Assembly (NCBI RefSeq): GCF_018320785.1
Contig: NC_054885.1
Location: 8,444,921 to 8,508,920, forward strand
Source: Cheilinus undulatus
Lineage: Eukaryota; Chordata; Actinopteri; Labriformes; Labridae
Reading direction: 5' to 3'
Length of the DNA stretch: 64,000 nucleotides
The notes under the pieces were generated by a model. The model saw only the letters and a list, made by a program, of their open reading frames with translations, was not told the origin of the DNA and did no database searches. Below, in pieces: positions 1-64,000 of the stretch. The position numbers and the translations under genes are program-made. Positions within the stretch are counted from its first letter, which is position 1; every line of letters starts with the position of its first letter.

Positions 1-616
1 ATGTGGTCGAGCAGTATGTAATGGCGCCCGCACAGAAAGGCCTAGCCCGGTTGTAGGCATTTAAGGAAAAATGCGCCAACATTTACGAGGTTGTAAAACA
101 CATTTACTTCAGAAACACTGGCGCTTTCAGCCAAATAGAGTCAGAGTGAAGCCTGTCAGTCACAAATTCAACTCACCGAAGCTGTTTGGGGTCTTTCTGT
201 TAACAGCCACGGCTGAAATCCCCCCGCTTTTGGCCACTGAAAATGTCAGGCCCTAAAGAAATACAAGCTTAGAATGAGAACTGTCTGATTAGTAACAAAA
301 GTTGCATCAGAAGTTTTACCTTTTCTCACCGAGATGTGTCCAGATGTGCCCTCCCTTTGTCTCTGCTGAGCTGAGGGTTTCCTGTCTGCTTTATAATCCG
401 TCAAAATGAAAGTGAAACTAGATCAGCACAAGTAAACAAGTCTATTAATGGAAAGTTAAATAACAAATAATTCATCACTTATTTATCTATGGAAACTTAA
501 AAAGTTGGGCCATGTATGGAAGCCCATTTCCGCCACTTAAAAAAATAAAAATATGAAAGTTAGGCAATTCTAACGACAGTAGTAATAACAATAACAAGAA
601 GAAGATGAGGAATTGA
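1..616. other. upstream spacer, no gene seen
   Basis: AT-rich sequence with only short chance ORFs on both strands. I see no splice-bounded coding exon, RNA gene or recognisable mobile element here. Confidence 0.5.
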
Positions 617-800
617 GAGAGAAAAGTCATGATTATGAAAAAAGTCGAAATTATGAGATAAAAAGTCACAATTATGAGATAAGACGTCGACATAGCCTAC
701 TGAAAAAAGTTGAAATTATGGGATAAGACGTCAAAATTATGAGATAAAAAGTCAAAATCATATTTTCAACTTTTTAATCTCATAATTTTGACTTTTGCCC
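617..800. repeat. AT-rich repeat of AAAGTC(A)AAATTATGAGAT-type units
   Basis: Short units of the form AAAAGTCAAAATTATGAGAT recur from about 617 to 760. They are followed by the reverse complement (TCTCATAATTTTGACTTTT, about 777-796), so the block can fold back on itself. This simple self-complementary pattern is common in fish genomes. A looser relative is seen at 32.57-32.93 kb. Confidence 0.7.
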
Positions 801-1049
801 CTTGGGAAGATGCTGGTGAATGAGGCCCATTTAAAAAAAAAAAAAAAAGCTGCAATCACTTATACACATCCAAACAGAAAGACGGACGTTAAGCTTTATA
901 GCAGTTTACTTTTAATGCAGAGATGGTTATTAAAAATGATAATTATTTGACTGCCATATGAAAAAAATAGAAAATTCTGCAAAAAGCCACACTAGTTAAT
1001 TTAAAGTCTTAGATGTTGTACTTAGTCCAGCACAGATGTGCCAAAAGAT

Positions 1050-1160
1050 AGGGACATAAGAAAAGACAAGATAAAATAAGATAACATAAGATAAAGGGAC
1101 ATAAAGATCAGATAAGATAAGATAAGATAAAGGGACATAGATAAAATACAGTCTGATAAG
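1050..1160. repeat. GATAA-rich simple repeat
   Basis: Repeated GATAA / AGATAAGATAA pentamers, interrupted by AAAGGGACATA. This is low-complexity sequence about 0.6 kb upstream of med15. GATAA resembles a GATA-factor core, but the array looks like a microsatellite. Confidence 0.65.
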
Positions 1161-1283
1161 TTAAGATAAGCTAATAAAAAATAGGCTTACATAAGAGATG
1201 ATAAAACAAGATTAAATACAATAAAAAATACACATATTTCCGAACTTCTAATGAAAAAAAGAAATCCATGAAAAAATGAAATG

Positions 1284-1313
<30 letters not shown>
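1284..1313. repeat. poly(A) tract
   Basis: An uninterrupted run of about 30 A residues, possibly the tail of an old retroposed insertion, though no SINE or LINE body is recognisable next to it. Confidence 0.7.
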
Positions 1314-1316
<3 letters not shown>

Positions 1317-1319
1317 AAA

Positions 1320-1525
1320 AGAAAATTTCCTCCAGACTAACACTGAAACTTTCCTAAATATAAAACATTCTCCCCAAATTTCCCTGAAAGTACTTGAAAA
1401 TTTCCAAGCAAATTCTCTAAAATATCAAAATCACCTCGAATTTCCCTGAAGATTTATGAGCAGATTTTCCCAAATTTTCAAGCTAATTACTCAAAGTACA
1501 GTGGACATTCCTTTTAATTATCTAA
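1320..1525. repeat. degenerate AAATTTCCCTGAAAAT-type minisatellite
   Basis: Imperfect units containing CCAAATTTCCCTGAAA, TTTCCAAGCAAATTC and similar phrases, roughly 30-35 bp apart. The same phrases occur at 21.38-22.04 kb and, in the opposite orientation, at 19.48-20.09 kb. Confidence 0.55.
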
Positions 1526-1589
1526 AAAAAATCTACTGGCAGGAATTATCACTCTGTTGCAGGGAAGTTTAAGTGTAATGTCTCCGGAT

Positions 1590-1737
1590 CTTCCTCCGCA
1601 GTGTCCAGCAGGCGGCGGTAGCGTTCATCGAGACACACGCAGCTGTCGCCATTTTCCTCAGAGCGGAAGAAGGAAGAACAGAGGGAAAACACTAAACTGT
1701 TCAAAAGAAAACTCCCGAAAAATAGATAGTATCTGCG
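1590..1737 (+). promoter_or_regulatory. med15 promoter / 5' UTR region
   Basis: CpG content rises sharply just before the med15 ATG, with GGCGGCGGTAGCG at about 1611 and CAGCTGTCGCC at about 1640. A purine-rich stretch near 1660 (GAGCGGAAGAAGGAAG) resembles ETS-factor sites. No TATA box is evident. The transcription start cannot be fixed from sequence alone. Confidence 0.5.
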
Positions 1738-4700
1738 ATGGAAGTCCCCGGGCCGGACAGCGACTGGAGGAGCCCTCAGTTCCGACAAAAAGTCGTCGCT
1801 CAGATGTAAGATATTTGGGGTTTTGGTGCTGTTTTAAGCTGAATCCTTGTTTCTGTCTCTGCTGCGTGGATCCCATTAGCTAAGCTAACGTTAGCAATAG
1901 CGTCATGTCAAATCATCGTATAAAACCGGCAAATAAAGACCAAATCGTACCTAGAGTAGTTTTAGAAGATTTACTGGGTTTTTAAGACCGCATTTAAATC
2001 AAACCATTTGGGTCAACTATTTACATCGGTGTGTCTAAGTGAAAGTAAAACGAAGTTTAATGACAGATTTCATGATTAGCTCATCACTTCTGCCTTATTC
2101 ATTAACCTGCGTATTTTTTATTCTTGTAAAAGCACCCATGTTCTTCCCATGATGCCAAACTAATGACGTGATTTGGATAAAAATTCAATTTTCTTAAATT
2201 TTTGTACAGAAGGACGTTTCGCTTCGCCATTGAATGAGGTTTTGACGCACATTTATGCATTTGCTGATACAAATAGGAAACCTAAATATTGTTTAGACAC
2301 TCACCAGCCACTTTATTAGGTATACCTTGCTAGCACCAGGCTCGACCCTTTTGCCTTCAGCACTGCCTTAATTCTACGTGGCATAGTGTTGAATCATTCC
2401 TCAGAGATTTTGACGCATCCAGGATGTGAGTCTCCCATTCCACCACATCCCAAAGTTGCTCATTGGGATTGAGATCTAGTGACTGTGGAGGTCACTGGAG
2501 TACACTGAACTCGTTGTCATGTTCACAAAATCAGTTTGAGATGATTTGAGGTTTGGGACATGATGCATCATCCTGCTGGAAGTAGCCTTCAGAAGATGGG
2601 TGCACTGTGGTTATAAAGGGATGGACATGGTCAGCAACAATAGCCATCTGATGTTATTCTGTTTCCTGTTAGTGAAGAGGCGATGAGGAAGGCAGGAACT
2701 GCACACACAAAGTCCAGCAACGACATGGAGAACCATGTTTACGTCAAAGCCAAATCCAGAGTGAGTAGTGAAGCACTGAAGCATGCTTTCTCACAGAACA
2801 GGGGAATATTTTTATCGAGACGTTGTTATTTTCCACATTACAATGAAACTTTTAAAGATGAGCTTCTTGTTTTTTAGGAGGAGTATTTATCACTGGTGGC
2901 GAGGCTGATCATACACTTCAGAGACATCCGTAAGTTTGACAGCAATGAAAACACATTCGACACTGTTTAGATTTGCTCATGTCACGTTCAAATCACTCTA
3001 AAGTTTGAATTTTAATATTGTCTCATACATATAAAAGTTTTGGGTTTTTCATGAGTTTTTATTTTTATTTCGTATTTACCTTTTGTTTAACATTTCAGTT
3101 TAGTTTTAATTAGTTTTCCTATCTGGGTTGCTAATTTAGTTTTGTTTCTATCTTGCAATATCTCTTGAACCTGAAATTGTGCCAAAACACCAGTTTACAC
3201 AATTTTTTTTGCAGCAGAGATGTTACGCATTAGATATAATGCAATCATTCAATGCATTTTTTTGAGAATAGTCTTCAAAAAAATCCTACTTTCTTCATTT
3301 TTGTACATTTTTCTTATTGAATATGAGCATGATATAAAAATTATCACTCCCTTCAATATAAAAATTCATATCCAGTTTGCAATTCAAGTCAAAATCAGCA
3401 CAAAAAGTTTTTTTTTTTTTTCCAAAAGTTTTAGCCCTTGTTCAGTCTAATACTGTGTTAGTTGTAGTATACAATTATTTATTGCTTGTGTTTTTTGGAA
3501 GTAACATAAGAAAAGGAACTTCAGAAATAATCGCATATCAAATCGCAATATGGGGGGGGGGTCACAATTAGATTATTCGCCCCAATCGTTTAGCCATACT
3601 TGGAGAGACTAACAAGAGAGCTTGTGCTCTCTCTTATCATGGACTTTGAATGTCCATAAAGACTAAATGACATTTTAGTCTTATTTTAATCTCCTTGGTG
3701 ACATTTAAACTTACTTTTCACCAGTTTTTGTCACCAAAGATCTATTTTTAGCTAGTCCTCTAGTCCTTCTCATGGAAAAAAGGTTGTCGAATAATGTTTT
3801 ATTCATAGTTTTATTGATAAAATGAACACTGTTACTGTGTTGATATTTTGTCCTGTCCCATCACTAAAAATCATAGTGCAGTGATTGCTGATTTTTTTTT
3901 CTTATTTACAGACAAGAAGACTCTTGGAGGTCCAGGTAAGTGAGCTCAGTTTGTGTCTCTGTTTGGTCCACTTTTTCATTTCGGTTTTTCTTTGCTGTGT
4001 TCTGTCTTCTGCTGGACCTGTCACTACCGGACTCATGGTGTTCATGATTTCTGCTGTGCATGTTGGAGCTGCGTAATATTGTCTGTTGTCTACCCTTCTG
4101 CTAGATCCCATGAATGCCCTGACTAACCTGACAGGGGTTGGAGGGGGCTCGGGCGCCATTGGCATGGGGCCTCGCCCCACCGGTGCTCCAGTGGGTGGCA
4201 TGGGGGCCATGGGGCAGATGCAGATAGGCCAGCATGCCATGGCAGGGGTGGCTGGAAACCCACAAGCCAGTGAGTGTGTTTCCTCCATGTGGTGTGTGTT
4301 TTCTGTTAAAGCACATCTTCAGAGCGTTCGTGGATGCTGGCTGCGTCTAAACTGCACATTTTGGTGTCAGAGTCGGTCTTAATTTCGGTCTCTGCTTTGG
4401 CACGCTGTGTTTTAGCCTCCAGAGCTTTCCTCTGTCTGAGCTGCAGACCCGGTCTGTCCTTCATCTTCATCTCGCTCACTTTTTTAGTAGGGGGTCCAGG
4501 ACAGATGCCGATGCAACAGATGGTGCAGGCGCAGCAACAACAGCAGCAGCAGCAGCAGTCCATCCAATTCCAGCAGTTCCAGCAGTCGCAACAGCAGCAG
4601 AACGTCATGCAGCAGCAGCAGAACGTAGCCATGCAGCGACAGCAGTTCCAGGTGCAGCAGCAGCTGAGGGTGCAGCAGCTACAACAGCAGCAGCAGCAGC

Positions 4701-7700
4701 ACCACCAGAACCAGCAGCAGCAGCAGGCGCAGAACCAACAGCAGCAGAACCAGGTATCATCCTTATTATATGGTATCGATTTTAGCAAATATGAAATTGA
4801 AAAGTTACTTGTCTGTGTCAGCAGAAACGTTTTATTTTTTGCTGATATTTACAACTGATATATTGACCTATACCTAACAGTAATCCTTGGCTCTTGTTGA
4901 AGACATAAAACTTCACGTCTTGTGTCTGCAGATGCACCAGACTACCATTCAGCAGCAGCAGATGGTGCAGCTGCAGCTCCAACAGCAGCATGCTCAGGCA
5001 CAGGCCCAGGCTCAAGCTCAAGCTCAGGCTCAGGCTCAGTCCATCCAGCACATGGTTCAGCAGCAGCAACAGCAGCAGCAGCAGGTCCAGGCCCAGGCTC
5101 AGCCGGGTCAGATGCCTCCACACACTCAGCAACAGCAGCAGCCCGGCATGGTGCCTCAGTCTCTAGCTGGACCGATGACATCTGCTCAGCATGTTCCCAC
5201 CAACTCGCTCAATCAGCAGCAGCAGCAGCATCAGCTCAAGATCCAGGCCTTCCAGGTAAGACTGCTGACCCCTGCAGGGATGGTAATGAGATTTGCAAAT
5301 CATTGCATTCTGTTATATTTTACACAGCGCCCCAACTTTTTTTTTTTTTTAATTGTGGTTGTATAATAAGTGTAATGAGAAGTTTTTGATTAAAAATGAG
5401 GCTATGCACTTGCTTTAGTTTGAGTTATTGCTGTGTAAAAATAACCAAATATCTTGTTTGCTCATGCTTACCCACTCTTCTGCTTGCATGCTTTGCTCTG
5501 TAAATGTCCGTGTCTGTGTCTGTATGTAAACAGGCTCGTGCAGCCTTGCAGCAGCAGCAGCAGGTGCAGCAGGCCCAGCAAGCAGCGCAGCAAGCCGCTG
5601 CACAGGCTCAGCTCAACGCAGCGGCTGCCGCTGGGGGCGCTGTCCCTGGACAGGTGAGACTGTAGCTGCTATAAGAGCTTTATTTATCTAGTTCCATTGA
5701 TAGTTAACAACCTGATGAGCTCATTTGGATTGGACCTTAATAAATGTGACACCAAATGCTCACCCAGTCGACTGCTGAGATTTTTTTTCAAAGGTTCTAC
5801 CTTTCCCTAGCGCAGCCTGTAAGATGCTGCCCAGATGGATGTGAATTACATATATATGAATGATGTTATAATGCATCACAATTCATGCTGACAGCCCTGC
5901 TTTTTAACTTTGTGATACTTAGTTGTCAATGTAAGTCAGGATTTGCTCCTCAGTGTTATACAAAGTCAAACATTTGTGCTGCAGTGTTTGTGTCTGTCCT
6001 CTCTGCTCACTGGTGCTGTTGTGTCTTCGTTCTGTGTCCTCTAAAGTTGGTACGTCCTGGGATGATTCCAACTCGGATGCCACGAGCCACCCTGAACCCC
6101 ACCATACCCCCTCAGAATGCTGCTGCTGCTGCGGCCGCTGCTGCCGCCGCCGCCGCTGCAGCCGCTGCGGTGGGAGGACAGCAGATGACCCAGCAGGTAT
6201 TTTACCCCTGCCTCGTCCTGTCCTGTGTGCTTCTGTCTGTCTGCGTCTTTAACGTCTTTGTGCACTGATGCTTCTGCTTCTGTAAAGTTGAAAGTTTTGT
6301 TCCTAGACTCTCCAAAAATTATCAGTAGATACTATGGAAACACACACACAGATCCACTGATGCATATGTTAATGAGAAACTAAACAGACAGACCTTGACA
6401 AGGTGTGGTGATGACATCTATGAATGCAGTCAAGTCACCAGTTATTATGGTCACAAATTAAACCAAAACACCGGGAGTGCAGCATCTTTCATTGTGATTG
6501 GCTAATTCACCTTCTCTTTTTGTCTTTCCTCCACAGGTGCAGCAGCATTCAATGATGTCATCCCCCTCGCCTGTGCAGGTGCAGACGCCACAGTCGATGC
6601 CCCCTCCTCCCCAGCCGTCACCTCAGCCCCCCACCTCCCAGCCCAACTCAGCCAGGTGCAGCAGCTGTTTGCGTGAATGCATCACCCTCTGGTGCTAACA
6701 GTGAGCCTCTGTTTCTAATTTTTTTTAATCTCTCTTCCTCTTCCTGTCTGCAGCTCCGGTCCCACGCCGTCTCCAGGAGGTTTCCAGCCCAGCCCCTCAC
6801 CTCAGCCCTCACAGAGCCCCGCCAACAGCCGCACTCCACAAAACTATGGAGTCCCCTCTCCTGGACCGCTGAATACCCCGGGTATGCACTCAGAAATCAA
6901 ATGCTTTAGCACTGCTGAATAATCAGGATATCGTCTGCATAGAAAACAACATCCTCCCTTTTATGCCAATCTTTTAGTAGACCAAATCCTGTTTTTATAT
7001 AAGAAATCAATACATTGAAAATAATGGTGATGCCCTGTTTCTTGATGTCTCTCTGATACAGGTAACCCGAGCTCGGTGATGAGTCCGGCTGGAGCCACGT
7101 CATTGGAGGATCAGCAGTACATGGAGAAACTCAAACAGCTCTCCAAATACATCGAACCTTTAAGCAGAATGATCAACAAGATCGACAAGAACGAAGGTCA
7201 ACCTTGCAGCTCAGACCGTCTGTTCATCAATCAGTCAATGCGTTTCTTGACAGCTGTTCATTTGAATCAGTGTTGCCACACTCAGAATTGTGAAGTGAAC
7301 TACTTGAGAACTAGGCTATGCAAAAACAGACTTCTGAAAATGTTATCTTGGATGAAAGGAAGCATCTGGAAATGTTGTGATGTCTTTTTAAAACTTGATG
7401 TACATGTTAAGGAAGGATGTTTTTTTATTGTGCTCCCCTTTTGTTTTTGTTTACAGACAGGAAGAAGGACCTGAGTAAGATGAAGAGTCTGCTAAACATC
7501 CTGACTGATCCAAACACCAGGTAACAGCTGAACACTGAAAGACACGCTAATCATCAGCCCTCTTAACTGACTTCTGTTAATTTGTGTTTGTGTTTGTGAT
7601 GCAGGTGTCCCCTGAAGACGTTGCAGAAGTGCGAGATCGCTCTGGAGAAGCTGAAGAACGACATGGCCGTGGTGAGAACGTCCCTCTCTGTCCAAGCTCT

Positions 7701-10700
7701 GCTTTCAGAAAGTCTTCAGACTTCCTTCACTTTTTTCATTTTTATGTTGCAGTAAAAGGAAGCATTTTTATTATCATTGATCTACATTCAGTACCCCATC
7801 ATGACAAAGTGAAAACAGAATTTTATTTTCTTTTTTTAAAATGTATAAAAAAAAGGTGTGCCAAGCGTGTTGCATCATATTCAAAAAGACTCAAGGCTGA
7901 ATTTGCTGCCAAAGGTGCTTCAACTAAATACTGAACAAAGGTTCTGAATACTCATGTCAATAGGATATTTGAGTTTTTTTATTTTTAGTTGATTTTGCAA
8001 AATGATGGAGTACTGAGTGTAGATCACTGAGAATAAAAACTAAATTACTGCAGCATCAAGCTGCACCATAAACTGGATAAAGTGAAGGAGGTCTAAATTC
8101 TTTCTGAATGCACTGTATCATAGCACTTCTCTGTCCCTCTCTGTCTTGTCTCATTATCATTGATAAACCTGAAACAAAAAGTCAGAAACTATAGCACAAA
8201 CTAAAGTTTTTATTTCAGAGTCAGCATGGGTCTTTCTCCATGCTGTTTCAACAAAACACAAAAAAACAAAAGCAGATTGAGGAAATGTATATGGTATGAC
8301 AAGGGATAGCTATCAGGGCTGGGCAATTAATCGCATATAAAATTAAATCCCAATATGGCCTGTTGCAATTTACAAATGGCAGAAGTTGCACTTGAAATGT
8401 GTCAAAATGGCAGTTTATACATTATTTTGCAGCAGCTTTACAAGCTTAACCTCCTCCACCCCATCTGCCTCCTTAATAGCTTAAAACTTGTTGCACCCTC
8501 ATATTAAGATTCATGCTACTATGGATTCATTGATTCTGAAATAATTAAATTTTTTTCAATACACATTGTCATTTATGTTTCCATCTATATGGGGGTTTCT
8601 AGCTCCCTGGAAAGTTGAAGCAGCTGCTTGACTAACCCTCAGAGCAGAGCCTTCTGTGCCAAGTAAAACTGTCAGCTATATCCATTTTGCAATGAAATGG
8701 TTAAATGTATGATAAGTGTTCCTGACTGAAGGTCATTATATTGATTTATTGATCAGAGAGAAAATATATTTAGAAAGCAGAAAGGGAATGTAATGGAGGA
8801 GGTTATTTATATATACACTCATGCCCATATGTGCATGATTGTACATATTTGCATGCCCACTGTTTATTTATCCACATCTCACATCCTTTTGCCTTGTTAC
8901 GTTTTTTTAATCAGTACTTTTACATCCTCTTTGTTTTTAAATGCTTGAAGTGAACCACTTTGTCATTATTAAAATATAAACAAGATGGCAAAACCTCGCG
9001 TAGCTTCAAAACGTTTAATATTTTGACTTCTTATTCATTGTATTATAAATATCCGATGTTTGATTGGTGGTTTGTGTTGTTGTTGTTTCAGCCGACCCCT
9101 CCTCCCCCTCCAGTTCCCACCAAGCAGCAGTACCTGTGTCAGCCGCTGCTGGACGCCGTCATGGCCAACATCCGCTCTCCGGTCTTCAACCACTCTCTGT
9201 ACAGGACCTTCGCCCCCGCCATGACCACCATCCACGGACCTCCCATCACGTATGTGTTCTCTATGATGTCACACAGATCAATGCACTATCTTCAGTCAGT
9301 CACTATAATCAGTAGTAAAACCACTGGGATTAATGTTTGGGTATTTTTCCCCATCAGGGGTCCCATCATCTCAGGCAGGAAGAGGAAACACGAAGAGGAC
9401 GAGCGGCAGACCATCCCCAACATCCTGCAGGGGGAGGTCGCTCGTCTTGACGTCAAGTTCCTTGTCAACCTGGATCCTTCGTTCTGCAGCAACAATGGCA
9501 CCGTGCACCTTGTCTGCAAGTTAGGTGAGACTAATGGCCACAGTAAAAGGCTAATGTTGTTGTAATGTTGTTATAATGTGATGTCATTGTTGTGTTTTTG
9601 TGTCCACAGATGATAAAAACCTGCCCAGTGTTCCTCCTCTGCAGCTCAGCGTTCCTGCTGATTATCCTGATCAGAGTCCGTACTGGGCTGACGACGGGGA
9701 GCAATATGGTGAGACACAATAATACACAGACACAATGGACGTCATGGTAACACAAAGACATAGATATACAATGGGTTAACATGTAAGATTTTAAACTAGA
9801 AAAAATCTGTGGTCATCAGAGCATCCCTGTGACTGATGAGTGATCATCAGAGTAACTCTGAGACTGTTGAGTCTTTCTGGGAGGTTCACCTCAGGTCCCT
9901 GGAGATTCTGGATCCCAGAAACTTACAGGCATCCACATTACGCCCGTTTCAGACTGGGAGCGTGCTTTGCTGCTTGCGTGTGTCGTGTGTGTCAGCTCTG
10001 GCTCCTGCCGGTGCGGCTTTCACACAGGGCACGAGTTTGCTGCATGTCAGCCGCATTTTCCTGCTCTCAAAGCCCTGTCCTTCCTCACGAGTTTTACCTG
10101 ACTAAACCCCCCTACATGCTTATTGATTTAGCGTATTGAGGAACTTTGTCGGGAACTATTCAAAATAATAGCATTCTGTTCAAGTGAACGGAGTTTCTCT
10201 ACAGAAATACTAAACCAGGCTTTTACTTTGAAAAGCACAAACCAGAGAAGCATTCATACGGTGTTTATCTTTCCTGTGACATATTCTACCACTGTGGAGA
10301 CAGAATGTTTCACTAATAGTAGATCTTCAGAGAACAACTTTATCAAGCAGGCGCATTTAAGCTTTGTGGCCTTCCTCAGGGTTATCAAGAAACACATTGT
10401 AAACATATTCTATGTGCATATTTGCCACAACGATGTAAATATGGCTCTCTTTGTATCATTTTCCTGTCTAATATGGTCACCAGCCGCACGCGGTGCGTGG
10501 AAAAAATAGGCAAGACTTCAAATCTCTGAACTCTCCATGCCTGAGCCGCGTGAGCCGTGACGCTCATGCTGGCAGTCTGAAAGCCCTGACTTGTTAACAT
10601 GCAATCAAACTGAAAATCCACGCGTGTTGCGGTCAAGATGCGCGCATCACGCTCCCAGTCTGAAACGGGCTTTAGACACAGTACTGCTCAGGATGGTGAG

Positions 10701-11275
10701 GGGTGTAGAGTAGGGAGGGGTTCCCCCTGAAGCCCACTGTAATCTCCAAAGCCTTGAGCAGGTTCAGCTCTAGGTGGTTCTGACATCAGAGGACCAGCTG
10801 TTCCACCTTCCTTTTTTTTGGGAATAGTTCTTTAAGTATTTGAAACCAAAACACAAAAATTTGTGTTTTAATATGTCACTACTCAGGATTATGAAGCCCA
10901 AGCTTGTTTTATTCTGCATTTTCAGCCAGTATGTAAAGAATGAGCCTTAAAAGTTGTGGCGATAGTGAAAAACTGAGGAATAAAACGAAAACACTGAGGG
11001 TAAAAAAAAGCTAAAATACGAGGGATGAAGTCAAATCAAGACATTAAAATTTTGTCTTTCTTTTCCCTGAGACACAGCAGCTGATTGGTTGAGTAATTTC
11101 AGCCTGTTTTAATCACATCCCAATCTTTGTCCAACCAGGTGCAAACAGCTTCCTGCAGACGGTCCACAAAAACATGACGTCCAAACTGCTGCAGCTACCC
11201 GACAAACACTCTGTCACAGAGTTGCTCAACACCTGGGCTCAGAGCGTCCGCCAGGCCTGCCTGTCAGCTGCATGA
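1738..11275 (+). CDS. med15: Mediator complex subunit 15 (MED15), 18 coding exons
   Basis: MED15 is a nuclear tail-module subunit of Mediator; its KIX domain is contacted by activators such as SREBP and SMADs. Coding exons: 1738-1805, 2673-2760, 2878-2929, 3912-3935 (24 nt microexon), 4105-4269, 4491-4753, 4932-5255, 5534-5653, 6047-6196, 6537-6655, 6754-6881, 7062-7196, 7457-7520, 7605-7671, 9092-9249, 9358-9524, 9610-9708, 11139-11275. All are bounded by GT/AG and join in frame to 775 aa plus TGA; the human protein is about 788 aa. The KIX domain is at about residues 8-78 (DWRSPQFRQK..., LVARLIIHFRDIH). A Gln-rich centre with Ala-Gln dipeptides covers about 133-360, and a 17-Ala run lies near 393-409. 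A Pro/Ser-rich linker follows, then the conserved C-terminal Med15 domain (LKQLSKYIEPL, KYIEPLSRMINKIDKNE, LKNDMAV, QQYLCQPLLDAV, ending ACLSAA). Human MED15 matches throughout. The gene is convergent with thoc6 downstream. Confidence 0.96.
2305..2640 (-). mobile_element. Tc1/mariner-type transposon fragment in med15 intron 1
   Basis: The block opens with CCACTTTATTAGGTATACCT and continues through GCCTTCAGCACTGCCTTAAT, CCACATCCCAAAGTTGCTCA and GGGATGGACATGGTCAGCAA. These are phrases I recognise from a very abundant fish Tc1-like element whose transposase would lie on the minus strand. Only the outer third remains and it is frame-broken. It ends about 33 bp before med15 exon 2. Confidence 0.75.
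3165..3600. mobile_element. MITE relic (GGGCTGGACAATTAATC family) in med15 intron 3
   Basis: The stretch shares ordered phrases with the better preserved copy at 53.77-54.24 kb: TTTTTGCAGCAGAGA, ATGCAATCATTC, TCTAATACTGTGTTAGTTG and a terminal AATCGCATATCAAATCGCAATAT. The ends are eroded. No coding capacity is visible. Confidence 0.55.
4488..4493 (+). promoter_or_regulatory. tandem (NAGNAG) acceptor of med15 exon 6
   Basis: The acceptor reads TTTTTAGTAG followed by GGGGTCC. AG dinucleotides at 4486-4487 and 4489-4490 are both usable, and both keep the frame. Use of the distal site gives Arg at the junction; the proximal site gives Ile-Gly instead. Confidence 0.6.
4515..4753 (+). repeat. CAG/CAA-rich coding repeat (poly-Gln) in med15 exon 6
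   Basis: Runs of CAG and CAA codons encode a Gln-rich low-complexity segment of the med15 protein. It is broken by Met, Val, Phe and His codons. The mix of CAG with CAA limits the uninterrupted trinucleotide tract to a few units. Confidence 0.9.
4953..5238 (+). repeat. Gln-rich and Ala-Gln dipeptide coding repeat in med15 exon 7
   Basis: CAG runs flank a hexanucleotide array (CAGGCT/CAGGCC/CAAGCT, about 4994-5040) encoding alternating Ala-Gln. A second CAG run sits near 5059-5085 and a third near 5214-5230. The hexamer array is a likely length polymorphism that would stay in frame. Confidence 0.88.
5283..5365. mobile_element. terminal fragment of a Tc1-like element in med15 intron 7
   Basis: ATTTGCAAATCATTGCATTC, then TTTACACAGCGCCCCAAC and a T run ending AATTGTGGTTGTA, match the 3' end of the fish element whose transposase relic lies at 58.09-58.90 kb. 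Only the terminus is present, starting about 28 bp after exon 7. Confidence 0.7.
6118..6171 (+). repeat. poly-alanine coding tract in med15 exon 9
   Basis: Seventeen consecutive GCN codons using all of GCT, GCG, GCC and GCA encode Ala. The codon mixture indicates a stable tract rather than a recent trinucleotide expansion. I do not recall an equivalent run in human MED15. Confidence 0.85.
7770..8125. mobile_element. Tc1-like transposon remnant in med15 intron 14
   Basis: The left part carries CTACATTCAGTACCCCATCA and TGACAAAGTGAAAACAGAAT. The middle has GACTCAAGGCTGAATTTGCT, TGCCAAAGGTGCTTCAACTA and CTGAATACTCATGTCAATA. The end is TCTTTCTGAATGCACTGTAT. These are hallmark phrases of the salmonid/cichlid-type Tc1 elements. 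The transposase is almost entirely deleted. Confidence 0.8.
8315..8870. mobile_element. MITE relic (GGGCTGGGCAATTAATCG family) in med15 intron 14
   Basis: It begins GGGCTGGGCAATTAATCGCA and contains CCCAATATGGCCTGTTGCAA. Both are shared in order with the element at 53.77 kb. The right end is not clearly defined. Confidence 0.55.
9939..10674. mobile_element. TIR-bounded non-autonomous DNA transposon in med15 intron 17
   Basis: The left end reads CGCCCGTTTCAGACTGGGAG then CGTG. The right end is its reverse complement (CACGCTCCCAGTCTGAAACG then GGC). The interior is CpG-rich relative to the surrounding intron and has no transposase-like ORF, so it behaves like a MITE of about 735 bp. Confidence 0.78.
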
Positions 11276-12169
11276 AGCCCCGCCCACCTGAGATCACCTG
11301 AGATCATTACTCCGACACAGATACTTTCATTTAGACACTACAGTCCAACCTAAGACAGGCTTCATTAGTAAAATGTTTAAGACAGAAGTGCTACACCTGT
11401 TGATGCTTTTCATACAGAACTGCTGTGTCCCATGATCCTGAATGCATCATGACCAAAATATGTGGATGTTATCAGAATTACATCATGATGTCTGTTATGC
11501 CTCCTAAATTGCGATGTCAGTAAGGAGGTTATTGTGGTCCCACACTCCAGACTAGTTGAGAAGCATTGTCCTAATGCATTATGGGTAAATACAGGCTGAT
11601 GGAGCATTTCATAGTCTGCTGTATTTAGAAGTCCTGCTCTAAAACTGAAGATTTTAGCAGCTTACTTGTATTTGTTTCTGCATCAAAAAGGAAAAAGGGA
11701 AAGATATACCAGATCTGCATGTAAACAGCTAGGCTCTCATTTTTCCCACCATATATTCTGCCTGAATGCAACACAGGAAGGTTCATGTTTGAGTTTTTGT
11801 ACCTCAGAGGAAACGCTGTGATGAACTCTAAAAAAATGTTTGTATGCTTGTTTTGCTTTTTGAAGTGAAAATATAAATGTATTTTTTGCTATTATGATTA
11901 AACTTTTCAGTTTCAGCTTTTTAATCATTGAAATTAGTCATTGATTTAAAAAAGTATCCAGTTACATTCAAAATAAGCCGATAAAACCTCTGCCACACTA
12001 TAAATAAGTGCTTTAGTATTGCTCTCATTTAAAAGGTGTTGTTAATATATCACAACAACATTTGTGGAAGACAGATTATTTATTTTAGACAAGAGGGTAT
12101 TCGAAAGAGTATTAAGGTCTTGACGTTTGGAAAATATGGCATTAGAATACATAGAGTGTAAATATTTGA
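11276..12169. other. med15 3' UTR and spacer
   Basis: There is no coding exon here. A variant poly(A) signal ATTAAA at about 11897-11902, about 620 nt after the stop, is the best candidate 3' end of med15. No canonical AATAAA is obvious in this stretch, so the true end is uncertain. Confidence 0.45.
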
Positions 12170-12345
12170 GTGTTCTTGATCTGTTTATAACTTATGAAGC
12201 TGAAATTTCATCTCAATGGGGTTGAGGTCGGGGCTCTGTGCAGGCCCGTCAAGTTCTTCCACGTCAAACCATGTCTTTATAGTCTGTGCTTTGTGCACTG
12301 GGGCACAGTCATGTTGGACAGGTTGTGCTGCAGCAAAACCCTGAA
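12170..12345 (-). mobile_element. Tc1-like transposon fragment
   Basis: AATGGGGTTGAGGTCGGGGC, TCTGTGCAGGCCCGTCAAGT, CTTTGTGCACTGGGGCACAG and TCATGTTGGACAGG are recognisable from an abundant fish Tc1 family, antisense to its transposase. It is a short, frame-broken piece. Confidence 0.7.
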
Positions 12346-13230
12346 ATTAACATTCGAATGTGTAGAGAGCAAACACTTGATCATTCATGTATTGGTTGAA
12401 GTAAATTAGATGTTTCATATCAGAATCAGACCAACTTATTGTCTCACTTGGTGAGATGTTGGAAATGGTTGCCATTGCCACTGAGGCATCCTTTATAAAA
12501 TGTAAGTTTTGTGGACAACATTGTGATTTTTCTATCAAAATCTGAGCTTGATAGATTCAACTCACTAAGAGACATAAAGGCAAAATGCCCAATATTAGCA
12601 CTTCCTGTTGCCAGTAGGGGGTGCTAATCAGTAAACATAAAATTAACTTTTGAATGTGTAGAGGGTTAAACGTCTATCATACATGTGAAATTTGAAGCAA
12701 TTTAGATATATAGATAGATTTAAGTAATGGCAACTTCCTGTAAAATTGGCAAAATATCCAAATGCTCACCATTTTCTGTGAAGCATCTTTTATGAAACAT
12801 GTCAGTTTTGTGGACAAATATTGAGGTTTTTCCTCAAAATCCGAGCTTGAAAGGTTCAACTCAGCAAGAGGAACAAAGACAAGGCACAGTTTTGGCACTT
12901 CCTGTTCCCAGTTGGGGGTGCAAGAGCAAATTAAAAAAAAAAAAAAAAAGGTAAAATTATCCTTTTTTTTTTAAGATTCTTTTTTGGCCTTTCTTAGGAG
13001 AAGATATGCACTAAATGGTGCAGAGACCAGGAATAAATCCTGTGAGCCAGTGCATCGTAGATCCTAGCCTCCACCCACGGGTGCCCATCATGTCCACTGA
13101 TTTCAACCAATGCCCAATAAACATAATACATGTGAAATCCAGCGCCAATCAGATGTCCCATATTAGAGTTATGGCAACCTCCTGTAAAATTGGCAGCCAG
13201 TTGAAAAATCTTTGCTTTCTCACCCCAAAA
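12345..13230. repeat. about 300-bp tandem repeat, two units plus a partial third
   Basis: Two long units share TTCGAATGTGTAGAGAG / TTTGAATGTGTAGAGGG, a CATTTTGTGGACAA core and a GGCACTTCCTGTTSCCAGT end. They are spaced about 297 bp apart (12596 and 12893). A partial unit follows near 13105-13230, after an inserted SINE-like block. No coding potential was seen. Confidence 0.65.
12960..13095 (-). mobile_element. degenerate tRNA-derived SINE, reverse orientation
   Basis: Read on the minus strand this has GGGCACCCGTGGGTGGAGG, a degraded B-box area around GGTCTCTGCACC and an AAGAAAGGCC tail. The order resembles the head and tail of the SINE copy at 58.5 kb. It is heavily decayed. Confidence 0.45.
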
Positions 13231-13465
13231 ATCAGCTTTTTAATACTAGATCACTCACTAGTCCTGTTGTTTATTATACAGACAAACATCTGACTAAAAT
13301 GCTAATGGTCACATCTTTAAGATAAATACCACTTTAGTTTAAAAACTCTAAGCAAGGTTATAAGTTGAATTATGATGGAACAAAAGCCCTCCATTAACTC
13401 ATTTTTTGACCTTTTCAGTGACAAAAAAATAAAAAATCAGTTTGTAGAAAAAGAGACAAAAATAT

Positions 13466-13471
13466 TTTATT
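13466..13471 (-). terminator. thoc6 poly(A) signal AATAAA
   Basis: On the minus strand AATAAA lies about 85 nt after the thoc6 stop codon. It is the first canonical signal downstream of the gene and gives a compact 3' UTR. Confidence 0.7.
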
Positions 13472-13555
13472 ACCTTCAGACTTAAAAATACAAAAGCTGT
13501 GGCTAAAGTTACTAAAATCAGTGAAAATACTGACAGAAACATGGTTCACTGTGAT

Positions 13556-16500
13556 TCAGAAGCTGAGTGAGAACGCTCTGTATGACAGGTTCGTAAACAC
13601 ATCGATGCGATTGCTGCTACCGCCCACCGTCAGAACCTAAAACAACAAAATCACACTTTTATGATGTGTTCATAATAACTAAAGCTCTATGTTGAATAAG
13701 TGGATGTGATGCGTTCGCTGACTCACCCTGTGCTCGGTGCTGTTGGTGTTGAGCTGCAGCGTGTTCAGGCTCTGCGGCGTGCAGGGGATCTGAGCTTTGA
13801 CGTCTCCGCCCAGCAGACAGTGAGACACAAACGGGCCTTCACCTACAGACAGGATCTACAAAAGAGGAGGAAATATATATTTAAAAAAAAACAGAAAAAC
13901 CAACTTAAACAATTCAAGAGTAGTTTGAGTGAGTATTTGTGACTCCACCGTGGAGAAACCTATCCTGTCAGACCAAACTACAGTGCTCTCACCATGTCCT
14001 GGTGGAAGGTGGCCTGTCTCTGGCAGCCTTTTAGGGGGAAGATGGAGGTAGGAGACAGAGAGCGGAGATGCCACAGAGACAGAGATGGACCTCCGCCGCA
14101 CAACTGGAGGAAAAAACACAAAGTTTAAAGCTTAGAGCCATCAGTTATTCTGTTTCATCTCTGATCATACAGACAGATCATACCTGAGAAAAAACACTAG
14201 AGTTCTGTTCAAAAAGTCAAAAAATGACTCTTTAGGTACATGTATTTGAATTAGGGCTGTCAAGATTAACCAAGTTAATCGCAATTAATTAAAATCTAAA
14301 AATAGTGTACTTATTTAGCTTAATCGTAATTAACCACATGCTTATTATCCGATTCAGTACACTTTGGTTAGTGCTCATCGGCCACTCCATGCAGCCACAG
14401 TTGTGTAAAATAAACCCACTACTGCTCCATAATGTCTAAATTCACCTTTAAAACTCAGACACCTCAGTGGACAAGCCAAAAAACATCTGAACCGTTAAAT
14501 GGTCTCTTACTTAATTTTCGAACCATAACGAGTTCCTTTTTTTGGTGGTTAGCTTCATGTTAAAATCTTCAATCTACCTCTAAAAGCAAGTCTGCAAAAT
14601 AGTTGAATTTGCAAGTGCAATAAAAAAGGCGTGATTAACCGTGATTAACTATAGAAATTCTGGGATTAATTGCTATTAAAGATTTTGATCTTTTGACAGT
14701 CCTAATTTGAGTACAATTTGAATATATCTATCAACTGATAATGTCATAAGTTCATGAAATGTATATTTATGTTTTTTATAGTTGAATACCTGATGCATAT
14801 ATCTTTATGTATTTTACTGTATATAAATATGTAAGTATTGGCACAATATTATATATTTAGGATGAACATTCCAGTAATAAGTTTGTGTTTTGTAATGCTT
14901 TGTAAATTAAGATAAATATGTGTGTTTTGGCTTGTTCACAATCCCCCCCAAGAATCAGAAATGTGCGCTGAAACACACCGTTCTCAGATTTTCCCCTCAT
15001 GATGTCATGTGGGGAGTTAGCCCCGCCCCAGATTTGGTTGACTCTCTACGCTTGGAAGACAGTTCCGCCCTCCTCTCCTGATCCTCCTCTAAGCCGCCAG
15101 CTGAGAGGAGGATCGGGGGAACCACATCCATTTCCTGAGAGGGGTGTGGTCATGGGCGGAGTCAGTGTCATTGACATTTAAAGCTACAGACACAGAAACA
15201 GCTCCTTCTGAGCAGGGCTGAAACAGAGGGGTTTTTAGACATGAACAAATCTAATACTTGAGTGTTTTTTTCGGCAACAAACTTCACAGGCATGTTTTGG
15301 GGACCTCTTAGACCAATATATACTTGTCTGAAAGGGGTACAATATGTGACCTTTAAAGTTTTTATCTATATCTAAGCTGGAAAACTAATAGTCAGTGATG
15401 ACAGAAGAAAGGGTGGGATGAACTGAGTGTGTACTTCTTAAGTAAAGTACACACTCAGTACACACTCAGTTAATCTAGCCCTCTTGGTATCCAAAGGTGC
15501 CCACCCCTGCCTTACATGATGGACCCTCACTATCACACTAACTTCTACACATCACCCTCAACACAAAACAAACATAAACTAAGATCCAGATGGTTTATGT
15601 TTGTGATTTCTCACCATCCAGTCTGAGTCGGTTGTCACACAGCTGATCCATTTCCCGTACTGAGGTCTAGCACAGCTCTGAAACACAAAAGCTCTCTTTA
15701 GTTTTCTTTATTATGAGATATGAGGCCATTTAAATTCACAAAATTCACATGAATCCCTGGAACTACACTCTGCACAGCTGGCTTATTAATCAATGGAGAA
15801 ACCTTTCTCCTTTCATTGTGAGATTTAGATTCTGTTCTGTTAGTTTTATTGGTTTTAAAAACTGAATTTATCAGATACAAACCTTGGCAACATAAGCAAG
15901 TTTTTACTGTCATTATCTAATGGAAATAAATGTTCCTTCTTGATAAAAAATGGAATGGGTTTTTACAAAAACCAAGGAATAAAAAGTCCTAAAAGCACAG
16001 TGAGATCTGAGTAGTCCAGTCCTGTCAGGATGAGATGAACTGAAGAAAAAGCAGCAGTCTCTCACCTCGTATCTGTACACCTCGATGCAGTGAACACACT
16101 GACCCGTCCGGCTGTCTGAACAACACAACATCACAGTAGTCAATAAAATAATTCAATCACAGTGATTTTTTACAACTGGAACCATTATGGCTGCCGTCGC
16201 TCACCCCAAATTCTCACGGCTCCGTCCTCTCCTCCAGACAGGATCTCTGCCTCCCTCTCTCTCACGCTCACACAGTGGACGTAGTCTGAGTGGCCCTGCA
16301 GCACTGACTGAAACACAACAGATTCTGGTTAAAAAACAACAAAAAACTCGATGTCAGAACATCGAAACTGCAGAAGAGGGTTCTGGGTTTCATACTTTGA
16401 AGACTCCATGCTCCAGGTCCAGAATGTGGATGTTGTTGTCCCCACCTCCGACAACCAGACTGTTGTCCTGAAGCATAAAGGGACAGACCACATCACACAT

Positions 16501-19500
16501 TTATCAGGGAACAAAATATCAATAAAAATCCCCCCTCTGCCCTCAGATGTACAAAACTTAGTGTTAAAATTAGGGCTGTCAAGAGATTTTTCATTGCGAC
16601 GAATCTCATAATTTCTGTCGTTACTCACGATTAATCACATCCTTTTTATCACATAAGAAAATTCTACTATTTTGCACACAGAACTGTTTTTGTTTCATGA
16701 TAAATTTTTAAGGGTACTTGACTCTGGATACAGACCTGCTCTTATAGGTGGACTAAATATTTTAACATGAATTTTACTGCAGAAGAAAGAACTTGTCATG
16801 GATCTTGAGAAAATAAGGGGACAGTAAAAGGGTACATTTTTGATAATACACTTGTACACTGAGCTGTCTGAGAGTTTTAAAGCTGAATCAAGAAATTAAA
16901 GAGCAGTGGTGGACTTATTTTGCATTACTGTGTCTAGTTGTAGACCTTGATTTATCGCGATAAACTGGATTGATGACCCTAATTTAAATGCAGACACAGT
17001 GTGCCAACAAGTTCGATGTATTTAAACTTCATCTCCAGGAACAACCTGTCAGTCAGCACAAGGATTTGTTGTCTAACCACTGGCATCATCAGGTAAGGAG
17101 GGTCTGAGGATTTTCCTCAGAGCAGTTTTAGCACAAACATTTCTTCTCCTGAATTCTGATCCATATGTTTGCACTGTTTAATAATTAGGGTTTTTTTTAG
17201 TTTGAGTTTTTTTAATCACTTTTATAACATCTTCAAACAGCGGCAGGAGCGCTGCTGCCGGAAAAGGAAACACACTCTTAACCTCCACATACAGCGACTG
17301 CGCCGCGATCCGGTTACAAATCATACTGCTGAGCACACCGCTCCCTCTCTAGTCCATCAGAGCATTTCCACAGCCGGCGCTCCAGTCTGGCAGCAGCATG
17401 TGCCTGGAGCGCAGCTCCGCTTTGTTCGAGATGTGCTGCAGGTCTACTTTAAGCGCTGGCTGCTGCCAAACCGCATCAATACCCATCCATCAGAAAGCTC
17501 CAAACAGGAAGTCAAAAGCATAAGATATCTGGTTCTTTCAAAATACAGCACAATGCACTATATCAACATTACGTCTCATCCTGCAGCAAGAGCAAAGGGT
17601 CACTTAAAGGTCAGTGAGTCACAGAGCTACAATGGCAGCATTGATGAGGAAAAGCTTACTTTTGAGGACATTTAGCTAAAGATTTTTACATAAAAACACA
17701 TATGCTTTAAGCAAACTTTAACCTTTTAACTTCCTAATGTACTCACCCAATGGGGGAAGCAATACTATCATGGACTTATACCAGAAAGGATGAAAAATTA
17801 ACCCCAAAAGCTAAAACAGTCTGCTATTGAAATACTATTCCTGAGTGAACTCGCCGCGCAGCGCTCTACACACGCTTCCAGTGAGTGAGGTCGCTTGCCT
17901 TCTGCCTGAATGCAACACGGCCTAAAAGTGGTAAACATTGCAATATAATACCTTGTAGGTTAACATTTCAGGTTGTAAAATCTGGAATTTCTGACAAATC
18001 CACTAGAATAAAGTCTGGTGTATTTTGCATTACAAAGCTGCTTCTGGATCAGGGGGAGTGTTCAGACTCACTCTGGGGTTCATGATCATGGCATTGATCT
18101 CAGGGATCTCTAGACTGGATCTGAGGACAGAAACAGAGCAGAGACTTAAAGAGATGCTCTCTGCAGAGCAGACGAACAGATAGCAAATAAACTAAAAAAA
18201 TGTGTCTCACTTGTAGTTTGGTCTTTTTGTCCACAGTGGTTTGACATTCTGAGGAAACAAAGAGAGCAAAATCAGACAAATGTTCACAGTCAAAGTCCCC
18301 TCAACCACAGAAAAATGTCAAACAGAGCCGGGTCCACGTACAGAGAGAAGATTAAAGTTTCAGAAGTAAGTGAAACACTAGATCAAGAGCTACAGAGCGA
18401 CCATGACAGTCTGTTTCACTGCTGCAGGCTCAAAAAATCTCTAAGAGTGAGTCTGAAACTTTTAGTACCTTTTCTTCATTAAGAGCCCAATAACTGTAAA
18501 AACAGGGAATCAAATGAACAGAATTTCCCTTCAAAGTCTCATTATCTCCATCTGCAGCCCCACCTGGATCACAGTTTTAAATTAAAAGGGACAGTCACCT
18601 TCTTGATTAGCTCAGTCCAGCTCCAGGCGCTGATCTCCCCGTTTCCTGCGCTGATGAGGTGACAGTCCGTGGAGAGAAGAGAGAACACCGGACCCTCATG
18701 AGCTGATGGAGAGGACAGCACAACTTTTTTAATACATTCACTGAAGGAGTGGCAGTTATTAGCCCCATGCTAACATTAGCATGCACTCACCTGTGAATGT
18801 AAGGACAGGTTTCTGACTCAAGCTAGTAGCATCTGGGCTCAGAGCTGCAGAGAGGCTGCAATATTTAAACACAGTGATGGTTAACAATCATGGATAAGGT
18901 AACACGCATTTAAGCTCACAGGTGTGTGATCCGTCTCACCTGAAGAGGGCGATCTCTCCATAGTTGTTTCCAGCTGCCAGGAATCGACCACAAGGAGAGA
19001 AACTCTGAGAGAACACGGACATGTGGAGAAGCTGCAAAACAGAAGACAGATTATTAATCTAGATAAATCTTTTAGTCAGAGGAGATGATGCCTCCTGCTG
19101 TTTAAAGAACAGTATTTACAGCTTTAGTGTCTTATTTGGCTCCCTCTAGAGGTCATCTAGGAAGAAAAACTTGAATTCTGACTGACTCATCGACAAATAT
19201 TTTTGTTTTAGGGTAAATTTGAAGTAATTAACTTGTAAAAAAGACTTGTAAATATCTCAACAATAAGTTCAGTGCCTAGTTAAGCTTAGCAGATATATCA
19301 CTACTATCAACACGTATATTCACTTATCATTTTAATAGGTACACCTACTCATTAAAAGCAGATATCTAATCAGCCAATCACATGGCAGCAACCACAGCAT
19401 TTAGGCATGCAGACATGGTCATTCATTCTAATGCAGCATGATTCGGTTACAACATGCAATTGCAATTAATTTTTAAATATTTGGAAATTTGATTTATGCT

Positions 19501-20998
19501 TCAAATCTTGCAAAATTTTTCGATGGAACTTTAAGGGGATTTGATGGTAGGTTTTGGAGCAAGTTTCTTATATATTTCGGGGAATTTACTTGAAAATTTT
19601 CAGGATTTTTAATGAAACTTTTTGGAGATATGTTAGTATATTTTTTAGCGCTTTTAAAAAAATATTTATTTGGGGTTGGCATGCTTTTAAAATTTTAGGT
19701 ACTTCATTAGGATCTAGGGAATAAATTTGTGCATTCTTTGGAATTTGATTGAAAATATTGTAGAATTTCTTTGGACGTTTTGGGGAATATGTTTTTGATT
19801 TTCCATATTTTCATGGAATTTTGAGAAAATTTGAATGGAAGTTTTGGATGGAATTTGCTTTGATATTTAGGGAATTTGCTTGAAAAATTTCAAGAATTTG
19901 AATACTTTTTTTGAGGAAAAAATGTTTGAACATTCAGGCTTTTTCAGGAAGTTGTATGGACATGTTTGGGCGGCATTTAGGGGCTTTTTAAATGAAATAA
20001 AAAAATGTTTCTTATACATTTTTGCTAAAGTCTTGTAATTTTTAAGGAGCTTTAAAAAAATATTACCAAAGGAAAGAAACACTAATTTTGTTTAGTGTTG
20101 TACTGTAAGATAAGTCTATTGTTCTCATATGCGGACATTATTTTGTGAGAACAACTTCCTTTAAACCCATCAGGTCCATCTTATGCATTCCAAACAAAAT
20201 CTTGGGCATCAGGAGGATATGGCTGTGGCTGTTTTTCTGTTATCTTCTTTTACTCTCTTGCTTTTATAAACTAACTGGATTATGTGCCATGGCTCCCTCT
20301 GCTCCTCACTTAAATCAAAGAGAGAGCTGTTTGGATGGGAGGGGCAAAGCACATGCACACAGGAAGGAAGGGTGCGCTCCATTTAGCACACATGACAAAA
20401 CATATTCAATGAGGCAGTAAGCAGGGTAATAATTAATTCGTGATTATCTTATTTTTGTGATCATAGAAGAAAATCCTGCTCTACTATGGATCATCAACAT
20501 AAACAGTGCCATTTATAAACAGGTGGTAACGAAACATACCAAGATATGTAATATTAGCAACTTTGCCAGGAAAGCTGGGTGACTAATGAATTTAACAGCC
20601 ATGCATTTTATCCCGAAATTACTGGCAGTGTACTTACAATATGAACATATTTAAAAATGTTTCTAATTTTTTAGAAAACCTACTGAAAAAACGGGAAAAT
20701 GAATATTTAGTCGAAATTTGAACGGACTTTGGCCTTACGCTCGACTTATTCCCACAAATTAAAGCACAAAAAGAAACAAAAGAACAATTCCCGTGAAAAC
20801 CAACCCAAGAGATCCATCAACTTCACACTAACGCTGTTCGCATCATTTCAGTCTTTTACAATACACAACACAAAGCGCGGATACAGCCAGAAGCTGAAAG
20901 CAGAGCTAAACCATGAACGAGTTTTCATTCATTCTGATCAATTATTGGTTAAATAAAGAGATCAATAAACGTGCTGAATTTACCTCTACGGGACCCAT
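13556..20998 (-). CDS. thoc6: THO complex subunit 6 (THOC6), WD40 protein, 13 coding exons
   Basis: THOC6 is the WD40 subunit of the THO part of TREX, which couples transcription and splicing to mRNA export in the nucleus. Coding exons in transcript order: 20984-20998 (15 nt, MGPVE), 18940-19031, 18791-18855, 18599-18702, 18211-18248, 18072-18120, 16396-16467, 16205-16307, 16066-16115, 15615-15677, 13993-14103, 13727-13855, 13556-13636. All have GT/AG borders on the minus strand and join in frame to 323 aa plus TGA; human is 341 aa. Landmarks: [20 protein letters not shown] near the N-terminus, then [41 protein letters not shown], the WD signature [31 protein letters not shown], and the C-terminal [16 protein letters not shown]. 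All align with human THOC6. The short first exon relies on one ATG with a good donor; other starts upstream would not match the family. Confidence 0.95.
14253..14708. mobile_element. MITE with TAGGGCTGTCAA termini in thoc6 intron 10
   Basis: The element opens ATTAGGGCTGTCAAGATTAA and closes GATCTTTTGACAGTCCTAAT, giving imperfect inverted termini. The interior is AT-rich with repeated TTAATCGTAATTAA-type phrases. A second family member sits at 16.57-16.98 kb in the same gene. Confidence 0.75.
14940..15365. mobile_element. fish interspersed repeat in thoc6 intron 10
   Basis: A G+C-richer block holds GATGTCATGTGGGGAGTTAG, CATGGGCGGAGTCAGTG, AACTTCACAGGCATGTTTTG and a terminal GGGGTACAATATGTGACCTT. 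I recognise this from many fish introns as an interspersed repeat, but cannot name the family securely. The short plus-strand ORF at 14999-15181 is part of it. Confidence 0.5.
16571..16983. mobile_element. MITE with AGGGCTGTCAAG terminus in thoc6 intron 6
   Basis: The left end AATTAGGGCTGTCAAGAGAT is shared with the copy at 14253. ACGATTAATCACATCC and TTTATCGCGATAAACTGGAT lie inside, and the right end ATGACCCTAATTT is a decayed inverted terminus. Confidence 0.65.
17225..17690. mobile_element. probable non-autonomous repeat with elevated CpG in thoc6 intron 6
   Basis: This block carries clustered GCGCTGCTGCCGG, CTGCGCCGCGATCCGG and AGCGCAGCTCCGC phrases in otherwise AT-rich intron. A related CGCCGCGCAGCGCTC phrase lies near 17850. 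A 168-codon open frame crosses it on the plus strand, but it has no recognisable motif and its composition follows the repeat. I treat it as repeat, not gene. Confidence 0.4.
19316..19430. mobile_element. terminal fragment of a Tc1-like element in thoc6 intron 1
   Basis: TTTTAATAGGTACACCTACT, CTAATCAGCCAATCACATGG and CAGCATTTAGGCATGCAGAC form the opposite end of the same fish element family as the fragment at 2305-2640. Confidence 0.75.
19480..20090. repeat. degenerate TTTGGGGAATTTGCTTGAAAATT-type array
   Basis: Loose units around GGGAATTTGCTTGAAAAATT, TTTTGGAGATATG and GGGAATATG recur every 30-40 bp within thoc6 intron 1. Read on the other strand they match the phrases at 1.32-1.53 kb and 21.38-22.04 kb. 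Confidence 0.55.
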
Positions 20999-21130
20999 AC
21001 TTCTGCTCCTCCTGAAGAAACTACCCAGAGCACTAAAAAGCAGAATTAAGGCAGAAAAGGTACAGAACGATGTGAAGAGGGACACCGCTGAATGCTGGCG
21101 AGGAGAGATGACGTCTGCAAGTGAGGAGCG

Positions 21131-21151
21131 GTGCATTCTGGGACATGTAGT
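21131..21151 (-). promoter_or_regulatory. ZNF143/THAP11-type promoter element of thoc6
   Basis: On the minus strand the site reads ACTACATGTCCCAGAATGCA. This is very close to the SBS consensus (ACTACAATTCCCAGAATGC) bound by ZNF143/STAF with THAP11 and HCFC1 at vertebrate housekeeping promoters. It lies 133 bp upstream of the thoc6 ATG, a typical position, and supports the chosen first exon. Confidence 0.75.
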
Positions 21152-21379
21152 CGTTACCGAGCTAGTGGAATTTTGATTTTATTTAATAGTGGAAACATTA
21201 TAAATTGTGAATCATGGATGTAACAAATAAAATCTAAATGATAACTGTATTAAAAGTATTACATTATAACATCCTGACACCTGAGCTTTTGTTTGAAATG
21301 TAGGCTATTTTTAATTTCTCCAACTTATTGAGGATAAGTAGTTTAAGTTTAAAAGCTCAGCCTTGTCTTTGAACAGGAA

Positions 21380-22040
21380 TTAATTTTGACCAAAATTTTG
21401 TCCAATATCAAAACAAATTCCCTTTGAAGAAACAACCTAAAAGAATCTGTGAAAAAATCTTTTTTTTTAAGTTTCCCATAAAAGTCCCTTAAAATACTTT
21501 AAGTTTTTATAATGTTTAAGTGAAGCCCCAATTTTAATAATAATTTCCCCTAACATTCTGTGTAAATTTCTGCAAATTTTCTAAAAAACTCTCCCTAAAC
21601 CCAAGAGCAAAATTCGCCAGGACCTACAGATACACAGTATATTCCTCAAGATTCCATGAAAATGACAGAAAATCTCTCATAACATCCAAACAAATTCCCA
21701 GAAATGTCAATAATTCTGAAGCAAATTCTTCACAAAAATTACAAATGCATTTCCCAGATTTACTCAAAATGTCTGTAAATTTCCAAACTCCCCCAAACAA
21801 AAACAAATCTCAAGTTCACATGAAAATACTAAAACATTTCACTGAAAAAAACTTCACTGAAACTCTCAAAAATATACAAAAATATCCCCAAATTTCCATG
21901 AAAATACAATTTTTTTCCCCAGGATATACTCCCAAAAATAGCCACGAAAATTCCTGAAAATTTCTTAAAAAATTGTTCCAGTATTTCAAGTCAATCACTT
22001 AGGCTCTGACTGAAATTCCAGAAAATTTTTAAAATAAAAT
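21380..22040. repeat. degenerate AAATTTCCATGAAAAT-type array
   Basis: Imperfect units with CCCAAATTTCCATGAAAATA, TTTCCCAGATTTACTCAAAA and CACTGAAAAAAACTTCACTG fill this block upstream of thoc6. It belongs to the same sequence class as 1.32-1.53 kb. The short ORFs within it are by-products of low complexity. Confidence 0.55.
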
Positions 22041-22599
22041 TCTAAAAGTAGAAATTATTACTTGTACGAAAACCAGAATGTAAGGTTGTCATATAAGCAC
22101 ACAGGAGGAGGTTCAATCATTGTAAAATTATCATGTTTAAAGCATTTTCAGTGCTTTACCAGACTAAAAGTTGCCATCATTTATGATTATATTTACAGTT
22201 GTCAAAAAAAGCTCTAACAAGTAACAAGAGATATTACAATATTTTCAAAAAAAAAAAAAATTAATAATAATTATTATTACCAGTTAATTGATTACCAGTT
22301 AATGCCACACTAAAGAAAGAAAAATACATTTAATAATGAAAACAGAAACAATTGTTTTATTTTCAGAAAAATTGTGTTTTTATTTCAAATTAATTCAGGC
22401 AATTAAGGACTTGAAATGCTGAAAACACTTTTTTGTAAAATGAGCTTTTTTTTTAAGTTCTTTTTGTTTTATCATTATTTGTGTGGCTTTGAGTTACGGT
22501 AACTCATATTTATGCATTAAAATTTCTGTACATCCAACTCACTGGACTTGTACATTTCCAGCCTTTGCAGGAAGCTTGGACTCTGTACATGGACCTTGC

Positions 22600-23160
22600 A
22601 GCCAGATGTGGAAAAGATAGAAGAATATTGTACTCAAGTAAAAGTACAGATACTTTGGTCAAAATTTACTTGAGTGGAATTAAAATACAGGCCAATATCT
22701 ACTCAAGTAAAAGTGTTTCATTTAAAGTTTACTAGCTGCTGAGGAGTTGTAAAGTAGGATTTTTCCTTTCTGCAGTAACAACATTAGAGTATGAATCTCC
22801 AACCAGGTCGTCCAGGTTAAATCACACCTTTGCTGTAAAATAAACACTACCACTGCTGCCATGAAAGTTTTGAATCTTGAGGCCTTAGACCAGAAACAGT
22901 GTTGTCTGTTTCTTTTTAGACTCCTTGAAGGCCTTTGACACGGTGGACCACAGTATCTTATTGCACTTGTTCTGACCCCTGGGCTTGGGAGTCACCGAGG
23001 AGTCACCAGACTTTGTACTTTGCGTAAACTTTCATTACTTTGTTTTTACCATTAACTGATTACATTTATAGACCACTTATCTTACTTTACCTAAGCAAAT
23101 TTTAACCAAAGTAACAGTACTTTTACTTGAGTACAATACTCTTGTACTTCTTCCACCTCA
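22600..23160. mobile_element. TIR-bounded MITE (TACTCAAGTAAAAGTAC termini)
   Basis: The left side reads ATTGTACTCAAGTAAAAGTA and the right side GTACTTTTACTTGAGTACAA then CTTCTTCCACCTC. This is an inverted pair typical of a widespread fish MITE. A piece of LINE-like coding sequence is nested near the middle. Confidence 0.75.
22919..22975 (+). pseudogene. fragment of a LINE reverse transcriptase
   Basis: One frame reads D-S-L-K-A-F-D-T-V-D-H-S-I-L-L and then stops. AFDTVDHxxLL is the conserved reverse-transcriptase motif of many non-LTR retrotransposons. Only about 19 codons survive, inside the MITE at 22.60-23.16 kb. Confidence 0.65.
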
Positions 23161-23429
23161 GGCAGCTTCCAGCACAGGATAAACATGTGTGTCAGCGCAG
23201 AATGGGAGCTGATTAAATGACCTCGGGGTGTCATTTGCCCTATCCTGGCACGGCTCGGCTCGTTTTGCAGGCCGGGTAGCTCTAGTTCTGTTTCGTTTCT
23301 TTGCAATATAATGACCGCAAATGTCACAAATGAGCACTAGGGGTGATAAAGAGGTTTTTAAGTGTATAATGAGCCCGAAAATACCACCCAAAAGGGCTTT
23401 TCTCGCTGCTGTTTTTCATCCTGCGCATG

Positions 23430-24540
23430 ATGACGCGTAAACGTGTGCGCTCGGGCTCCGCGCGGCTAGCAGCGGCAGCGGCAGGAAGTATGCTGTCGGA
23501 GCGGCGGTAGGGGGAAAGAACCAAGAACCAAAAGTCGGTGGTAGAAGAGGGGGAGGAAAAATAAATCATCATGCCTAATCCGTGAAAGGTGCATATTTTG
23601 CATCGCCACGCCGTGCATTGTTCACGCTGTGGGCGCAGAGGCCGACTGAGGGGTAAGTGTGCAGCGGATAAACGGCAGAAAAACGAGGTTTTTCCATCAA
23701 AGGGGGCCGCGGTGTGTTTGTCGAGATCTTTGTGTAGCTCCGGGCTAGCCTCGGGTTGCTAAGCTCGAATGCTAACCAGTGTGAGCTCATGCAGCGGCGT
23801 CACTTTTTACTGCGGGAAAGCCTTGAATTGCTCCACGTAGAAATCATTTATAGAGCTGCAATGACTCATGCACGTCCGTGTTTGTGTTGTTTTGTTTATC
23901 ACTGTGTTGTTTTGAACTTCCGTTTTACCCCCTTTCTATCATCGCGGGGGGTTGCTAACTAGCAAGCGCCGCTGTTAGCATTAGCCTTGCCGTGTATTCG
24001 TCACTCTTTCACCTAATTTCAACTATTTAATGAAAGCCTTGACCTGGCATGGTAATTTTAGCTTTGTTGGGCGCTGCTTCCCTTAACTTCACTCCTCATG
24101 TGGCTTTTATTGTAGCTAACAGAGTAGCATGGTTGTTTGTGGGGCTGAAACGGAGCTAGCCCGTTAGCATGGGGAAAATGGCTTGCTGCTCGAAAGCCAT
24201 TTTCCGATGGAGATGGGGTCTCAGCGAAAGTGGGCTGACTGTAGGTGTTGTCCCCGCTCTGCTGGTAGCATCATGTCGGCAATAAACTGCAACCTCTGCA
24301 TATTTTTTTTTTAATCTGTCAACGGTATTCCCCGTGCTTCGCTCTGCGGCTGACCGGGCTCGGGTGTCGCATCCCCGGTTAAATTGGGGAGTCGGCCGAA
24401 GGAAATGTCGGCCGTGTGTCGGTGGTGAAACGCCGCTTTTGTCCCGATAAATTCATGCTGGGGCTGATCCCCGAGCAGGAGGAGACGGGCCAAGGTCAGG
24501 GAGCCGTGCTGCGGCTGCAGCGGCCGTTTGTGAGCCAAAC
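23430..24540 (+). promoter_or_regulatory. CpG-rich block, probable promoter and non-coding exon 1 of the znf646-like gene
   Basis: CpG frequency rises abruptly here (GACGCGTAAACGTGTGCGCT, CGGAGCGGCGG, GGGGGCCGCGG, and again at 24.33-24.54 kb). A consensus donor GGGTAAGT at 23651-23658 would end an untranslated exon near 23652; another possible donor (CAGGTAGGG) lies at 24660. No credible coding ORF is present. Linking it to the zinc-finger gene 16 kb downstream on the same strand is inference. Confidence 0.5.
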
Positions 24541-25129
24541 ATCACTGTAATAAAGGAAAGTAAAATGCAGATTACGGTTAAAGAGTTTTGAGGGGTTTAA
24601 AAGGCTGCAACAGGATTCAAGGCAACGCATGTGAGAAAGAATCCCGGGTTATGTGTGCAGGTAGGGGACCAGGTTTGGATCCGAGCTACCTTAGACCACA
24701 CACAGACAAACACACCCGGCTGTGTTTGTGAATAAAGCGCAGTTTTAATGAACCAGGCGCGTTTTGGAGCGCAGGCTCGGTTTGTTTACATTATCTGCGG
24801 CTCAGAGGAAGAAAAAGGAGCTGAAGCAAAAAGGAGAAAGGATTTTGATTGGCTGCTGCAGAGAGGAACAAGTCAAATCTGTTTATGAATGAGAGGCTTC
24901 ATTTGGAAAATCTGTGCCGGATTATTAATGTCTCATTCTAATTATATCTCAGCACAGTATTGATCCACAGTGAGATATTGTTTTACAGTACTAGAAACAG
25001 AACAGAGAGGCAGTGTTGATTTCAATGGAACAAAACTATTATTGAAATGTTAGTTTTACTGCCTTTTATGCAGGACTGCTGGACGCTCAAAATCATGATT
25101 TTTTCTACTATACATGCCTGGTACAGGTG
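24541..25129. other. putative intron 1 of the znf646-like gene, nothing recognised
   Basis: CpG content falls off through this stretch. I found no exon, RNA gene or named repeat. Confidence 0.4.
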
Positions 25130-26090
25130 CATCTAAAAAGTAGAAAATAATTTACTTCAGAAAGTTTAATTTTCTTATTATAGAATAAAATCAAATGAAG
25201 GGAAACCTTTCAAGACTATTGTTTTGATCCTGATGCTTACAGCTCAGTAAAATTCACTATCGAAAAATATTAGATTATTAAAGAAAGTCTACTTTATAAG
25301 GTTTCCTGAGCCTTCACTCTCTCAGTCTGGTTCAGTACACATAACCACCATCATGGGGGAGACTGCTGACTTCACTGTTGTCCAAAGGACAATCATTGTC
25401 ATCCTCACAAGGAGGGTAAGCTGCAGAAGGTCACTGCTGAAAGGACAGGCTGTTCACAGAGGCTGTATCAAATCATATTCATGGGAAGTTGACTGAAGGG
25501 AAAATATGGACAAGCAGCAGGGTGGAGCTTAGCCTTCAGAGGATTCCATCTGCTGAGAACTTTTATGGAGATACTGATCTCCTTTGCCAACAGAGCTTGG
25601 CATCTGCCCACAGTGAAGCCAAAACTACCAAACACTGGTCTCCTGACCATGGGAGTACTGTTTTTGATTGGCCATCCAACTGCTCTGACTTGAACCCCAT
25701 AGAGAATCTCTGGAGAAATGTTAAGAGGAAGATTAGAGACACCAGACGAGCTGAAGGCTGCTACCAGAGCAACCTGAGCTTCACAACACCCCAGCAGTGC
25801 CACAGGCTGATTGGCTTCATGCCACATTGCATAGAAGCAGGAACTTGTGCAAAAGTTTCACCCAAGAACTGAGTGCATCAATGAGCACAATTTTCTAGAA
25901 GGTCAACATTTCTCTATTATAAATCCTCTTTTGGACTGGTGTTTTGTGAACTGTAAGCTGTAATCATCAACATTAAAACAAAAAAGTCTTGAAATATTTC
26001 ACTTTATGATGATGTTGTCTAGAATATATGGAGGTTTCACATCTTGAATTAAACCACAGAAAAATGAACTTTTCCTCCAGTCATTGTAAT
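25130..26090 (+). mobile_element. degenerate Tc1-like transposon with partial transposase
   Basis: The 5' region contains CAGGTGCATCTAAAAAGTAG and GGGGGAGACTGCTGACTTCA. The open frame at 25489-25872 ends with a Tc1 transposase C-terminal block, including DWPSNCSDLNPIENLW followed by KRKIRDTRRAE. The central catalytic region is deleted relative to intact fish relatives and the N-terminal part is frame-broken. It is a dead copy. Confidence 0.85.
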
Positions 26091-26410
26091 GCTGGCATCT
26101 ACTTCACCAAAGTGCTGAATCAAAGATGATTTTCTCTGGAAGAGAATGCTAATTGGTTTTCATAGCCAAATGTAAGGGAAATTGTCGGTATTGTTGAAGT
26201 CTTAAAACAATATCACCCTAATTTTACTGTTGATACATGTCTAAATTTACAAGGTTGAGAAGTTATTACAAACTAAAAACGACCCAATACCGGTGATGTT
26301 ACCTCTGTTAATATTCATTACACTTGGACAGCCTTGTAAATTTAAAGCCAAGGCTTAATAATCAGTTAATCTCAAAAATGAACAACTAGCCAGTATAAAA
26401 AAGAGTAAGT

Positions 26411-26791
26411 AGGGATGCACGATGTTATCAATCTGGTATCGCATCTGCAAATTTCCGCCGGTATTTACATCCAATGTTTTGCCTGTAAATTTCAGCATAC
26501 ATCGACTGTAAATTTTGTCCATATATACTAAAATATTCAGGGAGTTTGAGGCTGAACCAACAGACCTATGTCAGTTGAGGTCTTTTTCTTTATTTATCCT
26601 CATTCTTTAAACTTCAATGTGTTTAATAAGGCCTAAAGTTTGTTTCCTTGGCCATCCTCAAACCGAACAGTGTGTCTAAGAGGACTGAAATTTCTTGTCC
26701 GAAAAGCATATTAAATATCGATATCAGCTAAAATGAATCTGTATATCGGCACATCAGAGATCGGTAAAAATCATATATCATGCATCCCTAA
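26411..26791. mobile_element. MITE with TAGGGATGCACGAT termini
   Basis: The left end is AGTAGGGATGCACGATGTTA and the right end ATATATCATGCATCCCTAAG, an inverted pair. The interior repeats ATCGGCA / TATCGATATCAGC phrases typical of this fish family. A second copy is at 30.83-31.12 kb. Confidence 0.75.
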
Positions 26792-27799
26792 GAGTAAGTG
26801 TATTGATTTTAATGGGATCAAACAATAAATAAGGGTGTTCTTTTAACTATTGACTAAATATTGACTAACAAAAATCAAGTAGACTACTCTTCCCTGTTTG
26901 AAGAAAGTTTTCACAAGGAAAACAAGCTAAGGAGTGATTTTCAAGTATAATAGCAAAAGCTGTTACCTCCATTTAATGTTGAATTGCAAGTTGACTTATG
27001 TGAAGTTTACTGTAAAGTGGTTATAGATTAAAATCAACCTGACTGATTAGTTGTCAGAGGCATTTGTTCAGTTTAAAGCTGTGGTGGAGAAGAAGCGGCA
27101 TGTTTGATGTTTTAACGGCGTCTCACATTCTTCAGTGCCTCTGCTGTTTGGTTCCTCATTGTGCAGCTTCACATCAAACATCTGCCCAGGTTCTGCCCCT
27201 CCTTCATGTTTATCCTGACTGCTTCTTTACTTTCCTTCACCATCTCTGCACCTCTTCACTCTGCTTGTTGCTGCTGCAGCAGAAAGTCACTGCAGACTTA
27301 CTGCAATAAGTAGCATATACATTTGCTCCCAACTGTATTTTTTGATGATCTGTGTGCTAAAGTAGTAGCATTTAGAAAAGTGAAAGTATGGGTTTAAGCA
27401 GCATGAAGTGGTTTTTATCATAGTAGAAATTTACCTTAAGATAAAACCCTTTGTTTTAAGAGGAATTGCCTGAATTTGTTTGAGAGATTTTTGCATAGCA
27501 TAGCAGTTCTCACTGGAAAATTAAGCCACAAATCAGGAAGGTCATTATGATTTGAGTCTTTAATGATGGGTCATTAAAGACTATTAAAACATTTTTGATT
27601 CACTGATTTCATTCTCAAATTTACCCTTTATTTTTCGGTGATTGCATGAGTCTTTAGGGACATTTTTGTGATCCTTGAGTGGTTCTTGAGAAAGCTCCTT
27701 ATTGAGGAATTTCTTTCAGAAACTTCAAGCTTCAAACTTCAAGTGACCCTTGAAAGAACCAAGTGTTTCAGTGTCTGCTGGCCTTACTAACCTTTACTG

Positions 27800-28850
27800 A
27801 TTGTGGATGTGTGATTGTCTTGGTTTAGTAGTTCTCGGCCAGGTATTCGTTAGTCTAGCAAGCCTTGCTTGGATTTTGTGGTCTGGTTGTCTTTGTCAGA
27901 TAGAAGTAACCTTTGTGTGGTAGTTTTGGTTGAGTAGCATCTGCTTGGTGGTCTGTGGGTCAACTTGTCGCCACCTGGTTAGATTTGCTGGTTGTCTTTG
28001 TTAAGACGCGTCTGCTTGATGGAACCTATCAGGCCTGGTGGTCTTGTCTTGGTCAGGTAGTCTCTGTCTTGTAGTTTCTGTCAAGTTTCTAGGTCTAGAT
28101 CTGCCTTTCTCTAAACTGTAGGGTAACTGTAGCTCCATAGGTAGAATCGGTTGTGCCACAACCGGAAAGTCAACTCCAACTGCAACAGTCAAATGTCCTT
28201 AGGCAAGACACTTTAGCCCACTTTTCTTCCCACTGATGCGTCTGAATATGAAGCCTCCTCCATCAATGTGTGAATTTGGCGTGGACAGTAGGTGGTGTAT
28301 AAGCTTGATCTGAGAGCATAGTCTATCTTCTGTTATCTGGCTGTTTTTTTTATCTGATAGCTTTGCTCAAACCAAGTAAAACTTAGTGGCCTTTTCCAAG
28401 AACTAACTGGATTTGGCCCCTGGTAGTCCCTTGACAGAGTAGGCTTTGCCTTGTAGTTTTGGTTTTTCTTGGCCCTGGTTTTCTGTTGATCAAGTAGACT
28501 CAGCCTTGTAAGTTCGTAGCATGGTGGTCTTTAATGGGAAGTGTCTGCTTTATCCCTTGAAAACCATTTCCTGGTAGTCTCTGTTAAATAGTTCAATCAG
28601 GTAGTCTTCCAGGTAGTCCCAGTCTAGTAGTCGCTTTGTGGTGGTCTAGTTGTTGTCAAAATCAGAGAGTGTAGGTCTGATTGTTCTGATCTAATAATCT
28701 TGAGCTACGTGTTTCAGTCCAGGAGACCCTGGTCAAGTAGTCTAGGCCTGGTTGTATTTGAAATAGTTTTTGGTTTTGTATTCCCTGTCAAGAAGCTTCT
28801 GGCCTCTTGGCAAAGTCCTACTTCCAGGTAGTTTCGTTTTGATTTATTTC
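27800..28850. repeat. degenerate GGTAGTCTnnGTC-type array
   Basis: Variants of TGGTAGTCTCTGTC, AGGTAGTCTTCCAGGTAGTC, TGGTCTGTGG and CTTGTAGTTT recur irregularly, interrupted by a SINE at 28.12 kb. This is an old, strongly diverged minisatellite. Related phrases continue at about 29.29-29.47 kb. Confidence 0.5.
28117..28325 (+). mobile_element. tRNA-derived SINE copy
   Basis: A tRNA-like head (TGTAGCTCCATAGGTAGAAT, CACAACCGGAAAGTCAACTC) precedes GTCCTTAGGCAAGACACTTT, AGCCCA and GTGTGAATTTGGCG. These are signature phrases of a widespread fish SINE. It is diverged and lacks a clear poly(A) tail. Confidence 0.65.
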
Positions 28851-30649
28851 ATGTTCATGGTTATTCGAAAGAAAACAAGACTTAGATGTCAGATGCCTAA
28901 TTCTCAGTAAAAGATGGTAAAAAACACTCATAGTAATAAGCTTTTTCATCACAATGCAATCTATTGATAAAGGGAACTATCATTTTATTTAAGGAACAAT
29001 ATAATTTAATTTCAAAAACAGCTGTTTTTTTTGTCATATTTCATGCACATGTTGATATTGTGCAGCAGGTTGTTATTAAAAGTGCTTTTGTGACATTTTG
29101 TTTTTTAGGTACGTTGATTTGGCTTGAAACTGAATTTGGTTTTATACATTTCCCTACCAGAAAAACAGAGATATAACTTACAGCTAAAATCAGCAAAAAA
29201 AGTCATGATTGAGGTTTACATCCTTACTGTCCATACCTAGTGGGCAGTGTAATCCTTGTTTTATAGGACGGTCAATTTTGTTATCCAGTAACTATTACTG
29301 TGTTACTTGGTCTTGCATTTTACCAGGTTAGTTGTATTTTTGGCCTTTTGAATTCAAGGTCAGGTTTTCCTGCCCTGTCAAGCTGGTCTCATGTCCTGTC
29401 GGTTTCTTCGTCTGACTTTCTCGTCAAGGTCAGTTAACCTTTGTCAGGTCGTTCCAGCGTGGTCTGGAAGTCTTGCTCAGGCTCTTTCAATCCTAAAAGC
29501 TGAACTGAAGAAGCCTTTCAAAAGGGAGCTAAAATGTCTCCAGGAATTCCAACCAGGTCCAGTTGGTTTTGGATGTAGCCTAGCAATACCCACTATCATG
29601 TAAACTAACAGGAGTCGGAGACTGACGTAGATGTTACTTTTTGCTGATATTTCCACAGTTTTTAACAAAATGTGATCTTGTTATTCCAATTTCTGGACAA
29701 ACTAACCATACCAGTCCTTTTAGCACTGTTTTTCCTTTCTAATTCCTAGAATGGAGCCTGATTTTCTATACTTTGTTTATGCCACAACCCTCCCAGAACT
29801 AATAGATATTGTGTTTCGTGGAATCATAATGAAATTCTTTGCTGATTCATTTTATTTTATGGGATTTGTAGAGTAACAGGCAAATCATTGCAGATCTGCA
29901 ATCCCTACAAAAAAGCACACTGAAGTATCCTTATTCTAGTAGGAACTGACTGTTGCTGATTGGCTGTTTCAAGGCCTTGAAAGTGGACAGTCCTCCATAT
30001 GGGATTTTATGGATAATCTCATCCTCCTTAAATATTTAATGATTGAAAGAAGGGCTGGGAAACAGAGGACAGAAATCATGTCTGAATATTAGTATTTTTG
30101 ATTTAATCTTTTAGTCCCTTTGATATCAGAGATGTCTTTGCCTAGCTGGTATTTAGGAAGGGTTGGATACAGATTTATGGCAAAGAAATCCATAAATTCA
30201 TCTTATTTCTCTGCTTGTTTTCTCCCTTCTGCACCCCCCTCTTTCCTGTTCCTGCATCAGCTTTTCTCTCGCTCCCTCTATCTAGCCCAGATGAGTCTGG
30301 GTCTGCTCAAAGTTTCTGCCTGTTGAAAGGAAGGTTTTCCCTGCCATGGAAATTTTGATGAATGTTTCGTAGTGTTGATCTCATGGCAGACTAATGTTGG
30401 GTCTTCATAAATAATACAGTGTAGACCTGCTGCTCTGTAATCTGTTTCGAGTTAGCATTTGCTATGAACTAGCACACAAAGATGAACATTGCAAACAGAT
30501 TATCTTGTGGCCAAATGGCATATTACTGTGAAGGGTTCTTATTGCAAACTTACTGAACAAAAGCCCTGCGATGGGTTGTACCAGCTAAGTGTAAGTTCAA
30601 ACATGATCGAGTTTGCTTCTGTGTGTTCTTTTTGCCAACAGGTGGTTTT
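28851..30649. other. intronic or spacer sequence, nothing recognised
   Basis: AT-rich, with short ORFs only and no supported exon, RNA gene or named repeat, apart from a few GTCAGGTT-type repeats near 29.3-29.5 kb. Confidence 0.35.
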
Positions 30650-30818
30650 TAGTTACCTTGACAGGTTTCGACTGCTGACTTTCTGCAGTTTTCCGTAGAA
30701 GAGTCATGTGATGTTGGTAGGGCGTGTCTTATCAGCTGATCTTTGCAGGTGCAACATCATGTGACTCTTCTGAGGAAGACTGCGGAAAGTCAGCAGTTGA
30801 GACATGTCGAGATAACAT
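30650..30818. repeat. long inverted repeat (hairpin), arms about 66 bp
   Basis: The arm at 30650-30716 is complementary, with a few mismatches, to 30752-30818. Core phrases ACTGCTGACTTTCTGCAG and GAAGAGTCATGTGATGTTG are mirrored as CAACATCATGTGACTCTTC and CTGCGGAAAGTCAGCAGT. The loop is about 35 bp. Confidence 0.8.
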
Positions 30819-30824
30819 AAAACA

Positions 30825-31115
30825 ATGCACCATATATTATTGGACAGATATCGGCAGATATAAACATTTCTGCTGATATTTACATCTGATATTTTGGCCG
30901 TGCATATTAGCATATAGCCTATCAGCTGTAAAATTTGGCCATGTATATTGATAAATTAGTGGAGTTTTAGGCTTTCTTTTTTCATCCTCAAACCTAAAAT
31001 TGTGTACGAAGGACTGAAATTTTAGTTATGTAAAACATATTTAACTATCGATATTGCTATTGACTAAAATGAATCTGTAAATATCGGCAAAAATCCACTA
31101 TTGTGCATCCCTAAA
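30825..31115. mobile_element. second copy of the GATGCAC MITE family
   Basis: It runs from ACAATGCACCATATATTATT to ATCCACTATTGTGCATCCCT and shares ATCGGCAGATATAAAC, GTATATTGATAAATTAGTGG and ATCGATATTGC phrases with the element at 26.41 kb. Confidence 0.6.
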
Positions 31116-32364
31116 AACGAGGGGTCGATGGATACTGTTTTTTTGGTGCCGATACGATACAGATTATTTGTGTTTCATGAGACCGATAACTGATTTTTAT
31201 TATGAAGTACAAAATGTACTCAATGAGGCAAAAGTAGAATTGCATGATCAAAAATGAAGGGAAAAATGTAGCCATTGGTCTATCAGCATGAGAAACAGAG
31301 AGCAACAACAACAGAGCAACATAGAAGTGGCAGAAAAACAGGAAGTGATGACATTCACACCCACGCTTAAGTGTTAATTAGCTGGTAGAAGTGACATATA
31401 GCCAACCAGACTGTGTGTACGCAGGACATTTGGTGAGGGTGAAAATAGAGCTAGAGGAGAAGGTGCACCTTGCAGTGGAGCCAAAGTTTCTCCTGTTTTG
31501 GTTGAAATAAGATGCCAATACTCATAATTAGCCAAATGCAAATATCAGCATCTGCAATCTAGTTTTTATGATTGATTTACCTTCCTCTTGCATTTAAGCT
31601 GTTGCTCTAGCTGAGATGGTTTAAACAACTTAAATATTACACATACCTCCAATTAGGAGTGGAATCCTTTATTGTTGTCTTGGTGATAGTTTTAAAAGGT
31701 GGGATAACTCGGAGAATGATGAGTAGCTGAGGGTTTTACCCACTGTTTTGTGTTCGCTGTTTGTTCTCTGATCGATTACGCTTTTGTTTTCCCATGAGCA
31801 GAGATAATTTCTGCCACCCACCATTAAATTATCTGGAGTTATTGTCGATTTCACAACCCAATATTTAGGCTGGCTCTACGTTCAGGTTTTAGGCTACATC
31901 ACCTGAGCATGATTCTTTGTCATATGTTGCAGGCTCTTTTGCATCTGTTTAAGGATTAATAGCAGTTAGCATACGTTATTTTCAGCTGTTGGCATTAGGG
32001 GTGGGAGAAAAAATCGATACATCATAGTATCACAATATTTTTTTTGGTCATATAGCGTATTGTCTCATCCACCAAGTATGATTTTTTTTTTTCAAATTAA
32101 TTGCTTGCTTACATGAACTTAAGTCTACGATAATGGAAAAATAAAATCAATTGTTTGTCCAGTGAGGTTGGCAGAGGTGACGGTCATGGAGCAGGAGAAA
32201 GTACAACAAACACGGCAGCACCAGGGGAAGGACATTAGGAATGCGAGCAAGGCATGAATGAGATGGACATGACACATGGGGCCTTCAAGAAGTGCTACAT
32301 GGAAATAAAATACTGCAAAAACATGACAAACATGAGGGCAAGACTACTGCCAAATCAGCTAAAC

Positions 32365-33430
32365 CACAGGTGTCAAACTCAAGCCCCGGGGGCCAAATCC
32401 AGCCCCTGGAACAATTATATCCAGTCCACAAGATCATATCATATTTGTATTATTACTGGCCCACCAGTATGAGGTCTGCAGATTTTCTCCAGTATAATAA
32501 TGTAAACTTCAACTTGATTATTTAAAATATCCTTGTTAAGCCATAAAAATCTGAAAAAGTAAAGAGTAAGAAATATTTCATATAAAGTCAAGAATGTGGG
32601 GGAGGGGAGGTAATTTGTGTTTTATTTCATATTTTCAATTTTGCATCTCAAGATTATGACTCAGACTTATGATATTGACTTTTCATTTCATGCTTTGACC
32701 ATTCTAACTCCTACTTTGGACTTAATATATCACATATTTATCTTTTAGATTCCCAAATTTAAACTTCAAGTCATATTGTGACATTTTCAACTCTTTACTT
32801 TAGCTTTTTAATCCCATATTTTGACTTTAAAATATATGATTTCAATTCTTTTCTCATATTTTGACATTTTAAATTAATAATTTTTACTTTTTATATCATA
32901 TTTTGACCTTTTACACTCCCAATTTTGACATGAGAGGTAGCCGTGTAACAAACACTAAAGTAAAAACATCATAGCAAAGACAGTATTTTGGTTTGTTTGG
33001 ACATTTAGCTCAATTGAAATTAGCACAAAAAGTAAGTACATTTGTGTTTGGTAGATCATTTCTTGGTTTGTTTGTTTCTTGGCTGTGAATCTTATACAGT
33101 TGCAAAACCTGTTTGTTTCCATTTTAAATGGTGCCACATCTGTAAGGAATATGTATTTGTGTGATCAGCAGCAGAGTTGAGTTTGTGGGTTGCGCCCATG
33201 AAAAATTTGCCAAATCCTCTCTGCCAATGTCACACAGCTTATTCTGCTTTTGCTACTGACTCTTATTTTGACACCCGGTCAGCACCTAGAAACCGTCGGC
33301 TTTCTTCTACAGATTTGCAGTCGAGGTTTGCAGGACGATATGGCCGCCGGCTCTCTGCCCAGACAATCCAGGACGGACTAAACACAGCCAATTTCCTTAC
33401 TTTTTGTGCTAAATTTAGTTAAGATGAACC
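32365..33430. mobile_element. hAT-like repeat region with interrupted internal sequence
   Basis: The start CACAGGTGTCAAACTCAAGC and CCCGGGGGCCAAATCCAGCC are phrases of a common fish repeat that I believe is hAT-derived. The interior holds a simple-repeat stretch (32.57-32.93 kb, CATATTTTGACTTT variants) and a transposase fragment (33.29-33.40 kb). The right boundary is uncertain. Confidence 0.45.
33288..33399 (+). pseudogene. Tc1-like transposase N-terminal (helix-turn-helix) fragment
   Basis: The frame reads RNRRLSSTDLQSRFAGRY, then GRRLSAQTIQDGLNTANF. This matches the second helix-turn-helix of Tc1 transposases (pattern LQxxFxxxxGRRxSAQTIRxxLxxAxL). No catalytic domain follows. It is a short dead remnant in the putative first intron of the znf646-like gene. 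Confidence 0.6.
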
Positions 33431-33944
33431 TTGCATCTATGGTGCTCATAACTTAACTAGGTTCAAAGCTGGTTCAACAGGATACAGAATTTTTTTCAAA
33501 TCAACATGTTAAAAACCAGAATGTCTTATCCTTTATCTTTTATGAAATCATATCAATAGATCTTAAAATTTAAATAAACTGCCTAGGTTTGACTGAAACC
33601 CTTATTAGCAAGGCTGTTTTTTATTTTTAGACTTTGCTTTCATTTAATCTTTATAATTCTGTACTTTTACCACTTTAAGTCCTAGATTTAGGTTAAAAAA
33701 CCTGAAAATAGCTGCTGCTTTTGACTAAAGATATGTCAAACTCACTGTAATCTGTACATCATGTAACTCAGATTTCCCCCCAGACCAGATCCCGTTAAAA
33801 AAAATCTAGATTTTAATCTTGTGAGGCTCTACTCTCATTGGTTGTAGAGATGTTTCTACCAATAACAGGCCTATCACCTGTGCTCATACCTGGTCTTATC
33901 TTCCTCCCACCTGTCACACCACAGCTCGTCAGCATGTCTGTGTG

Positions 33945-34140
33945 TGTTCCCCCCATCCCTCCTCCCCCCAACCCCTGCAACATTTCCCTCCCCCGCCAAT
34001 CAAATCCGCCTCCACACCTTTATTTTCCACTGCTTTCCTTTTTTTCCCTCCTCCCTCTGCCCCTTTTTTCATCCTCCGTTTTAAACCTGAGCAGGCGACC
34101 ACCCCTCCCCCACCCTCCCTGACTGCTCCCTTCCTCTCTC
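33945..34140. repeat. pyrimidine-rich tract
   Basis: About 200 bp of mostly C and T on the plus strand (CCCCCATCCCTCCTCCCCCC and similar). This creates long proline/serine-rich ORFs on one strand and glycine/arginine-rich ones on the other, neither of which I believe. Confidence 0.7.
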
Positions 34141-34867
34141 GCATTCGTTTTCCTGTCTCCTTATCTAGCTTTGCTTATACACTTTGCTTCATTCTTCCTG
34201 TATCTGTTTTATTTCCGTTTGCATTATTTGCATGTTTCTTCAAAACCCTTCCACAACAACACACTGCAAAGAGAACACAAAACATTCACATATACAGTGA
34301 TGCTCTGTCCCGCTGTATGATTGAAGCATTAAATCCACCTGTGCAGGGTAGAGATAGTCTCACATTTACCTGCCTCAGATTGAGTCATGAGTCAGTCTTC
34401 ACAGTCGTCTTCAAGCCCTCTGTGTTTGTGTGAATCCTGTTGAGATGCGCGGTGTGTGAGGTTTGTGCAGATTAACATGGCTGCCTGCTGTAGTCTGTGA
34501 CAGATTACAGATTAGCCTGTTAAAACTGTCACAGGCATCGACTCACTTTAATCACCTCTGGTCCTTAAGGAGCTATTGATCTGATCCCTGTGTTGATCTG
34601 ACCCTGTGAGTGTTTGCTGTATTTCATAGTGAAGCTCTGCAGACCTCACTGCTTTAAATACGTAACAATAGTAGAAACCTTATTATTGCTTTCAAAGTTC
34701 TTATTTTTATGGCCTTATTTTGACTGCATATTTGTTCTGTCACTGGAATTTATTGAAATTAAAGATCAGATTTGACATTAGTTTTTGCACTTGCTGATTA
34801 TATTTTTCATTAGAATTAAACACACAGACCTGCTGTTGGCTCACCCTATCTTCTGTGTTGTGCTACT

Positions 34868-35003
34868 CATCAGATTTGATTTGGGGCTATTTTATGCTTT
34901 TATTTAGAGAGAAGGACAGTAGATAGAGTTGGAAACAGAGGAACATGGAACAAGGGGACCTGAACTTGGGTTGTGGCCAAACCGCTCAGCTATCTGCACC
35001 CCA
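34868..35003 (-). mobile_element. degenerate tRNA-derived SINE, reverse orientation
   Basis: GCTTTTATTTAGAGAGAAGG and GGGACCTGAACTTGGGTTGT followed by CCGCTCAGCTATCTGCACC read, on the minus strand, as a tRNA-like head with A and B boxes and a fish SINE tail. Confidence 0.5.
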
Positions 35004-35442
35004 TTTTCTCTGTACTGCAATTTTAATTTTAGTTTCTGCTTTTTTTGGTGATGTTTATGAGCTAAGTGTTTAACTTAGACATTGCATTTCAGTTTGTGAA
35101 TTCACTGGAGTGATGTCTTGCTTGCACATCAACTGTATACAACAGTATTCAGGTGGCTTATATATATCAAGGTGACCCACCCAAGTGTTGCTAATGTGTG
35201 GGGCTTTTCCATTAAGTGGCGCGGCTTGGCCTGACTCTGCACGGCAGCCCAGCACAGTAGGAGACTTGCTTTTCCACCACAACCGAGCCACCCGTTTGAA
35301 AGCGCGTCTACAGCTGGCGATGTAGTGTTTTCCGCCTTCCTCGATCCTTCTACTCTGTCTGGTCTGAATGACTTTACGTCATTTTAAAGCAAAATAATCT
35401 GACTACGACTGCGCTGCAGGCTGCTCTTTTTACATTCTCTCT

Positions 35443-35467
35443 CCACGTCTCTCTCTCTCTCTCTCTA
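35443..35467. repeat. (CT)n microsatellite
   Basis: A short run of CT dinucleotides, with one interruption near the end, within the putative first intron of the znf646-like gene. Confidence 0.8.
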
Positions 35468-37289
35468 TCTGCGATCAGTAAAGAAACAATAGTTCACGCT
35501 TATCATCAAAGGAGAGAATTTTCCTGCATTGAAGTCAAAGAACAGACTCATTATTGATTTGTGCGTCTCTAAAGAGCAGAAAATGAAGACAATCATATTT
35601 TTGGATTGGGCAGTGAGAACAGCATGTTTTACTAGTGCCAGAATAAATGACAGACTCTTGTCAAGGGCGAAATGTTACGAACATCTCCAGCATTTTATTT
35701 TTTAAAAGTCTGGAATTTATTTGTATATTCAAGAAGGGGAAAGGCTCAAACTTTTGTTATTAGTAGGTGCGCCTGGTCCTCCCTTATCTCACTTGTCGGT
35801 GTGAGAAGCAGTGTGCAACTATAGTATACACACAAATGTAGAGTTTTGGTCTTGTCATAAAGATTTAAGTCATACAATGAACGCTGACACTGCTGTAACA
35901 GAGTTATGGACAGCTGGAGCAGAGGCCGTGATGGAAAAGCCACATGCATCTGTTCCACTCTTGTAGCTGTTAGCTGTGATCGTGCTTTTTACTTTAGTGT
36001 CTACAAACATCATTGGCTTGATGACACTCTTTCATTCTGTAAAAGTTAATGCAAGCATATCTCCAGTCATCATTTTTGTTCTTATCATATTCATGTTTTG
36101 TTCTGGTGTCATCACAATTTGTGCAATAGGTGCTAACATGGTAAACTGTTTGCATTTTGAGTCAAATGTCCGTTAATGTAATCCACCCTGCTGGGCTAAT
36201 AGAGATAGAACCATGGCCGAAGTTATACCCCTGTGCACTGTCAAGATTTTTTTTTTAACTCTTCTTAGTTTTAAACAATTATAATTAGTTAGCTCTGTGA
36301 CCCAGAAAGTTTTACACATGAGGCTAAATGGGTTCAAGTTTCAAATTGTATGTTTGTTTTTTTGTCAATCAGGCAGCCAAAAACCTAAAAGACACACAGA
36401 AAGACAGAAATAACAAAAAATCTATAAACTCTTATGTAAGAAGTTTGACATTTCCGTTTGAACTATATCCAAATTAATGCATTTGGATTTAAAACAATTG
36501 CTGATGCATCAAGCTCCGGTCATTGGCTACCAGCTTACTACAACTGTCTCCACTCTGCTGAGCTCCATGTGGGAAAAATCAGACTTATCCTGTCCACATC
36601 CATACAACCAACACGAGGGACTTGTTCATTGAATCATTTTCCACATAGAGTCCAGTAGAGGGTGCTGTAGCTGTGATGGAGGCTGGCGTCTCTCTGGGGT
36701 TATGCTTCATCTTTTCACAGTGTCAGCAGGTGCAGCATCCTCTGCCAGAGCATCACGTGGTTTCAGGAACAAACAGCAGAGAGTCAATATTAGACCTTCA
36801 GCAGCTTCACTGAAAACTTTCCTTTAGATACTCTCAGATCAGCTGACTTATCTTTCTGTTGTTTGGATTTTTCCATTTCTTGTCACTTTTTTCCCATATA
36901 ACCTTTCTCTAAGAAACAGATTAGTAGAAGAATAAACTTTCCACTAATGCTGCTGCTTTAGCCTGTGCTAAATATTGTTGAAAATATGAATTAAATGTCA
37001 TGTAACCTTTAAGAGTTTTTTTATTTCATTTCAAACTTCTCTGTTTTCTCAAAAGTACATTATGGTTTCTCAGATTTTAATGCCATCAACATTACCAGAA
37101 CATTGTAACAGCATAATGAAACTAAATACACAGAAACAGTGATGAAGAACAGTCACAAAAATACAGAAACAGAAATTGAGTGAAACAAGTGCAATCTAAA
37201 ACATGGTGGCTAGAAATCGCAAAGATAAACTCCTAAAGAGAGGGAAGAACTTTAGAGTTGAAGTCATATATTTTGCTCAACTGGATGAT

Positions 37290-37960
37290 ATTATACAGCC
37301 CCATTTCCAAAAAAGTTGGGGTGCTTTGCAAAGCCATGCTGTTGTGATGGATGCGGTATGTGACGTAGTGATGTCTTGCGGGAATATGCAAGGCCTCCCC
37401 GAGCATATGTCACTTAAAAACCTCTGCGTACATTTCAGCCGGGATAGTTCCTTTCCAGATGTATATGCTGTCCACACCATAGGCATGAATGCAACCCCAT
37501 ACCGTCAGGGATGCAGGCTTAAGGACTGAGCCAGGATAACTAGCTGGATGGTCCCTCTTTGGTCCACAGGACATAGTGTCCATTGCTTCCAAAAAGAATT
37601 TCAAATTTTGGCTAATATGGCCACAGAACAGTTTTCCATTTTGCCTCAGTCCATTTTAAATGTGCTATAGTCCAGAGAAGACAGTGGTGTTGATGGATCG
37701 TGTTCACGTATTGGCTTCTTCTTTGCATGTTATAGCTTTAACTTGCATTTGTGGATGGTGTGATGAACTCTGTTGACAGGCAAATTATTTCTGGAAGTGT
37801 TCCTAAGCCTATGCAGTGATTTCAAGTACATTATCATGACTTTTTTTTAATGCAGTTCCACCAAAGTGCATGAAAATCATGAGCATCCAGTGCTGAGATT
37901 TCTCCGGATTCTCTGGATCTCTTGATAATATTTTGAACTGTAGATGGTGTGAAGTCAAAG
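37290..37960 (-). mobile_element. Tc1/mariner-like relic, reverse orientation
   Basis: It begins ACAGCCCCATTTCCAAAAAA then GTTGGGG, the terminus of the same fish family as 58.09-58.90 kb and 5.28 kb. Minus-strand frames give transposase-like pieces such as SLTVWGCIHAYGVDSIYIW. CCGGATTCTCTGGATCTCTT near 37.9 kb is the helix-turn-helix area. Multiple stops make it inactive. Confidence 0.75.
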
Positions 37961-39450
37961 TCTTCACAGTCTTAACATACTTACTGACCTGAAGTGATTT
38001 AAACCACGGTACTTTTTGAAGTGATCCTTTTCTTTATGTCAAATGACAAATTTCGAGATGAGACCAAAACTGTCCTGCTGGGACTTACAGTAGCTATATT
38101 TTAACAACCATGAATGTTTATTTCATCCTTAACTTTCTTAAAGTTTAAATCTGCTCCAAGGGAACAAGTTAAGTTGTTGTAGCGCACCCTTCTATTAGCC
38201 ATTGGATTTCATTTACTTATCCTTACCTGTTTTTCCTAAATCCTCTGTTTCTTCTACTGCTTTCTTCCTCCAGTTACTGTTTTTTTTAAAGCAGGTGAAC
38301 TCTCTTTGAACACTAGAGCTGCTGTGAGACTAGGCTGCTGTACGTGTTTGATTGTTGATGGAGCGGATGGGTGGAGGCTGTGGGGGGTTTGTTTACCCTG
38401 TAGAGGATTTACAGCCTGTCCTCTTTACTCTGTCAACAAAGGTGTGCCATACATTTTGCTGTCAGGTGGTGCAGGGACTGAAGTTACAGCATTTTAATAT
38501 TTATCATGAAAAGGGGCTGTTTTGCTCCAAAAAGTATCATAGGAGTGAAGTTTTTGAGAATAGTGTACATCTAATCATTTGGATGACAGGATAATTCATT
38601 GATAGATTTAGCCTAATTCCATCTACTTTAGCAATTACTTAATTGAAAGAACCTTTTTTCCAAATATTGACAGTTTGGGCATTAATAACTTTACTGGATG
38701 CCTCTTTGGGCACTGGGAAATTGTGATGGCGCTGATTTCAATGATTAATCAAAAATGTAAAGTTAATTAGTAATAGGAAATGATGTTTCCAGGTGGCTGT
38801 TTCCCTAAAATGTTCATGTTGTATTTAACTGACTAGTCTAAAGAGAAAAAAGTGCTTAGGAAACAGTCAAATTCATCACATGGTCATTTTGTCAGTAGGT
38901 ATGGTATGCTGAGTAGAGCGTGGCTGAAGTTAGCAGTTAGCTCCACCAACCTTTGTTCCTCTTTCAGATTAGTATCATGCTTAATGTGGTTACTCGTCAC
39001 TTCAGTTCAGTTCACTTCAGCCTACATACTGTTCATACAACACACAAAATGCAAAGCTTCTCTTGTTCACATCTGGCAAAATGCTGGGGGAAAGCTCTGG
39101 CAGGAAGGCAGTGGCCAATACTTAAAGCTACAGCTTCTGCAACTGGACGCTATGTTACAGTTTTAAAAGAGCTCAGGACTGCATTGGTTTTGTATTGGAA
39201 ATTGACGTTGCAAACACAAAAAAGGCCGCTGTTGACACAGGTTGTTTTACTTGACTTTTTCAATCACTAATTATTAACTTTTTTGAGCCATGTAGAAATA
39301 ATAAAAGACAAGTGCCAGACTATATAACTGGTATTATAACTGGCTCTTTGATTTTGTGGATTTTTTCTTGATTAACAGGCAAATTAATGCTTTGCTGAAG
39401 TTTAAGTTGAGCCATACCTTACCCTGTTCTTTTTCTTCTTGTCTCCACAG
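37961..39450. other. putative last part of intron 1 of the znf646-like gene
   Basis: No coding exon is supported. The longest frame (38852-39166) has no recognisable motif and no splice context. The stretch ends in a good polypyrimidine tract and acceptor (TTCTTGTCTCCACAG, ending 39450) that would open the first coding exon. Confidence 0.4.
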
Positions 39451-39528
39451 TAATACCTCATTGGCTGGTGTGACCCCTGCAGGCCCACCATCTCCCAGGG
39501 TGGGACCTGAAAGGCTGGATCTGCACAG

Positions 39529-39573
39529 ATGGCTCTTGGGGAGACGATGGCTCCCCTGTCTCCCCCCAGCTGA
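39529..39573 (+). CDS. possible upstream ORF in the znf646-like 5' UTR
   Basis: If the first coding exon begins at the acceptor ending at 39450, its leader contains a 14-codon ATG-to-TGA ORF (MALGETMAPLSPPS), 87 nt before the main ATG. If instead the acceptor TTGCTTTATAG ending at 39656 is used, this ORF is intronic. It could be translational control or chance. Confidence 0.25.
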   Translation: MALGETMAPLSPPS

Positions 39574-39660
39574 AGAGCTAAGCCCCCACCTCCCTTACAT
39601 CACTGTTCATCGCTTTGTTGTGAACTGTGATTCCCTTCAACTGATTTGCTTTATAGTACT

Positions 39661-42600
39661 ATGGCAATGCATGATATGAGTCGTGCCAAGGGTTTCCCCT
39701 GTAAAGAATGTGATATGGTTTGTCCGAGTACTCCAAGTCTTCTAGAGCATATGAAAGCACATTATCAGCAGGAAGAGACAGGAAGATTTGAGTGTGAACA
39801 GTGTGGCAGAATTTACAAGCATGCAGCGAGTCTAGCAAATCATAAAAAATCTCATGAAGTAGGATCCTTCCAGTGTCCTGTTTGTACTCGTACCCTCCCT
39901 AACGCAGTAGCGTTGAAGAACCACCTTCGTATCCATACTTTGTCCCCTAGTAGTGCACACGCAGAAGAAGAGAGTGAGGAAGTACCTGAAGAAGCAGCCC
40001 ACGACGAGAGGGACTATAACCTCGCCCAAGAACTCTCTGAGGGGTTTGGGCGCTCTCATTTGAACAATAGTGGTATGGGACATAGTGTCCTACAAAGCCA
40101 CGAGACAGACGACGGAAAAAAAGGCTCCCCTGAATCAGACGACGCTTGGGACAGACCGTTCAAGTGCGATCAGTGTGACAGAACCTACCGGCATCACGGT
40201 AGCCTGGTGAACCACAAAAAGTGTCACCAGCAAGGAACTTTTAAGTGCTCGGTGTGTTTTAAACAATATAGCAACCTGGCTGCCCTAAATAGTCACGAGA
40301 GAACTCATTCGAAGTTCAAGCCCCCCGGTGCATCCATGGTGAGCAGCAGCAGTAGCAGCAGCCTCCATGACTCGGAGCGCAGCAGTGGTGCCCAGTCATC
40401 CCAGAGCGATGACACGGCATCCTGTTTCTGCCACTTGTGCCAGATAGCTTTGCCAAACAAAGCAGACTTTCAGGAGCACATCCTGTTGCACAACACATCC
40501 TCTCCTTCCCTAGGACTGCCACGCAGCTTCCCTGGCATCATGCCTCACAATCTAAGTGCAGTTCGATCCCCAGCGTACACTCCTACCCTTGGGGACCCTT
40601 TGCCCCTTCCACCCCTGCCCACTGAGAAAAGAGGTCCCTATGATCCAATAATGGGTCCACCGGTCAACAATCCCATCTATACATGTGCATATTGTGGCGC
40701 AGGACACCCAGATTTGGAAACATTGAAAGTCCACTATCTGACTCATGATCCCCACCCTGCCTCCCATAGCCAGGACAACTCCATCCTCAACTCAGACACA
40801 ATGAGCTCTGGATCACAGGGTTCTGTGTCTTCGCCCTCAGGAGGCCGTGTGCCCCAGGCCAATTCTCCAGATGATGGAGAGCGGCGGTTTAAATGTGGGG
40901 AATGTGGTAAAAGCTACCGCCATGCGGGAAGCTTAGTCAACCACAAACGCTGCCATCAGACAGGCCATTATCAGTGTACCATTTGCTGTAAGCAGTACCC
41001 CCACTTGGCAGCGCTACACAGTCACCTAAGAAGTCACAAGGGGCGTAGCTCCAACCAGCCTTTAAGTAATGACAGCAATGACTGGCTGTCCCCAGAGCCT
41101 CTAACCCTGGATTCCCAGCAGAGCTATGTCCAGGAAGGCAGTGGTGCAACAACTCCCATATCACTGCCAGGAAATCTAGGTGATGCTGCCCATTTTGTAC
41201 CAGACGCAGGCCATAGTAGTGGCCTGGACTCACTTGAGTTCCACGATCGCTTCGATGGCAGCTCACTTTCCCAGAGCAACTCGGCCCACCGTCAGGCAGA
41301 CAGACATGTATGTGCAGACTGTGGTGAAATGTATGGAGATGTTTCTGGTATCAAGTCCCACATGTGTCCCCGTCGTGGCCAGCAGCAGCAACAACAGCAG
41401 CAGCCACAGCCGCCACCACCACAGCAGCAGGGCAACATGTCAAACGGCTTCATGGGGAACATGAACTACCACAGCACAAGTGGGACGCCACTGCCTGCTG
41501 GCAGCACTAGCAATCTAAAAGAAGGAAACGGCCAACGGCAGTACTCCCAAACTGGAGGCAAAAGAATGGGGAACAATGATAAAGAGGACGATGATGATGG
41601 AGAAGTGTATCAGTGCTCTGTTTGTGGCAACCACTATGCCAGTCTCAGAGCCCTCAGGAGCCACCTGCGTAGCCATGCCAATAACCCAACAGGGCCAGGA
41701 CCTTCTAATCTGGAGCAGGAATGGAGGATGATCTGCTCCACCTGCGGACAGAGCTTTGCTAGAAAGCAGGACCTCCTGAATCACCAGCTTATCCATGGCC
41801 CTCAAAGACCAGACGGACAGCAGCCTGGTATTGCAGGCAGTTCAGCTAACGGCAATGAAAAAATGGACGGTCCTCGGAACCACATATGCGTTGATTGTGG
41901 TATGTTTTTTGCTGACCGTCACCACCTGATCACCCATCTTTGCCCTGGTAAGAATCGGGGTAACTCGATGAACAAGCCGGGCCTTAATGGATCCAAAGGG
42001 ATTTCTGGAGATGGTGTAGCTGGAGGAAGTCGGGATGTTGGTGGAGATGCACGTAGGCCTATGGTTGACCAAAGTGACAAGCCACACAAGTGTGACCAAT
42101 GTGGACGAGGCTACAGACACCCCTGCTCACTCCTTAACCACAAGAAGTCCCATAAGACTGGTGTCTTCCGTTGTTTGGTGTGCCAGAAACGCTACTACAA
42201 CCTCTTGGCTCTCAAGAACCACCAAAGGACCCACTTTGATCTAAAAAGGTTGGTTCCAGTTTCTGAATTGTGAAGTATGCATGTTATGAGTATTAGTATT
42301 AGCAGTAAAATTTGATGTGTCTACTGAAAGGCCATAGCTGATAGTTGTTTACTACTGTCTTTGTCCTCTTCCTCTGCAGGCACAAGTGTGAAGAATGTGG
42401 CAAGGCTTTCAAGATCCAAAAGCAGCTGATCAACCACCTCCGTCTCCACGAGGAGCATCGAGCCAAAGGTCTTGTCAGGACTGGCCCTAATGGTTCCCGC
42501 TTCCAACAGCCTGGCCCCTCACAGTTGCAAACTCTTAGGGCAGAGTCATCAAAGGGCCAGGGAATGGGTGTAAAATACAACCCTCAAGGGTTCAAAAAGC

Positions 42601-45535
42601 CCTACTCTTCAGCAGGAACTTCCAGACCTCAGAAGTTTGACCCAGCTGAAAGTGGACGGCGGCCTTTTTCCTGCGAGGAATGTGGGAAAACATATCGCCA
42701 CGCAGGCAGTTTAGCCAACCACAAAAACCTTCACAAAATTGGGGAATATCACTGTAATGTCTGCAACTCAACATACCCCAACAGATTGGCAATGAAAAAT
42801 CACCTACGTCTCCACTTCGCCCAGAAGAAGCACAACTGCCAAGAGTGCGGAAAGGGCTTTCGTACTCAGAGACAGCTAGCTACCCACACTACAGCAGGCC
42901 TTTGCAAGGGTCCGCAGGGCCCAGGGGCTCAGATGGACTTTGAATGCGATGGCTGCTGTGAAGGCTTTTCCACAGCTGACGAGCTTGCAGCCCACGACTG
43001 CCCTGCCCAGCACTTGCCTTCGTCCTCCTCCACCAGCAGCTCCACCAACATCAGCATGGAGAGAAACTCAGTGGACATGGACTCTGATGAGAGACCCTAT
43101 GCCTGTGATCTTTGCAGTTGTGCCTACAAACATGCAAGCTCCTTGCTAAACCACAAGCACACCCACAAGACGGGCAACTTCCGGTGCAACTTTTGTGACA
43201 AGCCCTACACCAACTACATGGCACTACGCAACCACATGCGTATCCACACGCAGCGGAAGAAGCACATCTGCCACACTTGTGGGAAAGCCTTCCGTCTAGC
43301 CAGGTTCCTCCGTAACCACCAGAAGGTCCATGAGGAAGGGGCTACTCCCTTCGGCTGCCCCACCTGTGGCAAGAGTTTCCAGGGGAGATCCGGTCTGGCA
43401 AGGCACCGCTGCGGGGACAACCAGGTAGGCATGGAAGTCAGGAGGAAGGCCACTGCACCCACGGGAGAGGGCGAAGAGTGTCGGTACACGTGAGTTCTCG
43501 TCAGTTGTTTGTGATTCTTCGAAGTTGAAAAAAAAAAATAGTGAAGATAAATTTAGGTCTCTACATGTCTATTACAGGTATATGATCTCCAATCCGGCTT
43601 CCTTGGGACCATACGCGTGCCGGAATTCGGATTTTTCTGAAGTTTGGACAAATTGAATTAGTGGAGAGACCAGATAAGTCAACCCTGTTTGCTTTCAGTT
43701 AGCATATTTAACACACTTCAGTTTTTTTTGTTTTAGTCTGCCAACAATCAACTTTTCTTTTCAGATGTTTGTTTTCATGCTTTGTTTTCTCAGAAATCTT
43801 TGACACAGATAAACGTAGTGTGTAGAATATTGGCAAATATAAAGTTTTGATGTTGTGTGTTCCTTCCTCTTGTCATGATTTGAATTGTAGTCTGATTTGT
43901 TTGTTCTGTATAGGTGCTAGTTACTGGCCAGTTATTTGACTAGAATATGCAGCTATATGATGGAGCTTTTTGCATTGTGATATCTTGGCAAACTAAACTC
44001 ACAGGGAAGATTAGGAAGTATTTGAAGCTAGCTGCACTGCACATGTCAAGAAGATAATACTCATTTTTACATGATTAATACAACACAGCAACTACACTGT
44101 GGCTTGGCAGTGGTTATCAATGCACTTGTTATTGTTATTTCATCTTTACATTGAGAAACAACAAATTAACCCAAAGATGGCTGTGAATTAAGGTCTTTGA
44201 AATAGTTTCAGATGTAAAAGAAGCTGTTTGAAGCTTGTGTTCATTTGTGCAGTGCAGGGAGCAGCAGATACTTCCAACTTCCCGACATGAACCCCCATTG
44301 TTTGTCCCGTTTTCCCCTTCTCCCACTCAGCAGTCCTCTCCCCTATGACATGTCTATAAATCATAATAATAAATGGTACACCACTTTGTTATAGTATTCT
44401 TTAAAAGCTTTGAGCCGGATTTCAGATCATATACCTGTATGTGTAACATCTTAGATGAGCAGTTAGAATATATCCTTAATTTTAAAGAACAAGTGGTAAC
44501 CAGTAGCTTAAGACTAACTTGATTAGAACGGTAAAAACAGTGAAAAGCACCATCTTCCGCTACTAATTTCCTATTTTTTCTCCCTCTTCCCCTCTATCCC
44601 CTTCCCCTCGTCCTCCCCTGTTGTTTTTTCCTTGTTTGTCTCTGCACAGATGTGATCAATGCGGCCGCTCCTACCGCCATGCCAGCTCCCTCCTTAACCA
44701 CAAGAACACCCACACTGTCGGCATCTACCACTGTGCCGTGTGCCTCAAGACCTACTCCAACCTTCTTGCCCTGAAGAACCACCGCCGTATCCACTCAGAG
44801 ACGCGGCGCCACCGTTGCCACGACTGCGGCAAGGCCTTCCGTGTTTCCTCCCAGCTCTACAACCACCGACGTGTCCACCAGAAGCAGCGGGAGCTGACCT
44901 GCCGGTCCTGTCAGCGAGCCTTCCCAACGCACGCCAGTTTCAGGCTCCACATGGAGATCACGCATGGTCAGACGCCACAGCCCCGCCAGCCCAGACCCCA
45001 GCAGCCCCGACCAGGGGGCTCCCAGGAGCTGGGCTGGGGATCTGGCTTGGACCTCACCTTAATGCAAGAGCAAGGACTCAACCCTGGTAGCATGACCAAA
45101 GCCCGCAGCCGAGAGGGCAACGGTGAGGTTGTCAAGTCGCATGTCTGCGACCAGTGTGGACGCTCGTACCGCCACGCCAGCTCCCTGCTCAACCACAAGA
45201 ACAGTCACAAAACTGGGACCTACTTTTGTAACTCCTGCCAGAAGGAGTTCCCCAATCTAATGTCTCTCAAGAACCACAGACGTATCCACACCGAGCCCAA
45301 ACGCTACCAGTGCCCTGACTGCGGCAAGTCGTTCCGGGTGTCCACCCAGCTCATCTGCCATCGTCGCATCCACACCAAGGAGAAACCGTTCTCCTGCCAG
45401 CAGTGCGACAAACGCTTCTCGTCCAAGTCCAACCTGAGGCACCACATGAAGGTGCACTGGAGCTCCACGGCGCCCCCTCCCATGGCCATGGGTGCGCCCA
45501 ACTTCCTGGGTATGCCTGGTGGCCCCTTCATATGA
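39661..45535 (+). CDS. znf646: poly-C2H2 zinc-finger protein, ZNF646-like, three coding exons
   Basis: This is a probable nuclear DNA-binding protein of 1527 aa plus TGA. Exons: 39661-42248, 42380-43489, 44650-45535, all GT/AG and in frame. The first ATG (MAMHDMSRAKGF) follows an in-frame TGA at 39628. I count about 32 zinc fingers in recurring modules of a Y[RK]H[AP]xSLxNHKxxH finger followed by a FxCxxCxKxYxNLxALKNHxRxH finger. These modules and the dispersed arrangement resemble ZNF646 (human about 1829 aa). Several fingers are C2HC variants ending HxC. Gln/Pro-rich (near residue 575) and acidic (near 643) linkers separate them. Both introns fall immediately before a finger. Exon 3 ends with four tightly linked fingers and a short Pro/Met-rich tail. 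An internal donor after 45122 may switch the C-terminus to the exon at 55521. ZNF646 is the best family match; orthology was not tested. Confidence 0.85.
43575..44437. mobile_element. pogo/Tigger-like MITE in znf646-like intron 2
   Basis: The left end is CAGGTATATGATCTCCAATC then CGGCT, and the right end AGCCGGATTTCAGATCATAT then ACCTG. These are imperfect inverted termini flanked on both sides by TA, the target duplication expected of the Tc1/mariner/pogo superfamily. It spans about 863 bp with no transposase ORF. Confidence 0.72.
45122..45128 (+). promoter_or_regulatory. internal alternative 5' splice site in exon 3 of the znf646-like gene
   Basis: The sequence GGCAACG/GTGAGGTT offers a good donor after 45122, splitting a Gly codon after its first base. 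The acceptor before 55521 supplies exactly the missing two bases (GT), so splicing between them keeps the frame. The site lies in the linker just before the four terminal fingers. Use is predicted, not shown. Confidence 0.5.
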
Positions 45536-47826
45536 GTTAAGGGATGAGGGAGGGGGATGTGGTTGAGACATGGGAGGGGGGCGGGGGGGGGGGGCAGTCA
45601 CATGCCAAGGTTTCTGGAGGTGCCAAAACGTAGCTTTTCCTTCTGCTCACCTTCCTCTTCCTCATTTTCATGTGTGTCTGAAGTGTGTGTGAGGGCTCTT
45701 AGACTCAAACACAGAGCAGGAGGGAGAATGGACGCTACACACCCTTGCACACGCTCACACACATACAAACAAAAATGGAGGATGTGCACACAAACACCTC
45801 TAAAGGCTTCATCGCAGATGAACACAAGGCTGTGGTTGTAGATCCGTCTGACTGACGGGCAGACATGGACTGAATACAGACGTGTTATAAACGACATGAT
45901 CTTCACTACACCTGCCTTACTCCCCGCTGCGTGTCGCCTGTAAGGCTCTGTGAACCTCTGGACCTTTGATGCCTCTCACAGCTGCAGAGACTGAGCTGAT
46001 GCAGACTATTGGTTGGAGCTCGTCCACACTGACGAGTCCAGCTGTAGAGACTTGTGATTGACTTGAGTGTCAGCAGAGCTGCTGTGAGGGTCCAGATAAA
46101 GGCATAAGGATGTCGGATGCTTATTTTCCAGTAATGAGCCATCTTGTCCATTTCAATCCCGGGAGCTGATTGGTCCCGTGCTGCAGTTGGTTTCCTGTTT
46201 TCCCGCCTCCATCCTTGTTTAAGGGGAGTCTTGTCTTGATGGAATCTTCTCTCGTGGCCTTTGTCACAATGTTTTTAAACCATATTCTGACTGAGTTGGT
46301 CTCAACAAGGTTCAGACTGTTTTGATTTATGTGTGACCAACACATAGTGGATGTTCTACTAAGAGAGAGGTGTGGTTTATTTTTCTTTTTTTTGCACCTT
46401 AACGGTTTGGTAAGAGATGGCAAGGACTTCCTGAAGCTTTTAGGGCCCAAGACGGGATGCTTTCTTCCATTTTAACCACCAAGATGATTGTTATATTCTA
46501 GCCGCCTCCCAGACAGACGGTGTACAATTGCCTTGTTCACACACAGACTCAGCAGCAGTAAAACCATAAAGGTTTGCCTAATGCTCAATGCAAACTTCAT
46601 TTCCTGTGTAGCTGCTTTCAGTTAATCAGTGCCTGTCAGCCTTGAGTTGTCAATCTCAACTTAAGTGCCTGACCCCTTTTTAACTTTTTTCAGGGTCTTC
46701 ATCAATAAGTGGATATTGATTTGCTGTGTCAGTGCTGAAAACCAGTTTTACAGCTGAACTTAAAGCCAGTATTTATATCTCATATCATATGAAATAAGTC
46801 TTGAAAGTACTTTGAATCAAGCTAAGATGCTTAGACTGCAATTGAGTGATTTTTTTTTCCTGTACTGAAGACTGAAGTAGAGGTGTGTACCATCACTTCT
46901 GAAAATAAAAAATGCTGCTTTTCCTAGTTAGTTAGAGTTAAAGAGAAAAAAATGGCCTAACTTTGCTGAACTAACAGATTGTCTTATTTATTCTGATAAC
47001 TAGAGCTGTTTTTCTAAATTAACTAGTTAGATATCATTATTTTAAAAAAAACAGGAGTTAATTTTTTTCTCCAAATCCTTAGATAACTATCTTGTTTCTT
47101 GAATAAAGCAAAAAGATTTAGATTTCATTTCAAGCAAATGCAGTGTACCTCTAAAGAAGACAATTTAAATGGTTGAAAGCTTTAGAAAAAGGTTCAAAAA
47201 GGATTCAATTTTAAACTTGAAAAAAAAAAAACATGTTACCTTGTGAGACAAATCCTTGAAGAAGTGTATAAACCAAAATCAAAGGAATATCAAGGGAAAT
47301 TTGGGCTGCAACAATGCCAAAAAGGTACAAAATGGACCAGATTACTACAGTACTTATATGGCATAACACTTAGGGTGGGGAGCCAAAATGCTACCATGTA
47401 TGTTTACTTTCTGGGCCGTAAATTGAAAGGTCAGATTCTAATAATCTATTATCTAGTCCAACAATCTGTGTTTTTCCCTCTCCTATAGGAAAATGACTAC
47501 AAATCAATGGAATCTTAAAATCTTGAGAGAGACTGGACCACAGTTTATGTTGCAAAAATACCTTAAAATCCAGAGTAAAAGTCGCCTGGTGAATAAGCCG
47601 CAGTCTCAAGTTCCTTTTTGTGTGATAGGTTCCATTTCATTTAGCCAAGTCCTCAAAATACAGTCCCCGTGCAGCTGCATCACTCTTTTAGTATAATCTG
47701 TTTTTGCCCATTGGGATTTTTGCATTTACCAGCCACTATAACACGGTAGTTGAGCTCTCAGTGATTTTTGTGAGACAGACTTGCAGCCTGCGAGTGCCTC
47801 TGCCCCCCTCCTTTTTGAGTTGAGTT

Positions 47827-48456
47827 TTGGGCCTTGTCCACACAGAGATGAAAATGATTTATTTCTGTTCGTTTTGAAAAAGTTTTCCGTAAACACAGGA
47901 TTGTTTCAGGAAATGTTCGCGTAAGTATGGAACCACAGAAAACGCTGTAGTATATACACCAAGCCTGTAGGTGGTGCTGTAATGCTGCCATGGAAATGCA
48001 CCCAAAAGAGAGAAGATTATGGCGCATACATATTATCTATTATAATATCATATCTCCTTTGTGGATCTAAGAACATCTGGTGTATGCTGTTCTCCATGAC
48101 CATTTGTAGTTGGCAGTGGTGGTAAAGGAGCATCAGATTTTGCTGTAAAAGCAAAAGCTCAGTAGCCTCTGCAGTACAAACACAACCCTGTATTCTGCCA
48201 TTGTTGTTTTGGCTTGACTCGTGTATATGGCTTAAGTGGGCTGTGGTATTTATGACATAACTATCAAGAAAGATGTGGTTGGCTGTCCACACAGAGACAA
48301 AACGGTAAGCGTTTACAGATTTGTTCACTCTGGGACCCGTTTTCAAAAAGTAGCGTTTATGGCGTCCCAAAATGCCATTTATGTGTGGATGAAACGCCGA
48401 TATGATAAACTTTTGCATTTAGTCCTGAATTTGTCTCTGTGTGGACAGGGCCTTTT
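47827..48456. mobile_element. TIR-bounded MITE (GGCCTTGTCCACACAGAG termini)
   Basis: The left end GGGCCTTGTCCACACAGAGA is mirrored by TCTCTGTGTGGACAGGGCC at the right. The interior includes GTTTTCAAAAAGTAGCGTTT and GTTTTGAAAAAGTTTTCCGT, a second partly inverted pair. It has no coding capacity. Confidence 0.75.
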
Positions 48457-51390
48457 AGTCAAACCAGCACTCAACAAGGATTATTTACCTAATGGTATTA
48501 CTCCATTTTCTTTAAATGAAGAAGTATGATCAAACAAGGGGGAAACAGTTATAAAGGGCGCCAAACCCTGCAGGTGTGGACTCTGTCAATCTCGTGCAAA
48601 GTGTGACAGTGGCAGTAATGACCTTAGGCGTCTCAGCACTTTATACTGGTATACTGATCATCCTGGTGTATAGGCCATAGTCATTAGAAGTTTAGCTTAT
48701 ACATCAGATTTTATGGTAATCTGTACTGACATGTCACCATGTCACATTACGTTTAGGGAGGGAAACTAAAATGCGATCATGTTGTACTTTATTTTTGGGG
48801 GTTTTTAGTCATGAAATCATTAAGAGTCTATTTTATCCCTCTCCAAATGTGAAGTAACTGAGTTTAAAGGAAAATATAGAGAGATTGGACCACAGTTCAA
48901 GTTAGAAAAATATTTGATAATCAGCTAGATAGAAGCTAATATTAGCCATTGATTTAGATTTTAAAAAGTAACTTAAAACAGATAAATGAAGTGCCTTTAT
49001 GTGTATTTATTAATTTAAATAAACTATTTTCTTTGTTCTTATTTGGGTCTTTCAGAAATCGCACTGTGCAGCCTTCTGACAGCGGCCACTTGTGTCTTCA
49101 TAAACTTGTTACTGAAATGTCATCAGCCATTTCTAATGATGTTCAAAGTAACATTAGTTGACCGGACTATCTCTACGAATGTTACATATGATTAAACTAA
49201 AAGAGCTGTGGTTCTCCCACACTGCAGCGCATAAGTGAATCTGTAAAATAAACAGTTGGAATGTCTATAAATGAACAGGCCATGCTGTAACGAGGAATGG
49301 AACAAGGTGGTGCTTAAAGTGTGGATCCACTCACCTAGGATCAGCCTTGTGTAATTGAGCTTCTGCCTCGAGCATCATGCCGGTGTATCTGTGACAGTAG
49401 CAGTGTCACCTATAGCCTGAACATGCATGCAGTTTAGTTATATAATTACACTAGACATTGTCGCTGTTATGATATAATACATGAGTGGTATCATGAGTCT
49501 ACTTGCTTTGGGTATCAAGTGAAATTGTGGCAATTTTGTAGTGTGTATTTCTCAGCATCAAATTGCTTTAAAAAAAACCCCACAATTTTTATTTCCTTTT
49601 TAGAAAATAAAGGTACTTCTATGAATTGCAATAATGGCACTGTTGTAAACTGAATGGCCTTTCTGTGGATATTAATTTAAATCTTTCAAGTTCTGCTTAA
49701 TGCAAAACAGTTGCAGTCTTTTATGCAATTAAGTAACTGCACCGCCTGAAATTGTAGTTGCAATTAGATTGTGCAGCATTACTGATAAGTGGTATCAGAG
49801 CGGATGATGTGCTTCAGGTCACATGACTAACATCACAGGTCTTCACTCAGCCCTATGGATTATTCTATTCCATTGTTTTTGTTGATGCTTTTCAGTGAGG
49901 AGGGGATAAAATCAAAACAGCCGTCAGAATCTTCTTACTTGTTGACCTTGAATTTTACAGAATGACATGATAACATTTGAGCTTCCCGCCCTGTGCAAAT
50001 CGTCACAGGAACATGGCTGCTTTGATAATTTGGATATTTTTCTTATTTTTATTATGGTGGAAGTGCAATTCAAAGTCTGGACAACAGACACCAACTTTTT
50101 TTTTTTTTTTTTTTTTTCATTTTACAGCTATGGTATACGTTGTCTGTCACTTTCTCTGTCTGTCTGATTCTGTGTGAGAACAAGACAAAAACATGGTTTT
50201 TGATACTTGTCGCATTCCCGTCTTGGTCCTTATCTCAAATATACCGCTGCACATGTAGATATAGGCCAAAAAAAGGAGAAAGAAACCACAATAAAGAGTA
50301 AAAACAGGAGGAGTAAAGGGAGGGAGAGGTGTATATTGATGGGTTCTGTTCTGTTTGATCCTGTATCGTATCGTATTCTGACTGTATTCTCTACAGAACC
50401 TCTTTTATAAGGAGAAAAGACGACACATCATTGTAGTAATGCATTTATTTATATTATTATTATTACTATTAACACTTGTAATGGACGGCGCTAGTCTTTA
50501 GGATGTGTGAGTTTAGAGCTGTGTTGATGTAAACCCCTCTCCTTTCTACCCACAATGCCCCAGTTCTGTGGAGACGATGGACACTCTGAGACTCTGTGTG
50601 AACTTTTAGGAACTGTACACAATGGAAAGTGTTTTTCTTGCCTTTAACCAAGTGATGTTGTGACGGTTTTTCTCAGTCGAGCCTTCCCATCATCCCTCCC
50701 CTCCATATTTATCTCCACTGAGTTTGACCTTACCCCCCTGGTCCCGGTCTTCGCCCCCTTCCTTCCTGTTTCACAAGTCAAACTTGCGTTGAAAAGGGAC
50801 GACTCAGTGACCCTCCTCTTGAATCGGAGTGCATTAAGTCCTCATCATCTGAACCTTTTTTATGTTACACTTTTATGGTAACCTCTTGTATTTATTGGTG
50901 TTATTTTTTTCCTTATATTTAATTGCGTTTTATGACTATTTGGAAGCCTCTGTGTGTGTTTAAAACCACAGTTTGTCAGCGTTTTCAGGAGCACTGGTGC
51001 TAGTTTAAAAAAAGAAAAAAGATAAAAAGTCAAAGCCGTGCAGTGACCGTCAAGTGCTGTAGGAGTCGATGTGATCTTGATCTAGAACACAGAAATAATA
51101 ACTGTACATTCTCGACTTTTATTTTGGCATTTTCCTCCTCCACCATGTTTGATTTTGCTTTCCGAGTGCACACTTTCCCGCCTGCATTTCAAGTAGATTT
51201 AGAGAGAAGAAGAAGAAAAGATTGGTTTGGAACAACTATAACCCCTTTTTTGTTTTTAAGTTCTAACATTTTGTTTCCATGCATATATATGTAATGCTTA
51301 CTATACACTTTTATAAACTATGTTTTGATAATTCATTTCTTAACAGAAAAACTTGTCCATATACTATAACCCTTACTGCTGAGTACTGAA

Positions 51391-51396
51391 AATAAA
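51391..51396 (+). terminator. AATAAA poly(A) signal, candidate distal end of the znf646-like exon 3 transcript
   Basis: Canonical AATAAA in the context GTACTGAAAATAAATAGCTG, about 5.86 kb after the exon 3 stop. The next 25 nt would carry the cleavage site. An interspersed repeat starts soon after, at about 51475, consistent with the conserved transcript ending here. Confidence 0.5.
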
Positions 51397-51474
51397 TAGC
51401 TGAAAACATACAGCTGAGGTCGGTGTTTTTAATGCATTCGCCTTCAACACTTTCTTCTCTGGTTCACACTTAAA

Positions 51475-51540
51475 GGTCACTTTATTAGGTACACCTGTTC
51501 AGTCTGGTGCTCTTGAATGAATCTCTAATATGGAAGAAGC
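51475..51540. mobile_element. terminal fragment of a Tc1-like element
   Basis: AGGTCACTTTATTAGGTACA then CCTGTTCAG is the terminus of the same family as 2305-2640 and 19316-19430. The following 20-70 bp are only loosely similar. Confidence 0.65.
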
Positions 51541-52388
51541 CTCTCTGGATGTGTGAGGTAAACAATGCAGATCTAGAAGCTGTTAACTATGCAGAAGCAT
51601 CATGGCTGCCGAGTGTGTTTAATATAAGTCAAACTAATTTATGTTTGCATAGATAAGATATCGTTAGGGCTATTAGGATTAATGTATGAATCTGTGAAGA
51701 TCCTTAAGTGCATTCATTTTTGTAATCATGATTGATCTCATGCATTATTGCCCCTTTCGGCACACTTTGGTAAAGCCACTGTAAAGTCTCCCTGCAGCCA
51801 CGTTGATGTAAATGAAGTTCATCACTGCTCCAATATATTATTGAAGATACCATTCTGAATTTTTTGAATATAACTTTGTATCTGCAGTTCTTACTTCGTC
51901 ATGTAACTCCATTGACAACAGCTTAGAATTCTTTATTAGTCCATGCTCTAGAGGCAGAAATGCCCAAGCATCCTAGAAAGGCACACTTCATAATATGTAT
52001 AATAATCTAAGTTAAGGTTTTCAACATTCAGAGACATAACATTTATAAAAAAAATCGATTTATTTTGATGAGTACACCTCTAATATGAAATGGTTTATGC
52101 TTTACTAAGAAAAAGTCACATTTTTGAGTTGTGTTGCTTCATCTCTTAAAACTGATTGATATTTTTATTTATCCTACAGTTTTAACAGTTATGATACTCG
52201 GAGGAGCCTGAATTAAAGTAATCACAGCACAGCTGGGATATTTTACACCAAAACGTAAAAGCACTACTTCCTGTCCTGCATTTGAACATGAAAGTTTGGG
52301 TTTGATAAAGAGTTAAACTGTTGTACATCTAACATCAAAACACTGGTTGGAAATGTTAGGCAATGTTTGAATCTGTGAAATGTCTTTG

Positions 52389-52441
52389 GTGTATAGACTC
52401 CATCGTGATGTCAGTATGACATCACGATGGAGTCTAGACAC
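52389..52441. repeat. near-perfect palindrome, 20-bp perfect arms, 3-nt loop
   Basis: 52394-52413 (TAGACTCCATCGTGATGTCA) and 52417-52436 are exact reverse complements separated by GTA. One mismatch later the pairing continues to about 25 bp (GTGTA versus GACAC). Confidence 0.9.
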
Positions 52442-52977
52442 TTGTGGTGGTGATGGAGGGAGTTGGATGAGATGAGTAATAGACTTCTGAGGAGCAGATT
52501 TCCCAGGAGCTTGACACCGAGACCAATGAGATGTAATGGAAGTGGCTGGGGTGGAGGAGGGTTGCAGCAGTCACACTGAAACAGCAGACTGACTGTGGAG
52601 GAAAGAGAACAGAGCTTCAGGATGATTGGATTAAGAGAGGTCATGACTGAAAGGGATTAGCTCAGAGCTTACATGAGTAGACGCCCGTTCCAGCTGATTA
52701 CCAGAGCAGGAAACAGTGCGGTCAAAGGGAATGATGTAAGGGAATGATTACTAATGAATGAAAAGCTTTAAACAAAATCCCAAAAGAGACGCATTGTTAT
52801 TTCTACTAGGCAAAGCTAAGCAATCATGCCTTGTGTTTCAACGAGCCTCACGATACTGTCTTTTTAGGGTTTGCATCAGATATAATGTTTATGTTGCTTT
52901 CATTTAAACTTTTAACATATAACAGCAGCCAATCGTCATGCAGAGAAAATTTCATTGTACAATAAACAGAAAAAAAT

Positions 52978-53670
52978 ACGGAGCCCCAGACATGACATGG
53001 TCAAAAAATAATTAAATTGTGGCCACAGTATAGCTATAACGTGCACACAAAATACTAATTCGTGAACATGAAATACTAAATTGTGGCCACGAAGTAGGTA
53101 TAAAGTGCGCATGAAATACTAATTAATAATATTAATATCATTCCTGGACAGCTGGGTAAGTAAATTGGGCAAACCTTCTCTAAGGTCTAAGGTAGAGGCA
53201 GTAGAGGGGCTGAAGCTGATGGACAGGGATAGTATGAATTTTATTTTAGGCTGGGAGTGAGCTACAAAAACATTCGGAAAAGCCTGGCATTGCAAGGAAC
53301 CATTATTACCGAGAGGCATTTAAACAGAATATTGAGAGCCAGGTTGCTTTACCGGCTTAGGTACGACTTGGATGCCGGGATAGGAAGGTGCGCTTGATTT
53401 GCTTACCCAGCTGTCCAGGAATGATATTAATATTATTAATTAGTATTTCGTACGCACATTACACCTACTTTGTGGCCACAAATTAGTATTTCTTGCGCAT
53501 GTTATACTTATTTTGTGGCCACAAATAATTATTTAGTGGCCACGGATTAGTATTTCATGGTCACGAATAAGTATTTTGTAGCCATGAATTAGTTTTTCCT
53601 GCTATTTTATTTCCAGCTATATTGTGGCCACAATTTAAATTTTTTTACCATGTCATGTCTGGGGCTTCGT
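52978..53670. mobile_element. non-autonomous DNA transposon with long inverted arms and an inner inverted pair
   Basis: The outer termini CGGAGCCCCAGACATGACAT / ATGTCATGTCTGGGGCTTCG begin long, imperfect inverted arms of about 170-240 bp rich in TTGTGGCCAC and TAGTATTTC phrases. Inside, TCATTCCTGGACAGCTGGGT / ACCCAGCTGTCCAGGAATGA forms a second perfect inverted pair at 53139-53158 and about 53405-53424, bounding about 250 bp of unique sequence. No intact ORF. Confidence 0.82.
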
Positions 53671-53764
53671 AAAAAAAGAATAAATGGTTCCAAAAATTTT
53701 TTTGGGCACAAATCCTGCAATATGGTTGAAACCTTTGCTTCCTGTCTGAATAGTCTCCTGTCTA

Positions 53765-54240
53765 CTAGGGCTGGACAATTAATCACAAATTAGATTAAAT
53801 CATAATATGGCCTGCTGCAATTTTCAAATCACAGTTTGAAACTTTTTTGCAGCAGAGACATTATAAATTGCACATCATGCAATCATTCTAGTGGCATATT
53901 TTAGAATACTGTACAAACAAATATCCTTTTTTCTTCACCTTTGTATGTTTTTCTCATTAAATACCAGAATTATAATACAATTATTAGTCCCTTTAATACA
54001 GCAGTTCATATTCAATTTGCTAAATGGGTCCAAATCATCACAATTATATATTATTATTATTATTTCATATAGATATTTTTTTCAAAATTGTCCAGCCCTA
54101 GATTCATCTAATACTGTGTTGGTTATAGTATAGAATGAATTTAACTTTGATTGAACTTAAGAAATAATTGCATATTGAATTGTAATATTGGGGAAAAAAA
54201 ATTGCAGTTAGATTATTTTCTGAAATCTTTCAGCCCTGCT
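53765..54240. mobile_element. MITE pair with AGGGCTGGACAATT / AATTGTCCAGCCCT termini
   Basis: 53768 AGGGCTGGACAATTAATCAC and AAAATTGTCCAGCCCTAGAT near 54093 form the terminal inverted pair. Sequence to about 54238 (ending GAAATCTTTCAGCCCTGCT) matches the far end of the relic at 3.17-3.60 kb, so an outer, older copy seems to hold an inner terminus. Confidence 0.65.
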
Positions 54241-54694
54241 GTCTGCTTTGACTTTTTTCTGTGTTGTTGTGTGAAAATGATTCATGGTAGGCTTGTCTGA
54301 TGTGACCTGTGGTCAGACCGTCTGTGACATCTTTTCGTCACGCAGCTCAAAAACCAACGGACAAACAGCCTCATGGGATCAAACTGTGACAAAATAATCC
54401 CTTTATTCTGCTTGTAAACATTAATTATGTCTGTTTAATTCTGAAAAGCACGTTCCTCTCTGTTAACACTTCATTACTGTTTTTCTGACTGTTGAAAAAA
54501 TGTCAAAGTAAACCCACAGTTTCTCCTTGACATCATATTATATTAGGGTGAAGTAAGCCTGTTTACATAGAAGCCTATTATAGTGGGAAAAAAATCTGTC
54601 ATCATAATAGAAAACTAAAAATAGTGACTAGATATGTGTTGTTCTATGAAGAGAACTTGACAGAGAAAGATGTTTAGTAAAGTAAGAAGCATTT

Positions 54695-54850
54695 TAGGGC
54701 GTTTTCACATAAAGCATGACTGTTTTGCACCGTGCTCGAGCATGATTGCTCCACTCTCTCCTTTTTCCAGCTGATCTGATTTCACATCAGCAGCATTATT
54801 CCATGCTCAAGCACAGTTGCATAGCAGTCAGCCAAATACAGTCGCTGGAA
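54695..54850. mobile_element. probable interspersed repeat (GGGCGTTTTCACAT...)
   Basis: TTAGGGCGTTTTCACATAAA, GCACCGTGCTCGAGCATGAT and CATGCTCAAGCACAGTTGC resemble a fish repeat with termini beginning GTTTTCACA. The boundaries are unclear. Confidence 0.4.
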
Positions 54851-55520
54851 AGCTGCTAAGTAGAAAGATGAAGATGCAGCTATTCCAACCTTTTGTCTAC
54901 GTTCTAAGCCAGCAATGGAGTCCATCCTGCTACTGTGGATGTTTTTATTTTTTCTGAGACACTCTTCCATCTTCTCTGTTGCACAGAGGATGAAATGGGC
55001 CTACGTTATGCAGATGTGAGAACTGCCTTTACAACTCTACTCGCTCTAAATGTGCTCGGTAAATGTCAGAACTGTTTTCACATAAGTTCTCACAAGATCT
55101 GAACAGTTTTAGTAAAAGTGTCAAACAGATTTGTGTTTGTCATAAGAAAGTTTAAGTTATGAGGAACCTACAAGTCTATTTCTACTTGAACTGTCTGTAA
55201 TATGAGTGTAATGTTCAGATTTCTGTGTCACCTTCCTGGTCACTGTTTCTTTACGTAACCCTTCTTAAGTGTGTTTTTCTTGAAAGATGTCGTTGTGAAG
55301 CTGCAGACCTCAGTGATTCTCCGTAAACAAAGTGGACTTTTGCTGATGGACTCCGGAGGTTTGCAGGTGGACTTTGCAGTCGTGGTTAAAGGGGGGTCTT
55401 TATTTTTAGACGCCTCTGTCAATCATGTGTCACATCAGCTCTGAATCACTTCCCAGCTTGTGTAACAGTTCACCTCAGTACACTTGGTCTGAACTCAACC
55501 CCGGTGTTTGTCTTCCTCAG

Positions 55521-55933
55521 GTCTGAGTCCGGTGGCTCCGGCCTGCATCTCCCGGAGCTTCATCTGCGATCAGTGCGGACGCTCGTACCGCCATGCCAGC
55601 TCCCTACTCAACCACAAGAACAGCCACAAGACTGGGAACTACTTCTGTAGCTCCTGTCAGAAGGAGTTCCTCAACCTGATGTCCCTCAAGAACCACAGAC
55701 GGATCCACACCGAGCCTAAGCGCTACAAGTGCCCCGACTGCAGCAAGTCGTTCAGAGTGTCTTCAGTGCTCATCTGCCACCGTCGCATCCACACTAAAGA
55801 GAAACCGTACTCCTGTCCGCACTGTGACAAACGCTTCTCATCACGGTCCAACCTGAGGCACCACATGAAGGTACACTGGAGGGGGGAGAAGTCTACTGCC
55901 TTCCTCAGCATCCCATCCGGATCTTTTACGTAG
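55521..55933 (+). CDS. alternative terminal exon of the znf646-like gene: duplicated last four zinc fingers
   Basis: The acceptor TTTGTCTTCCTCAG is followed by an exon of 136 complete codons plus a TAG stop. It encodes a short linker, then four C2H2 fingers (CDQCGRSYRHASSLLNH, CSSCQKEFLNLMSLKNH, CPDCSKSFRVSSVLICH, CPHCDKRFSSRSNLRHH) and a new tail ending PSGSFT. It aligns gap-free with residues encoded by 45139-45465. By hand count about 25 codons differ synonymously and about 11 non-synonymously over about 103 codons. The exon needs one base carried in, which matches the exon 3 internal donor after 45122, not the donor after 43489. It could alternatively be a recently orphaned exon or part of an unrecognised gene. 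Confidence 0.65.
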
Positions 55934-56149
55934 ACGTCGACCTTCCCTTTTTACCAAAGATAGGGTCAGGATGCCTTAGGGCTTGGTCTGTTCAAGGGTT
56001 TAGATCAGTGATACTCAACGTGTGGCTCTTTTATGTCTTTATTTAAAATATTATTCCCCCAGAAAACCTTAGAAAAGGGAAACTTTGACCTCAGAAATTA
56101 ATCACATTAATCATTTTGTTAACCAGAATTATACAGAAGGCTTTTATTG

Positions 56150-57070
56150 TCAAAACTTAATTATCCCATTTATCCAACTTTTGCCATTTTTATCCCATTT
56201 TTGCCCATTTTCACATTTTTTTTGCCCAATTAAGCTATCTTTGCCATTAAATATCACCTTTTTCCCTATTTTTGCCACTTCTTTGTGACACTTTTCCCCA
56301 TTATTGCCACTTTTATCCCACTTTTGCCCCTTTTTACTATTTTTTCACTTTTTTTTTGCCAATTTAAGCTACCTTTTGCCATTAAATACCACTTTCCACC
56401 CTATTTTTGCCCATTTTTGCTACTTCTTTATGGTAATTTCTTCCCTTTTTTACCACTTTTATCCAATTTTTGCCCCTTTTCACAATTTTTTTAAACATTT
56501 TTTTTGCCCATTTACATTACCTTATGCTATTAAATACCACTTTTTTCCCTATTTTTGCCCATTCTTGCTACCTCTTCATGACCCCCCCCCCCCCCGCATT
56601 TTTACCACTTTTATCCCATTTTTGCCCCTTTTCACAATTTTTTTTTGCTTAATTAAGCTACCTTGTGCCATTAAATGCAACTTTTTTCCCCCTATTTTTG
56701 CCCATTTTTGCCACTTTTTCCATTTTTGCCCCTTTTAACCATTTTTTTTGCCCATTTAAGCTACCTTGTGCCATTACATACCACTAGTTTCCTCTTTTTG
56801 TTGCCAATTTTTGCAACTTCTTTATAACAGTTTTATCCCATCTTTGCCCCTTTTCACCATTTTTCACCGTTTTCTGCCCATTTCAGCTACCTTTTGCCAT
56901 TAAATAACACTTTTTTTCCTATTTTTTTTGCCCTATTTTGCCACTCTTGACTGCTTTTTGCCCATTTAGTTAGGTTTTCCTTATTTTTTTGCCAGGTTTT
57001 TGCCACTTTTGGGCCAATTTTGCCACCTTCAACTTATCTTTATTGCTACTTCAAGCCATTTTTGCTACTT
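56150..57070. repeat. degenerate tandem repeat, units about 100-150 bp (TTTTTGCCAC-rich)
   Basis: Units are marked by AAGCTACCTTTTGCCATTAA-like phrases starting near 56231, 56367, 56514, 56655, 56758 and 56885, with CCACTTTTATCCCATTTTTG between them. The strand asymmetry (T/C-rich plus strand) gives Phe/Leu/Pro-rich spurious ORFs. Confidence 0.8.
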
Positions 57071-57373
57071 TTCACTATGTATATTGTGACTCTTACGAAG
57101 TATTTTTCAACAGTGTGGCTCTTTGGTTGAGCAGGGTTGAGTAACATCTGAGGTTTAGATCATAATAATTGCTGCACAGTTCAAGGTATAATGTATTCCT
57201 CAGAGTAGATGCACAGTTATATTTCACTTTTACACATGCGTCTCCTCTCCACATTTTAGCTCCAGTCTTGCAGACCAAAACAAAACTTTTTTGTCACACA
57301 CCCTCAGTCCCTTATTGCACTTCCCCCTTGCCTAACCCTAACCTACTGTCCCAGTGCAGCACTTCTTTGTCTT

Positions 57374-57379
57374 AATAAA
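57374..57379 (+). terminator. AATAAA poly(A) signal, candidate end of the alternative exon transcript
   Basis: Canonical AATAAA in the context TTTGTCTTAATAAAATCTC, about 1.44 kb after the stop of the 55521-55933 exon and beyond the tandem array. It is the first good signal I noticed downstream. Confidence 0.45.
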
Positions 57380-58084
57380 ATCTCTTGATCTCTTTGGCCA
57401 GTCCTCTCATATCCGTCTTTCTCTACATGATGGAGGGAGCTAAATAAGCTAGCAAAAGCACAGTTCAGTCACTGTAAACACAGAGCTGAGAACAACAAAC
57501 TCAGATGGAGTCAGGTATCTCCTATCTGTTGAGAGCAATTTCAGTAACACCACTTTTCATGGAAATCCACGGGAACCTGGAGGAAGTTGACATGGACTTG
57601 CATGTAGGATTTTAGATTGTAGCACAACAGGGACAAAAACAGTGTTTTCTTGTCTTGTGTAGACATTCATGCTGTATAAATGTGAAGCAGAGGACACTGA
57701 TGAGCTGTAAAATTGTTAACTGCATCAGCAGAGATCCAAACTGTTGATTCTCAATGTTTTTAGATGCTGAAGGACTCGTCCTTTTCCTCTGGGGAGCATT
57801 GAGGTCAGAGTCTGTTGAGCTCTTTTACAGATTTTTCAAGTATTTTGGACAAAATGTGGATGGACACCATGGGGGACATTCATGGGAGGTTGGGGGACGG
57901 TTCTTCGTGGAGAGCTTCGTTTGTTGTTTTTGGAAATATACACACACTGTGAATTTGATGCCTGCAGCATACTCCAAAAGCAGCTAACAGTTGATAGTAC
58001 CATGTTTGGGTATCAAAGGTGCACCTCTGAAAGACCCAGTTGTGTACAGTCAAGATAGTGGGAGGATTTCCAGTCTGTGGAAGA
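57380..58084. other. spacer, nothing recognised
   Basis: No exon with splice context, RNA gene or recognisable repeat was found. Confidence 0.35.
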
Positions 58085-58900
58085 ATTAGTGGAATGAGAT
58101 CGCTGACCTAACGCAGAAAAGTGTGATGTGGTCTGATGAGTCCACATTGCAAATAGTTTTGGAAATAATGGTCTTCAATTCCTCTGGGATGAAAAAGAAA
58201 AGGACCATCAACTTAAATTTCAAAAGCTAGCATCTGTGATGATGTGCAGATGTATTGGTGCCAATGACATGGGTTACTTTCACATCTTTGAAGGCCACAT
58301 TAATACTGAGGTACATAGAGGTTTTGGAGCAACAGTTGCTTCCGTCCAGATGATGTCTCTCTTAGGGATGTCCCACCTTAATTCAGCAAGACAATGACAA
58401 GCCACATTCTGCACGAGTTGCAACAGCATGGCTTCACAATAAGAGAATATGGGTACTAGACTGGCCTGTATGCAGCCAAGACCTGTCTACTATTAAAAAA
58501 ATGAGCGGCACAGGTGCCCGTGTGGCTAAGTTGGTGGAGCGGGTGAAGAGGCGGTAGTCCTTGACACATTAGTCGTGGAATCACTTCTTGGTCTCGCCAC
58601 AGTTTCGTCCTAACTCTCTAGCATATTTCCTATCTCTCTTCAGCTGCCCCATCAAATAGTCAAAATTCCCCCAAAATGTAAAACAAAAGGACATTTTTCA
58701 GACAGAACCAAAGCTCGAAATATCTCCTGCACTGTTGAGCATCTTCAGAAGTCTGTCAAGTAAGAATCTTGAGGTATTGTGAGTCAAATTCTTTCCCACT
58801 TATTGTCTTCAGGCCCTAGACGTTTACAGAGTCAAAAAAGTGATTTAACAGTGGTAAACCTGCTTCTGTTCCAACTTTTTTGGAATGTGTTAATCTTGTA
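58085..58900 (+). mobile_element. Tc1-like transposon relic with nested SINE
   Basis: GTCTGATGAGTCCACATTGC, AAGCTAGCATCTGTGATGAT, CAGCAAGACAATGACAAGCC and GGGTACTAGACTGGCCTGTA are successive transposase landmarks on the plus strand (SDEST..., QQDNDKPH, VLDWPVCS). The end TCCAACTTTTTTGGAATGTG is a family terminus. Stops and a 190-bp insertion disrupt the frame. Confidence 0.8.
58503..58692 (+). mobile_element. tRNA-derived SINE inserted in the Tc1-like relic
   Basis: The tRNA-like head GTGTGGCTAAGTTGGTGGAG then CGGGTG carries an A-box. GGTCTCGCCACAGTTTCGTC sits at the B-box area. The tail CCTATCTCTCTTCAGCTGCC then CCATCAAATAG is diagnostic for a common fish SINE. It interrupts the transposase directly after the VLDWP region. 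Confidence 0.75.
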
Positions 58901-59679
58901 ATGATAAGATATAAAGCTGGTCCAGAGCAAAACAAAATAACACTCTTCATTCTGATATGTGGCTTATTTGATGATGGAAAATGTCAATTTTATTCTGGAT
59001 TATTTTGTTCGGGGATGCAAAATGGCGTTTTACAAAAAGAGTTGTAGAAGTGTAGCAGTAGACTCTTGATGCTGTTTGGTTAGATGCTGTATTATCATTG
59101 TATCTCTGTATTATAGCCTCTGTGATACAAATAATTATAGATGGCATTTATTTCTACTGTTATAAAACAATGTTTATGAAAATGTTGATACTCTAGCGGG
59201 CCAAAAATATCGCAGATAATCACTTAACATAAACCTCTCCTCTCACATACAGCATTATCGTCATATCATTCCCTTAACAAAACATATTTTCCCTTTTATT
59301 TGGTTCCTTTAAAGAGGAGACAATTCTAGCAATCTTTAAAAAACATAAAGGAGTTAATTTTGTCTAAATATTTACATATTTATGCCTGAGGTATAAAATC
59401 AAGAAGACTCTGTCTGCTGACCATACATCTCTGACTGCTACTCTCGCAGACCGCTAATCTGAAACACCCTGTTTCTCAGAACAGAAGTGCCGTAATTTGC
59501 TGGTACGACAGATTTCCAGTTTAAAATAAAAAGAGACAACTTTATTCATAAACAAAATCGGGCAGTTATATTCATGAAATAACAACATTGAAAACATTAC
59601 AAACTACAGACATTTAATGACTTAAACAGAGAAAACTGTCAGAGGTCTAATTTTGATTAGTTTTAGAAGTTGTAACAAG

Positions 59680-60600
59680 AGTGGTGGCTCTCTTTAGCTT
59701 GGTTAGCTCTAGTTTAAGCTGACGTAGCTATGCTAGCCATGTAATTTATACATTACTATACAGGTCAATGTAGCAATGTGAGCTTCAGCAAATGTAGCAG
59801 AAGCTAATAAAAGTATAGAGAGCATTGCAGCTTTGAGAGTTTAGCTTTAGCTAGGTTAGCTTAATAGTTCTGTTTTTTTATTTAACTAACCTTTCATTAG
59901 CTTTAGCATCATGAACGTTAGCAAATAAAGCTAGAGCAACTTAGCTATGTAGATTATGTGGATATGTAGCTTACATAGCTGCTTTGTGAGCTTATCTTTA
60001 GCTACATAGCCCCGTTACCTATGTAGCTAAATAAGCTTTGGAAAGCGAAGCTTAAGCTAACTTAGCTATGTAAAAAAAACATAGCTACATATCTTCAATA
60101 ACTGTTTTGTGAGTTAATCTTGAGCAAAATAAGCTACTTAGCTCTGTTATCTACATAGCTAAATTTGCTTTAGCTACACGAACTTTAGCAAATGAAGCTA
60201 GAGCTAAATAAGCTATTAAGCTTTTATAACAGCTTTGTGAGCTTAGCTCTAACTACATTAGCTACATTAGCTCTGTTATCTATGTAGCTAGGTTAGCTTT
60301 AGATACACCAGCTTCAGCAAATGAATCTAAAGCTAACCGAGCTACATGGTTAATATGATGGCTTTGTGAGTTTAGTTCTAGCTACATTAGCTATGTAGCA
60401 ATGCTATCTACATAGAAAAATTAGCTTTAGCAATTTTAGCCTTAGCAAATGTAGCTAAAGCTGACTTAGCTTCATAGATACATAGGTTACACTGCTTTGT
60501 GAGCTTAGCTTGAGCTATGTTAACTCCGTAGTTCTGTTATCTATGTAGCTTATGCAGCTCATGGAACTTTGTAAGCTATATTGCTGTACTAGAATGTTTT
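59680..60600. repeat. about 128-bp tandem repeat rich in TTAGCT/TAGCTA
   Basis: Units begin with GCTTTGTGAGCTTAGCT-like phrases near 59982, 60103, 60231, 60361 and 60491, so the period is about 121-130 bp. Each contains several palindromic AGCT/TAGCTA words, e.g. TTATCTATGTAGCTAGGTTA. No coding potential is seen. Flanking sequence from 59.68 kb holds more degenerate units. Confidence 0.8.
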
Positions 60601-61488
60601 CATGGATGGCGAGCTTTAACTACAGTAAGCAGACTGGTTACTTGGATTTATTAAATGTTTTGGAATCAGGTTTTGACAGTCAGGTTTTTAACTTCAAACT
60701 TTTGGTATCCCAAGCTTGACCTTAACCCTTACCGTAAATCTTAACATCATAATCCACTTTTATTTAGAAAGTTCCAGAAAGGTGAAAGGTCTGTGAGAGT
60801 GGCTGTCAGAGATAAACGGTCTGATTAAGATTCTTTGTAAAGATTTGACCAGGACAGTGGAGCAGCAGTCACTGAACCAGAAGTAAATCTCAGTTTAAAA
60901 GACAGAGTAGTTAAAGGAAACAGTTAAGCTTTATTTTTCAATATTCTAATGTGAACTACTTTTACTCACCTCTCTCTAAACATGAAATGGGGTCACAATT
61001 GAGAAACTTTAATGATATGAAAAGTTAATTTGAATCCAGACCTAAGAAATGATGATTGTTTAAGACAGAAATTTGTAAAAATAAAAAGCCTACAAATCTT
61101 ATTCATTTTCTCAACTACTCTCTGTAGTCTGTGGTTGTGATAACCAATAATGAAACATGATACTGTACTTGAGATATGGCACGATGACCTTCAGAATCTC
61201 TCAGCTAAGGGTCTTTTCTGTTTCTCCTCTGTTGCAATGATCAGTAGGTATTGTGAGACAAAATGGTGAGACAGGAAACAAAAATTAACCGAGGAAGAGG
61301 GACCTACAGGACAAGATAGTGTGAAAAATAGTTCTGTTTCTCTAAGAGATTGAATGTAATGCAGTTTCTTCACAATGACTTTCTAGACAGTGAAAAAGAA
61401 ACACAAAAAACTTATAACTATCAAAGTGAAAACCAATTTCTACAAAGTAATATCAATTAAATTAAAAATATATATGGTAAAATAAGTA

Positions 61489-61692
61489 ATTGGTTCCCAA
61501 CCTGGGGTCCGGAGCCCCCATGGGGGGTGCCAAAGATCTTAGGTGGGCGAGGCTTTGTCTGCTGTGAGGCTGCCAAAATTGGATTTGCAAATATTGACAA
61601 AAACCATGATAAAGCAGTTAGTAAGTAGTTTATACAAAGGTCTTCTGAGAAGAAAAGCATGCATAGGCCCCAAATGGTTGGGAAACACTGAA
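61489..61692. mobile_element. hAT-like MITE (TTCCCAACCTGGGGTCC)
   Basis: TTGGTTCCCAACCTGGGGTC followed by GGAGCCCCCATGGGGGG is mirrored, loosely, by AATGGTTGGGAAACACTGA at the right end. I recognise this phrase pair from short hAT-derived elements found across vertebrates. Confidence 0.65.
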
Positions 61693-62060
61693 ATAAGTGG
61701 CTCCATAAATATTCACCCCATCAAGTCAGTATTTAGTAGATGCACCTTTGGCTGCAATCACAGCACTGAATGTGTGTGGATAGAACTTCTTCAGGCTTAC
61801 ACACTGCACTGGACACTGCATCTTTTTACTACAATCAGACACATTAACTGCTCTCAGGTGATCCCCATTTCGCTATTTTTATTTAATTTACACTACTTTG
61901 TAGAAATCGGTTTTCACTTTGACCTTAAATATGTTTTTATGATTTTTTTTTTGGTAAAAAAAAAAAAAAAGCCAAATTATGTTGACCATTATTGGTTTAT
62001 AGAATCAATAAAAGGGTAAAACATCCAAGGGGGTGAATATGTTTTATAAGCGCTGTATAA
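61693..62060. mobile_element. Tc1-like non-autonomous remnant
   Basis: ATATTCACCCCATCAAGTCA, AGATGCACCTTTGGCTGCAA and TCACAGCACTGAATGTGTGT open it. CAAGGGGGTGAATATGTTTT then ATAAGCGCTGTAT closes it. These are landmarks of a fish Tc1-type family with the centre deleted. Confidence 0.7.
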
Positions 62061-62507
62061 TTCATTCAAAAATACTAAGATTTCACCCATCAGACATAGT
62101 GTTTTCAGCAATAATCATTCAGTGTTCTTATAAAACATTAATAATTATCAATAATTCAAATGATAAACTCACCTTGTTTCCTATCCCTCAGCTCTGGTAG
62201 TAAAATGTTTGTAATATACAAAGCTGATGCTTTTGTGGCTTTTATTTTGAAGGCTGAGTTCATCCAGAGGTTTCCAAACCAGAGGGAATTTAAAAAAGAG
62301 AGAAAGTGAGTGATTCAGAAGAAACGGAGCAATAAAGATCCCATCAGGCAGCTGGAGTACACTGAACAATCCTTTTCTTTATTCATTTTTTGTTTCATTT
62401 CAATATGTCTGTCAGGGTTTGTTTTTTTAAGTTTTTATTTTAAATTAAAATTTTGACACACTTATAAAAGACAGCATCTGCATAGAGTTGTCATCTTAAA
62501 GATCCAT

Positions 62508-62508
<1 letters not shown>

Positions 62509-62544
<36 letters not shown>

Positions 62545-62600
62545 AAGGAGGAGAGAGAGGGAGTGAGAGAGAGAAAGAGAGAGAAAGAGAGAGATGGGGC
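62509..62600. repeat. (GA)n microsatellite and purine-rich tract
   Basis: About 32 bp of pure GA repeat followed by imperfect GAGAGA/GGGAG. Purine bias continues, with G runs, to about 62820. The Glu/Arg-rich and Ser/Leu-rich ORFs across it are by-products. Confidence 0.9.
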
Positions 62601-62879
62601 AGGGGGAGTGGGATGGGGGAGGCAAATAGGTAAAATAGAGGGGAGGGGGAATACTGGCACGTCACATGAACTAAACAGAACAGCCAACAGCAGTACGAGA
62701 GAGGGGGGGAGGAGGGGGGAGACAGGGCTGGCGGGATTGGAGGGAGAAAGAGGGGTCGGGAGGGGGTTTTATTTTAGATGGGGGGGCAGAGAGGGGAGGG
62801 GAAGGGGGGGGGACAGATCGCTTTTACATTACGCTACGCACACATACACACACACAAAAAAAACGGGACACAAGTTGCA

Positions 62880-63930
62880 TTTCCGGTCAAAGTTGCGTCT
62901 GGAGAGCGATGGCCCTGTCCTCTTTTTGATTTTTTAAAGTTTGGGGATTTTTTTCTATGACCTCACATCTCCATCTCTCACCTGCCGTTTCCCCCCAAAA
63001 GATGGCCGCTGTTTCTTAACTATCGGCGCTAAAAATGCGATCCGAAGGGTGCTGCTAAAATAAACAGAGTCGATACAGGAGGTCTGAGCTCTGACGTCGC
63101 TCCTGCGTCATGAAGAAAGCCCTTGTTTCTCTAAATATTGCACGCTCTGTTACGGTAGGCCTGTGTGAGGCTAGAGACCGGGCCTGGAGATAGATGGTGA
63201 CTCTTGGGACTTTATAGGCGAAAAAGCTGCCCTCGGACTACATTCAGAATTTGGTCGAGTGTATTCACTAATTTGATGTATTCAGATTGGAGCTTGCAGA
63301 AATAGAACTCAGATGTTGGAATAAAGAAAGAAAACAGTGAAAGGAAGACTGGTGAGTGGATGCAGAAACAAATGAAAGTGGCGTACGAGCCTTTTTGTGC
63401 GTTCTTATGAAATCACTGATGAATTAAAGAAGCGCTGCATGAAGATGGTGCCGTGAGATTTTGTTTTCTGGATGAATGCTTTATCAAAATACTGATTTTT
63501 TTTGCATCTTAGAGCTGCGTCTAATCAGCATAGACTTGTTTTGCATAAGCAAAATGGCTCACCGTTTACGTAGGACTTGTTTTCGGGGGAAACAGGCAGG
63601 TAGAGACAAAGCGTTGCTGCTAAGCTAGCTAGCTGTGGTTGAGAGAGCGCCACAGAGAGGGAGAGAGAGTTCGGAAACCCGCTAACAGGGCTTCCGACGT
63701 GATCAGGGGGAACGTGACGTGGAAAGCCCTGGAGGCGGGGTTGATTTTTCCTAATATGGAGGGAAGCACTTTCATCAGAGGAGCCAGTGAGCGGCGCCTC
63801 TGGAACTGGGATGATGGACGGAGTCATGGTTGTAGCCACGTTCACACCCAAAAAAGGCAAAAATTGTCAAGAGAGCCCACAGAAACCGCTTCATTTCTAT
63901 GTAAAATGATTCCTACCAAATAGAAAGAAG
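62880..63930 (+). promoter_or_regulatory. CpG-rich block, candidate promoter and first exon of a gene beyond the window
   Basis: CpG-containing sequence resumes after the purine tract. AAAGATGGCCGCTGTTTC at about 63000 resembles a YY1 promoter site and CTGACGTCGCTCC at 63090 a CRE. A strong donor, GACTG/GTGAGTGG, ends a possible non-coding exon at 63351. No recognisable protein is encoded; plus-strand 63639-63923 and minus-strand 63525-63860 ORFs show no known motif. Confidence 0.4.
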
Positions 63931-64000
63931 ACCCCAGAGTGACAATAGAAGTCCAGCAGTGTTTCTCCTCCACTGTTGGATGTTTTATTCTCACCAGTGT

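Follow-up and report, generated by a model that had tools for sequence, protein, structure and literature searches.

A duplicated four-finger exon as a putative alternative 3' end of a znf646-like gene in Cheilinus undulatus

Introduction

The IGHM (IgM mu) exon is of the composite type. Its secreted/membrane switch is a case of intronic polyadenylation, in which the donor of the exon is either read through to a near poly(A) site or spliced to far exons, with a change of the C-terminus (PMC5928244). Alternative C-termini made of zinc fingers are described for Drosophila lola, in which a common N-terminal part is combined with alternative C-terminal zinc-finger units differing in DNA specificity; its N-part is of the BTB type, its isoforms number at least 20, and the fingers show no sequence conservation among themselves (PMC5127561). 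In tandem duplicated exon substitution events, a coding exon that has been duplicated within its gene could take the place of its homologue in the protein (PMC9741552); neither 'zinc finger' nor 'terminal exons' occurs in the main text of that paper. The pip gene of Drosophila is reported to have tandemly duplicated terminal exons in mutually exclusive use (PMC9013439).

Here we describe a locus in the fish Cheilinus undulatus that resembles each of these systems and departs from each. The window, that is, the whole stretch of 64,000 nucleotides that was analysed (C21:8444921-8508920, in a searched genome of 1.17 Gb and 46 contigs), contains a znf646-like gene and, some 10 kb downstream of it, a second version of the last part of its last exon. 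Unlike IGHM, in which a tail and a membrane anchor are exchanged, the alternatives here are homologous zinc-finger blocks in products of equal protein length, and their use is predicted. In contrast to lola, there are two units, with 94 of 105 residues alike, on a fish poly-finger protein. The locus also differs from tandem duplicated exon substitution, as the parent unit is the end of a longer exon and not a separate exon, so that the choice would lie between splicing and polyadenylation. Among the titles and abstract openings surveyed in the literature on ZNF646, composite terminal exons, lola and exon duplication, none describes the exon starting at 55521, which does not prove that no description exists.

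Results

The host gene and the duplicated block

The host gene consists of three coding exons which are open when joined and encode 1527 codons, both introns being in phase 2 (Table 1). A long C2H2 finger array is a feature of the 1527-aa product. Pfam zf-C2H2 was matched in exon 3 and in the copy, the Pfam matches being mostly to zinc-finger families with a few weak others (for example, CpXC and C1_4), and the matches to solved structures were, among the best 60 of 224, to C2H2 proteins of other kinds, the best being the artificial Aart and ZNF568. Elsewhere in the window, glutamine-rich frames are present at 4077-9565, a stretch of which we take to be MED15-like, and an open frame at 25441-25872 is presumably similar to the C-terminal portion of a transposase of the Tc1 type.

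Table 1 Features of the znf646-like gene and of the downstream duplicate, in positions of the window
Feature	Position	Strand	Remarks
Coding exon 1, znf646-like	39661..42248	+	First ATG of the long frame; donor AAAAAG/GTTGGT, phase 2; from open frame, sequence and joined frame
Coding exon 2, znf646-like	42380..43489	+	Donor TACAC/GTGAGT, phase 2; same phase in C20 paralogue
Exon 3, proposed composite terminal exon	44650..45535	+	Two four-finger blocks; stop TGA at 45533-45535
Putative internal donor G/GTGAGG in exon 3	45122..45128	+	Exon end 45122, phase 1; approximate weight matrix
Proximal last four-finger block, parent of the copy	45146..45460	+	Sequence comparison
Candidate proximal poly(A) signals	46904..51396	+	Motif scan only
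Proposed distal alternative last exon	55521..55933	+	Acceptor CTTCCTCAG/GT, phase 1; four fingers; stop TAG at 55931-55933
Duplicated four-finger block, 105 codons, very probably under purifying selection	55565..55879	+	Alignment, omega estimates
Candidate distal poly(A) signals	56246..57379	+	Motif scan only

The first-pass annotation had noticed that the last four fingers of exon 3 are present a second time, intact, and had counted about 25 synonymous and about 11 non-synonymous differences in a hand alignment without gaps. Both observations were confirmed. The copy lies in an open frame of 146 aa (55493-55933), with an acceptor at 55521 and its own TAG, and contains four intact C2H2 fingers in which 16 of 16 zinc ligands are present. 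Over 105 codons it aligned ungapped with its parent (55565-55879 against 45146-45460), with an identity of 87.3% over 315 nt and 94 identical residues out of 105, and the codon differences were recomputed as exactly 25 synonymous and 11 non-synonymous. Copy and parent are homologous coding units that share gene region and orientation. Their C-terminal tails (24 and 17 aa) align weakly, yet none of 500 shuffles reached the score of that alignment. The two alternative ends are exactly equal, at 414 nt each including the stop (45122-45535 against 45122 plus 55521-55933), which, with N-parts and tails of differing length, is perhaps a coincidence.

A protein search of the genome with the copy returned the copy itself (100%), the parent (86%) and then a paralogue on C20 (72%), among the best 150 of 3325 candidates scored; because the next-best match in the genome reaches only 72%, the match between copy and parent is not due to chance. 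When the 1527-aa protein was used as a query against the window (tblastn, E up to 1), nothing outside 39-46 kb was matched save the copy itself, and a tandem duplicate of the whole gene was rejected, since no other piece of the gene appeared at that threshold. On the upstream side, spread by a repeat was rejected as well, as a genome search with 55060-55520, of a kind that skips simple repeats and very common words, found only that segment itself. The 10 kb beyond the window contained 24 ORFs of at least 80 aa. Four loci with 32-45% zinc-finger likeness were found by contig search in bacterial MAG records, which is uninformative for the exon, and a search of viral contigs found no relatives of it.

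The C20 paralogue

The paralogue (C20:16870958-16882475, minus strand) has the same three-exon layout and the same phases, with 1519 codons. Its neighbour, in head-to-head orientation, is a 658-aa C2H2 ORF that we take to be ZNF668-like; ZNF646 and ZNF668 have a head-to-head layout, and a neighbour of this kind fits the name ZNF646. Upstream of the gene in the window, a scan for C2H2 patterns showed no ZNF668-like neighbour. A paper on perforin evolution places ZNF646 and ZNF668 at one locus or syntenic block, beside STX4 (PMC7574235).

Nucleotide identity was 0.873 between parent and copy, and 0.765 and 0.724 for these two against the C20 paralogue. Since parent and copy are closer to each other than to the paralogue, the exon duplication is, barring gene conversion, younger than the gene duplication. 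No second copy of the exon was found by tblastn (E up to 1e-3) in the 11 kb downstream of the paralogue. Its exon 3 also has no comparable internal donor, the top GT there coinciding with the first base of the exon and the highest-scoring interior one reaching -0.45 (splice scores here and below come from approximate weight matrices); the best GTs elsewhere in its CDS, with scores of 4.76 and 4.14, are both in exon 2. With no second exon in those 11 kb and no such donor in its exon 3, the paralogue is a natural control.

Selection on the copy

From the excess of silent changes the duplicate had been read as an exon kept by selection, with the dN/dS between the copies named as a check. By NG86, the comparison of copy and parent gave a dS of 0.65, a dN of 0.051 and an omega of 0.079, and the pairwise maximum likelihood omega was 0.044 with local codon frequencies and 0.080 with those of the gene. 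These values, 0.04-0.08 overall, uphold the excess, with the caveat that in a pairwise omega a constrained parent can mask a neutral copy; a pairwise model with a parent omega of 0 and a copy omega of 1 was still worse by a 2dL of 42 or 24. When the C20 paralogue served as outgroup and the times on the copy and parent branches were set equal, an assumption that we take as given by the duplication itself, the copy-branch omega was 0.080 or 0.141, depending on codon frequencies. This range of 0.08-0.14 supports the claim of selection on the branch of the copy as well. Fixing the copy-branch omega at 1 under equal times cost a 2dL of 45.6 or 29.0, so a neutral copy is rejected; an omega of 0.2 cost 5.7 or 0.9 and one of 0.3 cost 12.2 or 4.1, a 2dL of 3.84 being crossed at 0.15-0.2 or 0.25-0.3, again by codon frequencies. 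Without the assumption of equal times the three-sequence fit hits a boundary, and a copy omega of 1 is rejected by a 2dL of only 5.7.

When changes were assigned to branches with the same outgroup, six amino-acid changes fell on the copy, one on the parent and four were not assignable, and the synonymous changes were divided into 10 on the copy and eight on the parent, with the rest not assignable, which matches the equal-time prediction. Non-synonymous changes made up 6 of the 16 assigned to the copy, against 75% expected (P = 0.0019); with all unassigned amino-acid changes put on the copy and none of the unassigned synonymous ones, P was 0.016. Some relaxation on the copy is possible, given that it has more amino-acid changes than the parent, the difference in rate (6:10 against 1:8) being not significant (Fisher P = 0.35).

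A pseudogene fragment would be marked by relaxed or neutral substitution and a broken frame; here the frame is open and an omega of 1 is rejected under the pairwise and the equal-time models. Taken on these comparisons of codons, the exon has very probably been under purifying selection since the duplication. That it is instead a neutrally decaying duplicate or an assembly artefact we regard as highly improbable. Such an origin would agree with flanks that lack strong homology and with an anchored upstream alignment that is unremarkable (see below), but the neutral version is rejected under the same two sets of models. In neutral simulations started from the copy, with 0.325 changes per site and an assumed indel rate, none of 5000 runs kept the amino-acid changes to 10 or fewer, the core stayed free of stops in 6.7%, and all ligands were kept in a fraction of 5e-5 of 20000 (one run). 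We do not consider a false haplotypic duplication credible, as the 87% identity is confined to the exon and the upstream flank has no second match in the genome.

A recent relic is a less improbable account than neutral decay, though in our judgement still a distinctly unlikely one. The block would have been selected for most of its life, for example in a full copy of the gene that is now lost, and would have gone out of use lately. An average omega cannot separate a short recent neutral phase from none, a copy-branch omega of 0.2 costs a 2dL of only 0.9 to 5.7, and the assigned amino-acid changes (six on the copy, one on the parent) lean the same way. Against this, tblastn found nothing left of exon 1, exon 2 or the first exon-3 block next to the copy, the acceptor and its matching donor would have to be accidents, and 137 codons have come through without a break in frame.

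Splice anatomy

The acceptor CTTCCTCAG/GT at 55521 has a score that is reached by 2 of the 1240 AGs in 45.6-64 kb, 55521 itself counted, and by 2 of 92240 noncoding positions, against 112 for the score of the real acceptor of exon 3. By chance, 0.001 to 0.05 such acceptors are expected in 42 nt. GC content is 67% in 55521-55562 and 50% in the preceding 42 nt. As this acceptor leaves two bases before the first full codon, a phase-1 donor is required. The alternative last exon proposed in the first-pass annotation therefore cannot be a plain swap for exon 3: joining exon 2 to 55521 (phase-2 donor, phase-1 acceptor) shifts the frame and meets a stop 43 codons past the junction. A phase-2 alternative AG at 55526-55527 (exon start 55528), which scores -5.1, was rejected. 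The proposal remains plausible in a modified form, with a phase-matched donor at 45123 inside exon 3, from which the join is open.

This donor, AACG/GTGAGG at 45122/45123, is in phase 1 and lies in the linker that immediately precedes the last four fingers of exon 3. It scores 4.94, against 1.84 and 3.56 for the ordinary donors of the gene, and is the second best of the 230 GTs of the CDS and the best of those in exon 3; it was picked post hoc, and 6 of the 230 GTs pass at the score of the weakest real donor of the gene. Under a strict threshold, which was set after the fact, one other GT (41948) passes in the 9138 bp of both CDSs, and the chance expectation is 0.02 in the 187-bp linker and 0.007 in phase. 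The predicted join of 45122 to 55521 keeps the frame open over 1527 aa, the same as the standard length, and swaps exactly the homologous block. Its junction would read ...SREGNG/LSPVAPACISRSFICDQCG... in the protein and ...GAGGGCAACG/GTCTGAGTCC... in the nucleotide sequence.

It is conceivable, and in our view unlikely, that the exon is translated and selected and yet joined elsewhere, either to an upstream exon, so far unrecognised, that belongs to a short independent gene within 45.5-55.5 kb or to exon 1. A second donor of equal strength (CTG/GTAAGA at 41948, exon end 41947, score 4.98) is present in exon 1, also in phase 1, and the predicted join of 41947 to 55521 gives an open frame of 899 aa with the copy; short exons in the 10-kb gap would escape a scan that covered gene likeness, C2H2 patterns and ORF lengths only. 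Use of 41948 would on the other hand leave out the last part of exon 1 as well as exons 2 and 3 entirely, and between the gene and the copy no further gene likeness and no other C2H2 pattern was found. The donor at 45123 requires no extra exon and preserves the layout of the protein. A composite terminal exon with this donor would be the most economical use of the exon.

Sequence upstream of the copy

Parent and copy share a near-match of 13 nt (12 of 13), situated 70 nt upstream of the fingers in the former and 72 nt in the latter. Near that diagonal it was equalled in 3 of 5000 shuffles and in 1 of 4000 real noncoding segments. Taken as a whole, the anchored upstream alignment does not stand out: it was reached by 50 of 2000 shuffles of mononucleotides, by 142 of 2000 of triplet blocks and by 166 of 4000 real segments, and the score of a free local alignment upstream was reached by 9 of 300 shuffles. 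The 13-nt match was noticed post hoc; if it is real, it would suggest that the duplicate carried linker DNA, and the new polypyrimidine tract and acceptor would have arisen within former linker coding sequence.

At 53004-53579, inside the proposed long intron, a short core is flanked by inverted repeats that reach 112 nt (88% complementary), an arrangement resembling a small DNA transposon. In intron 2 (43579-44445) a short inverted pair was recognised by eye, AGGTATATGATCTCCAATCCGG near 43579 with its near complement around 44420, and is perhaps another small transposon.

Poly(A) signals

After the proximal stop, AATAAA occurs at 46904, 47102, 49018, 49247, 49606, 50290, 51391 and at others further on, as a motif count only, and a motif scan places ATTAAA at 49191. 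The exon had also been credited with an AATAAA of its own downstream. One does exist, at 57374, the first after the distal stop in the motif scan, though it is 1.4 kb away, and the nearer signals are ATTAAA (56246, 56381, 56529, 56670 and 56899), all inside a pyrimidine-rich repeat array at 56149-57041. This array, just past the distal stop, consists of degenerate TTTTTGCCCATTTTTGCC-type units in tandem, in which ATTAAA recurs.

Discussion

On the observed homology, open frame, phase match and purifying selection since the duplication, we consider that 55521-55933 probably, with some reserve, functions as an alternative 3' end for the znf646-like gene, by way of a composite terminal exon of the IgM type. 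With the donor at 45122/45123 skipped and polyadenylation at a proximal site, the protein would end in the proximal four fingers. If the donor is used, a 10.4-kb intron (45123-55520) would remove the proximal block together with its stop, and 55521 would be joined in frame to 45122, G/GT giving Gly, to bring in the distal four-finger block. With this donor in use, mutually exclusive ends would be forced by the anatomy. The spliced product would have the same 1527 aa, one changed recognition helix in finger 3 and a different C-terminal tail.

Zinc fingers of this type contact bases through helix positions -1, 2, 3 and 6. The residues at these positions in fingers 1-4 are HSSN, NMSN, VTQC and SSNH in the parent and HSSN, NMSN, VSVC and SSNH in the copy, so that finger 3 alone differs from the parent; finger 3 of the C20 paralogue has VTQC. 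As only the contacts of finger 3 are changed, mainly one finger would be expected to read DNA differently. We infer that the junction of 45122 with 55521 would be made, that both ends would be polyadenylated and that the two forms would differ in how they read DNA.

A fuller account, which we find about as easy to doubt as to accept, would be a splice-or-polyadenylate switch in the style of IgM that exchanges a whole four-finger block: after the split from the C20 paralogue, a downstream duplicate (possibly with about 70 nt of linker) would have gained an acceptor and the parent exon an internal donor. The junction that it predicts is exact, 45122 to 55521. If this is true, one gene would give rise to two large zinc-finger proteins distinguished by a single recognition helix and by their C-terminal tails, and the choice between the two forms would be one between splicing and polyadenylation.
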